From Hygrophila difformis (taxonomy: Eukaryota > Streptophyta > Magnoliopsida > Lamiales > Acanthaceae), in NCBI GenBank assembly GCA_030278955.1, contig JAOANR010000003.1, positions 17,817,050 through 17,881,049 on the forward strand: a stretch of DNA of 64,000 nucleotides, given 5' to 3'. Numbering within the stretch: position 1 is the first letter of the stretch; each line of letters opens with the position of its first letter. This document shows, piece after piece, positions 1-64,000 of this stretch. Both the position numbers and the translations under genes were made by a program. A model generated the notes under the pieces. The model worked only from the letters and a program-made list of their open reading frames with translations, searched no databases and had not been told where the DNA came from.

Positions 1-997
1 AAAAATTCATCCGACTGCATCATCTACGCTCGAGGGTGCGAGGCTTGCCGAAAACATGGGCCGATTCAAAAAGTACCGGCAGAAGAGTTACACACAGTCA
101 TCAAGCGTTGGCCATTTCGTGGCTGGGGAATGGACATCATCGGAAAAATTCATCCACCATCATCTAAGAATCACGCATTCATACTAGTGGCCACTGACTA
201 CTTCACCAAATGGGTAGAAGCGTGGCCAATGAGGAAGATTGACCAAAACGATGTAATTAAGTTTGTAACTGAGCTCATACATCGATTTGGAATTCCCCAA
301 ACAATCACCGCTGACCAAGGTACTGTGTTCACTGGTGAGAAGTTTTTAGCTTTTACTAAATAGTTCGGGATTCGCATATATCACTCCACTCCATATTACC
401 CCCAAGCAAACGGTCAAGCTGAGGCCACCAATAAGATCTTGATAAGTATGATCAAGAAGGCAGTAGGTGAGAAACCAAGGAAATGGCATGAGGCTTTGTC
501 AGAGGTCCTATGGGCTTACAGAAACTCTAAATCTGCAGCCACTGGCTTCACACCATACTACCTAACATATGGTCATGATGTCGTTCTGCCTTTAGAAATC
601 ACAGTCCCTTCTCTAAGAGTGGCCCAGCAGCATCACCTAGACTTAACAAGTATGAAGAGGCCATGTTGTAAGAGTTGGAGACAGCAGATGGAGACAAGCT
701 TACGGCTCTGGAAAGCATCCGCCGCCAAAAAAAGAGGATGGCGAGATATTATGACAAGAGGGTTCGAGCCAAAACCTTTAGCGAAGGGGATCTAGTATGG
801 AAGGTGATACTACCCTCGGGGGTGCGCGATAGTGAACAGACAAATGGTCTCCAAATTGGGAAGGACCATTCATTGTCACACAGAGACTACTTAATGGTGC
901 ATATAAGCTGATGGACATCGATGGCCAAGAACACAAACAGAGTATAAATGCAAAATATCTCAAAGTGTTCTATCCATCAGTCTGGGAATCTGAGTAA
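1..997 (+). pseudogene. pol remnant: integrase C-terminal part (copy 1)
   Basis: Translation matches the last third of the intact polyprotein at 16473-19892: the end of the zinc-binding region, the catalytic core (GMDIIGK, TADQGTVF, GQAEATNK) and the C-terminal domain. An in-frame TAG at 361-363 interrupts the core where the intact copy reads a sense codon. Frame changes near 650 and 830 break the C-terminal part. The reading would end at the TAA near 997, matching the end of the intact ORF. No functional integrase can be made from this copy. Confidence 0.9.
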
Positions 998-1135
998 ATA
1001 ACATAAGTACATCAAAAGTGGCCAACCACAAGCTCGTCCAGAAAATAGCAATAGTATCCTAAAAACAAGAGTTACCCATCACAAGGCCGATGGGCTGACC
1101 CAAAAGTGTACTGAAAAGTAAAGCAGTGCTAGAAA

Positions 1136-4100
1136 CTAAGGGGGAGGCTGCGTCCCATCACCCAATATGCGTCGACGCATGAGGGCCCACCGATCACGAG
1201 TACGACCGAAAATATCCGTCAAGTGGTGAAGTGCAGCAGCCGAAGCACGAGCACGAACGGATAACCGAAGCCGACGAGCCCGAACTCCCGATAACTTAGC
1301 CGATAAATCACGCTCATCTGCGACTAAACGACCATAGGTAGTCTCCAACTCAGCAGCTCGGGAGGAAATGTCAGCTAAGGCAGGCTCCAAGGTAGCAAGC
1401 TCCTCCTTTGCCTCCTGCATAGTGCGCCTCCTCTCCAGAATGATACGCTCTGCCTCCTCAATATCGCGCTCTGCCCGCGTAACAACATCCTTAAGATGGG
1501 ATCTGCGATCCTCTCTAACTCAACGGTCTGCAGACAACTGCTCGCGCTGAGGGTGGATGACCTCTATCTGAGAACAAACATCACGGTATCGTGCCTCGAG
1601 ATCATCAAGCAGTGTCAGATCATGGACAGACTGATCCGCAGAGCTACTAAAAGCAGGATAGGCGATAGACAAATCAGAGATGAGCTCTGAAAAGTCAAGG
1701 AAGTCAACATCCTCAGTGAATGCGGGAACTGCAGTAACATCATCCAGTAGGCGATCCAGACTAGAAACCACCTCGGTAGAAAGTAGATCGGTATGGATGG
1801 ACAAAAGGCGGTCAAATGCCTCACATGACAAAATAACGGCTCCATCAATAGGGGCAGATGCCCAAGGGCCTGATAAAGAGGTCACTGGAACTGAGAAAGG
1901 AGTTGTGGGTACCTGAGTACAACTTTACATGAGTATATGCCAAAGCAATCTTACAGTCACGAAAGACGAAATGAAGCATACCTGAGGAGGCGGCATGACC
2001 AAATCAGCCGAAGTAGTCAAAGCATCAATCATAGAGTGATCTGTCTGATCCATGGAAATCTAAAGCAAAAAAGTTCTTAGAACATGCCCTCGGGAAGAAA
2101 AAAGAAAGAATGAGGGTGCAATCTAGGAATACCTGAGGGGTCACCGATGGACCAGTCTGACTAGTCGAAGGAACACCACCCGCGGTCTGTAAAGAGGAAT
2201 GGTCATCCATATGATCCGCAGGGATCTGAAAGACAACTACCCTTAGAACACTTTACTTAAACAAAGTAACAGGAGAAGAAAGAAGCCACAACCAAGAAAT
2301 ACCTGTGGGACCAACTCATGGCCAGCTGAGCCAATCGCGGGAGAATGGTCATCGGACCGAGAGGAGCGTGGGTCAACCTGAGTAGTCAAGCACGATGTCA
2401 TTACAATACTAAGAGCGATACGAATAAAGAGTCTAACAGTGGCAAAACATACCTGGGCGGCAGTGGTAGTAGGCGAGGAATCCGCAGCGCCGGTCGTTGC
2501 GGCGTCTATCGTCTGGTGCCTGGGATCATCACTGTGGATGATGATATAATCAGCACGAGCTGACAACACTTCCATAGACTCGGAAGGATTGCCGGAAGGT
2601 CTACCAAGAGGGGGCAATCTACCAAGAGAGTACGAATATCGAGAGTCGGCGGCCAAAGAAATATCTGTAATAGGATCAAATGCCTGACCATGATCGGCGT
2701 CATCCACAATCTCCACACGACTAGAATCTATAGGCTCGTCCTCTACTTGGTCATCATCATCACTGTCGCCAGCATCACCCGCGGAGCCCTGCTCATCATC
2801 CTCATCAGGGCAAGACTCGTCATCACCGGAGCCCGACCCTTCTCGTCAGAACTGGACCCTTCCTCATCGTCGACTGGAATATCCTCATCACTTGATTCAT
2901 CGTCAACTGCAGACAAGGAAATAACATTAAAAGACTGAGACAATGTATAAAGAATCATATTGACATGGTAGGGGTTCGACATACCTCTTCGGCGCTTACG
3001 AAGACGAAGAAGTGGCAACAGACTTAGCCTTTTGGGTAACGCCGCGAGATATGGAAGTGCGAGCCGACACGACACCACGAGTACGGGAACGCTGCGGACC
3101 ACCGAAACGAGATATAATCACATCATGTGACGGCAAAATGGAGGTGATATATGGCGTCCACCACGCCATAAAACCGGCAGCAAGTGACCCCGTCGGAGTA
3201 AAAGGCAAGTAGCTGGAATACGTCAAACGGGATGAAAAAGCCACCACAAGCCCTAATAACGGCCTCTGTCAGGCTATCACGTCAAGCGAGACGAACCGGC
3301 CACCTCACTCTGCGAGGAAGTCCAAGATGGCAGCCGAACTGACGAGCAAGCAACTGGGGACAATACGGCTCAGCTGTGAATCGATTAGAAGGATCATTCC
3401 TTCGCACCCCACTCAAAAGCATGTGGGGCTTCATGCTGATGTTCCAAGTAGCCTCCCCATGGATACGACCTGGATTATCCAGCTTGCATACAAGAACAGA
3501 AAGCAACCATCCAATGGGTGCATACACATGCATGTCGTGATAAGTCGGCCGATGACGATAGAACCAGCGGATAATCTCTAGACTATCCCGTCTCAAAAGG
3601 CCCTCTGACTAATCCTCACAGACTCAGCGGCCAACCACCTGCCTAACGGAAAACCCTTCGAAACATCCTTTGGACCGGGACGAAAGAAATCGGAAAACAG
3701 CTGAGGAAAATACAACTGAATCCATAGCTGTAGAAACCAGAACGGTCCGGAAGCCTTAGTAGCAGGATCTCGCCCCTCAGCCAACACGTCAGAGACCTTG
3801 GCCATACCACTAAATAGGGAACCAAGGAGATAAGAACCTATAGCCCGGGAAGAAGGACTCATGATAGCTAGGACGAAGGGCATGGCAGTGCGTAAGACAG
3901 TGCGAGCACCAGTACAAACGATGAATCGACTGAACCATAGTAAAAGAAACGCAACATGCTCATCCCGCGTGGATGGAGAAGCCTCGGTCGTCATGTTGTG
4001 CTCAATATAGGTCGCATATCGTCAAGCCAATTTGCCAGGAGGACAAATGGTCGCACCAAGTACAGGATCATCAACGCCCGACTGTGTCAGCTCAGCTCCG

Positions 4101-5543
4101 TCCACGCGAAGTCCTGTGATCATCACGACGTCAAGGAGAGTAGGGCCAATGAAGCCACAAGGGAGTTGAAAGGCATTAACTGTGGAGTTCCAAAACCCCA
4201 TGAGATAGTATATCAAGCGATGATCTAACGCCACCGGTTTGGTGGATAGTGTGATAGCCTCACCAATCCCCCACTGCTCCCATTGGGAGGCGCGTCCACT
4301 CATTCTATTCACCCAGGAAATATACTTGCCTAAATTGCTATCATCATCAACCTCGGTCCTAGGAGCTTCGGCCTTTGATCTGGAAGCAGAAATACCACAC
4401 TGGTGAGACCTAATAGCCTTAGTCTGGGATATAAAGGCACTCGTGAATGCAGCATTAGTAATCGGGCACTGGCATGACAAAAATCCTTTCGCCGCATCTG
4501 CGTGCACAGTCATACTATGAAACGGCCGTAGAAAAAGTTCTTCCGACTCCCGGCGGCGGTCGAAATTGATGGTCTTGTCGTCAGAGTCCGGAATAAGCGG
4601 ACGCTGCACGGAGCAAACAACACAAGGTTAACGGACACAAACGAATGCCATACTAAGTAAGAATATGAAGCAAGACAAACCTGAATCATGAGAGATGCTG
4701 GAGTGGATGCCTGAAAGGTGTTCTGGACGCCAACAGTGGCAGTCTGACTGAATGAGGGAGGAACTAATCTGGCAACGTCCTGTATCGCGAAGCTATAAGG
4801 ATGAGCTACTGATGTCGGGTGAAGTAAAATTGGTGAACCTAATGAAACGTTCAAACCTGAAAAGCCATGCCGAGGGACGATGAGGCAACAAACCCTGTCA
4901 AAGGGGTGACCCGGGCCCGGGCCGAGTCAGTGGCGCCCTGCCCGGAAGAGAACGGCCGCTCGTGGCTACGGGTGGCAGCCTGAGCAGTGGCGGCTGGTGT
5001 CCCCTGGGTGGCGGCCGATGATTACCCGGGGTGACTATGAATGGCGGCCTGAGCCAAAGGAGTGGCGGCCGGTGTGGTGTCGTCTACTAGATCCTATGTC
5101 ATGAGTAAAATGTCGGATGACTAAAGAAGCAACTCTAAGTCAGCCTAACACCTAAGCATGATTTTGTATGTTCTCCAAGTCCTATATCAGAGGATATGAT
5201 AGGCAATGACAAGCAAAGTGAAGATGAGTGATCTTCTATGTTCTCTAAATCTATGTCAGAGGGTATGATAAGCCAACGACAAGCAAAGTGAAGATAGTGA
5301 TCTTGCTAGATTCTATGTTATCAAGCATACATGTAATAAGCATCAAAATTAATATACATGCATAAATTCAGCAGAATCAAGAGAAGCAAGTCCAACATCT
5401 ATCCTAGTATCTAGAAACGCCAAGATCCTAAATCATCCATCCATGATCCACTCTCTCAACACATAACACATGTGATAGGCCTCCACACAAAAAAAATTGC
5501 ATAACAAAACAAACATAGAGGATAGCTGACTCACCTGGTCCAT
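1136..5543 (-). pseudogene. antisense plant-mobile-domain gene, copy 1 (multi-exon, decayed)
   Basis: This is the counterpart of the antisense gene of copy 2, with the same exon-intron architecture. A short first coding exon starts at an ATG at 5541-5543 and ends in a GT donor. It is followed by exons at about 4857-5093 and 4681-4779 (99 nt), a long PMD exon at 2453-4603, small exons including 2303-2377, and a last coiled-coil exon at about 1136-1912. The PMD core is recognisable, for example AITLSTKP, LIYYLMGFWN and GPTLLDVVMITGL. The long exon is broken by several frame changes between 2453 and 4100, and the last exon by one near 1430-1520. Splice sites are mostly still GT-AG. It is convergent with pol and separated from it by about 140 bp. 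Confidence 0.8.
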
Positions 5544-5574
5544 GAAGCAAGTGGTGCCCCAAGCAGAAAAGGAT

Positions 5575-6560
5575 GACGGTCTTCCGGTCGAGGGTGGCGG
5601 CCTGCAGATGGATGGCGGCCTCTCATGCAAGGTAGCGGCCTCCGGCCAAGATAGTGGCGGTCTCTCGTGCGAGCCTGGCGGCCTCCGGCCAAGTTGGTGG
5701 CGGTCTCTCAAAACAAGGGTGGCGGCCTCCGGCAAGGCAGTGGCGGCCTCCGGCAAGGCAGTGGCGGCCTCGGATGGTTGGTCTCTCGTGCGAGCCTGGC
5801 GGCCTCCGGCCAAGATGGTGGCGGTCTCTCGAAGCAAGGGTGGCGGACTCCGGCAAGGCAGTGGCGGCCTCGGATGGTTGGCGGCCTTCAAAGGGGTGGC
5901 GGCCTCTCGAAGCAGGTGGCAGCCTCCTTGTGCAAGAGGGGTGGCGGCCTTGTGTGGAGAGGTGGCGGCCAAGGGCTCGGATGGATGGCAGTGGCAGCCT
6001 TCGATGGCGGGCGGCCCTCCGGCGAAGGAAGGCGGCGACGGCCTCTCAGAGGTGGACGGCGGCCTCTAGGAGGTGGCGGCTCCGGATCTGGTGGCGGCCT
6101 CGGATGTTGGTGGCGGACTCCAGGTAGGATGGCGGCCTCGGTGTGGCGGCGTTAAGCGGCCTCGGTGGTGGCGGCCTTTCACGGCAGTGCTGGCAGCCAA
6201 GGCGATGAGCACGACGGCCAACGCGGATGATGGTGGCGGCCAACGCGGGATGATGGTGGCGGCCAACGCGGATGATGGTGGCGGTCTCTTGGGCGAGGGA
6301 TGCGGCCTCCAGGTAGCGGCCTCCGGCCAAGGACGGCGGCCAATGCTGAGGGTGGTGGCGGCCTCGTGAGACGATGGTGGCGGCCTTTCGGATAGTGGCG
6401 GCGGTCTCTCGGATGGTTCGCGGCCTCGGAGCAGTAGCTCTCCCTCGGATGGTGGCGGCCCTCCGGATCTTGCTGGTGGCCCTGCGGAAGGTGGCGGCGG
6501 TCCTTCCGAGCGAAGGATGGCGACGGCGGCTCGGGGGTGGGGCCTCGACGTCGTCCCTAC
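5575..6560. repeat. GGCGGCC-rich low-complexity block, copy 1
   Basis: About 1 kb in which GGCGGCC (GGCCGCC on the other strand) recurs every 15-30 bases in a loosely repeated context such as GTGGCGGCCTCCGGC. Long overlapping open frames on both strands here are a by-product of the composition. It lies just upstream of the first coding exon of the antisense PMD gene, where a 5' leader or promoter-proximal region would be. The equivalent block in copy 2 is at 24275-24860. Confidence 0.85.
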
Positions 6561-6799
6561 TGTTTGCGTCGCCGGCGTCCGTCGTCTCTGCAAGCGAACG
6601 TCGCCGCTGCCAGCGCCCCATCGCTGCCTTCGTGAGCGCGAGCTGCTGTCATTACCTCTACTGTTCAAGCAACCGCTGCTCAATTTGTTTGGTGTTGTTA
6701 CGAGGGTTGTGTGGAAAAGATGAAGAAAAGAAAATGAGGAATGCAGTTGCGTGCTGTGAAGAATGGCGTAGGAGTTTAGGAGTACAATATGCCAAATCA

Positions 6800-6808
6800 G
6801 TTTTATAG
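6800..6808 (-). promoter_or_regulatory. candidate TATA box of antisense PMD gene, copy 1
   Basis: On the minus strand this reads CTATAAAAC, upstream of the GC-rich leader block and of the first coding exon at 5543. The position corresponds roughly to the TATA box seen upstream of the copy 2 gene, although the surrounding sequence is not conserved and the telo-box and site II motifs found there are absent. This is a motif match only. Confidence 0.4.
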
Positions 6809-7065
6809 TGGCGTAGGAGTACACCCAGAAATGATTAAATGGAAATTTAAATATTAAGCTGTGTGCTTGGAGGAGAATGTGTACTGCTGCTATGCTTTCA
6901 CATTGAATTAGAGAAAGTGAGGCGGTTGAGAGAAATAAATGTGAACAGGACAGCGAAGATGAAGAAATAAATTGGGGCAGTGAGAATTAAAACGTGGCAG
7001 AAGTGCAAAAGCTGTGTGCTATTGATTCCAAAAATGAAGCTGGGTGCCTGAAGAAAAGATTAAAG

Positions 7066-7118
7066 CGCGCAAGTTTGTCTTAAAATGCTAATCAGACAAA
7101 ATGCGCGAGGGGGGCATC
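7066..7118 (+). promoter_or_regulatory. conserved hairpin plus polypurine tract, copy 1
   Basis: An almost perfect inverted repeat (7066-7080 with 7094-7107) is followed at once by the purine run GAGGGGGG (7107-7114) and then by the LTR at 7119. The same block is found at 25013-25065 with essentially one base change. The purine run is the expected primer for plus-strand DNA synthesis. The hairpin is an additional conserved structure. Confidence 0.75.
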
Positions 7119-7676
7119 TGTTAACCCAACAAAAAATATTAAGGCCCATATCCGATGTCCAGATTGCCCGGCCCAGTCCATGAAAATATATCCGGAAAAG
7201 AGGACGCACTTTCGAAGGCCCAATCTATTTTTCAAGGCTCGGTCCAATTCAAGATTTATCCGGATAATGACCAAGGGGAAGCTGGGCGATAGGGAAGTGA
7301 TGAGAACCATCAACCCTCCCAAGCTGTCAATCTTCAAGCCACCATCCTCTCGTGTGCGCCGTATGTGTCACAGAAGTCAAGGGAAGATCACGTCTTATTA
7401 ATGTAGGACGACGCCATCACGCGTCTCATTAGTGCAACCTGGGGAGGGTGCTAGTCTCACTCTCTATAAAAGGAGGAAGAGGCATGAAAGAAGAGGCATC
7501 ATCAGACATCCCAAGAGGACTTTCATATTTTCTGCGTTTTTCATTCTGCAAGTTTAATTCTTGTTCTTCCATTCTGCAATGTTTTCTTTCTTTTACAGTT
7601 TTGCTTAAATTATTGTAATTCCTTTTAGTAGACCTTGCAACAATCCTCAATATTCTTCAATCAAGATTCCTTTTAG
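7119..7676 (+). mobile_element. 3' LTR of Tat copy 1 (3'-truncated)
   Basis: It begins TGTTAACCC straight after the polypurine tract. A TATA box (CTATAAAAGG) sits near 7464-7473, followed by pyrimidine-rich sequence typical of the R/U5 region of this family. The terminal GTTAACA seen in the copy 2 LTR is missing: near 7676 the sequence changes to DUF2828 coding sequence. I infer that the last part of the LTR was lost by deletion. Confidence 0.75.
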
Positions 7677-7677
7677 G

Positions 7678-9763
7678 AGAGAATAGAGGCCAATGCAATC
7701 AAAATAAAGGAGGAGATGGAGAGAGCGAGGGATCTGCGGCATTCCAAAACCTTAGAGATGGCGAAAAGGGCTTCCGAAAGGTATGATCGAGATGAGAATT
7801 ACAGGCTCCTACATGATCAGGTTTCTATTTTGTTTGCTGAATTGTTGAAATCTGATGTGCAATCTTTAAATTCCTCAACTGGCGAGGTCAATAAAATTAG
7901 TCTTGCTGCGAAATGGTGTCCATCTTTGGATTCTTCTTATGACAAGAACTTCTTGTTGTGTAAGAGCATAGCTAAACTTATGTTCCCCTGCGAATCTTCA
8001 AAAGAGTATGAAAATCTTAGTGAGGATGTGTACATTTGTAGAGTGAGAGACCGGCTTCGAAAGGAGGTGCTCGTGCCTTTGCACTTGGCATTGAAGCTTC
8101 CTGAGGTGTATATGAGTGCCAAGGAATGGGGATCAGTCGTGTACAATCGCGTGGCATCGATTGCAATGAGGAATTACACCCATATTTTCTTGCGCCGGGA
8201 CAAAGAAAGGTTCAAGGACTATTTGGCGAGTGAGAACGCCGGGCGCGCAAAGATAGCGGCAGGAGCATTGCTTCCTCATGAAATAATTGAGAAGAACATG
8301 GAAGCGAGCAGCGACGAGAAGATAGTATCAGAGCTTCAGTGGAACAGAATGGTTAAAGACATGCAGGAGAAGGTGAAATTGTCGGACTACCTTGCTGTTT
8401 GGGATGTTTCTGGGAGCATGTCCGGGACACCAATGAAGGTTTCTGTTGCACTCGGCCTCTTGGTTTCGGAACTCAGTGAGGAACCCTGGAAACATCAAGT
8501 GATGACTTTTAGTGAAGATCCTGAGCTTCAGTTGATCAATCCTGGAAACCTTAGGTCGAAAACAAAGTTCATCCGACGTATGGAATGGGGGTTGAATACT
8601 GATTTTCAAAAGGTTTTTGACAGGATATTGGATATCTATGAAACTCGGACACCTTCATTTGGGTCGAGAATCGGCCTCGGACACGATTCTATCACGGACA
8701 CGACACCGGACACGTGTCCAGGCAACGACTCCGACGAGTGGACACTGAGTCGACTCTTTTTGAAGGAAGGAGTCGGCTTTGGACGAGGGAGCAAAGAATC
8801 CATGGTGGAGGAAAGCAATCTTGGACGATCTTGTTGGGAGGAAAGTGGCCGCCGGCGCAAGGAGGCGGCGGCGGCGGCGCCGGCGATTGAAAGTAAGGTG
8901 TGTAGAAATCGGAGATAAGAGAAGTTGTGCAGAGAAGATCCGACGATTGCTATGCCGGGAGAGTGGGAGGTAGGAGATGATGATGTTTACTGTTAGGGGC
9001 TTAGGGCACAAATGACTAATGGGCTAATAAATATACTCCATTATATGGGCCTATAAAACCTGTATAACTAATGGGCTTAATAAAATGAATTAAAAAGAAA
9101 ATATAGGTCACTATCAAGCCCAATACAGTTTATAAAATTAAAACACACCAGCTAGTGCCTATGACTGTGGGTGGAGATGGGAAAATGAAAAAAATAAGAA
9201 AAAGGCTTAAATAAATTGAGTGTCCAATATTATTATTTGGACACTCCGAATCGTGACGTATCTTGAAAATGGTCAAGACCCCTGTTTGACCGTGTCCCCG
9301 TATCCCCAAATTTTAAAAATTGAGTGTCGACTCTTCCGATTCTCGAATCGTGTCCGACACTCAAAACAGAGTCCGAGTAACATAGTTGGATATGGCCGTG
9401 ACCAATAATGTGAGCGAGGACGGAATGATAAAGAGGCTGTTTGTTTTCAGCGACATGGAATTTGACCAAGCTTCTGCTAATCCATGGGAAACAGATTATA
9501 TGATGATACAGAGGAAATACCGGGAGAAGGGATACCACAATGTGCCAGAAATCGTGTTCTGGAACCTCAGGGATTCACATTCTACCCCTGTCAAGGCTAG
9601 TGAAAATGGGGTGTCTTTGGTCAGTGGCTTTTCCAAGAACTTGTTAACTCTTTTCTTGGAGAAAGGCGGCGCGATTGAACCTGAAGACGTGGACGGTCCA
9701 TTAGCAACAATGGAGAAGGCCATATCTGGTGAATTATATCAGCAGCTTGTGGTGTATGATTAA
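7678..9763 (+). pseudogene. DUF2828/vWA-domain gene, 5'-truncated and interrupted copy
   Basis: It is homologous to the gene at 39342-41380, starting at codons for its middle region. The N-terminal DUF2828 part (well over 100 codons) is missing and replaced by a retrotransposon LTR. The rest is well preserved, including the MIDAS-type motif DVSGSM near 8400 of the C-terminal von Willebrand A domain. At 8636 a 750-bp insertion breaks the vWA domain, and the coding sequence resumes at 9386 and runs to the stop at 9761-9763. Without the insertion and its target duplication the frame would continue. The 3' flank stays similar to that of the other copy for about 70 bp, so this is a DNA-level duplication and not a retrocopy. 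It is not expected to make a functional protein. Confidence 0.9.
8636..9385. mobile_element. 750-bp non-autonomous hAT-type transposon
   Basis: It is flanked by an 8-bp duplication TTGGATAT (8628-8635 and 9386-9393). The ends are inverted: CTATGAAACTCGGAC on the left and the complement of GTCCGAGTAACATAG on the right, matching at 13 of 15 positions. Sub-terminal CGGACAC motifs recur near both ends. No transposase is encoded. An 8-bp duplication with short inverted ends is the hAT signature. The paralogous gene lacks this segment at the same codon, which fixes the insertion borders. Confidence 0.88.
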
Positions 9764-10883
9764 TGATGAAATGATTGGTTATAAAATGATGTCTTTTGGA
9801 CTATCTGTTGGCAATGAAATTTTGTAAAATCAGCACTTTCTCTGGAAAATAGGAACCAAAATGACACAGAATGCTATATACAGAAATTATGGAGTTTCTG
9901 GGAGAGTTTCTGGGAGTGGGGATAGTCCATCTAGAAATATATTGAGTTTGAAATTTAGTGCTTCTTTGTCAAAATTTCAATCTCTCACTTTTGAAGCTTT
10001 ATGTCGAAAGACAAAAATTTTGAAACCATGCTCTCTGTGTTCTAAATGTCCATTACATTAGATACTATAATAAGCCTCAAGAAATCAACCTGCCATTGTA
10101 ATATATGTGTTGACAAACTGTAGACCATACAAATGAAACTTGACCACCTAAACCAAAAGAGACGATCAAACATTCCAATGATGTATGCTTTGTTTTTTGC
10201 TATTGTCTGAAGGCAATTGTGTTGTATTCTAAACAATCTTTTGGGTATTTAATTGGCATTCAAACAATTTATAATGTTGTCATTGTATATTCAAGACGGC
10301 AACTTATCAATGTGAATGGAAGCTTCTGCTAATTACACGGCTTCAGTTCAGATAATTGAAAAAGAAATATCATTGTTTTATTTTTATGGAAAACTAATGA
10401 TATGAATAAGTAAATGTTTTAACAAACAATGAAATAAATAAATAAATACTCCTATGATTTAAAGTTAATACTCGAATAAGGCTTTTAATTTAAAAGGCCT
10501 ACCATAAAATGATTCATTTTCTTGCAGATTTGAAGTCTGTAGTTTGCTCTCCACCATTGTCCCTGAAAAAATAGGTGTTATGCAATAATCAAATTTTCAT
10601 TGTGCATATATAGTATTATAGTTCAAACTTTAAAAGTGTCTGGAAAGCATAAGCTTTGGTCCATTGTTAAAATGGAACTATTGGATCATTGAAACTTTAG
10701 TGAATGAATTCTTCTTTGTCCCAACAATAATGAAGATCACATGGTTGCAATTCAAATCGTACTGCTCAATGAATAGTGAGTATTATTCATATGTTTCAAT
10801 TTTAGAGAAACGGAGGGAGTATTATTTATTTCATCTTGTTCACCTAATTCATTCATATATATGCACTCACTTTCTTAGATATC
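9764..10883. other. non-coding stretch, no gene seen
   Basis: The first about 70 bases are the 3' flank shared with the other DUF2828 copy. The rest is AT-rich with no convincing coding sequence. Near 10806-10816 the motif ACGGAGGGAGTA resembles one end of a Stowaway MITE, but I could not pair it convincingly with another end. Confidence 0.6.
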
Positions 10884-10900
10884 AATATAACATTGGTTCA

Positions 10901-11070
10901 GGGGTTGAGGACTTACCCTAGTGGTCAAGTCCACCGTCTCCCAACCATAGGTTGGGGGTTCGATCCCACCTAACCCTCTATCCCTCCCCTTTATCCCCAC
11001 TTTGTAATTTATTTGGTTTGGGCTCACACACACCTTTGCCGACACATGAGTGTCACTGTTTACCAAAAAA
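10901..11070 (+). mobile_element. tRNA-derived SINE (family A)
   Basis: 170 bp flanked by a perfect 17-bp direct repeat AATATAACATTGGTTCA (10884-10900 and 11071-11087). The head carries RNA polymerase III promoter-like boxes: an A-box-like TAGTGGTCAAG and a B-box GGTTCGATCCC. It ends in a short A run. No clover-leaf tRNA is formed beyond the promoter boxes. A related, more diverged copy is at 26412-26575. Confidence 0.9.
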
Positions 11071-11210
11071 AATATAACATTGGTTCATTATATTTTACGT
11101 ACAAGAGCTAAGAGTTTCAATTTTCCAAAATTTCTCTGTTCAGCTCAATTAATACAATGATAAAATTATCTGTCCAACTATATATAGTACTATGTTTGTT
11201 AGGGGCTTTT

Positions 11211-11384
11211 TGGTGAATACCAGGTATCCCCAGGCCTCATTGGACCCAAGACTAATCCCTCGAGGATCTGCAAGGGCAATTAAGGGCGTCTCTCCCAAAG
11301 CAGTTTTTTGCATACACAAGGCTCGAACCCGAGACCTTGCTTAAGCGACTAGAGCCCCATCCACTCAAGCCAACTGGCTGTTGG
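11211..11384 (-). mobile_element. tRNA-derived SINE (family B)
   Basis: 174 bp between perfect 17-bp repeats GTTTGTTAGGGGCTTTT (11194-11210 and 11385-11401). Read on the minus strand it starts with an A-box-like GGCTTGAGTGG, then a B-box GGTTCGAGCC. The right-hand duplication ends at 11401, immediately before the GATCC target duplication of the Tat element. A second copy with its own duplications is at 26744-26922. Confidence 0.9.
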
Positions 11385-11406
11385 GTTTGTTAGGGGCTTT
11401 TGATCC

Positions 11407-12191
11407 TGTTAACATAGTAAAAATATATTAAGCTCAATGGAGTTGCTCGTCTAAATTAATTGGCCCAATTGGGTAAAATATATCCGGAAAAGGGAGGACG
11501 TGTCTCCAAAAGCCCATATCCGGAAGAGGGAGACGCGTCTCCAAAAGCCCAGATGAAAATATATCCGGAAGAGGAAGGCCGTGTAGACAACAGCCTGGAT
11601 GGAGGCCCGAGATGATGGAGGCCGTCGTGACGATGGAGGCCCGAGAGATGATGGAGGCCGTCGTGACGATGGAGGCCCAAGAGATGGTGGAGGCCGTCAT
11701 GACGATGGAGGCCTAAGAAGTGATGGAGGCCGTCGTGACGATGGAGGCCCGAGATGGTGGAGGTAACCCCATGATGGAGGCCCAGAAAAGTTGAATGGAG
11801 GGTTTAGGTAACCCCATGATGGAGGCCGCCTTTGATGAGTGTGTCAAGATCAAAGCGAATCCTCAAATTCGGAAAGCGTATCGGGCGAAGGTGTCGGATA
11901 AGGAAAGAAATCTTGGCAAAACGCCCGGACAAGGAAAGTGAGCCAAGAGGTTGAGGACGCCCCACCACTATAAATATGAACATAGGCATCGTGAGCAGAG
12001 CACCCCGAATCTTCTCCTCAGAGAGTCTTTATTTTACTTTTCTGCTTTCCTGCATTTTTTACTGCTTTTTGTTCTTCAATTCCTTTACTGCTTTCATTCA
12101 ATTCCTGTACTTTTCTATTTTTCTCTGTAATCTTTCCCCAAATTTCATTAATAAAAGAGAGATTCCATTCTCCCAAATTTCACCGTTAACA
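11407..12191 (+). mobile_element. 5' LTR of Tat copy 2
   Basis: 785 bp. A TATA box TATAAATA lies at 11969-11976 and an AATAAA at 12150-12155. It differs from the 3' LTR at two positions I can find: G versus A near 11760 and G versus T near 12069. The unit GATGGAGGCC recurs about ten times between 11597 and 11830. Confidence 0.95.
11597..11770. repeat. tandem GATGGAGGCC repeat inside the LTR
   Basis: Four imperfect copies of a roughly 40-45 bp unit built on GATGGAGGCCGTCGTGAC alternating with GATGGAGGCCCGAGAGAT. They sit upstream of the LTR TATA box, where enhancer-type repeats are common in retrotransposon LTRs. The same array is at 25256-25429 in the 3' LTR. Confidence 0.8.
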
Positions 12192-12194
12192 AAT

Positions 12195-12212
12195 TGGCAC
12201 GCCCAGTGGGAC
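12195..12212 (+). other. primer-binding site of Tat copy 2
   Basis: TGGCACGCCCAGTGGGAC begins three bases after the 5' LTR. The TGG start, complementary to a CCA-ending tRNA, is as expected for minus-strand priming. I could not assign the tRNA species from the sequence alone. Confidence 0.7.
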
Positions 12213-12244
12213 TCGATTCAAGACCATATCTGCTTCAGAAGTGC

Positions 12245-15200
12245 ATGCGTCTTAGATCCGGACGAATCGTTACTGATCTAACACAAGAATTCGAGAACAT
12301 GTCTCTGCAAGACCAAACAGTCCAGCGCACATTGGATGAGGACGCCGGCGAGACGGCGAACATCGCCTCACCACAGCAGGGGATAATGCAGATCCCTACT
12401 ATGTCGGAACAAATGCGGCTATCGATAACCGAATCGATGGCCGAATTTATGCCTTTACTCACAAGGCACTTGATGGATGTCTTGCGGCCTGCCATGGCCG
12501 ACCAGACCAGCCAGATATGCGGTTCCCTACGCGATGGAGGCCTCCCATCAAGTTCTACCATGGCACCTAACACGCCATATCCGGGACCGTCAGGAGGACA
12601 ACACCGAATGTGGGGAAACACACTGGGTCACCCATCACTCCATGACTCTGGAAGCGTGGCCAGTATGTTTCCACAGTCATACCAGTACACTTTTTCTACA
12701 GCGGCACCCAGCATGCCGAACTCGAGCTACGCGGCACCTCCCATGCCGGTATACGTCCCGTCAAATCCGTTGATGGCAACCAGTGCCACACCAGGCTGCA
12801 TGGCGGCCGGACCAAGCATGGCACCCAGACAGGCGGCACCTCAGATGCCGAACATCCCCACTGCACCACATATGGCGGCTCCTCTCAACCCGGGTTGGGT
12901 GCCACCAACCCTAGGGGGGCAGGCTACCCAGACAGGTGGAGTGATGGCGGCCCCTATGGTGCAGGCCGCCACCCCTATCCCCGCGGCACAGGCCGCCACT
13001 CCTGTCTACACAGGAGGACACGCTCCACAACCATATGGAGCACCCCCGACACCTGCTGCTGCGATGCCTCCTACGCAGGCACCAGTGGTTTCACCAGAGC
13101 TGCTCGCGGACATGATGCAGCAGCACTTCGGAATCCAGTTAAAGCCGATGGAGCGGCCTACGTACCGGAAGCCATATCCGGATTGGGTAGACACCATGCA
13201 ACCCTATCCGAGGGGTTTCAAGATGCCGGACTTCACTTCCTTTTCGGGAGATGAGGGCAAATCTACAGTGGAACACATTGGGAGGTTCACTGCCCAATGC
13301 GGGGAAGCAGCGGCCAATGACTGGCTGAAACTAAGACTGTTCAGCTCCTCTCTCACCGGACCTGCTTTCGCATGGTTTGCATCGTTGCGGCCTAACTCAA
13401 TCCAGAATTGGGCTGATCTCGAACGGGCATTCCATGATAGGTTTTACACTCCGCTATCTCAGGTAAGCCTCGCTGATCTCACTAATGCTAAGCAGCATGC
13501 CGATGAGGCGGCAAGCTCTTTTATTGGTAGATTACAACGGCTGAAAGGCCGATGTTCCATAGCAATTCCTGAAAAAGAAATAGCCAATATTGCAGTGGCT
13601 AACATGTTACCAAAACTAAAGGAGCATTTAATTGTGCAGGATGCAACTGACCTTGCCCAGCTGGCCGAGAGAGCGGCTCGCTTGGAAAAGTTCCTGGAGG
13701 AACAAGAAGGAAGACGTCCTATACGTCGAGTCCACTTCGAGGAAGTGACACTCAGCGACGAGGAGGACGAACCAGTGGAAGTGGCTATTGCAGAACTAGT
13801 CCAGATAGCCAAGCCACACACCTGTGCTGCCCTTAAACCACCTAGACAAAGGGAAGCCAAGTATAAGCCCGAAGAGGACCTGTTCGACATGAGCAAGGCA
13901 GACCAAGTATCCGATGCCTTACTCAAAGATGGCTTAATCAAGCTGCCTGAGGGGCAGAAGTTACCAACGGCCGAAGAAATTCGGGGCCGATCGTTTTGTA
14001 AGTGGCATAACTCATATACGCATAGCATTACCAAATGCCGGAGCTTTAAAACTGCCATACAAAATAAGATTAAAGAAGGGCGTTTAAAAATTGCAGGCAT
14101 GAAAGTGGACTTAGATCCGTTTCCACAACTTCGCGTGGGTGCGGCTGGACTTGTTCCAAACCCAGATGATGGCGGCTCCAGTAGCCGGATGGACCAAGAA
14201 GGGGAGCGTGTTGAAATCGATGAACAAGATGACGACCTATTATCAGATGAATCTGACACTGAGAAAGAAAGAGAAAAGCAACTGTATAGCAAGCAGCCCA
14301 GGTTCAAACACATGTCTCAAGAGGACTTTGCAAGAGTTCTGAAAGCCGAAGAGAATGAATACCAGAAAAGGGAGAATCCTCCTTTGAGGATTGAAATCCC
14401 AAAACCTGCTGTGGAGGTCCGCGACAACGGGGAGCATCAACCTGCTACTAGGGATTACAGACAAAGAGTGGAGGTGATACCAACCTTAATGAGGCGTCCA
14501 GAACACCCTGCTGAAGCTGATAGATGGATGCGGAACCGGGCAGGAGGTAAGACCATTCAAAAGGAGCCGCCACCCATGACGAGGAGTCAGTACAGACGAG
14601 CTCAAAGAAGGTATGCCGAGGAAATGCGGCAGTGGGAAGCTCAGGTCCATAAGTTGGAGTCGTCTAAGCCCCGAAAACCAGTACAACCAACTTACTTCAG
14701 ATCTCAAGGGGAAACATCCGAACGGCGGAGGCCTATCCACGAGAGATTGCAGCATCCGGATGGGAGACCTCTGTACATCAGGTATAGTCCCCCCGTACCA
14801 CTTCGAAAGCCGGTGCATGAGCGGCTGGGAGATTATAGGGGAAGGTCTAATGAGGCCTCAAGGAGGCCACGTTCACCATCACCTCCCTCCAGGAGACCAC
14901 CATCTCCACGAAGGAGACAGTCACCATCATCTCCCTCCAGGAGACCACCATCTCCACGAAGGAGACATTCACCATCATCTCCCTCCAGGAGACCACCATC
15001 TCCACGAAGGAGACATCCACCATCACCTCCCACCAGGAGGCCAGTTCGGGAAAGGCTTCAATGGACGGAGCGTCGCCATCCAGCGCCCCAACGCGAAACC
15101 ATGGAGACTAGGTCCGCTCAGATAAAGAAACAACCTTCGTCTGCTAGGGACAAGGGCAAGGCGGCCGTCGTGGCTGAATCAAGTAAAGGAAGTGAACCTT

Positions 15201-16483
15201 GGGCAGAAAAATTCATGGAGAGGTTTAGTCGCATGGGTGATCCGGGGTCAGCTAGAGAAATGGCTATGATGAAGGTTCTCACCAGGTTCTTTGCTTACAT
15301 AGCGGCCCATCAAGACGGGAAACTGGGGAGCGAACCCGACAGCTACGAGGGGTTCCTCGCTTATTGCAAGAGTGTAGACGAACCCAAACAGTCAGAAATG
15401 GAATCTGGAGTTCAGACAAACAGTGAAGTTACACGAGTCCGCTTCGGGGCGGTCACTCCCGAAGATGTGGAAGCGGCCATGGGGGCTGACCAAGAAAAGC
15501 CTAAAGTCGGCATTAGCACGGTAGGTGTCATTACGGAAGATCTCGATATGTTGGACAACATGGAACTCGATGAGGAAGCCAACATGGAGGGTGAGCTAGA
15601 CAACTTGGATGAAGCTTTCTGGGTCGGTTTGGAAGAGGAACTCAAGGAAGCAGGCTACAAGTATGATCAAGAAGAGGAACCATCAGACCCTGTGGTGCCT
15701 ATGCAAGTCGTGGGATTGGCGACGGATGAGGAAGTCAGTGATGCAGAGTCTGAGATATGGGACGAAGAAGAGCCGTCGTTCGCCAAGCTCATCGAGGAGA
15801 TGGATGAGATGATAGCAGAACTCTCTCATCCAACCAGAAATCTATTCGAAGAATTAAGTGGCCAGCTTGTTCAAGGGCCAGTGCTTCCACAGTTCGCCAA
15901 ACCAGAAGTGTATCAAACCAGGCAGTTGAAACCTCTGTATATCAAAGCTCACATTGATGGGCGGCCGGTGAGTAGGGTATTCGTCGACAATGGGGCAGCA
16001 GCAAACGTGATGCCAATGTCCACTTTGAAGAAGATCGGCAAGAGTGAGAAGGACCTCATCCCCACCAGGGTCAGGATGTGCAGCTTTGTGGGAGAAGCTA
16101 CTCAACCAGCAGGATTCATAACAGCCGACGTCACTGTAGGGTCCAAGACGATCAAAGTGGCCTTCTTCGTGGTAAAGTCAAAAACTTGCTACTCAGTATT
16201 ACTAGGACGCGATTGGATTCACATGGCACAATGTGTGCCATCCACCTTACACCAACAGTTGCTTATCTGGAATGATGATCAAGTGGAACTCGTGGAAGCA
16301 GATCCTCAGCCCTTCATAGCACACGACCGCAACAACGATGAGGCAGTCTTCTACTTAGAGGATGTCCAGCCAGCATCGGCTTTGATTGGTGTGAACTTAG
16401 ACTTCGAGTCCATCGACTTCACTTCCAGCGGCTTCAAGCTACATCCGGCCGGCCCGAATCCTCAGACTCCACATGATGAATAG
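12245..16483 (+). CDS. gag-protease polyprotein (ORF1)
   Basis: A protein of about 1412 residues starting at the ATG at 12245 (MRLRSGRIV), a typical short basic Gag start for this clade; the frame is open slightly further upstream without ATG. The first 300 residues are rich in Pro, Ala and Met. The retrotransposon Gag core is at about 324-485 (PDFTSFSG, AFHDRFY). A Cys/His cluster (CKWHNSYTH) is near 584. An Arg/Ser/Pro repeat lies at about 872-932, then an acidic stretch. The aspartic protease is at about 1225-1370, with FVDNGAA as the active-site loop and LLGRDWI near its end. It supplies capsid-like and processing functions. It ends in the overlap ATGATGAATAG with pol, which lies in another frame. 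It is intact. Confidence 0.93.
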   Translation: MRLRSGRIVTDLTQEFENMSLQDQTVQRTLDEDAGETANIASPQQGIMQIPTMSEQMRLSITESMAEFMPLLTRHLMDVLRPAMADQTSQICGSLRDGGLPSSSTMAPNTPYPGPSGGQHRMWGNTLGHPSLHDSGSVASMFPQSYQYTFSTAAPSMPNSSYAAPPMPVYVPSNPLMATSATPGCMAAGPSMAPRQAAPQMPNIPTAPHMAAPLNPGWVPPTLGGQATQTGGVMAAPMVQAATPIPAAQAATPVYTGGHAPQPYGAPPTPAAAMPPTQAPVVSPELLADMMQQHFGIQLKPMERPTYRKPYPDWVDTMQPYPRGFKMPDFTSFSGDEGKSTVEHIGRFTAQCGEAAANDWLKLRLFSSSLTGPAFAWFASLRPNSIQNWADLERAFHDRFYTPLSQVSLADLTNAKQHADEAASSFIGRLQRLKGRCSIAIPEKEIANIAVANMLPKLKEHLIVQDATDLAQLAERAARLEKFLEEQEGRRPIRRVHFEEVTLSDEEDEPVEVAIAELVQIAKPHTCAALKPPRQREAKYKPEEDLFDMSKADQVSDALLKDGLIKLPEGQKLPTAEEIRGRSFCKWHNSYTHSITKCRSFKTAIQNKIKEGRLKIAGMKVDLDPFPQLRVGAAGLVPNPDDGGSSSRMDQEGERVEIDEQDDDLLSDESDTEKEREKQLYSKQPRFKHMSQEDFARVLKAEENEYQKRENPPLRIEIPKPAVEVRDNGEHQPATRDYRQRVEVIPTLMRRPEHPAEADRWMRNRAGGKTIQKEPPPMTRSQYRRAQRRYAEEMRQWEAQVHKLESSKPRKPVQPTYFRSQGETSERRRPIHERLQHPDGRPLYIRYSPPVPLRKPVHERLGDYRGRSNEASRRPRSPSPPSRRPPSPRRRQSPSSPSRRPPSPRRRHSPSSPSRRPPSPRRRHPPSPPTRRPVRERLQWTERRHPAPQRETMETRSAQIKKQPSSARDKGKAAVVAESSKGSEPWAEKFMERFSRMGDPGSAREMAMMKVLTRFFAYIAAHQDGKLGSEPDSYEGFLAYCKSVDEPKQSEMESGVQTNSEVTRVRFGAVTPEDVEAAMGADQEKPKVGISTVGVITEDLDMLDNMELDEEANMEGELDNLDEAFWVGLEEELKEAGYKYDQEEEPSDPVVPMQVVGLATDEEVSDAESEIWDEEEPSFAKLIEEMDEMIAELSHPTRNLFEELSGQLVQGPVLPQFAKPEVYQTRQLKPLYIKAHIDGRPVSRVFVDNGAAANVMPMSTLKKIGKSEKDLIPTRVRMCSFVGEATQPAGFITADVTVGSKTIKVAFFVVKSKTCYSVLLGRDWIHMAQCVPSTLHQQLLIWNDDQVELVEADPQPFIAHDRNNDEAVFYLEDVQPASALIGVNLDFESIDFTSSGFKLHPAGPNPQTPHDE
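14860..15040 (+). repeat. 48-bp tandem repeat encoding an Arg/Ser/Pro-rich stretch in Gag
   Basis: About three and a half copies of a 48-bp unit, with phase points at 14893, 14941 and 14989, encode RRPPSPRRRHSPSSPS-type repeats. The composition resembles RS domains of splicing factors. It lies between the Gag Cys/His cluster and the protease. Confidence 0.88.
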
Positions 16484-19400
16484 CCAAGACATATATAGAG
16501 ATTTGCTGCAGCGGCTCGCCACCACTGAGATGATGATGGGTGCCGAAGACAAGTCTAAGAGTCTAGCTGATACAAGGCCATCTGAGTGGCCATCCCCTGT
16601 GAAGCGGACATTGCCTAGTCCGGAAGCTAAGGAACCCCTTGTGGACATCAACCTTGGAACTGATGCAGAGCCAAAACTCACCAAGGTAAGCGCTTCATTG
16701 CCCGAGGAGGAGCGGCACCAACTAGTGGAGCTGATCCAGAAATACAAAGACTGTTTTGCGTGGCAGTATACAGATATGCCAGGATTGTCAAGAGAACTGG
16801 TGGAGCACAAGTTGCCAACCCATCCTGAGTTCAGACCTCACAAGCAACCACCTAGACGTTTTGATCCAGACACCATCCCAAAGATAAAGGCCGAGATTGA
16901 AAAGCTTCTTAGAGCAGGTTACATTAGAACGTGTCGCTATGTAGAGTGGCTTGCAAATATTGTACCTGTTGTGAAGAAAAATGGTCAATTAAGAGTCTGT
17001 ATAGATTTTAGAAATTTAAACTTGGCTACACCTAAGGATGAGTATGTAATGCCTATGGCCGATATGCTTGTCGATGCGGCCGCCGGCTACAAATTTTTGT
17101 CATTAATGGATGGTTATTCTGGATACAATCAAATCTTCATTTCTGAATCTGATGTACATAAAACTGCTTTTCGTTGCCCAGGACCAGTCGGCATCTTCGA
17201 ATGGGTGGTCATGCCTTTTGGCTTGAAGAATGCCGGAGCAACATATCAAAGGGCCATGAACATGATTTTTCATGATCTAATTGGCCACACACTTGAAGTT
17301 TACATTGATGACATCGTAGTGAAGTCATGTGAATTCGGCCAGCACTTGGCCCATCTAGAGAACGCATTCATTCGAATGAGGCAACATGGATTGAAAATCA
17401 ATCCAGCTAAGTGTGCCTTCGGAGTGGCAGCAGGGAACTTCTTAGGTTTCCTTGTGCATGAAAGAGGTATCGAGGTAGATCACAACAAGGCCAAGGCCAT
17501 CTTAGAAGCCCGCGCGCCATCTAACCTCAAAGAACTACAATCACTGATTGGCAAAATCAATTTCTTAAGAAGATTCATTGCTAATGCGGCTGGGAAGATG
17601 AAGGCGTTCACTACCTTACTTAAAGGAAGAAAGAACGAGATATTTTCATGGACAGCCGAGCATCAAGCGGCCTTCGAAGAAATAAAGAAAGCGTTAAGCA
17701 ATCCTCCAGTACTAGTACCACCAAGGCAGGGAATACCTCTAAAGCTATACGTGTCAGCCTCCGAGGAATCCATCGGATGTCTACTTGCACAAGATGATGA
17801 AGATGGCAGGGAAAGGGCTATCTATTACCTCAGCAAAACCCTACAAGGACCAGAGGTAAGATATACTGCATTGGAGAAACTGTGTTACGCTTTGGTATAC
17901 TCCTGCAGTAAATTGGAACATTACATGCTACCAAGAACAGTCCAAGTGGTAGCTCCATTCGACTTGGTAAGAACACTCCTGCATAAGCCAGCACTGAAGG
18001 GTCGCCAGGCTAAATGGGCTATGAAGATTAGTCCCTTCACCCTGGTGCACGTCCCTCAAAAAGCTGTCAAAGGACAAGCCTTAGCTGATTTCCTAGCCCA
18101 GCATCCCTCATTAACAATACCAGAGGATCCCAAAGAGGCGTCCTTCATCGGATTTGAGCCTTGGGAATTGACCTTTGATGGATCTTGTGCGAGTAGCGGC
18201 TCCGGAGCCGGCATTACGATCACTAGCCCTTTGGGACAACATTGGAAGCTCGCTCGAGAGCTGGAACCGGGCACCACCAACAATCAAGCGGAGTATGAGG
18301 CTTTAATATTTGGCCTGGAGACAGCATTACTCAAAGGTGCGAAATCCATTACCATTTTTGGAGACTCCGAGGTCATCCTAAAACAACTAACAGGAGAATA
18401 TGAATGCAAGAGTCCGAGGCTAGTCAAGTGCTACGAGACAGCATTGGAACTCTTATCCAAATTTTCGGATGTTACCATCACCCACATTCCTAGAAGTCGA
18501 AATCAAGAGGCTAACGAAGCCGCCCAACTGGCTTCAGGCTGGCAGTCTAGTCGCCCTAGGGGGGCACCATGCATTGCCGCCATCACGGATGAGTCTGGAG
18601 ACCAAGGAGGAGTACACCCCCAACATCCCAACGATGACTGGAGGACTGAAATCACACGATACCTCGAGGACCCGTCGTCTGGAGGGGACAGCTCGCTAAA
18701 AATCAAATCTTTACGATACACACTGATAGATGGTGAGTTATTCCGAAGGGCGGTCGATGGATTACTGCTCAAGTGTATAGGTCCCGAGGAGGCGAAGTTG
18801 GTAATGGGAGAAGTTCACGAGGGGATATGCGGCTCCCATCGAGCAGGACCTAGCATGAGATGGAGTATTCATCGTCATGGCTATTTTTGGCCAACCATCA
18901 TGGAAGACTGCATCGTCTATGCCCGAGGTTGCGAGGCTTGTCAGAAACATGGGCCAATTCAGAGAGTGCCAGCGGAGGAATTACACACAGTCATCAAGCC
19001 TTGGCCATTTCGTGGCTGGGGGATGGACATCATTGGAAAAATTCACCCGCCGTCGTCTAAGAACCACACATTCATACTAGTGGCCACTGATTACTTTACC
19101 AAATGGGTGGAAGCATGGCCAATGAGGAAGATAGATCAAAATGATGTAATTAAGTTCGTAACTGAGCTCATACATCGATTTGGGATTCCTCAAACAATCA
19201 CTGCGGATCAAGGAACTGTATTCACCGGCGAGAAGTTCTTAGCTTTTGCCAGACAATTCGGGATTCGCGTATACCACTCCACTCCGTATTACCCCCAAGC
19301 AAACGGTCAAGCGGAGGCCACCAATAAAATCTTGATAAGTATGATCAAGAAGGCGGTAGGTGAGAAACCAAGGAAGTGGCATGAGGCTATGGTGGAAGTC

Positions 19401-19892
19401 CTATGGGCTTACCGGAATGCTAAGTCTACCTCCACTGGCTTCACACCATATTACCTGACATATGGTCATGACGCCGTTCTGCCTTTGGAGATCACGGTCC
19501 CTTCTCTAAGGGTGGCCCAACAGCATCACCTAGACTTAGCTGAATATGAAAAGGCCATGGTGCAAGAGTTGGAGACAGCAGATGGCGACGAGCTTACCGC
19601 TCTGGAAAATATCCGTCGCCAAAAGATGAGGATGGCGAGACACTATGACAAGAGAGTTCGAGGCAAAACCTTTAGCGAGGGAGACTTAGTATGGAAGGTG
19701 ATTCTACCCTCGGGAGTGCGAGACAATGAGACAGGCAAGTGGTCTCCAAATTGGGAAGGGCCGTTCATTGTCACGCAAAGGTTGATTAATGGTGCATACA
19801 AACTAATGGATATTGATGGTCAAGAACATAAACAAAGCATAAACGCAAAATATCTCAAAATGTTCTATCCGTCAGTATGGGAATCTGAGTAA
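16473..19892 (+). CDS. pol polyprotein: RT, RNase H, archaeal-type RNase H, integrase (ORF2)
   Basis: 1139 residues, intact. Reverse transcriptase lies at about 120-320, with CIDFRNLN, MPFGLKNAGATYQR and the catalytic YIDD near 276. Ty3-type RNase H covers about 390-540. A second, archaeal-type RNase H is at about 565-690 (FDGSCAS, NNQAEYEAL, GDSEV), diagnostic of the Tat clade. Integrase follows, with an H-H-C-C zinc-binding region near 780-815 and a core with D near 851, D near 912 and E near 948. It starts at ATGATG overlapping the stop of ORF1 by 11 nt, in a different frame. Termination-reinitiation or frameshifting would be needed if both are made from one RNA. Confidence 0.96.
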   Translation: MMNSQDIYRDLLQRLATTEMMMGAEDKSKSLADTRPSEWPSPVKRTLPSPEAKEPLVDINLGTDAEPKLTKVSASLPEEERHQLVELIQKYKDCFAWQYTDMPGLSRELVEHKLPTHPEFRPHKQPPRRFDPDTIPKIKAEIEKLLRAGYIRTCRYVEWLANIVPVVKKNGQLRVCIDFRNLNLATPKDEYVMPMADMLVDAAAGYKFLSLMDGYSGYNQIFISESDVHKTAFRCPGPVGIFEWVVMPFGLKNAGATYQRAMNMIFHDLIGHTLEVYIDDIVVKSCEFGQHLAHLENAFIRMRQHGLKINPAKCAFGVAAGNFLGFLVHERGIEVDHNKAKAILEARAPSNLKELQSLIGKINFLRRFIANAAGKMKAFTTLLKGRKNEIFSWTAEHQAAFEEIKKALSNPPVLVPPRQGIPLKLYVSASEESIGCLLAQDDEDGRERAIYYLSKTLQGPEVRYTALEKLCYALVYSCSKLEHYMLPRTVQVVAPFDLVRTLLHKPALKGRQAKWAMKISPFTLVHVPQKAVKGQALADFLAQHPSLTIPEDPKEASFIGFEPWELTFDGSCASSGSGAGITITSPLGQHWKLARELEPGTTNNQAEYEALIFGLETALLKGAKSITIFGDSEVILKQLTGEYECKSPRLVKCYETALELLSKFSDVTITHIPRSRNQEANEAAQLASGWQSSRPRGAPCIAAITDESGDQGGVHPQHPNDDWRTEITRYLEDPSSGGDSSLKIKSLRYTLIDGELFRRAVDGLLLKCIGPEEAKLVMGEVHEGICGSHRAGPSMRWSIHRHGYFWPTIMEDCIVYARGCEACQKHGPIQRVPAEELHTVIKPWPFRGWGMDIIGKIHPPSSKNHTFILVATDYFTKWVEAWPMRKIDQNDVIKFVTELIHRFGIPQTITADQGTVFTGEKFLAFARQFGIRVYHSTPYYPQANGQAEATNKILISMIKKAVGEKPRKWHEAMVEVLWAYRNAKSTSTGFTPYYLTYGHDAVLPLEITVPSLRVAQQHHLDLAEYEKAMVQELETADGDELTALENIRRQKMRMARHYDKRVRGKTFSEGDLVWKVILPSGVRDNETGKWSPNWEGPFIVTQRLINGAYKLMDIDGQEHKQSINAKYLKMFYPSVWESE

Positions 19893-20031
19893 GAAACATG
19901 AGTACATCCAAAGTGGCCAATCACAAGTTCGGCCAAAAAGTAGCAATAATATCCCAAAGCAAAAAGCAGAAACTGCCCATCACAAGGCCGATGGGCTGAC
20001 CCAGAAGTGTACTGAAAATCAGTGCTAGAAA

Positions 20032-23000
20032 CTAAACGGGAGGCTGCGTCCCATCGCCCAATATGCGCCGACGCATGAGGGCCCATCGATCACGGGTACG
20101 CCCAAAAATATCCGTCAGGCGACGAAGGGCGGCTGCGGAAGCGCGAGCACGAACGGACAGTCGAAGCCGACGAGTCCGAACTCCCGACAACTCAGTCGAT
20201 AAATCGCTCTCGTCGGCGGCTAAGCGATCGTAGGCAGTCTCCACCTCAGTAGCTCGGGAGGAGATGTCGGCTAAGGCAGGCTCCAGTGAAGCTAGCTCCT
20301 CCCTAGCTCCCTGAATGGCGCTCCTCCTCTCCAAAATGATCCGCTCTGCCTCCTCAATGTCGTGCTCTGCTCGTGTAATAAACCCCTCAAGATGGGATCT
20401 GCGGCTCTCTCTAGCTTCGCGATCAACAATCAGCTGATCGCGCCGGGGGCGGAGAACATCCATCTGGGAACAAAGGTCACGATGTCGCGCCTCGAGGTCA
20501 TCAAGCAGCGTCAGCTCCTGGGCGGACTGATCCGCAGAACTGCTATAGGCAGGATAGGCAATGGATAGGTCAGAGATGAGCTCTGAGAACCCAAGGAAGT
20601 CAGCATCCTCAGCAAATGCAGGAACTGCAGCAACATCATCCAGCAGGCGATCTAGACTAGAAACCACCTCGGTGGAAAGGAGATCGGTATGGGTGGACAA
20701 GAGGCGGTCGAACGCCTCGCACGACGAACTAATAACTCCATCAACCGAGCCGGGTACCTGAGGACCAGAAGTCAAGGAGGTCACCGGAATCGGGAGAGGA
20801 ACCGCGGGTACCTGAAGGTAGCGTCACATGAGTATATGCGAAGAAAATCTTATAACCGTGCAAGCTGAAATGAGACGTACCAGAGGAGGCAGCACGACCG
20901 CATCAGCCGAAGTAATAGGAGCAACAGTAGTAGGGCAACCCGCCTGATCTAGGGGAGTCTGGAAAGGGAGATCTTTAGAACATGTCCTTCAGGAAGAAAA
21001 CAAGAGGTGACATAAATCAGTAGAGAATACCTGAGGAGTCGCCGAAGGGTCAGTCTGAATAGTCTCGGAGACGCGGTCTGCAGTCTGAGTAGTATCTGCA
21101 GGAAGCTGGAGGGCGAAGATTCTCAAAGCACCTAGTTTAATCAAAATATGAATAGGTGAAGACGCAACTCAAAAATACCTGAGAGGCCAACGTGTGGTCA
21201 GCTAAGCCAATTGCATCATTTGTCCTAGGGGGATGTGGATCCATCTGCACCAACCAAGAGGAATGTTGTTACAATATCAGAAGCAATAAAGAGTAAAAAT
21301 CTAAAATAGAGAAACATACCTGATCGGCAACAGTAGTCATAGGATCATCAGTGCCAGTCGCCGTGGCACTAGTCTGATACCTAGGATCATCATGGCCATG
21401 AAGAATGATGTAGTCGGCACGGGCTAACATCTCCTCCGTAGACTCAGAAGATCTACCTAAAGAAGAAGAATACCAGGCATCGACGGCCACAGGAACGTCA
21501 TCAATAGGGTCATCCGCCTGGCCGCAATCATCTGCAGTCTCTGCAGGATCATCAGACTCATCCTCCTCATGCTCGTCGTCGTCCATGTCACCCGCATGAC
21601 CCTCCTCACCAGAATGTGCCTCCTCGTTGCTAGAACTCGTCTCCTCCTCGTCCGAACTAGAACTCCCGTCACTAACTGGAGCATCCTCGTCACTCGCCTC
21701 ATCATCAACTGTGGACAGAAAAACAATGTTTAAGTACCTGCGTAAGATATACAATATGGATCGGAAAATAGAGTCTGACGTACCTCTTCGACGCTTACGG
21801 GAAGAAGAAGTGTCCGCAGTGCGGGATCGCTGTGAGGATGAATCACGCAGCGGACCTCCAAAACGGGACGTAAGCTCATTATGCAGCGGCAAAATAGAAG
21901 TGACGTAGGGCGTCCACCACGCCATAAAGCCGGCAGCGAGTGACCACGTAGGAGTAAAGGGCAAATAACTGGAATGCGTCAAGCGGGGCAAGGAAGCCAG
22001 TATCGCCGTAATCGCAGCATCCGTAAGTGTCAGTCTCGCGTCACGGCTAAAAGGGGCAGGCCATATCACTCGGCGAGGAAGCCCGAGGTGGCAACCGAAC
22101 TGACGAGCTAATAACTGAGGGCAGTACGGCTCAGCTGTATGTGGAGGAAGCCCGCTCAAGAGCATATGAGGCTTCATACTAATATTCCATGTGTTCTCTC
22201 CGTAAAGGCCGTGCGGCCGGTCGGGCCTACATAGAAGAAGGGAGAGCAATCGGCCAATGGGGGCATACACGTAGAGGTCATGATAGGATGGCCGATAATG
22301 ATAACACCAACGGATGATCCTCAGACCATCCCATCGTAGGAGGGTGTCTCTGCTAATCCTCACTGAATCGGCGGCCAATATCCTACCTAGCGGAAGACCA
22401 TCTGTCACATCCCTCGGACCAGGGCGAGATACACGGACAAACAACTGGGGAAAGTACAACTGGACCCATAACTGCAGAAACCAGAATGGTCCGAAAGCCG
22501 TGGTAGCAGGATCCCGTCCACTAGCTAACATGCCAGACGCCTTGGCCATGCCACTGAATAGGGTGCCAAGGAAATAGGAGCCCGTAGCTCGAGACTCCGG
22601 ACTCATAATAGCTAGAACGAGAGGGAGGGCAGTGCGCAAAACGGTGCGAGCACTAGTGCATATGATGAATCGGCTAAACCACATCAAGAGGAAAGCCACA
22701 TGCTCATCCCGTGTAGATGCAGAATCTACTGTAGTCATATTATGGTCAATATATGGCGCATATCGTCTGGCAAACTTGCCCGGAGGACAAATGGAGGAAC
22801 CAAGTGCGGGATCGTCAACACCCGAATGTGTAAGCTCGGCTCCATCTATGCGAAGTCCTGTGATCATCGCGACATCGAGAAGAGTAGGACCAATGAAGCC
22901 GCAAGGGAACTGGAAAGCGTTGACCGAAGAATTCCAAAAACCCATCAGATAATAGATCAAGCGGTGATGTACTACTACTGGCCTGGTAGAAAGTGTGATA

Positions 23001-24274
23001 GCCTCCTCAATACCCCAGGCAGCCCACTCAGGAGCACGACCACTCATCCTCTCCATCCATGCAATGTACTTGCCCAAATTACTATCATCATCACCGTTGA
23101 CCCTCGAGTTGGAAGCAGTAAGGCCACTCCGGTGAGATCGAATGGCCTTAGTCTGAGACACAAAGGCAGTCGTAAATGAAGCTTTAGTAATCGGAAGACG
23201 GCATGATAAAAAATCCTTGGCTACATCCGCGTGTGCAGTCGTGCTATGAAACGGCCGCAAATAAGGCTCCGACTCACGACGATCAGCAGCGGGAAACTCG
23301 TCATCAGAATCCGGAATAAGCGGACTCTGTAAAGCAAACAACCGGGATTAAACAACCGGGATTAAACGACGAAGACAAAGGCCACCTTAAAAGAGAGGAT
23401 AAAGCAAAATGAACCTGAGTCGTGGGGAAGCCGAAGTGGCGGCCTGGAAGGGGTTTTGGACGCTGGCAGTGGCGGTCTGATTGTTTAAGGAAGGGACGGA
23501 TCTGGCAACATCCTATATCACGAAGGTTCAGAGGTGAGCCACTATGAGGTAAACCTGGCGAACCTAGACAAGCTTGTTGAACCTAAGGAAAGAGTTCAAA
23601 ACCTGAAAAGCCATGCCACGAGACGACGAAGCAGCAAACCCTGTCAAGGGAGTGGCGGCCAGGGCGGATGAAATGGCGGCCTGAATTGATGGGACTGGAG
23701 GCCCCTGAGTGGCGGCCGATGATGATCCGGATGAATGGTGAGTGGCGGCCTGAGCCAAGGGAGTGGCGGCCGGAGTGGTGTCGTCTACTAGATCCTATGT
23801 CATGAGCAAAGTGTGGAATAACTAAAGAAGCGACACTAGGTTAGCTAAGTCCTATGTCATGGTAGGCTATGTTCTCTAAATCCTATGTCGAGATCATGAG
23901 AGGCAATAACAAGAGATAACTGGTCTAGCTAGAATCAGTTCTATATCAAGGTCATGCAACGACAAGACAAGGTAGAGACAAGTGATCTAGCTAGAATCCT
24001 ATTTCTATGTTATGTCAAAGTCATGCCATGGAAAACAAAGTGGAGACAAGTGGTCTAGCTACCAACAAGTGATTTAGCTGGAATTCATGTTATCAGAAAT
24101 ACATGTCCAAATCGCTATACATGTACAAATTTAGCAAGATCAACAGAGACAAGTCGGAAATTCAGTTCCACATCTACCATGTATTTCAGAAATGCCAAAA
24201 TATTAACGCATGTGATAGGCCTCCACCAAAGTAGACATCAAGACAAGGGAGCATATGGAACTTACCTCATCCAT
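20032..24274 (-). CDS. antisense eight-exon plant-mobile-domain gene carried by Tat copy 2
   Basis: Coding exons inferred from GT-AG sites and comparison with copy 1: 24266-24274 (MDE), 23603-23794, 23415-23512, 21320-23326, 21179-21244, 21031-21105, 20881-20958 and 20032-20811. Apart from exon 3, all joins are phase 0. The 669-codon exon 4 holds the plant mobile domain (PMD): AITLSTRP, LIYYLMGFWN, GPTLLDVAMITGL and FLLMWFSRFI. It then has a basic RKRRRG stretch and a long acidic tail. The last exon is predicted coiled coil. PMDs occur in MAIN/MAIL-type nuclear proteins and in transposons; the role here is unknown. Exon 3 is 98 nt, against 99 in copy 1, so conventional splicing shifts frame before the PMD. 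The gene converges on pol, with the stops 140 bp apart. Confidence 0.8.
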
Positions 24275-24860
24275 GATGAGGATGGCGGCCTGGACACCTG
24301 GTGGCGGTGGCGGCCTCGACTTCCGGTGGCGGTGGCGGCCTCAACTCCAGACGCGATGGCGGCCTCCGATGCTCGAGAGAGTGGCGGTCTCCAAGCCCTC
24401 GAGGATGGCGGCCCTGGTGAGCAGTGGCGGCGGCCCTGACGAGCAGCGACGGCGACGGCGGCCCTGGCGAAACAGGTGGTGGCGGCCCTGAGCTTCGTGG
24501 ATGGCGGCCTTCCAAGGCTCGAGAATGGCGGCCCCAAACCACCTGAAGATGGCGGCCCTGGCTCCCAAGGCGAATGGCGACGGCGGCCTTCAGGGCACGA
24601 CGACGGCGGCCCTCCTGTCGATGGCGGCCCTGGCAGCGGCGGCGGCCCTGGCAGCGGCGGCGGCCCTGGCAGCGGCGGCGGCCCTCCTGTCGCGAACGAA
24701 GGCGCGCTCGAATGGTGGATGGCGGCCTTCGGGTGAGGATGGCGGTCGTGAGGAGCAGCGACGGCGGCCTGCGGAGATGATGCTGGCGGCGGCCGGCGGC
24801 GAGCGAGACGGCGGCGGGCGCCCGGGGAACGGCGGCGGCGGCCAAGAGAGGAGGAAGAGG
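24275..24860. repeat. GGCGGCC-rich leader block, copy 2
   Basis: GGCGGCC and variants recur dozens of times (for example three perfect repeats of GCAGCGGCGGCGGCCCTG near 24630-24680). It lies between the candidate TATA box at 24921-24930 and the first coding exon of the antisense gene, so it would form most of a roughly 600-nt GC-rich 5' leader. The motif resembles the ERF-type GCC box only loosely. Confidence 0.85.
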
Positions 24861-24920
24861 AAAGAAAATTTGGGAGGTGAGTTGGGTTTGGAAACTTTCC
24901 AAATTTTTGAGATGGAAGAG

Positions 24921-25006
24921 TATTTATAGGGCTAGGGTTTTGCCCTATTGGGCCTTAATGGGCCTCAAAATTCCAAACCCTAGAATTAGAGAATTCCAAA
25001 CCCTAG
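24921..25006 (-). promoter_or_regulatory. cellular-type promoter of antisense PMD gene
   Basis: On the minus strand a TATA box CCTATAAATA (24921-24930) is preceded by a telo-box AAACCCTAG (24932-24940) and two site II-type motifs (TGGGCC on the plus strand at 24949-24954 and 24960-24965). Two further AAACCCTAG copies lie on the plus strand (24975-24983, 24998-25006). Telo-box plus site II is a known pairing in promoters of plant ribosomal-protein and cell-cycle genes. Activity is inferred, not shown. Confidence 0.65.
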
Positions 25007-25012
25007 AATTAG

Positions 25013-25065
25013 CGCGCAAATTTGTCTTAAAATGCTAATCAGACAAAATGCGCGAGGGGGGCATC
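25013..25065 (+). promoter_or_regulatory. conserved hairpin plus polypurine tract, copy 2
   Basis: The inverted repeat 25013-25027 / 25041-25054 abuts the purine run GAGGGGGG (25054-25061), then GCATC-type spacing to the LTR at 25066. It is nearly identical to 7066-7118 although the flanking LTRs of the two elements are dissimilar. Confidence 0.8.
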
Positions 25066-25850
25066 TGTTAACATAGTAAAAATATATTAAGCTCAATGGA
25101 GTTGCTCGTCTAAATTAATTGGCCCAATTGGGTAAAATATATCCGGAAAAGGGAGGACGTGTCTCCAAAAGCCCATATCCGGAAGAGGGAGACGCGTCTC
25201 CAAAAGCCCAGATGAAAATATATCCGGAAGAGGAAGGCCGTGTAGACAACAGCCTGGATGGAGGCCCGAGATGATGGAGGCCGTCGTGACGATGGAGGCC
25301 CGAGAGATGATGGAGGCCGTCGTGACGATGGAGGCCCAAGAGATGGTGGAGGCCGTCATGACGATGGAGGCCTAAGAAGTGATGGAGGCCGTCGTGACGA
25401 TGGAGGCCCGAGATGGTAGAGGTAACCCCATGATGGAGGCCCAGAAAAGTTGAATGGAGGGTTTAGGTAACCCCATGATGGAGGCCGCCTTTGATGAGTG
25501 TGTCAAGATCAAAGCGAATCCTCAAATTCGGAAAGCGTATCGGGCGAAGGTGTCGGATAAGGAAAGAAATCTTGGCAAAACGCCCGGACAAGGAAAGTGA
25601 GCCAAGAGGTTGAGGACGCCCCACCACTATAAATATGAACATAGGCATCGTGAGCAGAGCACCCCGAATCTTCTCCTCAGAGAGTCTTTATTTTACTTTT
25701 CTGCTTTCCTGCATTTTTTACTGCTTTTTGTTCTTCAATTCCTTTACTTCTTTCATTCAATTCCTGTACTTTTCTATTTTTCTCTGTAATCTTTCCCCAA
25801 ATTTCATTAATAAAAGAGAGATTCCATTCTCCCAAATTTCACCGTTAACA
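25066..25850 (+). mobile_element. 3' LTR of Tat copy 2
   Basis: 785 bp, the same length as the 5' LTR, with a TATA box at about 25628-25635 and AATAAA near 25809. It is followed by the target duplication GATCC at 25851-25855. Confidence 0.95.
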
Positions 25851-26001
25851 GATCCTTAACAGTTAACACTAACCTTTATCATTGTCCTTATTTTGTACAA
25901 ATATGGCATAAAATGTCCATTGATTTCTCTGTTCTAATATGTGGAAAATGCATCTGACCATAGAGAGTAGTTCAATCATTTAGAAATCCCTCGACAACTA
26001 C

Positions 26002-26183
26002 CACTACAATAATTTTTTATTCTAGCCATTGATTTGTTTTTTTTAGTAAAATTTGGTCACAAAGGGGTTAGTGATCGAATTTGCGATCAAAATTCGTTAG
26101 CTACCACAGTTTTGACGACCAAAATTCATTAGCTAGCTATTATCCTAGTTTTAACTACCAAATCCACAATTTTTCAAATAGTG
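26002..26183. mobile_element. 182-bp mini-CACTA element
   Basis: It starts CACTACAATAATTTTT and ends with AAATAGTG, whose complement starts CACTATTT. It is flanked by the 3-bp duplication TAC (25999-26001 and 26184-26186). CACTA ends and a 3-bp duplication define the CACTA (EnSpm-like) class. It has no coding capacity. Confidence 0.8.
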
Positions 26184-26411
26184 TACATGGTGGAAATACC
26201 ATTGATAACAGAGAAGGATATGGTAGTTAGGTAATGACAACCCCTTGTCTTACTTCAATATCATGTTATATAGTCCTATAATTTTGATTTTAAACGATGT
26301 TGTCATATAACTAATTCACATATCTAATTATAAAATAATTTAAAATACATTACATAAAATTATATCATGCGATAATTAATTTACTATCATTATTTAATCT
26401 TTGTTTAGTAA

Positions 26412-26575
26412 AGGCCCAGCGAAAAAACTTCTTTTTGTCTCAATGGTCTTGTCCCATGTCTTCCAACCATAAGTTGGGAGTTCGATTCCACCCGGCCCTT
26501 ATCCCTTCCATTTATTCCCTTTATAATTTGTGTGGCTTGGTTTCCACACACAAATGGTAACTGCCTATGATTATA
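26412..26575 (+). mobile_element. diverged SINE related to family A
   Basis: From about 26440 it aligns with the SINE at 10901-11070, sharing CAACCATAAGTTGGGAGTTC, a B-box GTTCGATTCC and a downstream CACACACA stretch. The 5' end differs and I see no clear target duplication, so it is old or truncated. Confidence 0.65.
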
Positions 26576-26743
26576 AATGACATTCAAATTGTATCTCAAA
26601 TCGTATGACATTTAAGTCCCCCAACACACAATTTATAGGTTGTTCAGTTAAAAAAATTATAAATATAATTTTATAATTATTTAAAATACATTATATATTA
26701 AGTATATATTAGGGTTGACTAATTCTATATTCTTTCAATTTCT

Positions 26744-26922
26744 TTTTTCTTTTTTGAAACCAGGTATCCTATATCACATTGGGCCTACGACTAAACCCTC
26801 GAGGATCTGCAAGGGCAATTAAGAACGTCTCTCTTAAAGCAATTTTTTGCATACAAAAGGTTCGAACCCGAGACCTTGCTTAAACAACTAGAGCCCCATC
26901 CACTCAAGCCAACTGATGATGA
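26744..26922 (-). mobile_element. SINE family B, second copy
   Basis: About 179 bp between perfect 18-bp repeats TATATTCTTTCAATTTCT (26726-26743 and 26923-26940). On the minus strand it has the same A-box-like start and B-box GGTTCGAACC as the copy at 11211-11384. The left side carries a T-rich run, the complement of the SINE tail. Confidence 0.9.
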
Positions 26923-28363
26923 TATATTCTTTCAATTTCTAAATGATGTAATCATATTTTAATCGCTAGGGGTAAGTTATTCGAGATAGGGAAGATCTAA
27001 ATCTTTAGCAAACGATGTAAATAAATTTTAGTGGTAAATTGTTGTTGTTGTTGTTATAATCTTATCTATATATATTAAAGCATTAGTGAACAACCCATCC
27101 TAAATTTAATGTGGTGTCTCCATTTCAAATTTCTAATTTTTATAAATTTTTGTATTTTTAATTTATTAATTTTAATTTTCGCCATTTATTTTTATTCATT
27201 AAAGATTTTCAGTTTTTGAAATATGGAATTTCCAATTTATATGGAAATTTCCACCATCTTCACTTTTAAATATATTTGAATGATTTGAAATTTAAAATTT
27301 TGCATTTTTATTTTATCTATATTATTTTGTATTTTTAAATTTACTAATTTTAGATTTTTGCGTTTATTTATGTATTTATTCATTAGAGATTTATTCACTT
27401 TTAAAAAGATTTAAAAGATAAAATTTAAAATTTTATATTTTAATATTATCTTATTTATATTTTATTATTCTGTATTTTATTTATTTTAGATTTTATTGCT
27501 GCATTTATTACTTATTTATAGATTTTGAGTTTTTACACCATAGGATTATTATAAAATGAATATGCATTTTCAGGTTTTGCACCATAAGGTTATTAGGACG
27601 AGGTTCTGCACTGACACTAAGAATTATGTTGAATTTATGTTTCAATATGATGATGATGATCATATTGTAATATCGATAATTTTGTGTAGATTTAGTCATA
27701 ATTTCGGTTATATTTTTTTTTGGTGTGGTAAATGATGTAATCAAAATGTACATTGCAAATCATATTTTTTTATTCATATTAAAGATATATTAATGTGTAT
27801 ATGAAATTCTAATTTTTAGTTTTTAAAAGATATTTAATTTGCAATTTATATGAAATTCGCAGTATATATATGAAATTTATATTATTAAAAGATACATCAA
27901 TGAATATATATATAAAAAATTTATACATATTAATTAATGTATATATAGGCTATATTTTTACAAAAATATGTCACTTCTCCTAAAATTAATATACAATTAT
28001 ATAGTTGCTAATCGCAAAAAAATATATTTTATAATTATATCATTCTAATTGAATATAAATATATACTAAATAGTATAAATCTTATATTTTATTATATTAA
28101 AAATAATACAAAAAATTATAATTTTTAAGAGAATTGTGAAAATTTATATTCTATATATAATTGGTTTAGAGTAAATTAGTAACTTTCGTAAGGCATATTA
28201 TAAATAAAAGAATCGGGTGTATAAAGAGTTATTGGGATGCGAATAGATCCATCAATAAATAAAGAAGGAAAATTTATTTTTTAATATATTTTTTAAGAAA
28301 TACTCCATTAATCTATATTTCAATAGATTTGCAATTCACGGAAGTACAAATATAAATCTAGCT

Positions 28364-29760
28364 TTGTTGGATATTGAAAGGCTAAATGCTGCAAATTCTA
28401 TAAATTTGAAAAGTTTCTCTGGAATGCCGCTATTGAATGAAGTTTTAACGTCTGAAACAAATAATCTATTGATACTAGAAGAGACATATTATAATAAGGA
28501 AGAAATGAAGGCGGATCATGCTAAGCTATTACTTTTGTTGATTAATGAGTAGAGGAATGTTTATAATAAAATAATGTATGTAGTTGATAGTGATGATGGT
28601 TGATTCTTTTTTTCTTTACGTGGTGGAACTGACCAGACATTTATCGATAATTTATCTAGAAAACATTATGTTTAGCCATTCGTGGGAGAAGTGATATTGT
28701 GTTGCATGGAGCATCCGGTGGAATAGCATCCATACTCCTTCCAAGAGGTATGACTGCATATTCTAGATTTTGTATTCCACTACAGTGTGGCGAGAATTCT
28801 ACCTGCAAAAAACTTATCCCAGGAAATTATTTAACCTCTCTTCTCATTAAAACAAAACTCATTATTTGTTATAAAAAAATTTATTGGTAGAATGATTACG
28901 AGCCCGTTTGAATTAACCAAAATCCTCATTCGATTTTTCAGAGGAAAAAAGTCACACTTGCAATTTGTTTTAGTATGACTATAAAAAAAGTCAATGTCAT
29001 CAATCTTTAACGAAGGTTGGACTCTATCTTAAAAAATCCATTTTTACCCATGTTAGTGATACGTTGCAATATAACGTGTCACTAGAAAGAGGGGACTCCA
29101 AGTATTAATATGTAATTAAGATGAATTAACCCAAGTTACTATAAGAAATGTTGTTTACAATGAAAATTATATATGACAGAAATTTGCACAATGAATTTTT
29201 CATGTAGGTGATGGTAATTTGTAAATCTGGTATTGATCTTGGAGATGTATAATTAGATGTGACATTTACAGATGATAATTTTATAAACTCTACGGGAGTA
29301 GATCCTATAGCGGCAATTGTTGAGAGTACTTATACAAATATAAAGTGCACCACTTCAAATCAAGATATTTTTAAAGATATTGCTATACTAATCCCTATCA
29401 ATGAGATTGTTAATACAATCAACGATTAGATCATGGAAAGTATGTCTGCAAATGAAAATGTATATATATATATATATATATATATATCAGTTCTAATAAT
29501 ATTTGTCAAGAGGATGAAAACATAGATAATGCCAATGAATTATTTTCACTGAAATATCTAAAGACGGTCAATTATTCTGGATTATCGAATCAAAACATAG
29601 TTGAATTAGAGGTTGCATAGTCATGCTTATTAGAAATATAGACCCATCAAATAAAGTATGCAATGTAAATAAGTTGATAGTGACCAAGACGCCGAACCAT
29701 ATTATTGAGGTTAAACTAATTTTCAGGAAAACCATGAAAGTAAAAAATTCTTGATTGGTA
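28364..29760 (+). pseudogene. Helitron Rep/helicase remnant (helicase part only)
   Basis: Pieces in shifting frames resemble plant Helitron Pif1-type helicases: a MKADHAKLLLLLINE segment near 28505-28550, a Walker A-like GGTDQTF near 28621-28641 (the usual GK is changed to DQ), GGIASILLPRGMTAYSRF near 28717-28770, and a C-terminal part near 29400-29700 (IPINEIVNTIND, then ELEVA). Stops, frame changes and a TA microsatellite at 29461-29487 interrupt it. No Rep (HUH) domain is recognisable. It is non-functional. Confidence 0.75.
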
Positions 29761-30252
29761 GAATGATTATGAGCCCGTCTGATTTAACCAAACTACTCAT
29801 TCGATTTTAGATGAGAAAATTTCAACTTGTAGTTTGTTTTGCTATGATTATAAACAAAAGTCAATGCTAATCTTTAAATAATGTTGAACTTTATCTTCCA
29901 AAACCAATTTTAGCTATGAACGGTTAGATTGCAATATTTCGTGTCACTAGCAAAATGTGGCTCAAAGTATTAATATGCAATTAAGAATGATTAACTCAAG
30001 ATATCATAAGAAATGTTGTTTACAATAAAATTTATATATGACATAAAATTTGCAAAATGGATACTCGATGTAGGTGATGGTAAGACCGGTATTGATTTTG
30101 AAAATCTATAATCAGATGTGACATTTTCGTATGATATTCTTATAAATTATACGGGTAATCCTATAGCGACAATTTTTAAGAGTACATATACAAATATAAA
30201 CTGCACAACTTCAAAGACATTTTTAAAGATAGTACTATATTAGCCCATACCA
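28889..30252 (+). repeat. direct duplication inside the Helitron
   Basis: About 500 bp at 28889-29400 is repeated at about 29757-30252. Both begin with GGTAGAATGATTA and both carry the same helicase-coding fragment (GCGGCAATTGTTGAGAGTAC versus a diverged version). The copies have drifted clearly, so the duplication is old. It must have happened within the element. Confidence 0.8.
29461..29487. repeat. (TA)n microsatellite
   Basis: An uninterrupted TA dinucleotide run of about 27 bases inside the Helitron helicase remnant. Confidence 0.95.
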
Positions 30253-30512
30253 ATGAGATTTTCAGAAATGAAATTTTTGTGAGGGATACTTAATACTTAT
30301 ATTTAATACTTATGAAATTTTTAAATTTTGTGAGGGATACAAATATGAAATTTTTTTCATATTATACTTAATACTTATATTTAAATTTTGTTTTATGTTA
30401 ATAAATTTCAAATCAAATAAAAATATTATTTTAATAATTATTTTTATTGATTTTTAGGTTTGTACTGGATAAGCCACAGAAGCTAAAGAAAACGGTATAA
30501 TATGATTTCTTA

Positions 30513-30903
30513 GAGGGTGTTTGTTTGTGTGTTTTGGGACAGATTGTTTGATTATTGCGTTTGCAAAACGCAAATAATCAGTTAATCATGTTTGTGTACT
30601 AACTTCCAATAATTTATGATTTGCGTTTTAAGGGAATGAAAAACTATTTTCTTGCTGCTAAATTTTGGTGCTGCAAGAAAATTGCGTTTAGCGAAAAATA
30701 GATTTTACTATATTGTTGCCTTTGAGGTAATGCAAAATGCAAATCCAAACACTTTTTAATGATTATCTGATTATTGCGATTTGAAACAGCATAAGCTCAT
30801 CCAAACACTTAATTTTCTACAGCATGTTTTGTTACAGCAATGATTTGATTATCCGTTTTCTAAACGTTGCAGCACTTTTTAAAACGCACACCCAAACACC
30901 CTC
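30513..30903. mobile_element. 391-bp Harbinger/Tourist-type MITE
   Basis: It is flanked by TTA (30510-30512 and 30904-30906). The ends are inverted: GAGGGTGTTTGTTTGTGTG and the complement of CACACCCAAACACCCTC, matching over about 22 bp with few differences. It has no coding capacity. It lies inside the Helitron, so it inserted afterwards or was carried along. Confidence 0.82.
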
Positions 30904-31276
30904 TTAGTTAGTTTTACAAATAGTTAAATTATATTATTATATACATCCTCTTTCAAATAGATATAAAATCATTACACATTTTTCATTACTCGAAATATAA
31001 TCGAAAGATTGACGAGCCAAATATGCGAGAGAGGGAGAGAAAGAATTGACAGTAATTTTCATTAGTGTCCACAGGTGGGAGCACTTTTTGAATGGAATTT
31101 GGCTCGCTTTAGGTGAGAACTCAAGCCATTCTACTTTTATTATTTTCTACAATATAAGTACATATATTATATAAAATATATAATTATGCCCGTCGAGTCT
31201 CGACGGGTTATTTACTAGTTTTATATAATACAATATATGTTATTCAAGATATAAATTTGGTATGAATTATTAAGTA

Positions 31277-31969
31277 CTCCCTCCTTTTTTTAAAAGATGT
31301 ACTCCCTCCGTCCCACGAAAATTGAACCCTTTCTTTTGGGCACGGTAATTTAGGTGGTGGAGTTTAGTAGTTAAAGTGGTGTGAGTATTTATGTTTAAGA
31401 TTCTAATGAATTTTGATACTGTTTATTGTTTAACTTTGACTTAATATTATCGTAATGATGTAATTAGAGAAAAATATTCAAGTGTGGTCTTGTTAGAATC
31501 GTCTAATCGTGTAGTTTTAGAATATATATTTTATATAATTTTTATTTATACCAATTTTGTAATATTAAGAATTAAAGAAATATAAGAGACTTTGTGTAGG
31601 AAAGTAAAAATGCATTGGAATTTGTGCAGATTCTAATTCAAACATATTAATTTAGTTTTTCTAAAAATGGAAAGTGATCAAACTTCGTGGGACAGCCCAA
31701 AATGGAATAGGGGTCAAACTTCGTGGGACGGAGGGAGTAACATTCTTGCATTTCACGCAGTTCAATGCATGTTTTTAACGTTTAATATTCAAATTGCATA
31801 AAATATAAAATTATAAAAATATGATATTCTAAATCTACGCGTAGTAGACCCAATAAGATCTCACTTGATTATATTTTATCCTATATAATGTGTTAAAAAA
31901 TTAAATCAAAGTTACTTAATAAATAATAACAATTATGCAAATGTTACATATGTTTACAAACGGATGGAG
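31277..31969. mobile_element. Stowaway-type MITE (outer, split by an inner MITE)
   Basis: The left end CTCCCTCCTTTT follows TA at 31275-31276. The right end reads AAACGGATGGAG, the inverted counterpart, followed by TA at 31970-31971. The inner element at 31302-31737 interrupts it 25 bases from its left end. End similarity is imperfect, so confidence is moderate. Confidence 0.6.
31302..31737. mobile_element. Stowaway-type MITE (inner, 436 bp)
   Basis: Perfect inverted ends CTCCCTCCGTCCCACGAA and TTCGTGGGACGGAGGGAG, flanked by TA on both sides (31300-31301 and 31738-31739). This is the canonical plant Tc1/mariner-type MITE signature. It has no coding capacity. Confidence 0.88.
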
Positions 31970-31983
31970 TATATACTACCAAA

Positions 31984-32065
31984 AGCAGTTGACCTGAGTG
32001 GTATGAACATCTGACAACTTAAGTAAAGGTCTCGGGTTCGAGTCTTTGTATAGACAGAATTATGC
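31984..32065 (+). mobile_element. tRNA-derived SINE head, probably truncated
   Basis: Shows an A-box-like TTGACCTGAGTGGTA and a B-box GGTTCGAGTC about 45 bases apart, similar in layout to the family B SINEs. I see no tail or target duplication that defines its borders. Confidence 0.5.
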
Positions 32066-32154
32066 TAGTAAATAAATCAGTGAGTAAAAATATGCACAAA
32101 TATATAAGAACAAGTAAACAGCTAGTAAATAAATTTCAAAGAGGAAATGAATTT

Positions 32155-32310
32155 TTTAGGCTATTACAAGGCACCATTTCCACATTTGGGCCATTATGAA
32201 ATCAATTTCCAATTTTAGGCCATTAGAAACCATCTTTGACCAAATTAAGGCCATTTAGACTATTTTGACTTTTTCAAACTTCAATTAACCCTACCAACTT
32301 TTACTTTATT
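32155..32310. repeat. left arm of inverted repeat flanking the pararetrovirus
   Basis: About 155 bp that aligns, inverted, with 38860-39012. Shared blocks include GGCTATTACAAGG versus GGCCATTACAAGG, GGCCATTA repeats spaced about 30 bp apart, and CAACTTTT...TTTCATT. It contains four GGCCATTA-like motifs. By eye the arms are roughly 70% alike. Confidence 0.7.
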
Positions 32311-32686
32311 TCATTTTGACCCCAGATTTTAGTTTCTTCATTATCATTAGTCCAATATCAGCCCATCATGCTTCCGATAATTAAATTAAGCACTAAACTT
32401 CATACCTTGGCTTTGACCGCCTTGCTGCCGGGTTTCCTAAGCTCCGGGATTTTACGGACTTCCTCCAACCACGCAGCCGCGACCGATGGTTCACCGATTC
32501 TTGGCTCCTTCAGCAACAAACAGCACAGTCCTATTTTGTTTCCTACCTTAGGACGTATCAAGATATGAATAAAGGGTTTTAATTATATTATCGGGATATT
32601 TGGGATATTTGGAAGCCTGGATTTTACTGAAGAAATATTAAAAATATTATTTAAACATAATTTCCCCTAACGGAGAAGACAGACAC
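32311..32686. other. stretch between inverted-repeat arm and viral ORFs
   Basis: Contains a 66-codon open frame at 32368-32568 on the plus strand with no recognisable motif, and AT-rich sequence. It may be displaced viral sequence or host DNA; I cannot tell which. Confidence 0.4.
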
Positions 32687-33475
32687 TTAGTTCCTCATGG
32701 AGGATACAAGACTCTTGGGGGAATACCCCATAATTTTACAGACTTGAAAGGAAATATGCAGAAAGAGAAATATTACAAATACTTTGAAGAGTTGGGAGGA
32801 ATTTTCGATTTCCGGAAACCCTGGTGATGTAGTATGAACAGATGCTAATGCTCCAAAGTCATACCACTTTCGAACCTCTTCTGGTTTCGATCCTTCGAGC
32901 ATCCATACCCTGTTGTATCTCCCGGATGTCTCGATTACTGTTTTGCTAGGGTTAATTCCCTTTTTGGAAACCAGTTGTTCCCATTTTCCTTGGTAGTCCA
33001 GCCAGGCAGTAGATAGGACCTTCTCGTCTGAATTAACCTTAGAGGTGCCTGTCATTGGCCTAAGGTTAATTTCTTCCTCTTTCACCCCAGAGGCAGTGGG
33101 TTGACTTGAGCTTTCGGAAATGTGACTTTCCTCTTGCTCAACATTTTTGTCGGTATCCGACAATGGTTCCTTTGAAGCAGTGCTTGAATCTGCTTCTTCA
33201 TATGTGACCACTTTAGCTTTTTGGGCACATTTCTCTTTGTTTACCAGGGAAGCTGACGCTTTCCTGATTGGCTCTAATACTGTTTCCCATAGTGCTGTCA
33301 TTGCTATATGGGAGGTTCGTATATTGTTGCGGACCATGTCCACATCGCTCTGTTGTATTTGGCCAGCTGCTTGTGCATTGATCTCGAGCTGTCCAAAATG
33401 CTTCGATAGCTCCTCTAGGTTTTCTCTGAGGTGCCTGAATCTCGTAATGATGGAATCAGCTTCAAATGCTTCCAT
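32687..33475 (-). CDS. last pararetroviral ORF, possible transactivator/inclusion-body protein
   Basis: 262 residues, overlapping the end of the RT ORF by 14 nt, in the position of the caulimovirid transactivator/viroplasmin gene. The N-terminal 90 residues are helical (IITRFRHLRENLEELSKHFG). A Ser/Glu-rich low-complexity section follows, and the segment near 195-225 (GRYNRVWMLEGSKPEEVRKW) recalls the RNase H-like fold found in such proteins. The C-terminal 40 residues are hydrophobic and look unrelated, so the true C-terminus may be lost or altered. Function is assigned by position only. Confidence 0.55.
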   Translation of the reverse strand: MEAFEADSIITRFRHLRENLEELSKHFGQLEINAQAAGQIQQSDVDMVRNNIRTSHIAMTALWETVLEPIRKASASLVNKEKCAQKAKVVTYEEADSSTASKEPLSDTDKNVEQEESHISESSSQPTASGVKEEEINLRPMTGTSKVNSDEKVLSTAWLDYQGKWEQLVSKKGINPSKTVIETSGRYNRVWMLEGSKPEEVRKWYDFGALASVHTTSPGFPEIENSSQLFKVFVIFLFLHISFQVCKIMGYSPKSLVSSMRN

Positions 33476-35522
33476 CTCTCGTTAGGAAATCTGCAAGAAC
33501 ATTTTCATGAGATTTTATAACATCAATATCATAAGTATAATATTGACATTCAGCTTGCCATCTGATAATACGAGCTTTTTCAATTTTTGATTCAAGTTTA
33601 TTTCTTAAAAAAGCCCTAACATTAGTATTATCAACTTTTAATACAAATTTCTTTGCAAGTAAGAATAAAGGCCATTTTTTAAATGTTTTCCATACTGCAA
33701 AGAATTCCTTTTCGTTAATATGCCAAAGTTTGGCTTGTTGTTCAGTGAACAACCCTCCTGTGTATCTACAAGGTTCTTGACCCGTAGTTGTTTTTCTCAT
33801 GAGCACTCCTGCCCATCGAAAATCATTGGCGTCTGTGTAGACTACCAGCTCATCCTCATCCTGAGGTATCGCGAGTTTTGGCAAGCTATTGCAGACTTGC
33901 TTTAGTTTACGAATTCTCTTGGTATGGATTTCTTCCCATTTCCATCTAGAGCTTTCAGTCTCTTTCAAGAGTGGTCTAAAATCCTTTCTATATTTTGCAA
34001 GGTCTTTAATAAACATACCCGCAAAATTTACAACTCCTAAGAAACTCTGAAGTTGTTTCTTGTCTTTTAATGTATCAGGAAAATTGCGGATTTTCTCCAC
34101 AATGTGTTCCTGTAACTCTATTCCTGCTTCATCAATTTGAACTCCTAAGAATTCAATTTTGTTAGCAGCGATAGTGGCCTTTTTCTCAGAGAGAACTAGA
34201 CCTTCCCTGTGACATGCATCAGAAAATATTTCAAGATGTTTAATATGCTCTTTAATATTTCGAGATGCAATCAGAATGTCATCTATGTAGACGAACATAA
34301 ACTCTAGATAATCCTTAAATAGATTATCCATCTTTCTTTGGAATATCTGAGGGGCATTAGAAAGCCCCATTGGCATAACATTCCAAATATATTGCCCTTG
34401 TGGGGTGGAGAATGCTGTGAATTTTTTCGACTCATTCTCCATCTTGATCTGATAGAAACCAGATTTGCAATTAAATTTAGAAAACACTTTAGCACCTTTG
34501 ATGCAATCAATTAAGTGTTCTCTACTCGGAATGTAATAACCATCAAACTGTATTATTTTGTTAATACCTTGATAGTTTATTACCAACCTGGGTTTACCTC
34601 TCTTTATTTCACCGTAGTTTCTTACCAAGAATCCAGGGCTACTATAAGCTGAGACTCCAGGCTCGATGAGTTTAAGATCAATATGCTCCTTGATAATTTG
34701 CTGCATATCTTTCTTATCCTGCATATTCATTAAGATGGGTTTGTATCGAACATACTCATATTTATATTGTTCTTTTACCTGTAGAGTAGCTTCGATCTTG
34801 TTTTTATCCCACCATGCCAGAGGATCCTCGTTAAAGTTTCTCTGGATAAGTCTTTTGACATTTTCGAGGGACAATTTAGTTTCCCCATCAATGTCTAGTG
34901 AAGTTATATTTAATGACTTCATTTCCTGCATTGCTTCTTTGAGGTTTATAATTTCCTCAATAGAAGCTTTATCAAATCCTTGTTGTCTAAAAGACAACAA
35001 AGCCTTACCAAACTTTCTTTTATCCTGCATTTTTGGATGGGTTAGTTTGGCATCATTATCACCACGTTTGCTGCGAAATAATATAGGCATTAACCTGTTG
35101 AATGCCTTTTCTCTGCGCAACACCTGTATCTCATTTCCACAACTTGTGGTAAATATTAACAAATTTCTTTTGTTATCTTGAACATATTTTGTAAAGGATT
35201 GTATAAAATTGTTCCCTAACAAAATATCTGCTCCTGTGTCATGAAAGTAAATAGGAGGCGTTTTTACCTTATACCAAGGTGTACCAAATGCTCCTCCAAT
35301 CATGATATTGGCTTGTCGAATACCCTTATTTAGTACTAAGATTTTTTGGGAAAAATCTCTTCCTGCAATAATGGGTAATGATTCCATAGCTTCGCTAGGG
35401 AAAACTCCTGGTTTTGCCGTGCAAATACCTGATCCTGAATCAATATAAGCTGCAAAATATTCTGACTTATATTCTTCATATATTATCCCTACTGAGATAT
35501 AAATGGAGAATGGACTTGTCAT
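33462..35522 (-). CDS. pararetroviral protease-reverse transcriptase-RNase H
   Basis: 686 residues, open. An aspartic protease lies at the N-terminus (active-site YIDSGSG near residue 28, and DTGADILLGNNF near 95-105). Reverse transcriptase is central, with FSKFNCKSGFYQIK, MGLSNAPQIFQRKMD and the catalytic YIDD. RNase H is at the C-terminus (VVYTDAND). Domain order, lack of an integrase and length fit the caulimovirid pol protein. The start overlaps the stop of the movement-protein ORF by 4 nt (ATGA). Confidence 0.92.
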   Translation of the reverse strand: MTSPFSIYISVGIIYEEYKSEYFAAYIDSGSGICTAKPGVFPSEAMESLPIIAGRDFSQKILVLNKGIRQANIMIGGAFGTPWYKVKTPPIYFHDTGADILLGNNFIQSFTKYVQDNKRNLLIFTTSCGNEIQVLRREKAFNRLMPILFRSKRGDNDAKLTHPKMQDKRKFGKALLSFRQQGFDKASIEEIINLKEAMQEMKSLNITSLDIDGETKLSLENVKRLIQRNFNEDPLAWWDKNKIEATLQVKEQYKYEYVRYKPILMNMQDKKDMQQIIKEHIDLKLIEPGVSAYSSPGFLVRNYGEIKRGKPRLVINYQGINKIIQFDGYYIPSREHLIDCIKGAKVFSKFNCKSGFYQIKMENESKKFTAFSTPQGQYIWNVMPMGLSNAPQIFQRKMDNLFKDYLEFMFVYIDDILIASRNIKEHIKHLEIFSDACHREGLVLSEKKATIAANKIEFLGVQIDEAGIELQEHIVEKIRNFPDTLKDKKQLQSFLGVVNFAGMFIKDLAKYRKDFRPLLKETESSRWKWEEIHTKRIRKLKQVCNSLPKLAIPQDEDELVVYTDANDFRWAGVLMRKTTTGQEPCRYTGGLFTEQQAKLWHINEKEFFAVWKTFKKWPLFLLAKKFVLKVDNTNVRAFLRNKLESKIEKARIIRWQAECQYYTYDIDVIKSHENVLADFLTRDGSI

Positions 35523-36766
35523 TTAATTCTGATGGTGTGACCCTTCAGATTAAATTCTATACCATTATCCTTTCTTACCCATGGTTTATGATTTTCGAGA
35601 AAACTTAATCCCAAAATCATAACCCCATTGTCTTTTCCGGCGGTGCCTAAGACTCTGATCTCGTGTCCTGCAATTTCAATTGTTCCTTCATAGGTTCCAA
35701 TTGATGGCTGCTGCAAGTAGTATAAGTCATCACATGGAAAACGGTTAATCTTTTCAGTGATGTCGAATATTACTCGTATTTCTTTCCATCCTTCAGGGCA
35801 TTTTATCTTTATATTATCTACCCCAATGGATTGAGGAGTTAGATCTTTGATGAACTCCTTCCCTTTATATGCCATAATTCTGTCTTCCGAAAAAGACATA
35901 CGGCTTGCGTACTCAATTCTAGCACTCGTTGATCTGTCTAGAATTGGATGATCTCTTATTTGTATGTCTACTCCTCCTAACCTTGGAATCTGGGTAGGAT
36001 TTGGAGTCATGACTTTAGCAAATTCCTTGAAAATTCTAGGAATTTCTATATATTCTTTCCTGAGAAATAAGTCAGAATGATGACTATTGGAAAGTGCATA
36101 AGAGATTCTATAAGTTATAGAATATGGCCTGTTCCCTTCTTTCATCGGATCTTTTCTTTTAAAATCCTGATGAAGGGTTAGAACTCTACTAAAATCTTGG
36201 TCAGCTAAGTTATAGGAAATTCTGGGATGTATGTCAAACATTAACTTCCCAGCATATAAATTTCCTACCATAGTTCCAAGAAGACCATCTCTAAGGTTAT
36301 TGATTCTTCTATCAGTGACTGATAGATGCAATTCAGAATCAATGCCTTCTTTGAAGGTTGCCTTAATTACTACTTCAATGGCTCCTATGTGGATCCATTT
36401 CATAGTAATGGCGATTTCCTCCTTCATTCTGCTTAATTCCACAAGAATTTCTTCTTTAGGAATTAATTGCATATCCATAACATTACAAGTAAGTTCCATA
36501 GGAATTGCAAACTCACCTGCACTTACCTTGTAGATGATGTTATGTCTTCTCTGGTTGAGTCCCATCTGGTTAAGAACTCGTCCAATCCCGCCAATTCTGA
36601 ATCCGTCATATGGGCTGAGGTTGGAATCTTGTCGCATTATTCTTTCCATGGTTCGATTCGAGATCGTCATCCTTGAAAAGAATCCAGAGAGGTTTTCAGT
36701 GGTCTGAATCCTGTCTTCTTCAGTCAGACTCTGTTGAAGATCCATCTGAATATGAGTCCGAGTCAC
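35519..36766 (-). CDS. pararetroviral movement protein (30K family) with C-terminal extension
   Basis: 415 residues. The first roughly 240 resemble caulimovirid 30K-superfamily movement proteins, which act at plasmodesmata (segments IGAIEVVIKATFKEGI, DRRINNLRDGLLGTMVGN). The remaining 170 residues end in DNGVMILGLSFLEN and LKGHTIRI, which looks like half of a retropepsin-type fold without an active-site DSG/DTG. It overlaps the coat unit by 47 nt in another frame and the RT ORF by 4 nt. It is open throughout. Confidence 0.75.
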   Translation of the reverse strand: MTRTHIQMDLQQSLTEEDRIQTTENLSGFFSRMTISNRTMERIMRQDSNLSPYDGFRIGGIGRVLNQMGLNQRRHNIIYKVSAGEFAIPMELTCNVMDMQLIPKEEILVELSRMKEEIAITMKWIHIGAIEVVIKATFKEGIDSELHLSVTDRRINNLRDGLLGTMVGNLYAGKLMFDIHPRISYNLADQDFSRVLTLHQDFKRKDPMKEGNRPYSITYRISYALSNSHHSDLFLRKEYIEIPRIFKEFAKVMTPNPTQIPRLGGVDIQIRDHPILDRSTSARIEYASRMSFSEDRIMAYKGKEFIKDLTPQSIGVDNIKIKCPEGWKEIRVIFDITEKINRFPCDDLYYLQQPSIGTYEGTIEIAGHEIRVLGTAGKDNGVMILGLSFLENHKPWVRKDNGIEFNLKGHTIRIK

Positions 36767-38168
36767 TTCTTAATTCTTCCTCGTAGATGCTTTCATCCGA
36801 GGGGATGTCCTCAAACTGATAGACTGGTACCAGCTTTCCATGGTAGACTGCTTCCACGATATCCTCAGTGGCTTCGTACATTCGTACCTCACGATTCTGA
36901 GGGCAATCGGGTGAGATATGACCTCTGGCTCCACACTTCCAACAGTTGCAGTCCTTGAAACTTTCGTTGGCTCGGGTATGGGCTCGTCTGAATGTCCTCT
37001 TGGACGTCGTTCTCCCCGTGCTCCTTGCTGCTGAGCTAGTTGAACCTTGGGATGAACTCTTCGTCGTTCCCGTTCTTTGTCCAGTTTTGTATGATCTGGC
37101 CTTACTCTTGGACCACCATGCTCTTCTTTTTCGGAATGGAGGTCTTCTGAAACTCCTACTGTATGAGCCCCGACTCTTCTTCTTTTTCCTCTTTTCTCCC
37201 GATTCTCCTATAATTGTTGGAAAATCGTTATTTTCACAGCAAAGAGGAGTTCTTTTTATTTTACCTCTTAGTCTCTTGATGTTCTTTTGGGCTGCTGCCT
37301 GTTGACACCATTCTCTGAGTTTATCCTTTAAGAAGGACATTCTTCGAGCTATTGAGTCCACTGTACCAGGGGGTACTGTGTACGATTGGATCAACATTTC
37401 TCTCCATGGGCTGCAGATCTTTGCAAAGAACATGGGACATGCTACTTCGGCTGTCATTTCACTCCGAAAATAGTATTTACGAAACCAGTAGATATATTCG
37501 TCTACTGCGCAAATACTTCTTAACTCCATACCCAACAGTGCTTGGGTATAGACTTTGATTTTTTATGTTATCTGTTCTTCAAAATAACCATCTCCTACAA
37601 AATGGGTTTTGAATAAGAGGCCAAACCTTTCACAGATTGTGCTTTTGGATTCTCCTTCGAGTATTTGCTCCTTTAAAGCAGCCGTGGAGTTTTTCCAGCC
37701 CAGCTTTGCCGATCCTTCGAGACTCAGTTCTATTAATCTGACAAAGTTTTCTTTATCGAGTTCCAGGGTGGTTGCTGCAATCTTCATTGAAGCTACCCAT
37801 TCATCGATCAGGTCTTCGATGTTTCGGAAGTCGATAACGTCGAGGTTTAGTGTTATGCCATATGGATTTAATGGTTGTAACATCGTCTTGGCCCACGGTG
37901 TGGATTCTGGTGCTCTACTTGGGTTCCGTCCTGGGTTTCGTCTTGCATTGAGATGCACCTCAGGATACCTGTTCATGTAGAAGTCTGTACTTTCTCTCAT
38001 TGGAACATCAGGCGGTCCATCGTGGGTCACGTTGGATCCTGATCCTTCCGCATAACCCAATTGAAGGACTTCATTGGGTTTTACATTAACCAGATCCATA
38101 ATCCCAAGTTGGGAAAATGATTCTGCTAATTCTTGTAGATCTGATAGATCTGCCCTGGAAACACTCAT
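36720..38168 (-). pseudogene. pararetroviral coat protein with one in-frame stop
   Basis: Two open segments in the same frame, 37563-38168 (201 codons) and 36720-37562, are separated by a TAA at 37563-37565, so the unit would be one protein of about 480 residues. The N-terminal part has a conserved-looking helical region (LIDEWVASMKIAATTLELD). The C-terminal part has a Lys/Arg-rich tract, the zinc knuckle CWKCGARGHISPDC (CX2CX4HX4C) and an acidic Ser-rich tail, all usual for caulimovirid capsid proteins. It overlaps the preceding ORF by 4 nt. The stop could be decay or, less likely, a regulated site. Confidence 0.8.
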
Positions 38169-38587
38169 TCGACTGTTTTCAGGAGATCGATCATAAGCTC
38201 TTCTTGTGATTTCTGCTTTGGAACCATAGTTGCTTTACCCTTTTGATGTAAAGCTTGTACTGGTCCGAATGCATCTCTAATATTGGCTTGGTTATTCTTG
38301 GAAGATCCAGGAATATCCTTCTGCCTTTTCTTGATATCCGAAATGTCGAATTTCAGATTCAAAATTTCTTTCTTTAGATCTTGAAATACTTTCAAGATCT
38401 CATCTGTTGTCTGATTCAAGTTATCTATTTTCCCAGGTATAATTAATACCCGGTTACCAAAATCTTGAATCGTCTTTTGGATTTCTCTTAAGTCTTTTGA
38501 TAACTTAGAGCTATCCGGATCAATTTCTTTCCAGTCCGTTCCTCTCATTTTTAGGAAAGAAACTGATTTTGATAATATCTTGTCCAT
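38165..38587 (-). CDS. small pararetroviral coiled-coil protein
   Basis: 140 residues, first ORF after the primer site. The central region has heptad-like leucines and isoleucines (IDNLNQTTDEILKVFQDLKK), followed by a charged, flexible tail. Position and coiled coil resemble the virion-associated protein of caulimoviruses, but I see no diagnostic motif. Its TGA stop overlaps the coat-protein ATG. Confidence 0.55.
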   Translation of the reverse strand: MDKILSKSVSFLKMRGTDWKEIDPDSSKLSKDLREIQKTIQDFGNRVLIIPGKIDNLNQTTDEILKVFQDLKKEILNLKFDISDIKKRQKDIPGSSKNNQANIRDAFGPVQALHQKGKATMVPKQKSQEELMIDLLKTVE

Positions 38588-38755
38588 GGGACAAGTTCAA
38601 GAAATTCCTTTGGAATTTTCTATTTTTTATTTCCAAAATTTGGAAATAACTTGTGGGTTTCAAATTAATTGAATCCATTAAATAATTAAATCTTCTCCAT
38701 TAAGAAATAAAATATTATAAATAATATAATTAATATGTTCTTCAATAAAACCTAG

Positions 38756-38767
38756 GCTCTGATACCA
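38756..38767 (-). other. pararetroviral primer-binding site (initiator Met-tRNA)
   Basis: The minus strand reads TGGTATCAGAGC, the complement of the 3' end of plant initiator methionine tRNA, used by caulimovirids to prime minus-strand DNA. It lies about 170 bp upstream of the first ORF. A TATA-like ACTATATAAATG is on the same strand at 38789-38800. Confidence 0.88.
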
Positions 38768-38859
38768 ATTTTCAAGCGCATTGGGTGTCATTTATATAGT
38801 GAAAACTTAAGTATATTGACAAAGGACTAAAGTAAATAAAGTCAAACTTTCTTGGGGTT

Positions 38860-39012
38860 TTAATGAAAGAAAGGAAAAGTTGTTGGGAATTAATTAATTT
38901 TCAAATTGGTCCTTATGGCTTAATTTTATTCAACATGTGTTTGTAATGACCTAATTCTGGAAATTCAACTTATAATGGCCTAAAAGTGGAATAGGCTCCT
39001 TGTAATGGCCCT
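38860..39012. repeat. right arm of inverted repeat flanking the pararetrovirus
   Basis: Inverted partner of 32155-32310, with GGCCATTA-type motifs near 38950, 38978 and 39004 on the complementary strand. It lies upstream of the viral TATA-like site. Confidence 0.7.
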
Positions 39013-39264
39013 TTTTATTACTTTCCCCAATTTCAAATCCACCTTCCAAATTTAAAATATAGATTTCTCCGAAATACATTTTAAAAAAAAAAGTATAACT
39101 AAAATGTGTACTACTGTTTTCCCCGAAAAAACAAAGTGTAGTATAACTAAAAATAGGCTCTATCGTTACAAAGCATATTTAAAAATGATGGGAAAAAAAA
39201 AAAGAGAAAAAGAATGATGTACCATGTCCCCCACTATTGCGGCCTTGCTCCCCAAGTTTCTTGC

Positions 39265-39277
39265 TCTATTTATAGTA
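39265..39277 (+). promoter_or_regulatory. candidate TATA box of DUF2828 gene
   Basis: CTATTTATAG about 70 bp upstream of the first in-frame ATG (39342) and about 200 bp upstream of the ATG at 39474. This is a motif match only. Confidence 0.45.
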
Positions 39278-39341
39278 ATGCTGCTCAACTCAAGGCTCAA
39301 ACAGATACAATGCGCTACGCAAAAGAAAAAACAGATCCAAT

Positions 39342-41380
39342 GTGATGTGGCCGTCTGGAATAACGACCTCAAACAGATTCTTATCACTCTCAGACCTTCC
39401 CCAAACGGCGGAGGATACTACACCTCAATCCCTAGAAACCGCTGATTTTCCTGCCGCCGCCGCCGCCGCCCCAATGGAGGACGAGGAAACTCCATACGAA
39501 ACAGCCGATTCCTCCTCCGACGGCTTCGGTTCTTCCGACTCCGACAACTCCGATTGTTATGCACGCCATCCATTCATGACACACACAGAGAATATGTCCG
39601 CCACATACATATCTTCTGGTAATCCTTGCCTCGACTTCTTTTTCCATGTTACCCCCGATACTCCTCCCCATGATCTTATCAACAGGTTAAGCCTCTCCTG
39701 GGAACACGACCCTTCAACTACGCTAAAGCTCGTCTGCAATTGAGGGGAGTTCGGGGCACCGGCAAATCAGACAGGGAGAGTTTCTACACCGCCGCGCTTT
39801 GGATGTTCCAAAATCATCCCAAATCGCTGGCGTTTAATCTCAATGCGATTGGGGAGTTTGGGTACTTAAAAGATCTTCCCGAGATTCTTTTCAGGCTTAT
39901 TGAGGGCGCTGATGTCAGACGACAGAGGAGAGATGCTTGGAGGCTCTGCAAAAGGGGGAAGGGGCATACCAGGAAGTTTTATTTCCGCGCGAAAAAAAAG
40001 AACAAGAAGAAAAATGACAAAAAACCGGCGGAGTTGAAGCGAATCCTTAGGGCAAGAGTGCCGAGGGAGAAGAGAATCGAGGCCAATGCAATCAAAGTGA
40101 AGGAAGAGATGGAGAGAGCGAGGGATCTGCGGCATTCCAAAACCCTAGAGATGGCGAAAAGGGCTTCCGAAAGGTATGATGGGGATGAGAATTACAGGCT
40201 CCTACACGATCAGGTTTCTCTTTTGTTTGCTGAATTGTTGAAATCTGATGTGCAATCTTTAAATTCCCCAACTGGTGAGATCAAAAGAATTAGTCTTGCT
40301 GCAAAATGGTGTCCATCCGTGGATTCTTCTTACGACAAGACCTTCTTGTTGTGTAAGAGCATAGCTAAACTTATGTTCCCCCGTGAGTCTTCAAAAGAGT
40401 ATGAAAATCTTGATGAGGATGAGTACATTTCTAGAGTGAGAAATCGGCTTCGAAAGGAGGTACTTGTGCCTCTGCACCAGGCACTGAAGCTTCCCGAGGT
40501 GTATATGAGTGCCAAGGAATGGGGATCCGTTGTGTACAATCGCGTGGCATCGGTTGCAATGAGGAATTACACCCACATTTTCTTGCACCGGGACAATAAA
40601 AGGTTCGAGGACTATTTAGCGAATGTGAAGGCCGGGCGTGCAAAGATAGCGGCAGGAGCATTGCTTCCTCATGAAATAATTGAGAAGAACATGGAAGGGA
40701 GCAGCAGCGAGCAGATAGTATCAGAGCTTCAGTGGAAAAGAATGGTAGATGACATGCGGGAGAAGGGGACATTGTCGAATTGCCTTGCTATTTGTGATGT
40801 TTCTGGGAGCATGCGGGGGACACCAATGAAGGTTGCTGTTGCACTTGGCCTATTGGTTTCGGAACTCAGTGAGGAGCCCTGGAAACATCAAGTGATGACT
40901 TTTAGTGAAGATCCTGAGCTTCACTTGATCGAGCCTGGAAACCTTAGGTCGAAAACAGAGTTCATCCAAAGTATGGAATGGGGGATGAATACTGATTTTC
41001 AAAAGGCTTTTGACAGGATACTGGATATGGCCGTGACGAATAATGTGAGCGAGGACGGAATGATAAAGAGGCTCTTTGTTTTTAGCGACATGGAATTTGA
41101 CGAAGCTTCTGCTAATCCATGGGAAACAGATTATATGGTGATACAGAGGAAATACCGGGAGAAGGGATACCACAATGTGCCAGAAATCGTGTTCTGGAAC
41201 CTCAGGCATTCACATTCTACCCCTGTCAAGGCTACTGAAAATGGGGTGTGTTTGGTCAGTGGCTTTTCCAAGAACTTGTTAACTCTTTTCTTGGAGAAAG
41301 GCGGCGCGATGAATCCATTAATAACAATGGAAGAGGCCATATCTGGTGAATTATATCAGCAACTTGTGGTATATGATTAA
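39342..41380 (+). CDS. DUF2828/von Willebrand A-domain protein, one frameshift
   Basis: Uncharacterised plant family with an N-terminal DUF2828 (TROVE-like) part and a C-terminal vWA domain. Residues HTENMSATYISSGNPCLDFF and RGVRGTGKSD mark the N-terminal part. The vWA MIDAS residues are present (CDVSGSM near 40797-40817; the T of MNTDFQKAF; the D of FSDMEF). The start is ATG 39342 or, more cautiously, ATG 39474. Near 39740 the frame changes: AAT TGA ends the first 133 codons, and the next 546 codons are read in another frame, as if one base were missing. No intron fits. It may be a young pseudogene or a sequence error. Single-exon structure is usual for the family. Intracellular location and role are unknown. 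Confidence 0.85.
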
Positions 41381-44300
41381 TGATGAAATTATTGGTTATA
41401 AAATCTTGTCTTTTGGACTATCTGTTGGCAATGAAATTTTGTAAAATTACCTTCCTCTGAACAATCCATCTATATTAGTATTAGTATATCTCAATGAACA
41501 GGAAATCCCGTCACAAAACTCTTAGGAACAGTGCGTAGGAACAGTAGCATAAACCCCTCCACAATGAACATAAACCCCTCCACAAATGAACAGTACAAAA
41601 TTTTCAAATTGTATTTTTGACCCTAAGCATCCAAAAAAAAAACACCACCACCGTCGCCAATTGAACCAGCGCTGCCCAAACCTCCCCGCGTCGAGCCTCC
41701 AACCACCCACGACGCTGCTGCTCCTCCTCCCTGAAGTATTTCGAATTTCAATATTGTCTTTCTAATTGATAAAGGGAACCTGAGTCTGTTAATCCTTTTT
41801 ATTCATCTCAGATTTTTAGAACTACCTGACAGAAGCCAGGTCTTCAAAAGGAAGAGATTTGTTCTCTCCATGGTTTTTGCTTTCCAGTTAGTTGTTCTCT
41901 CCCTGTATCGTAGGTTACTTCAGAAGCCCGACTCTTTTTGTACATTTACTTTTTGTTGTGGTTGATGCAAGCTGATTACTTCTACTTTTATTGGAAATGT
42001 GACTGAATTATATTTATTTTCTCAGGGGATCAGTCTGGAGCAGTGTGTATTAAATAGGCCAACTATTAGTTGAAGCAAACTCTGTATTTGTGTATTGTAG
42101 TGGGCTGCAATCCCTTTCTTTTTGTTGCTCCTTTAATTGGTTTGTTGTATTTCATGTTGCTTCATATTTGTGTTGGCAGATGGATATCAAACACAAAGCT
42201 GCCAATGCTTATGCTCGCTGATAATTGTTATAGAAAGAGTAATATCAGAGGTGTGTGTATTTTTTTAATAGCCATCTTTTCAACCTTCAATGTTTCTCTG
42301 GTCTTTAAATTTATCATATGTTAAAGATACATATTCATTTACTAGAACCTATTCCACAATAAGCATGCAACATGATTGTTTGTGGAATCTATACCAAATC
42401 TTGCTTATAATTTATGTGTCACAGTGGCTTAGCACCTTTTGAAGTATTTGCAAAATCAAGTGGAGCTGAGTAAAGCTCATTCAAGTTTTGAAGCTCTTGC
42501 CATAAGAGTGTAAAAAATTCAAGGAAATTTAGCATAATGTTTATAGAATTCTTTTCTTTGTTTTTGCTTCAGTTGAATTTCTTTCAATAAAGCTCACAGC
42601 AGTTAGCATGTTGTACGGTATCAAATTGAACATGGCTGCTATTGAGACAATGTAGGCATGCTCCTACAACATTAGACAAACTCATGGATTACTTGTGTGT
42701 GTTCGTCATTTGTCCCTAATTTGAAGTTGTTTTTATCTTTTTTCTTTTTTTGACACAGAACAAAGACATTTGGAGCAATTAAAGCCAAGAATGATGCAAG
42801 GCAAGGACTTACTCCTCTGCATTTTGGTCCAAGTTTTGGATGCTATCCTTAGCGGCCACATACTAGCTGAATACCCAATTTTATCCAGTACACAAGTTTT
42901 CTCTCCACTGCAAAGTTTCACTTGTTTTTATCCAGTTAAATAGAAATTTAATTTCTTTCATTTGAACACCTATTACATGCTCTTTCGTTTTTTTTTTTCC
43001 TTTTCCTTTTTCTTTCTTCATTTCTTTTTTATATATACATTTAGGGAAAATTGTGGTGGGAATAACATAGCAAATTCAGAGTTAATGGTTATCTTCATTC
43101 TTGGTGTCAAAATCATTATTATTGAAAGAGTAGATAATCATAGTTTTCAGATTAATGCATTACCTCTTCAAATTTCTGGGATATGAGTGTAGACTCTTGA
43201 TGAATGAGATAGAAATGAGTTGAGTTTGGTGGTGCAGTGGCAGTGCTTCACTAATTGAAATCAAGTTATTCAACTATAACCTTTGTCACCACACTAATTG
43301 TGAATTTGAAATATTGTCCTACTTTGTCAACCTGCATGCATCCCTTGACTAATGGCATCTTGGTAGACCACCCATGCTACTATGGTCTTTTTACTTTGTT
43401 TTGTTTCATTTGCAGGTTATGAATTTAATTGTTGATGTCAAAGGGAAAGTTGCAGTTATGGTGGGTACATTTCTAGAGTAAAGCTTGATCAGATTTTAGA
43501 GGATAAAAGAAAGATACATTTCTAGAGAACCCAAAAACCATTTATTATTTCCATTCTCATTGGCCTGAGGAGATTGTCGAGTGAAAATGTGTGGGTCGAA
43601 CTGATTATGCATCCCACAACTAATATACTACAAATGGCATTTTCTGGGAATCGTTTGGGTGCTGGCGGCCTGTAGGTGCTGGCACGTTCAAAAGTGATGG
43701 GTATGTGTATATGAAATGATGTGTGAGTAAAAAAGTGATGGATGGAGATTATGAATAAAAAACTAATAAAAAAATAAACTACCGCCTATAAGGCTTATAC
43801 ATCACTTTATAAAGGGCTACACATCATTTTTAGTGCTGGTCTGCACCTGCTGGCAATTGTTATGCCATTACAGAAACCGGATTGGCATTTTCTGTCTCCA
43901 CTTGATGTTTGGACATTGGATTAGTACCATGTGGTGCTAGAAAGTTGTACTGTAGTTGTGGGTCAATTAATAAAAATTCTTCCAGGATATGATGAGATAT
44001 GATGAGAGGGTGGTTCGACCCAAAATCCGTTGGACAATCTACATCTCCGAACAACTCATGTTCAATGATGGCATCCAGGCTTAAAATGTCATTGCGTTTT
44101 CCCATTTCTTTTTAATATATAAGAAAGACATTTACTTTTAGGAATATCATCATAAAGTTTCTGTCATATTTCAGGGCACAGCCTCTGAACTAGGTGGAAC
44201 CTTAGAAGTTATCCTTTCTTAATCTTGGGTGCTGCAGAGGTCAGTTTTTTTTTTTTTCCTGAAGGATACTAATAGGCATGTCTTGATCTTGAAGACATGC

Positions 44301-45025
44301 ATAAGCACTTTTAATAGAATTCACTAACATCATTTTTAAGAACTCCAGATATCTTTATATTCAAAAATTGATAGAGAAGAAACTGTTGTTAATGTTAGCT
44401 GAAAGCTTTTTACGTAGGTTTCTTTGTATTGTTCCTACAGTTATATGATTTGGCATAGTGATCTGCTTTGGTTTTCTAAATGGCATGTGCGCAGGCACAT
44501 AAACAACTTTTGCAAGCCATATGGATCAAGGAATAGTAGAACAACTTTTCATAAGGTAGATTTGTTTTAATTAATAATGTTTTGGGAATGGTGATTGCTT
44601 GGTTCGCTTTCGGAAATTTAAGCATTTGATATCGCTGGAATTGAGTATTTTGATTTCTTCATACGTTTAGAATTTTCAGTTCTACTATGTGAACTCCAAT
44701 TGCTTTGATTGTTAAGATATGTATTCATAGGAGATCGAGTGATCGAGGCTGGAGGATTTTTTTATAGATATTGTAACCTTTTCCTTGTGATACTATTAAT
44801 ATCAGTGAAATTTTTGTGCACGAAGGAGAATGAATGGGTTGAGTTACTGTGGGAGAATGGCCAAATTAAGATGTATATTTAGTCCATCAGGGTTACTAGA
44901 AGAGGCTCTATTCTTGATGGTTTACCATGTATCTAGCACGAATAGAGCCTGTGATATTGCAGTAGGGTATGCCTCAGCAACAAGGGTTGGGAAATTATGT
45001 GGAGTTCAAACGATCTTGGATGATA
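41381..45025. other. long stretch with no recognisable gene
   Basis: About 70 bp of shared 3' flank is followed by AT-rich sequence with T-rich tracts and scattered short open frames. A GC-richer segment at 41640-41735 and short exon-like pieces near 42755-42830 and 43412-43470 (the latter preceded by TTTGCAG) could belong to an intron-rich gene, but no protein family is recognisable and no coherent frame emerges. A minus-strand open frame of 81 codons at 43860-44105 is also unrecognised. Confidence 0.5.
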
Positions 45026-45482
45026 TGTTGGAATATTACTGGCTCACATTTAATAATTAATTGATTTTGGCATTAAAGCCTACCTTTGATGATGGGGTGT
45101 GGAATGAAATAGCCTAAATTGGAGTTTAAAAATTAACTCCCCAATCCTGGCCAAATTAAAGGTTATACCGTTATATTAAGTAGAATGGAGTCAAAGCTAC
45201 ATTAAAAACCAAGTGGTGGACTCCCCTCTACATACAGCAAATAATCACTTCAAGAGAGAGAGTGAGGGAGAACGGTTGAACATACTACTTCTCCTAATCA
45301 TCAAGGAGAGTGAAAAGGAAAGGCCAAGGAGAGGAAAATCCATAGTTGATAGCAGAACGAGGTGTTTTAGCAAGCAGTGGATGCAGGTAAGTAACTAATT
45401 ATAAAGTTCTTAAATTGTATGTGTAGAAACATAAATTCACAATTTCCTAGGCATTATATTTATCGGTATAGAAATTCTTTCA
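45026..45482 (+). mobile_element. Ty1/copia LTR A (plus strand)
   Basis: It starts TGTTGGAATATT and ends TTCTTTCA, and is followed two bases later by a Met-tRNA primer site, so it is a 5' LTR. It is homologous, in inverted orientation, to the LTR at 59487-59964. No second copy on the plus strand is in the window, and the preceding five bases TGATA are only a candidate duplication. Confidence 0.88.
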
Positions 45483-45902
45483 AGTGGTATCAGAGCGAGG
45501 TTTAGTGAATTCTTGTTTCTCATGTCGATCTACGTATTAAATCAGTTATTAAAATAATCATATCTGCACAAAATTTGAATGGATAATTTTGCAGATATAA
45601 TATGGTTGCCTTAGAATTTCTTTGCATCAGATTTATTTATATTCCTAGAACTTGGTAATTTTAATTTGATATGATGTAGTATTTTCGGATTATGGATCTT
45701 GAATTATGAGTTATCTGTCTTGCAAGTGGTATTGATGGTTCTTGAATTATGGATCAATTTTCAATAATTACATGTGGGCCCGGATTAATTATGAAGAGCA
45801 AGTGTCGGGATTTTTTTTTTATTATTTTTTTTATATAATGTGAAAAAATGACAAATGACTTTAATAGCATGTGGGTTTAGGGAAGTATGGACTTGTGCGA
45901 CT

Positions 45903-45946
<44 letters not shown>

Positions 45947-46146
45947 TATGTGTGGTACAAGTTTTGTCTTCTTGAAATTAAAGGACTGTAGATTCAGTGA
46001 CTGAACTTGTATAGTCATCATTGTGCACAGGAATGATATATTGCAGTGTTGTGATTGATTATAAATGCTTGTCATTGTCCACATTTTGGTTAAAGTGTTT
46101 TTTATTCCAATGTTTATATACTAATTATCGGTTCATATGAACAGCC
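45483..46146 (+). mobile_element. primer-binding site and leader of copia A
   Basis: TGGTATCAGAGC at 45485-45496 complements initiator Met-tRNA. About 650 bp of leader-like AT-rich sequence follows, including a run of about 38 T residues at 45906-45943. No gag start is visible before the sequence meets the LTR end of copia B at 46147, so the body of A is interrupted or missing. Confidence 0.75.
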
Positions 46147-46170
46147 TGAAAGAATTTCTATACCGATAAA
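46147..46170 (-). mobile_element. terminal 24 bp of copia B 3' LTR (left of MULE)
   Basis: Reads TGAAAGAATTTCTATACCGA onward, the complement of the last bases of the copia LTR. The remaining LTR is at 59487-59964, so the MULE insertion split it. Confidence 0.85.
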
Positions 46171-46345
46171 GAAGTAATATACGACAGTACCCTGTCAGGT
46201 GCCTGCAACTATCTTTTTTGACCGCCGACAAAAAACCTATACTTTTATGCCCGAAAAGTCAAAAACGACCCTGGGTCGACAATGGGGTCGACGTCGACCC
46301 CGGTTTAACAAGTCGAACCCGAGTTTAATTAATAATGTGGATTAG
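46171..46345. repeat. left terminal inverted repeat of the MULE
   Basis: Matches 59305-59476 in inverted orientation, including CTTTTTTGACCGCCGACAAA, the GGGTCGAC-type motifs and the AAGTCGAACCCG motif. GTCGAC palindromes recur inside. Confidence 0.9.
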
Positions 46346-46439
46346 GGAGGCGGGGTCGTGTGTCATGGTGGACCCCGGGTTTCCGAAGTCGACCCACGAC
46401 CCCGGGGAAAGAAGTCGAACCCGGGCTTTTATTTTTATT

Positions 46440-47240
46440 TTTATTTTTTTTTGCGTGTGGGCTTAATTAATAAGTACTCCTTCTTACTACTTATTATTTT
46501 TTATTATTTATGAATTATTATTATAATTAAATTGTATAATTATTATCAATAATAAATTTTAATAAATAGTATTAAAAAAAATATTATAATATTAAGAAAT
46601 TATTTATTATTTATTATGAATTATTATTATAATTAAATTTGAACAATTATTATCAATAATAAATAGTAAGAAATATTATAGTATAAATAATTTTACAATA
46701 ATTTGAATATTTAAACTGACGATTTATTAAATGTAATGCTAATATATTATTTTACAATTATAATAAATATTCAGATTTTTTTATAAATTTTTTTTAAAAA
46801 GTATTAAACAATATGTATTATTATCAAAGGTGGAATTAGTATCTAGTGTAAAAATAATTATTACAAATATTAATAATTTGATAAATTAATAATTTAATAA
46901 TAGTAAAAATTAATTTGACTATTTATTACTTTCATTTTAATCCAATGATATTTATTATTATTATTTTAATTAATACTCTTAAAATGACAATATTTATTGT
47001 ATTATAATTAATGAAGTATTATGGAAATATAATTATTTTAATTTTCCGTCTACAAATATTATAAAATCTATTATAACAAAATAATAATAATAAGTTTTAT
47101 TTATTATTAATATTACATTATTATTATTATTAATATTATTATTATTATCATTATTATTAATATTCTTTTACTATTGATTGTAGAATAATTATTATAATGT
47201 ATTTATAGGTGAAGAAATAGTCAAACCTTTTTAATAGTAA
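46440..47240. repeat. AT-rich trinucleotide desert (left)
   Basis: Almost entirely A and T with frequent TAA/ATT runs. No coding signal. Confidence 0.85.
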
Positions 47241-47242
47241 TA

Positions 47243-47565
47243 AAATATTAATAATAATGATAATAATTATTCCATTGCAGTGCACCCGCGCCGACGAGTC
47301 GAACACCATCACCATGGGTGCCTACTCTTACGTCTCGGAGCTCTGGAAGAAGAAGCAATCCGATGTCATGCGCTTCATACTTGGGGTTCGTTGTTGGGAG
47401 TATCGTCAGATTCCCGCCGGCGTCCGCGTCACCCACCCTACTCGCCCCGACAAGGCAAGACGCCTCGGCTACAGGGCAAAAGAGGGGTATGTGGTTTACC
47501 GTGTCCGTGTTAGACCCGTCGGCGCTGGTGCACGGGAATGGAATAATTATTATCATTATTATTAA
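47243..47565 (+). pseudogene. RPL15: captured fragment of ribosomal protein eL15 (RPL15)
   Basis: From the ATG at 47314 the frame reads [20 protein letters not shown], then RCWEYRQ and [20 protein letters not shown], ending near VYRVRVR. This is the N-terminal third (about 67 residues) of the large-subunit ribosomal protein eL15, including some 5' leader. The downstream two thirds are absent. A 41-bp inverted repeat brackets the fragment (47243-47284 and 47530-47567), and a further direct repeat flanks that. Some positions differ from the usual conserved residues, so it is not a recent copy. It is a transduplicated gene fragment of the Pack-MULE kind. Confidence 0.88.
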
Positions 47566-47889
47566 TATTCTTTTACTATTGTTTGTAGAATAATTATTAT
47601 AATGTATTTTTAGTTTTAATACTAAAAATTTAAATATTAATATTAATATAAATATTAAAATTATACATTATTATTATTAATTTAATAATAGCAAAAATTA
47701 TTTTGACTATATTTATTACTTTCTCTTTTGTTATAATAATAAATATCTTTGATTAATAATTTTCTCTAATAATATTGTAACAAACATAAAATAATTGTAA
47801 TTATGAAAGGCGTCGTGTATGCCCAAATTTCAATTTGCCGCCACCCCATCCACCATCCCCTCCAGCTCTTTGAATCTGCAAGGCCATAC

Positions 47890-48295
47890 TGAATGTCCCG
47901 AGAGGAGTAATATTTGGAATGTCATAGTCAGCACATTCTTCATGATGCAGTTATTGTGCTTCCAATGACGGTCCTTACCAATGCCGCCCATGCCAAATGT
48001 TGTATTTTCCAATACCTTCCAATTCCTGATTCGGACAAAATTGATAGGCCATACTCAATGTTCCCGAAAGGAGTAATTTTTTTAATGTCATGACCGCAAC
48101 ATTAACGTTGATGTTGTGATCGTGGTTACTGTTGATGCATGCCCAGTGTTCCACAACAGCAACATTCACCCTGATGTGGCGCTTGTGATTCCGAATGTGG
48201 CACTCTTACCTATACCTCCCATTCCCCTGAAATGAAACTGCCGACTTACAACACTAACCTGCAGTTAAGCATCCAGAATATATAAATCATTAGAT

Positions 48296-48362
<67 letters not shown>

Positions 48363-50430
48363 GGGTGAATAATAATAATAATAATAATAAACCATTAGAT
48401 TTGTTATGTGAAAAACTGTAAAATTACCTCCAGTGAATAATTGTTGGGAATTCATCCTAGTAGCTCAATTTAACTCCCTTCGTTGATTACTCTCTGCAGC
48501 CTTCTGCACCATATGCAACCGAAATAAATGGTGCTATCTACGGTGCTGGTGGCTATGATGGGGACTGCAGAATTTTATCCTCTCGGAAAGCCGATTCTTC
48601 AAGCTCTGTGATGTAAGATTTGAGCTTGATGCATGGCCAGTGTTTAACCTGTCGCAACACGACCTATGTGGGACAGGCTATACTCATGCTACACGAAAGG
48701 AGTAATATTTGGAATGTCACGATCACTACATTCATCCTGATGTAGTGATTGTGCTTCCAATTAGGGTCATTACCAATGCCGCCCATTCCAAATACATCCA
48801 AATTGAAGTTGAACACCAAAACCCTCATGTTTTCTCCAGCCACTGAAGTTGAACACCAAAACCCTGAATTGGAGGAGTCTTCTCAAATTGAAAGAGATTT
48901 GGAAGTGCATATCAGATGCATGGACATAGGGTCTTTAATAGAGTTGCCCAAGATTCAGGTGCCGTTTTGTCCTCCATCTCCATACCACCCACCAAGGCTT
49001 GCCCCTCTGAATGTTCTACGGTCCTAGTGCACCCGCTCCCATTTTGACCGCTGAACAATGGGAGGTGGATCGAACCGTCGTCATTACCAATGCCGCCCAG
49101 GCCAATGTTTGTTGTTACAAACGTGGCGACCATGTCGTCTGCTCTTGTATTTGGGCAATACCTACAAGTAAACATTACAAAATAATATTAATAACGGCGA
49201 TCAATACATTTTTGTAAAGTTAATGCTAATAATATGAATAGTAATAATGAAATTAATACGACTAATACCACTCTGGCCGCCTGAGTTTATATTGTGATCA
49301 ATCCGCTGCTATCCTTTTCCCATGGCATCTCGCATTGGCCACTGAACCGCCCAATTTCCTTTGGAATGTCGTGTATGCCCAATTTTCAACTTGCCGCCTC
49401 CCCATCCACTATCTTCGGCAGCTCCTTGTATTCATAGGTCATTCTCAACATTCCGAAAGGAGCAATATTCGGAATGTGACGACCGCAGCATTCACCCTGC
49501 TGCGACGCTTGTGATTCCGAACGTGACACTCTTACCTATACCTCCCATTCCCCTGAAGTGGAACTGCGAAATGTCGATGTCCCATGTGGCAAAATTCACC
49601 CAATCTCCGAAATGACCTACAGTTATCATAGCAAACATTGTGCACAATATGATATTAGTACGCGGCCAAATAATAATAATAATAATAACAGTTAAGAAGA
49701 CGCGCGCTAATTTTCTTTATCCAAAGGACATACTTATTTCTAGGTGGACACCACGCTAATGCTTGCCCCTCCGAGTGTGGTCATTGTGGACCTTCCACGG
49801 GGATAATGCCGACTTTAATTTTTCCTTCATGTCACCCCGATTGTATTTTCCAATACCTCCCATACCAACTGAAATGGATGTACGAACTTGCAACAGTAAC
49901 CTGTAGTTGAACATACATAATATCTAAGCTAATAGGCTTACTAATAATAGTAAAAACTGTGAACGAATCAGTACCACAATAACGATAATAATAATAATAA
50001 TTTACTTTAAGAATAGTAATTACTGTTGTACCCATTGCAATTCTTCTCCCTATGTTCAACCTCTCTCAACCTCCCTAAACGGAAGGAGTAATATTTGGAA
50101 TGTCGACTCATAGTGTTTCTTCTCCCGATGCCCCTTTATTATGTCGGGCCATAGTGTTTCTTCTCCCTATGCTCAACCTCTCTCAGCCGACTGCTCTCTT
50201 TCCTCCATCTCCCTATTCCCAACCGTTTCATGAGTTCTACGGCTCCCGGTACACGCGTTGCCAAATCTATCTCTAGAATAATTTTCTGAACGGACATTAC
50301 CAATGCCGCCCAGACCAAGTGTGACGCGTGTGAGTCGAAGTGTAGCCATTACCAATGCCGCCCAGGCCAATGTTGTCTTTTCGAATGCCGCTCATGTCCA
50401 ATTGTTGTATTTGGACAATACCTACAGGTA
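47890..50430. repeat. family of irregular internal repeats of the MULE
   Basis: At least five copies of a roughly 100-bp unit containing two anchors, AGGAGTAATATTTGGAATGT (near 47905, 48065, 48697, 49455, 50083) and ACCAATGCCGCCCA (near 47978, 48768, 49085, 50289, 50348). Spacing is irregular and copies are diverged. A third anchor, TACCTATACCTCCCATTCCC, recurs near 48210 and 49537. No coding sense is evident. Confidence 0.75.
48298..48390. repeat. (TAA)n microsatellite
   Basis: Two adjacent runs of AAT/TAA trinucleotides separated by GGGTG, about 90 bp in total. Confidence 0.95.
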
Positions 50431-50939
50431 AACATTACAAAATATTATTAATAATGGCGATCTAAAAAATTTAATTAATATTAATGCTAATAATATGAAT
50501 AGTAATAATACGAAATCAGTCACAATAAATTATTGATAATATTATTATCAATATTATCAATAATTATCAATAATTATTAAAAAAAATTAACCATTATTAT
50601 CGGTAATGGTAACTTATTACCATTATTGATAATGGTAAATTAATACTCATAATTTACCATTATTCAATTTATAACAAATTAGTATAATCAATTTACAAAT
50701 TTAACAAATAATTATTATGCTAACGAATAACACATAAATTTAATCAATTACAATTTATTAACAATTAAATTTATTAATAATTATTAACAAAATAAGTATA
50801 TTAACAAGTTAATAAATGAAGAAATTTAAATGATTTAAAAACACCCCAAAAAATTTAAATTTAATCAATTAAATGTTTGATTAACAATTAAATTTTAAAA
50901 ACGCTTTAATTAATAATATAATTTGAAAATAAAATAATG

Positions 50940-51120
50940 AGGACGTGGGCGGGAACCCAAGCGCGGACGCCCAGGGCAGGATCGAGCTCGCACCCACTGA
51001 GTCGACGTCGAACCGCGGGTTCGAGCTCGATCCTGGCGGGTCGACGTCGACCCGCTTTAAGTAAACCCTGGGGCCGACTTGTTTTATTAGGAATTCCTAA
51101 GTCGACCCCCCCCCCACCGA
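50940..51120. promoter_or_regulatory. GTCGAC-rich segment upstream of the Ulp1-like gene
   Basis: Contains repeated GTCGACGTCGA and TCGACCC motifs in a style very like the interior of the terminal inverted repeats, ending about 90 bp before the first ATG at 51209. It is preceded by a long AT-rich stretch. This suggests a promoter region related to, or derived from, the element ends. Confidence 0.5.
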
Positions 51121-51208
51121 CTCACGCTCTCTCTCTCACTCTCTCCGGCGATTTTTTGGGTGATTTTAACGGCGACGGTTGCGGCGGCGGCAGGGGGATT
51201 TCTGGACG

Positions 51209-54200
51209 ATGGACGGCGAGGATGCGGGGGGTGACCTTTCTCGGTGGTTTGTTGTGGAGGACGAGGATGCGGGGGTGCATCCGCTAGACGCACTCGGCGG
51301 CGATGGAGGCTTAAGCGGCGTCAATGTCGACGCCGCCGGAGATAGAACGGCCGCCGGGCCGGAGGAGCAACGCCCGGCGGAGGCAGTGGGGCCGTCCGGC
51401 CACGACCCCGCCAAGGTTAGCCCTTTTTTTTTGTTTTTGTTTAATTATAGCTTTATTTGTTGAATCTCAATATTTAATTGTTTAAATATTATAATGGTTG
51501 TTGAACACGGTCCATTATCGATTGTTGAATTTGTAATGGTTGTTTAAACTAGTAGATTACTCTTAGTTTACTCGTTCATTTAAAATCGTAGATTCGTCTA
51601 ATTGTTTAATCTCTATAATTCATTGTTTAATTTTGTACCCTACGCTGTACACATTATTGATTTTTGTTAAATATTGGTTGTTGCAAATTTTTAACCCTAA
51701 CAGCTTTAAACACTAATCACTGAACCGTAAACCTTTAGGCCATAAACATTATTATAATATTATTAATTATTATATTATCAAATGTAATATTATTGTTAAT
51801 TCGAAAATAATACTAAATATTATAATATTACACACTATGAAATAATTAACCCTTAAAACCTTGTAATTTTGAACCCTAAACCCTTAAAACCCTTACATAC
51901 CCTAAACCCTTTAAACCCTAACATGTAAATCCTTTAATTAATAATTATATAATATTATTGTTAATTCGAAAATAATACTAAATATTATAATATTACACAC
52001 TATCAAATATTTAACCCTTTAAACCCTTGTAATTTTGAACCCTGAACCCTTAAAACCCTTACATACCCTAAACCCTTTAAACCCTAACATGTAAATCCTT
52101 TAATTAATAATTATTATAATATTATTGTTAATTCGAAAATAATACTAAATATTATAATATTACACACTATCAAATATTTAACCCTTTAAACCCTTGTAAT
52201 TTTGAACCCTGAACCCTTAAAACCCTTACATACCCTAAACCCTTTAAACCCTAACATGTAAATCCTTTAATTAATAATTATTATAATATTATTGTTAATT
52301 CGAAAATAATACTAAATATTATAATATTACACACTATCAAATATTTAACCCTTTAAACCCTTGTAATTTTGAACCCTGAACCCTTAAAACCCTTACATAC
52401 CCTAAACCCTTTAAACCCTAACATGTAAATCCTTTAATTAATAATTATTATAATATTATTGTTAATTCGAAAATAATACTAAATATTATAATATTACACA
52501 CTATCAAATATTTAACCCTTTAAACCCTTGTAATTTTGAACCCTGAACCCTTAAAACCCTTACATACCCTAAACCCTTTAAACCCTAACATGTAAATCCT
52601 TTAATTAATAATTATTATAATATTATTGTTAATTCGAAAATAATACTAAATATTATAATATTACACACTATCAAATATTTAACCCTTTAAACCCTTGTAA
52701 TTTTGAACCCTGAACCCTTAAAACCCTTACATACCCTAAACCCTTTAAACCCTAACACGTAAATCCTTTAATTAATAATTATTATAATATTATTGTTAAT
52801 TCGAAAATAATATTAAATATTATAATATTACCCACTATCAAATATTTAACCCTTTAAACCCTTATAATTTTGAACCCTGAACCCTTAAAACCCTTACATA
52901 CCCTAAACCCTTTAAACCCTAACATGTAAATCCTTTAATTAATAATTATATAATATTATTGTTAATTCGAAAATAATAAATATGAGTATAATATTACACA
53001 CTATCAAATATTTAACCCTTTAAACCCTTGTAATTTTGAACCCTAAACCCTAAACCTTAAATATGAAACTATTAACCATTACTAAAGGAGGTTCTTAATC
53101 ATTTTATAAACATTAGGGAGATTGGTGGTTCGTGAGACCCAAGTGCCAAAATTCGTCCCCGCATTTGTTGTTATACACACGGCAGGCGACTGTTGTCCCC
53201 CTGATACAGAGCGTACTTGAGGAGGCGGATCCTGAGGGGTTGGCGGAGCTGCGGGGATCATGTTTGGGACACTATTTTCGCCCTGATTGGTGGCGTGGGT
53301 CTGTTTCTGGCCTTGCGCTGAACGAGCTTTTAGCGCGCGAGGTTGTATTCCATGAGCCGGTTGCCGACCAGATCTGGACCACGGGGAGTGATGATTTCAT
53401 AACCTTCAGGGTGGGCGACACATTCATTCAGTATGGGCGACAGCAGCATGCCATGTATACGGGACTCCGGTTTTCTCCGACTACGGATGTCGACATTTCT
53501 GGGCGTGTGTCGCTTCCATCGGATAGCGTTCGAATGCGGTACCGCCAGCTATTTAAGGCGAAGATACCGGTGTGGAGGAGACAGTTTGAGAAGGAGCAGG
53601 CGTTCAGGTACAACTTCTAATCACAATTTGATATAATAAGTATAAATTTCCTAACATGTATATGTTGTTCAGAGAAAGAAAAATATACTCCCTCCCTGAT
53701 AGTAAACTTGTCCTTTTCCCGTCAGGGACCGGCCGGGCGATGTTCTGAAGGTTGCGAGGGTGCTGACCGCGTTCCATCTGGTGTTTGGGCATGATCCGCG
53801 AGCACGCCAGCCGGAGGATTGGATGTGGCGGTTGGTAGAGGACACAGAGGCATGGGTGTAAGCCTTCTTGGGGGTCCACAGCACACTGGACCGAGTTAGA
53901 CGAGGTATGTGGAATACATGTTTGGGTATCTTTGTCGTTAGTGATAAAATAACTCGCCCTAACATTGTACCACGTCTTCTTGTTGCCCGTACAGGTTATA
54001 TGTCCGTACAACCCAGGGGGTCACTGGGCCATCGTACGGTTGCGGTTCAAGGACCGGCTCATTGTCCTGCACGACAGTCTAGTCGCGGTCCGTGGTTTAC
54101 ACCCCGAGAGAGAGACTGACCGCCTTCAGAAGATGTGGCCATTGCAAAAGATAATGCCGGAGTTGTTAGGCCGCACTGGTTGCTATGGACCGGCTTTCGA

Positions 54201-54480
54201 TTATACCAGGGCCAGTCAATGGGACTTCAGGTTCGCTCCTGAGAGCGAAGTGATCGACCAGAAAGACGGCGTCTCGTGCGGACCCATAGCGTTGTTCACA
54301 GCAGCAGCTATCGTACGAGGGGGCTTCCCTCGGCCGCCCTTTCCAGATGCAGGCACGATGCGACAGGCACAGGCCTTCGACGTGTGGCGCTTTAGTGCTG
54401 ACTGGGACCAGGGCCCTTGTCGTACCACTGATGCTCCACCGCCCGCCGAGTTTGACCTCGATGATGGCACGCCGCCCTGA
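51209..54480 (+). CDS. Ulp1-like cysteine protease gene of the MULE (four exons)
   Basis: Exons 51209-51415, 53117-53607, 53726-53855 and 53995-54480 join into 437 open codons. Introns 1 and 2 have good GT-AG sites. Intron 3 needs the weaker donor GTGTAAG; otherwise an in-frame TAA at 53859-53861 would end the protein. Exon 1 encodes an acidic Gly-rich N-terminus. Exons 2-3 resemble the DUF1985-type region often fused to plant Ulp1 domains (FRVGDTFIQYGRQQHAMYTG). Exon 4 is the C48 peptidase core, with catalytic His in PGGHWAIV, Asp in LHDSL and Cys in DGVSCGP. Ulp1 enzymes cleave SUMO; the substrate of transposon-borne versions is not established. Intron 1 holds a satellite array. Confidence 0.8.
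51795..53060. repeat. 167-bp tandem satellite in intron 1 of the Ulp1-like gene
   Basis: The ACATGTAAATCC phase point recurs at 51921, 52087, 52254, 52421, 52588, 52755 (as ACACGT) and 52922, giving periods of 166-167 bp and about 7.5 copies. The central units look nearly identical. Each unit joins an AT-rich half (GTTAATTCGAAAATAATA) to a half rich in CCCTAAACCC, AACCCTTAAAACCC and similar telomere-like strings. Confidence 0.95.
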
Positions 54481-54656
54481 GTTTTACGTTTTTTTTCTGC
54501 CTGATCACCTTATGTATACCGACTACTGCTCCCTTATGCACATTTTGATCCACACTTATCACTTTGAGTTTTTATTGATCTTATCGTGCCATTGAATTAT
54601 AATAACAATAATAACAGTAACATATGACCGTCCCATTAATAACAGTTACATACACC

Positions 54657-57167
54657 CTAATAATAATAAGGAGCAGGCCCGTTTAGGTCAAAACTAAAGT
54701 TGGAATTGCAACAGTTCGTCGCATCATGCCCCTCGCCGCCACATGATGCACATATCTGGGGTGTGGACGGTCCATACTCAGATGGTCCAGCGCGATCGGG
54801 ATTGGGGCCCGGACATCTCTTCCAATTATGGCCCACTAAGCCGCACGACCTGCACCTCTGTCGCCTTCTCGACCTGCGCGCTCCTTCCGGCCCGGATGGA
54901 ATTCGACTTTCTTTTGGCCGACCGGCCTGCCGCGGGCAATCTGGCGGCAGGCACGTTGCACTAGCAATCCGGGTCGGTAAAATCCAGTCGTTCGGGTGCG
55001 GCATCGGATAAACTCTTGGTGTCCATGCGCGGACAAGCACCGAACGCTTGTAGTGGGGGGACGCATATGCGGTCTGCTCTTGATTCAAGGATCTGCAGTT
55101 ATATGCAACCAATGTCAAACAGACAATGCCCGAGATAGCTCACTACATTTAAAAATTTAATCTTACGCCTAATATCGGCGGGCACCTGATCGCTGCTGCT
55201 GCGTGGTGGCACGGTATGAGATTTTGTTGGAACCTCTGGCACGTGCATGTCTTCGCCGCCAGGTCCACTATGTACGCCTTGCCGTTTTGCTCCACATTGT
55301 ACTCACAATTCTTATTTGTATCCTTCACTCTCAGGGTCGCTCCCTCATTTATCGACTTCATCAACTCCAAATGTGCCCAATCAGTCAACACGAGTGTTTT
55401 GCTGACCGCGTCATTGTGCCTCGCCGAGAACCATTCTGCTATGGTTGCACGAATTACGTCGAGCATTGAGGACACAGGTAACCTTCGTGCCCACCTCAAG
55501 CGCATGTTCATACTCTCCACGGCATTCGTCGTCATCATGTCATAACGACGGACCGGACACTTCACGCGTGCAAACTTTGCTTCCCCGACTTTCTCTATGA
55601 GATGCTTGTATGCACCCGGAAACTGCTGCTTCAGGGTATCCATGTGTCGGTTGTAATCGGCAATCTTGAATGCATAAGCGGCTTCAGTGAACAAGTCGGT
55701 CGCTCGAGTGCCATACTTCTGTAGATTGGACTTGATGTGCACGCAACATAGGACGTGGTGGGCTTGCGGTAACACCTGCGCAATCGCAGCTCTAATGGAC
55801 TTATGACCGTCCGACACTATCAAAACATCTTTCTGCAAGTTTAGTGCCCGGTGTAACTGCAATAGAAACCACCGCCACGTTTCATTCGATTCGGTTGGCC
55901 CAACAGCAAATGCGAGCGGGAACAAATTGTTGTTGCCGTCTTTCGTCACGGCCACAAACAGTGTACCCCTGTACTTTCCCTTTAGATGTGTCCCATCAAT
56001 TGCTATGAAAGGCCTCATCAGTGGCCACCCCGCAATAGAGGCACCGAGTGCGAAGAAGGCCATCCCGAATTTCCCATCCCCATCCAGAACGTAATCCGTA
56101 ACGGTTTTCTCGTTCGTCTCCTCCAGCATGTGTAAGTACGAAGGGATCATCTTAAATGACTCATCGTGATCGCCAAAAATTGAGCAGATTGCGTGGTTTC
56201 TTATCTTCCGGGCCATTTCTATCGAGATATTAACGCCCTTACGCTGCAGCTTAGCCTGGATCATCACAGGATCTAGCGTCTTCTCCTCGACAACTATTTC
56301 CGATGCATAATAGCTGCCCAAATGTCTCGAGGGGAGTGTCGTCGGTTGTGGCCTGTCTGGGTCTGCGCTGCAAGAATGCGGAACCAATTTGTACACCTTC
56401 CAAAGCGATGCCGTTCCACTTGCTCGCATCTCAAATTCGCAATCTTCAACCTTACACCTCACCCAGTACCTCTCCTTATCCGACTTCCACGTGCGCATAC
56501 CACACCGGGCACCCACAAGATATTTTGTCAGCATCGCTTGCAACTTCGCCTTCGTTGCGAACATTGAGCCGACCGCGAATGATGAATCCACAGTATCGTC
56601 AACGTGCTCATCGACCAGCCTTTCGGGTAAGTCAAAGTGTGGCCGAGGGAGGTTCCACATCCCATGACTCATATCCGGGACAGTGTATACTTCTTCTGTC
56701 CTCGTCCAACGTGGATTATGACCAGCTTGCAGCCCTGGACGCCCCTCCCTCTCGATCCGTTCTTGATTCCGCTCTGTATCTCGCACAATACTGTAATAGT
56801 ACTGAAAATCTCCCCAAGTCATGGGCATACGAAGCTCATCCTCACTCTCCGATCCCGAACTACTTTCTTCAGCACGGTCTGCATGACCATCGACCTCCAA
56901 CCGCTCGGTCACTACTGCATCTCCGCATACATTCTCCACCGGCTCCGGCACATCTTCGATCCGCAACTGCCTTCCTCCTCCATGTGCTACACCGCGCCCA
57001 TATCCTGCAAAATTACCCATACCGCTACTTCCGTCCACATTTCCCCGTACCACTCCGTACCCGTGGCTGCTCCCAGCTACATTTTCATTCCCGTATATAT
57101 TTATTGTCGGTGTCGGGCCAAATATGTTGTCCATCACGCTTCCAGAATGTAGCTCAACGTACGACAT
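54657..57167 (-). CDS. MURA-type MULE transposase (two exons)
   Basis: Exon 1 55186-57167 and exon 2 54657-55092 join across a 93-bp GT-AG intron to 805 open codons. The start is taken as ATG at 57165-57167 (MSYVELHSG); the frame is open to 57335. The order of domains is: acidic N-terminus; MuDR DNA-binding domain (ARCGMRTWKSDKERYWVRC); MULE transposase core with catalytic D in FIAIDGTHLKG, D in LIVSDGHKS and E in TTNAVES; SWIM zinc finger CTC...PCHH just before the intron; C-terminal CCHC knuckle CRSCGLVGHNWKRC and a second CASCGGEGHDATNC. All key residues are present. It converges with the Ulp1-like gene; their stops are 177 bp apart. Confidence 0.93.
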
Positions 57168-57479
57168 GGTTCTTTGCGCGTCGTAGTTAGTTGAGTTCTG
57201 TGTCTCTTGTATCCCTTCAATTCCCAATAATATCTCAAACTTATAGAAAATACTGATGGGGTTAAGCGTTAACTGAGTACTATGGATACCAAGTAATCTC
57301 ATGTAATGCAGCGTTAACATTTCTAAATTATTCATATTACGATGGATTTACGCAGCATTGCAAAATAAAACTTACGGTTTCGTCCTTGCTCTTCCTCGTC
57401 GTGTGGATGCCACTCGCCCTGGTACCATGTGCTACCGGTCAGTGACTCCCAGAATGACATTGCTACGTTTAGTCAATCA

Positions 57480-58620
57480 CCCACACCTAATAACACATAA
57501 ATTAACAATAATAATATTAGTAATATTACTACTAATAATAAATAATATTATTACCAATAATATTAATAATAGTAATATAATTAGTTATAATAATAATACT
57601 AATAATAATATAAATAATTAATAATATTACAAATAATAGTAATAATACTAATAATAATAATATTAGATTATAACCGAATTCAATAACCGACTTCAATAAA
57701 GAAAATAATAATGCTGATAAAAAAATAATAATAACATTAATAATAACAATAAGAATAAATTAATAATAACAACAGTAATAAAAATAATAATACTTATTCA
57801 TAGTAATAATAATAATAATAGTAATAAAATTAATAGTAATAAATAATATATTATAACTGTTATAATAATAATAAATAATTATAATTAATATTAGTAATAA
57901 ATAATAATAATAATAATAGTAATAAAATTAACAATAATAAATAATATATTAAACTGTTATAATAATAATAAATAATTATACTTAATAATAATAATAATAA
58001 TAATAGTAATAATAATAATAATTAATAGTAGTAATAAAAATAATAGTAATAAATGATAATATTATGACTGTTATAATAATAATAATTATTAGTACTTAAT
58101 AATACTAATAAAAAATAATAACATTAATAATAACGATAAATAAATAATAATAATAATAATAGTAATAAGAGTAATAAAAATAATAATACTTATTATAATA
58201 GTAATATTCATAAAAACAATAACAATTATAAATAAATAAATACTAATAATAATATTAGTCCTACCAATGAAATAAATAATAATAATAATAATAATAATAC
58301 TAATAATCCTAATAATAAATACTAATAACAGTTAAATAATACTATTAAATAATAATACTAATATTACTCCTACCCTAAACCAATAACAGTTAAATAAAAC
58401 AATAATTATAATAATAATAATAATAATAATAATAATTAGTATCAATAATAAATAATACTAATAATAAATACGAATAAGATTTAATTAATGCTATTAAATA
58501 ATAATACTAATAATTAAATACATTAATAATAATAATAATAATAACAGTTAAAATAAATAATATTAATAATAATAATAATAATAATAATACCAACGAAAAT
58601 ATGAAAACAAACAAATTAAA
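57480..58620. repeat. AT-rich trinucleotide desert (right)
   Basis: More than 1 kb dominated by AAT/TAA trinucleotides with occasional substitutions. It lies upstream of the MURA gene. No coding signal. Confidence 0.9.
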
Positions 58621-59099
58621 CCTTAGTTGTTCTACTGTAATGATAATTAACAACATAAAACATAAAATTTAAGAAATAAATCCTAAAAATTAAGACTGTT
58701 TCGGCATTTTTAATACTAATATACCATATTTTTAACTAAATTAATATTACTCATTGTGCTACTAACAATTACACATCTATATTTGGTATTAACATAAACA
58801 CAAACAACACAAAAACAACATTTTAAACTAATACTACAACATATTTAACTACTCACTGCATTTAAGCACTTAATAATCGGAATTACTAAACAAAGCATAC
58901 TAAAAATTATACCTCACAGCAAAATTGAGGCAGTAAACAGCAACAATGCCCTTGGATCTCAAGGCTCCCTTCCAAAATGCAGCAACAATACTCCCTTCAA
59001 GTTTGAGAAATGAAGCTGTGCATGTGTGCAACTTAGATCTTAGATCCGAAATTTATTGACTTCAAATTAATGGTGGGTGGTCAGCAATTATTCCAGGGT

Positions 59100-59476
59100 C
59101 GGAAGCGGGTTCGACATCGAACCCACCAGGGTCGAGACGACAACCACTGACCTCCGGTCCCCACAAATGGCAGAGAATCTTAGGAGGGGTCGAAGTCGAC
59201 CCCAAAGGTTCGACTACGAACCGGGGTTCGAGGATCCTCGACGGGTTCGTCAATGTCACGACCCCGACCCCGACCCTCTCTAATCTCACGAACCCGGGTT
59301 TCTTAATCCCCATTATTAATTAAGCCCGGGTTCGACTTCTTCCAATGGGTTCGACGTCGACCCTGTTGTCGACCCAGGGTCGTTTTTGACTTTTCGGGCA
59401 TAAAAGTATAGGTTTTTTGTCGGCGGTCAAAAAAGATATTTGCAGGCCCCTGACAGGGTACTGCAATTTGGCACCC
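59100..59476. repeat. right terminal inverted repeat and adjoining GTCGAC-rich segment
   Basis: 59305-59476 is the inverted partner of 46171-46345. The adjoining 59100-59300 continues with GGTTCGAC, GGGGTCGAAGTCGACCCC and related dyads that recall the segment upstream of the Ulp1-like gene. Confidence 0.88.
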
Positions 59477-59486
59477 TACCGATAAA

Positions 59487-59964
59487 TATAATGCCTAGGA
59501 AATTGTGAATTCATGTTTCTACACATACAATTTAAGAACTATATAATTAGTTACTTACCTGCATCCATTGCTTGTTAAAACACCTCGTTCTGCTATCAAC
59601 TACGGATTTTCCTCTCCTTGGCCTTTCCTTTTCACTCTCCTTGATGATTAGGAGAAGTAGTATGTTCAACCGTTCTCCCTCACTCTCTTCTTGAAGTGAT
59701 TATTTGCTGTATGTAGAGGGAGTGTGGGCATTACCAATATATAGAGAGAGTGTGGGCATAATGGAGTCCACAACTTGGTTTTTTTTAATGTAGCTTTGAC
59801 TCCATTCTACTTAATATAACGGTATAACCTTTAATTTGGCCAGGATTGGGGAGTTAATTTTCAAACTCCGATTTAGGCTATTTCATTCCACACCCCATCA
59901 TCAAAGGTGGGCTTTAATGCCAAAATCAATTAATTATTAAATGTGAGCCAATAATATTCCAACA
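59487..59964 (-). mobile_element. copia B 3' LTR, major part
   Basis: On the minus strand it starts TGTTGGAATATTATTGGC at 59964, directly after a purine-rich AAGTGGGAGAA tract, so it is the 3' LTR of the minus-strand element whose pol lies at 60308-63956. It resembles LTR A but has an extra segment near 59725-59765. The last 24 bases are on the far side of the MULE. Confidence 0.88.
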
Positions 59965-60307
59965 TTCTCCCACTTTGGCTCACTTGACGAATGTTGAAGG
60001 CATGATAGATTTAAGTGTACACAATGTAATATCAATATTCAATCAATCCATACTTAAATTAAAATTGGTTGGATCATGGCGGTCACACATCATTTACTTC
60101 GACATGATTCATTCCATGTACCACAAAACACTTTAACTTAATACCATTTATATTAAGGTCAACGTATAAGCCTCAATCTTTCAGGAAGATTTAACAAATA
60201 TTTCATGGTGCAACAACAATAGATTTATTAGCAAAACGTATATATATTTGAGCTCAGAGTGTCATAACGTACAAGAGCAACATAAATTTAATATATAAAT
60301 GCATAAT
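59965..60307 (-). other. copia B sequence between pol and 3' LTR
   Basis: Non-coding on the minus strand, with a polypurine tract next to the LTR at about 59965-59976. It contains no other feature. Confidence 0.6.
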
Positions 60308-63300
60308 CTAAGTTAACAAGGATTTATCCATGACACCCATCCATTCGACATGTCCCGTAAAGGTTTTGGGTGGCAATCCTTTAGTTAATGGATCAACTAC
60401 CATTAAGGTGGTGCTAATATGCTCAATTGACACTCTATGTTTTTGCACCTCATCTTTGACTGCCAAGTACTTCACTTCTAAATGTTTAGCACATTTTGAG
60501 TATGTCATTCTTTGAAAAGAAGACAGCTGCAGAGTTGTCACAATAAATAGTCAGCAGCTTGGATATACTGTTGACAATCCCAAGCCCTGAAATAAAGTTC
60601 CGCAGCCACAATCCTTGAACAGTGGCTTCAAAGCATGCCACGAATTTAGCTTCCATGGTGGATGCAGCTGTAATAGACTCTTTTCCAGACTTCCACGATA
60701 CAGCTGCTCCAGCCAATAAAAACACATAGCCAAATGTAGACTTTCTCGTATCTACACATCCGGCAAAATCTGAATCTGAGTAGCCTATCACTTCAAGATG
60801 ATCAGCCCTCCTATACATGAGCATCCGATCCTGGGTGCCTTGTAAGTACCTAAGGACTTTCTTTGCAGCTTTCCAGTGGTCCATACCGGGATTAGTTTGA
60901 TACCGACCCAACATACCAACAGTAAAGCTGATATCTGGCCGAGTACAAGTTTGAGCATACATCAAACTTCCCACAACTGAAGCATATGGAATCTTTTCCA
61001 TTTTCTTTTGTTCCAAATCATATCCAGGACATTGCATTTGACTAAATTTGTCCCCTTTTTGAATTAGAACTATCCCAGCAGAACACTTATCCATTCGGAA
61101 TCTCTCTAGAACTTTATTAATATAGGCCTTTTGAGACAAACCTAACAATCCTTGTGATCTATTCCGGAATATTTCAATTCCTATCACATAGGATGCTTCA
61201 CCCATATCTTTCATTTCAAAGTTCTTTGAGAGAAAATCCTTCACCTCACGCAACATTCCGACATTGTTAGTAGCTAGTAGAATGTCATCAACATACATGA
61301 CTAGTATTACAAACTTGCTCCCACTAACCTTCATATAGATACACCGATCAACGGTATTTTCTACAAAACCATAGGACGTAATAGTACTATTAAATTTCAA
61401 ATACCACTGTCTGGAAGCTTGTTTTAGCCCATATATCGACTTCTTTAGTTTACACACCAAATTTTCTTTTCCTGCAGCCTTAAATCCTTCTGGTTGATCC
61501 ATGTACACTTCCTCTTCCAAATCTCCATTTAGAAAAGCAGTTTTAACATCCATTTGGTGAAGCTGTAAGTCATAATGAGCCATCAAAGCCAAAACAATTC
61601 TTAAAGAGTCTTTCCTTGATACCGGAGAGAAAGTCTCTTTGTAATCAATGCCATCTTTCTGAGTATAACTTTTGGCAACGAGTATGGCTTTATATCGTTC
61701 GATGTTGCCTTTTGAGTCACGTTTGATCTTAAAGATCCATCTACAACCGACTCGTTTAGACCCTTCAGGCAACTCTACTAAATCCCAAACACCATTGTCA
61801 TCCATTGATTTTATCTTTCTTTCATGGCATTTATCCATTTTCCAGAATCATTACTATTCACTGCTTGACCAAATGTGATTGGCTCTTCACCAATGCTTTG
61901 CTCCACTTCATGCTGAAGGTTATATACCACGTACTCATCCGAAATAGCCGGCCTTCTTTCCCCTACAGAACGCCTCAAGATTATTTCAGTTTGTGGTTCT
62001 TCAGCCTGTATTGGTTCATTGTCTGTTATTTCATTCAACGGGATTTGATTATTGTCGTGTTGTTCATGTACTCTTTATGAAGGAGGTACAACTATAGGAA
62101 CAATAACTTTATCAGAAACATCAAGTGAAGGTACATCAGCATGATTTTCTGAAATATCAACCTTTCGTAGTTCCCCACTCCCACTGATCAAACCATTCTC
62201 AATGAACTTGGCATTGATTGTTTCAACTATTCTTGTATTGTGGTTAGGACAATCAAACCTATATCCTTTTAGCCATTTAGGATAGCCAATGAAGTAACCA
62301 CTGACTGTCCTTGCATCAAGTTTCTTTTCATGTGGATTGTATACTCTTACTTCAGCTTGGCAACCCCAAACATGAAGATGCCTTAAACTTGGTTTCCTGC
62401 CTGTCCACAGTTCATAAAGAGTCTTAGGAACTGCCTTTGAAGGAACCCGATTTTGAAGATATGCTGCTGTTTTCAGTGCATACATCCATAAGGATAAAGA
62501 TAAAGAGCAATTGCTTAACATGCTCCTAACCATGTCCAGTAAGGTACGGTTTCTTCTCTCAGCAACTCCATTCTGCTGAGATGCACCAGGCGTTGTATAT
62601 TGTGCACAAATGTCTCTACTTTTCAGGAAGTTTGCAAATGGCCCTGGACATTATCCACTTTCATCATCTTTTCCATAATACTCACCACCTCGATCAGATC
62701 TCACTATTTTCACTTTTCTATCTAATTGTCTTTCCACCTCATTAATGAACACCTCTAAGACATTCACTGATTGCGACTTTTCATGCAACAGATAGATATA
62801 AGCATATCGAGAGTAATCATCTATAAAAGTGATGAAGTATTTTCTCCACCCCAATTTGGGATGTCAAATGGACCATAAATGTTAGTGTGTATAATTTCAA
62901 AAAGTTGATTACTTCGAGTGGCAACTTTCTTGAGTGTGGCTTTAGTTTGCTTTCCTTTAATGCAATCAACACACACACTCCAGTCACTAAAATCCAATTC
63001 GGGGAGTATTTCACTTTTCACCAACCTCATTAACCTTTCTTTGGAAATGTGACCTAAACGTTGATGCCACAAAGAAGTAGAACATTCATTCAGCGCACTA
63101 CGTTTGATCCCACAATTATTTTCAATATAAAACAAGGATTCAGAAAATTTATTATCAAGATTGAAGCTATAAAACCCATCTTTCATAAGACCCCTGCCAT
63201 ACAAAATATCGTTAAAAAACATTGAAAAACACCACAGGAAAATTCAAATTTAAAACCAACTCCCATCCAACTTTCCTAGAGATACAAGATTTCTAGCACA

Positions 63301-63956
63301 TAAAGGAACATAATGACATTGATCCAAGTCAACATGATGACCAGAGTCAAGAACTAAGCGGTATGTCCCGATGCCCTCTATTTGTGCTTTCATCCTGTTC
63401 CCCATGAACAAATACTGTTCAGTTCCTCTTATGGGCTGGATCATAAGGAATTCATGTAATATGTGAGACACATGAGCAGTAGCACCACAATCTATCCACC
63501 AAGTATTATTAGGCACTTCAACAAGATTTGATTCAAACATTACAGAAAGATAATGAATACCTTTCTTCTCGAAACAAGCCATTTTCTTTGGACAATCTTT
63601 CTTTACATGTCCATTCTTTCTGCAGAAGAAGCAAGTCACTTTCTTTTCAAATTGGCCTCCAGCAACTTTCATAGGGGCTTGCCTTTCTTTACTTGGTGTA
63701 CCTTGCTGCTACTAGCACCATCATATGCAGTAAGATGGACAGAGTAGTCCCGAATTTTCTTCAGTCTCCCATCTTCCTGAACAAGCATGGCCTTAATTTC
63801 CTTCAAGTTCCATTTATCTTTTATGGTGTTATAGTTCACCTGGAACTGGCCAAACTTAGCAGGAAGAGAGCTCATAATAAACCGAACAAGGAATGATTCA
63901 CTCACATCCATCCCCATTGCCTTAAGCCTTGCTGCCAGATTTGACATTTCTGTCAC
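60308..63956 (-). pseudogene. copia B gag-pol polyprotein, broken by frame changes
   Basis: Reading leftwards: a Gag C-terminal part (63669-63956); a zinc knuckle CFFCRKNGHVKKDC and protease loop WWIDCGATAHVS (63250-63672), where the usual DSG reads DCG; the GAG-pre-integrase HHCC region (LWHQRLGHISKERL, CVDCIKGKQ; 62821-63222); an integrase core in pieces (FITFIDDYSRYAYIYL; 62075-62854); and RT/RNase H (60486-61838 with MDVKTAFLNGDLEEEVYMDQ and catalytic YVDDILLA, and 60308-60541 ending HISTTLMVVDPLTKGL). Frame changes or stops fall near 60500, 61820, 62050, 62600, 62840, 63235 and 63670. Integrase before RT identifies Ty1/copia. It cannot encode a working polyprotein. The 5' end lies beyond the window. 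Confidence 0.9.
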
Positions 63957-64000
63957 ATGATCATGGATTGGCTTAGACCAATCAAAATTCTTTGTGGTTA

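Follow-up and report, generated by a model that had tools for sequence, protein, structure and literature searches.

Is the intron-containing gene that a plant retrotransposon carries on its minus strand a stray piece of host DNA, or is it a working part of the element? The question is raised by an element in the window analysed here (64,000 nucleotides of Hygrophila difformis DNA from contig JAOANR010000003.1), in which such a gene sits between pol and the 3' LTR. The two LTRs lie at 11407-12191 and 25066-25850 (both plus strand); they are 785 bp long each, differ from one another at 2 positions and have a 5-bp target duplication at either side (GATCC at 11402-11406, preceding the 5' LTR, and at 25851-25855, directly after the 3' LTR), and this copy of the element is a recent insertion. 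Its plus strand has a gag-protease ORF at 12155-16483 (Retrotrans_gag and gag-asp_proteas profile matches) and a pol ORF at 16401-19892 with reverse transcriptase, RNase H, a second RNase H and integrase, whose profile matches lie in the order RT_RNaseH 446-546, RVT_3 592-710 and Integrase_H2C2 795-851. A second RNase H between RNase H and integrase is the arrangement of angiosperm Tat (Ogre/Retand) elements according to Neumann et al. (PMC6317226), and by this domain order the element is classified as a Tat-type Ty3/gypsy LTR retrotransposon. It also has the plant mobile domain (PMD) extra ORF, a trait typical of Ogre that does not define Ogre alone and that Neumann et al. 2019 (PMC6317226) report for 57% of the Ogre group. 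The gap of ~270 bp between gag-pro and pol of Ogre (average 274 bp, same authors) is absent from the window element, and because that gap is only an average and the two ORFs overlap here, we did not file the element as Ogre. Of two antisense ORFs of the element that were scanned, neither had the Retand marker Transposase_28 (PF04195); the only matches were to PMD and, weakly, to a coiled coil. A hairpin (25013-25054) that is nearly invariant in five sequences from three families immediately precedes the putative polypurine tract.

A sequence-only reading of the window had described the minus-strand gene as having eight coding exons. That a multi-exon gene lies between pol and the 3' LTR is confirmed, with splice sites conserved in relatives (below), and the exon count is corrected to nine, the difference perhaps arising because the first exon codes for only three residues. 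On the minus strand these are exon 1 (24274-24266, ATG GAT GAG, which includes the start codon), exon 2 (23794-23603), exon 3 (23512-23415), exon 4 (23326-21784), exon 5 (21708-21320), exon 6 (21244-21179), exon 7 (21105-21031), exon 8 (20958-20881) and exon 9 (20811-20032, the C-terminal part and stop codon). The E4/E5 join is the one that is not in phase 0 (it is in phase 1), as had been predicted for a single join, and exon lengths in copies of a sister family in the same genome agree. The profile search proposed as a check of the exon 4 ORF found PF10536, the plant mobile domain, with E = 1.3e-25, and the outcome that had been named as a refutation, a search with no such hit, did not occur. 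Exon 4 ends with a basic patch (SSSRKRRR) and exon 5 is acidic and serine-rich, a succession present in the window copy and in all 8 sister copies read; exon 9 gave the weak coiled-coil match only. An AlphaFold2 (single-sequence) model of exon 4 had a mean pLDDT of 36 and was not used. At 98 nt, exon 3 of the window copy exceeds the 93 nt of all nine sister copies, so its join to exon 4 at the first acceptor AG is out of frame unless a second AG two bases beyond (a tandem acceptor) is used, and owing to this it is uncertain whether the window copy still makes the full protein. A longer N-terminus read through the GGCCGCC leader (below) was considered and rejected, as it has an in-frame stop before the start codon and no ATG between; earlier acceptors for exon 7 (by 26 bases) and exon 8 (by 28 bases) were likewise rejected, since the exon lengths are then not divisible by three. 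The convergent pol and PMD genes are separated by a non-coding spacer of 139 nt (19893-20031) whose identity is 83-86% in four pairs of sequences drawn from three families, and our guess is that 3' processing signals may lie within it.

Are these splice sites retained in relatives of the element? The window contains a decayed older relative, clipped by the window edge (13-7120), which has the same antisense gene layout with 6 stops in the aligned exons. Its splice dinucleotides are conserved at 16 of 16 positions (background 104/220 for GT and 137/231 for AG), though the introns themselves are only 49-68% identical between the two copies. In the sister family all eight GT-AG introns are present in 9/9 aligned copies, with 144/144 dinucleotides kept. 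Splice-site conservation exceeds chance, and both the GT-AG introns and the survival of antisense introns through retrotransposition, as proposed in the sequence-only reading, hold in these copies. Splicing at the sites predicted from the window leaves a single uninterrupted frame in seven of the nine sister copies (1,085-1,090 codons, stop codon counted) and a broken one in the other two; the sister copies are the best-scoring matches listed, and the intact fraction is thereby biased upward.

The promoter motifs that had been claimed are present. The minus strand has a TATA box at 24923-24928, a telo-box at 24933-24940 whose position is common to the sister family, and two site II elements at 24949-24964 (starts 24949 and 24959); two further telo-boxes (starts 24975 and 24998, within 24975-25005) are not in loci L011-L013 nor in the older copy. 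Promoters of the site II/telo-box class are typical of translation and growth genes. The block is alignable and conserved in 9/9 sister copies (telo-box in 8/9, at least one site II element in 9/9 and TATAAA in 8/9); in the promoter region of the older copy the telo-box/site II block is absent and only a TATA, at 6802, was found. The presumed leader (24275-24895, minus strand, 5' end approximate) contains 21 GGCCGCC copies in one orientation, and there is no ATG in its 621 nt before the start codon, a modest depletion (P 0.036). The corresponding counts in the older copy, 1 in 555 nt (P 0.11) and 2 in 701 nt (P 0.06), are not significant, and an upstream ATG is absent from 5 of 7 measured sister leaders. 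One-orientation GGCCGCC arrays are kept in the antisense leader across three families; their spacers change and the motif stays.

Is the protein, and not only the splicing pattern, maintained? Between the window and older copies dN/dS is 0.228 (0.190-0.273) over 1,056 codons (the wrong frames give 1.10 and 1.29), between the window copy and three sister copies it is 0.214-0.217, and among sister family copies its median is 0.35 (21 pairs). Exons 7 and 8, of about 25 codons each, give ratios that approach or exceed 1 in some pairs, the maxima being 2.9 for exon 8 (versus the older copy) and 1.8 for exon 7 (versus L012). Indel runs between the window and sister copies are multiples of three in 191 of 201 exonic cases versus 44 of 232 intronic ones, although these are not independent. 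The ratios point clearly to purifying selection on the PMD gene.

The capture of a cellular gene by this element, as suggested in the sequence-only reading, would make it a recently acquired host MAIN/MAIL-type gene that came with its introns and promoter as a passenger. This would suit the ordinary plant-gene look of the locus (introns and a growth-gene promoter), and the PMD family does have host members. However, the same intron set is found in three diverged families, and the synonymous divergence between the window copy and the sister family is 1.07-1.10 for the PMD gene and 1.15 for pol, values near enough to indicate that gene and element evolved together. In a tree of 33 PMD sequences, a set that does not include Ikeda's reference sequences, the Gypsy group is separated from the rest with 100% support. 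The domain is open throughout in the host-like loci L001-L003 and interrupted by breaks in the MULE-related group, whereas the PMD exon of the antisense gene is uninterrupted with all introns outside the domain; this intron layout was not seen in any non-Gypsy PMD locus examined, none of them a proved MAIN/MAIL orthologue. On these comparisons a recent host capture is not supported, appears largely refuted and is to our minds extremely unlikely. Its exons, introns and promoter are found again in the sister family, where most copies checked are intact, and the antisense gene thus seems to belong to the working equipment of the element and not to be stray host DNA. The idea of a neutral relic, an old hitch-hiking insertion with no present function, draws on the 6 stops of the older copy, the exon 3 frame problem and the two broken sister copies; the selection measures, the intact sister copies and the conserved promoter block and 3' spacer speak against it, and we judge it very unlikely.

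Alternatively, the antisense transcript and not a protein could be what functions, by forming double-stranded RNA with genomic RNA The full-length sense RNA must cross the entire antisense gene, so sense/antisense overlap is expected; such a dsRNA option was considered by Vicient and Casacuberta (PMC7264820), and in tea plant 175 phasiRNA loci were reported at PMD genes, the majority with very limited expression (PMC10673657). Codon constraint, exon indels that are mostly in threes and a frame of more than 1,080 codons that is open in 7/9 sister copies nevertheless require a protein function, and a role of the transcript by itself seems quite improbable.

We consider it probable, instead, that this Tat-lineage family keeps a true antisense accessory gene with its own promoter, eight introns and a regulatory protein product of ~1,080 residues. 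The alignments establish, at the level of sequence, the structure of this gene, its conservation, selection on it, a history in common with pol and a conserved core promoter. The TATA, site II and telo-box promoter just inside the 3' LTR would drive minus-strand transcription, predicted from its promoter class to occur in dividing cells, and the RNA, with a long leader without ATG, would lose eight introns to encode one protein in which a short N-terminus is followed by the plant mobile domain, a basic patch that resembles a nuclear signal, an acidic serine-rich stretch and a probably helical C-terminus. In genomic RNA the introns would be on the wrong strand, so the spliceosome should leave them in place and every new copy should inherit them. 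The protein is presumed to be nuclear and, by analogy, is most likely an accessory that acts as a nuclear regulator or against silencing; it may plausibly have a part in silencing, helping the element to escape it or to tune it, perhaps in competition with host MAIN/MAIL-type PMD proteins. A narrower proposal, that it is an element-specific anti-silencing factor, made in dividing cells under a growth-gene promoter, that binds the GGCCGCC leader arrays and keeps the element transcribable, strikes us as unlikely. If true, a GGCCGCC-binding PMD protein would rival the PMD silencing of the host and be the retrotransposon counterpart of VANC, a kind of protein that VANDAL transposons encode and that goes with motif arrays. 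PMC11728184 mentions aORFs of Vandal elements that give protection from de novo silencing.

How does this gene compare with known systems? PMD genes in Ogre/Tat elements have been published, as the sequence-only reading noted, and so have antisense accessory genes that are served by a promoter of their own; the conserved multi-exon anatomy of the antisense PMD gene was not found in the literature searched. The Gypsy-encoded proteins of the PMD-A clade (PMC5418596) and the PMD proteins of Ogre eORFs (PMC6317226) likewise have PF10536 and come from Tat/Ogre-type Ty3/gypsy elements. Neumann et al. (PMC6317226) considered single ORFs with a minimum length of 250 codons, whereas the window gene has nine exons, and Ikeda et al. 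(PMC5418596) verified the TE association by running Fgenesh on the genomic DNA that surrounds the domain; the available portions of these two papers contain no antisense-gene intron map, promoter or selection test. The host silencing proteins MAIN and MAIL1 (PMC5418596, PMC7156037, PMC9899485) have their domain family in common with the window gene, and the MULE-type PMD loci, in which the domain is broken, fall in a different tree group; in six loci of the genome the PMD gene has a MULE transposase opposite to it. The DOWN motif of MAIN/MAIL1 targets (MORC1 instance, at most one mismatch) is absent from the element and has one match in the window, which is below chance. Exon 9 has no significant similarity to the last predicted exon of locus L016 (E 0.76). 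No relatives were found in IMG/VR (with the exon 4 protein, pol or a four-row alignment), in a set of 5.8 billion proteins (7,998 best candidates scored) or in GTDB genome contigs, and the PDB gave no match at E up to 1; these sets seem poor in plant DNA, so the negative results have no bearing on plants at large.

Antisense genes in a like position are known from other elements. The Grande-type gene aORF-3R (2013 study, via the review PMC7264820) is likewise on the minus strand in the interval from pol to the 3' LTR, as the window gene is, and has its own upstream promoter and a nuclear product; that review notes no clear database similarity for such proteins, whereas the window gene has a PMD match, and the word intron is absent from it. 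The Retand antisense aORFs (Vicient 2025, PMC11963269), found in all representatives of 63 clusters with at least 10 copies, have the position and orientation of the window gene, but carry TRP28 (Transposase_28, PF04195) where it carries PMD; their definition demands an ORF that reaches 600 bp and would leave a multi-exon gene untraced. Single-ORF surveys can overlook much of such genes. The direction of PMD descent, from element to host or the reverse, was left open by Ikeda et al. 2017 (PMC5418596), and the present gene bears on whether host PMD silencing proteins derive from elements or vice versa. Gypsy PMD genes have been known for more than 10 years, with full proteins, selection and expression unsettled in the literature searched; a gene of nine exons that has a conserved promoter and occurs in intact copies makes exact junctions, start and stop available for testing. 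It also suggests a route by which a retrotransposon can keep a spliced gene, namely by placing it on the strand whose introns go unrecognised in the genomic RNA. The HBZ transcript of HTLV-1 is itself spliced, and we know of no homology between HBZ and the antisense PMD gene. HBZ, named in PMC11963269, is nonetheless a similar case, an antisense accessory gene whose product is a nuclear regulator, in a different host kingdom and a different type of element.

The antisense gene of the young Tat-type Ty3/gypsy element has an intron-bearing structure that is conserved among related elements, is under selection and shares its history with pol. Its position, in minus-strand orientation, is between the end of pol (stop at 19,892) and the 3' LTR; tracing by splice signals, frame and homology gave nine exons, from 24274 down to 20032, and eight GT-AG introns of 69-90 nt, except for the first, which is 471 nt. 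The sequence-only reading had proposed a multi-exon gene with GT-AG introns, which stands; its count of eight coding exons was close and one short, and its statement that all joins but one are in phase 0 is correct for the nine exons. Exon 1 is only ATG GAT GAG, followed by a GTAAGT donor. The large antisense ORF, which holds exon 4, had been called a plant mobile domain (PMD), and it does match PF10536 (E 1.3e-25). The exon ends in SSSRKRRR, found in the window copy and in 8/8 copies of a sister family of Gypsy elements elsewhere in the genome (copy L030 lies outside this set). There follow an acidic, serine-rich exon 5 (D+E about one third), three short exons in phase 0 and the final exon, for which Pfam gives no more than a weak coiled-coil match. 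This layout reads like that of a nuclear regulator, a localisation and activity that we infer from the predicted protein.

The LTRs of the element (11,407-12,191 and 25,066-25,850; 785 bp each, with a GATCC target duplication) differ at 2 positions, which would date the insertion to about 0.1 million years ago if a plant rate of 1.3e-8 substitutions per site per year is assumed. Its gag-protease and pol ORFs are both open, and pol has RT, RH, extra RNase H and integrase, the Tat order. A hairpin at 25013-25054 (DNA fold -12.5 kcal/mol, z -4.0) adjoins a putative polypurine tract and hardly varies among five sequences from three families. The non-coding spacer between the convergent pol and PMD stops (19893-20031), which by eye holds a short inverted repeat, is 83-86% identical in four pairs from three families, despite near-saturation at synonymous sites.

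A diverged older copy at 13 to about 7,120 carries the same antisense gene in decay; by BLAST pieces it is 79% identical to the element over the pol end and gene end and 72% over the PMD part. It keeps 8/8 donors and 8/8 acceptors, whereas other GT dinucleotides are retained at a rate of 47% (104/220) and other AG dinucleotides at 59% (137/231). In exons 2-9, aligned over 1,056 codons (16 gapped codons skipped), the differences from the window gene at the three codon positions number 208, 166 and 414, and dN/dS is 0.228 (bootstrap 0.190-0.273), compared with 1.10 and 1.29 in the wrong frames. The 6 stops within its aligned exons are expected, since the insertion is old.

The PF10536 search of the genome (915 Mb, 246 contigs; the window is at 17,817,050-17,881,049) scored 117 of 3,306 first-look candidates and listed 146 matches. 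The sister class, grouped by profile range 1-346 and scores of 111.9-116 bits, makes up 33 of these, 32 of them stop-free, and ten of the 33 were fetched (L011-L014, L029-L034). Pol is convergent and downstream of the PMD gene in all four copies where it was sought (L011-L014), with 89-91% amino-acid identity, and exon 4 of these copies is 64% identical to that of the window. Apart from L014, whose exon 2 match lies ~4 kb off and which was left out of the intron count, all 8 introns are present in 9/9 sister copies, with GT/AG at 144/144 sites. When the nine are spliced at these sites, seven stay open for 1,085-1,090 codons, stop codon counted; the exceptions are L030, whose frame changes in exon 4, and L034, which has an internal stop.

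The antisense gene of the window gives dN 0.233-0.239, dS 1.07-1.10 and dN/dS 0.214-0.217 against three sister copies; within the sister family the median dN/dS is 0.35 (21 pairs of the seven intact copies). For pol, window against L011, dN is 0.046 and dS 1.149 (962 codons). The similarity of the two dS values, each of them rough and close to saturation, indicates that both genes have shared one history from the split of the families onward. Judged from these substitutions, the antisense protein is truly under selection, though less strongly than pol. Indels in multiples of three account for 76/84 exon runs among sister copies and 191/201 between window and sister, as against 95/431 and 44/232 intron runs (pairwise counts, hence not independent). 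Exons 7 and 8 by themselves, each ~25 codons, show no constraint in some pairs (exon 7, window against L012, dN/dS 1.8; exon 8, window against older copy, 2.9).

The promoter motifs proposed from the sequence were also borne out: on the minus strand of the window copy there are two site II elements, a telo-box, TATAAATA and then a pyrimidine-rich stretch. The block is alignable in 9/9 sister copies, with the telo-box intact in eight (altered in L032), at least one site II in all nine and TATAAA in eight (TATAAG in L031). The promoter region of the older copy has neither telo-box nor site II, only a TATA at 6,802, which shows that not every copy has this promoter type. ATG is absent from the 621-nt window leader, where a Markov model predicts 3.0 (P 0.036); the leader of the older copy contains one in 555 nt (P 0.11) or two in 701 nt (P 0.06). 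Among seven sister leaders (L031 and L032 left out), five are ATG-free and the other two contain 1 and 2. The leaders also hold GGCCGCC arrays, which we take to be GCC-box-like: 21 in the window (24275-24895), 23 in the older copy (5546-6800) and 11-25 within the 850 nt preceding the start in the nine sister copies, in a single orientation in 11/11 leaders and never in the opposite one. Counting both orientations, the motif occurs 4 times in the window's 38 kb from 26,000 on and 7 times in the 7.7 kb gag-pol of the element. The window copy's LTRs carry a related array, GGCCTCCATC x10; neither the LTR part of the older copy nor L011-L013 on their LTR side has any such array.

Is the gene a captured host gene? 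The odds of a recent capture are low and rest on the shared introns and dS. A PMD tree was built from 33 sequences over 145 columns, excluding L030 and the older copy; five of its rows cover just 46-55 columns. It sets the Gypsy group apart with 100% support, and the nearest neighbour of that group is L016. The L016 PMD gene (3477-7378 of that locus), the nearest non-sister one, is 28.7% identical to exon 4, and the window's pol is unmatched in its 9 kb. A possible host relative of the Gypsy form, L016 is predicted by eye to have an uninterrupted PMD exon, followed by short repeats at 149-bp spacing that are probably exons, and a separate last exon. The host-like PMD genes L001-L003, none established as MAIN or MAIL, have the whole domain open. 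In MULE-grouped loci the domain is broken near profile positions 64-81 and 181-240. Flanking ORFs were Pfam-scanned at nine PMD loci: a MULE transposase lies on the opposite strand to the PMD in six (L017-L020, L022, L025), a PPR gene adjoins the PMD in L027, and those of L016 have no Pfam match. The flank of L010 is gag on the older element's side. The layout of the six loci parallels the antisense PMD of the retrotransposon.

Elsewhere in the window, a probable MULE (45025-59965; inverted repeat arms 45025-45468 and 46185-46356 against 59292-59965) contains a minus-strand transposase ORF (55149-57347), a plus-strand ORF that is Ulp1-like by eye with no Pfam match (53953-54480) and 167-bp tandem repeats (51781-53082). 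Minus-strand ORFs at 32687-38234 are the remains of an endogenous pararetrovirus, one matching caulimovirus-type protease and RT/RNase H and another a caulimovirus coat domain (just below cut-off) and zinc knuckle. A gene is duplicated at 7675-9850 and 40068-41465 (~91% identical), and the ORF of the latter copy matches DUF2828/DUF7788.

The family almost certainly has a real, selected, spliced gene, which would be transcribed from the conserved promoter and whose product would act in the nucleus. That it regulates or evades silencing is a tentative proposal, somewhat short of an even chance; host PMD function is treated in PMC7156037 and PMC9899485. The window copy itself might equally well still make full protein or have ceased to.

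PMD in Gypsy elements has been described by Steinbauerova et al. (as cited in PMC5418596 and PMC9289625), Ikeda et al. 2017 (PMC5418596) and Neumann et al. 2019 (PMC6317226), and Retand elements were surveyed by Vicient (PMC11963269). Going by their method passages, exon structure is untraced in the Neumann and Vicient surveys because of ORF-based cut-offs (getorf, at least 250 codons, and ORF Finder, conserved ORFs of at least 600 bp, respectively). Among the matches listed from open-licence PMC full text, outside which lie most subscription papers, including those on Grande and by Steinbauerova, we found no intron-bearing antisense gene in plant LTR elements. Antisense accessory genes with their own promoter are known, as in Grande gene23 (via PMC7264820), and Vicient and Casacuberta urge in the same article that antisense and spliced transcripts be examined.
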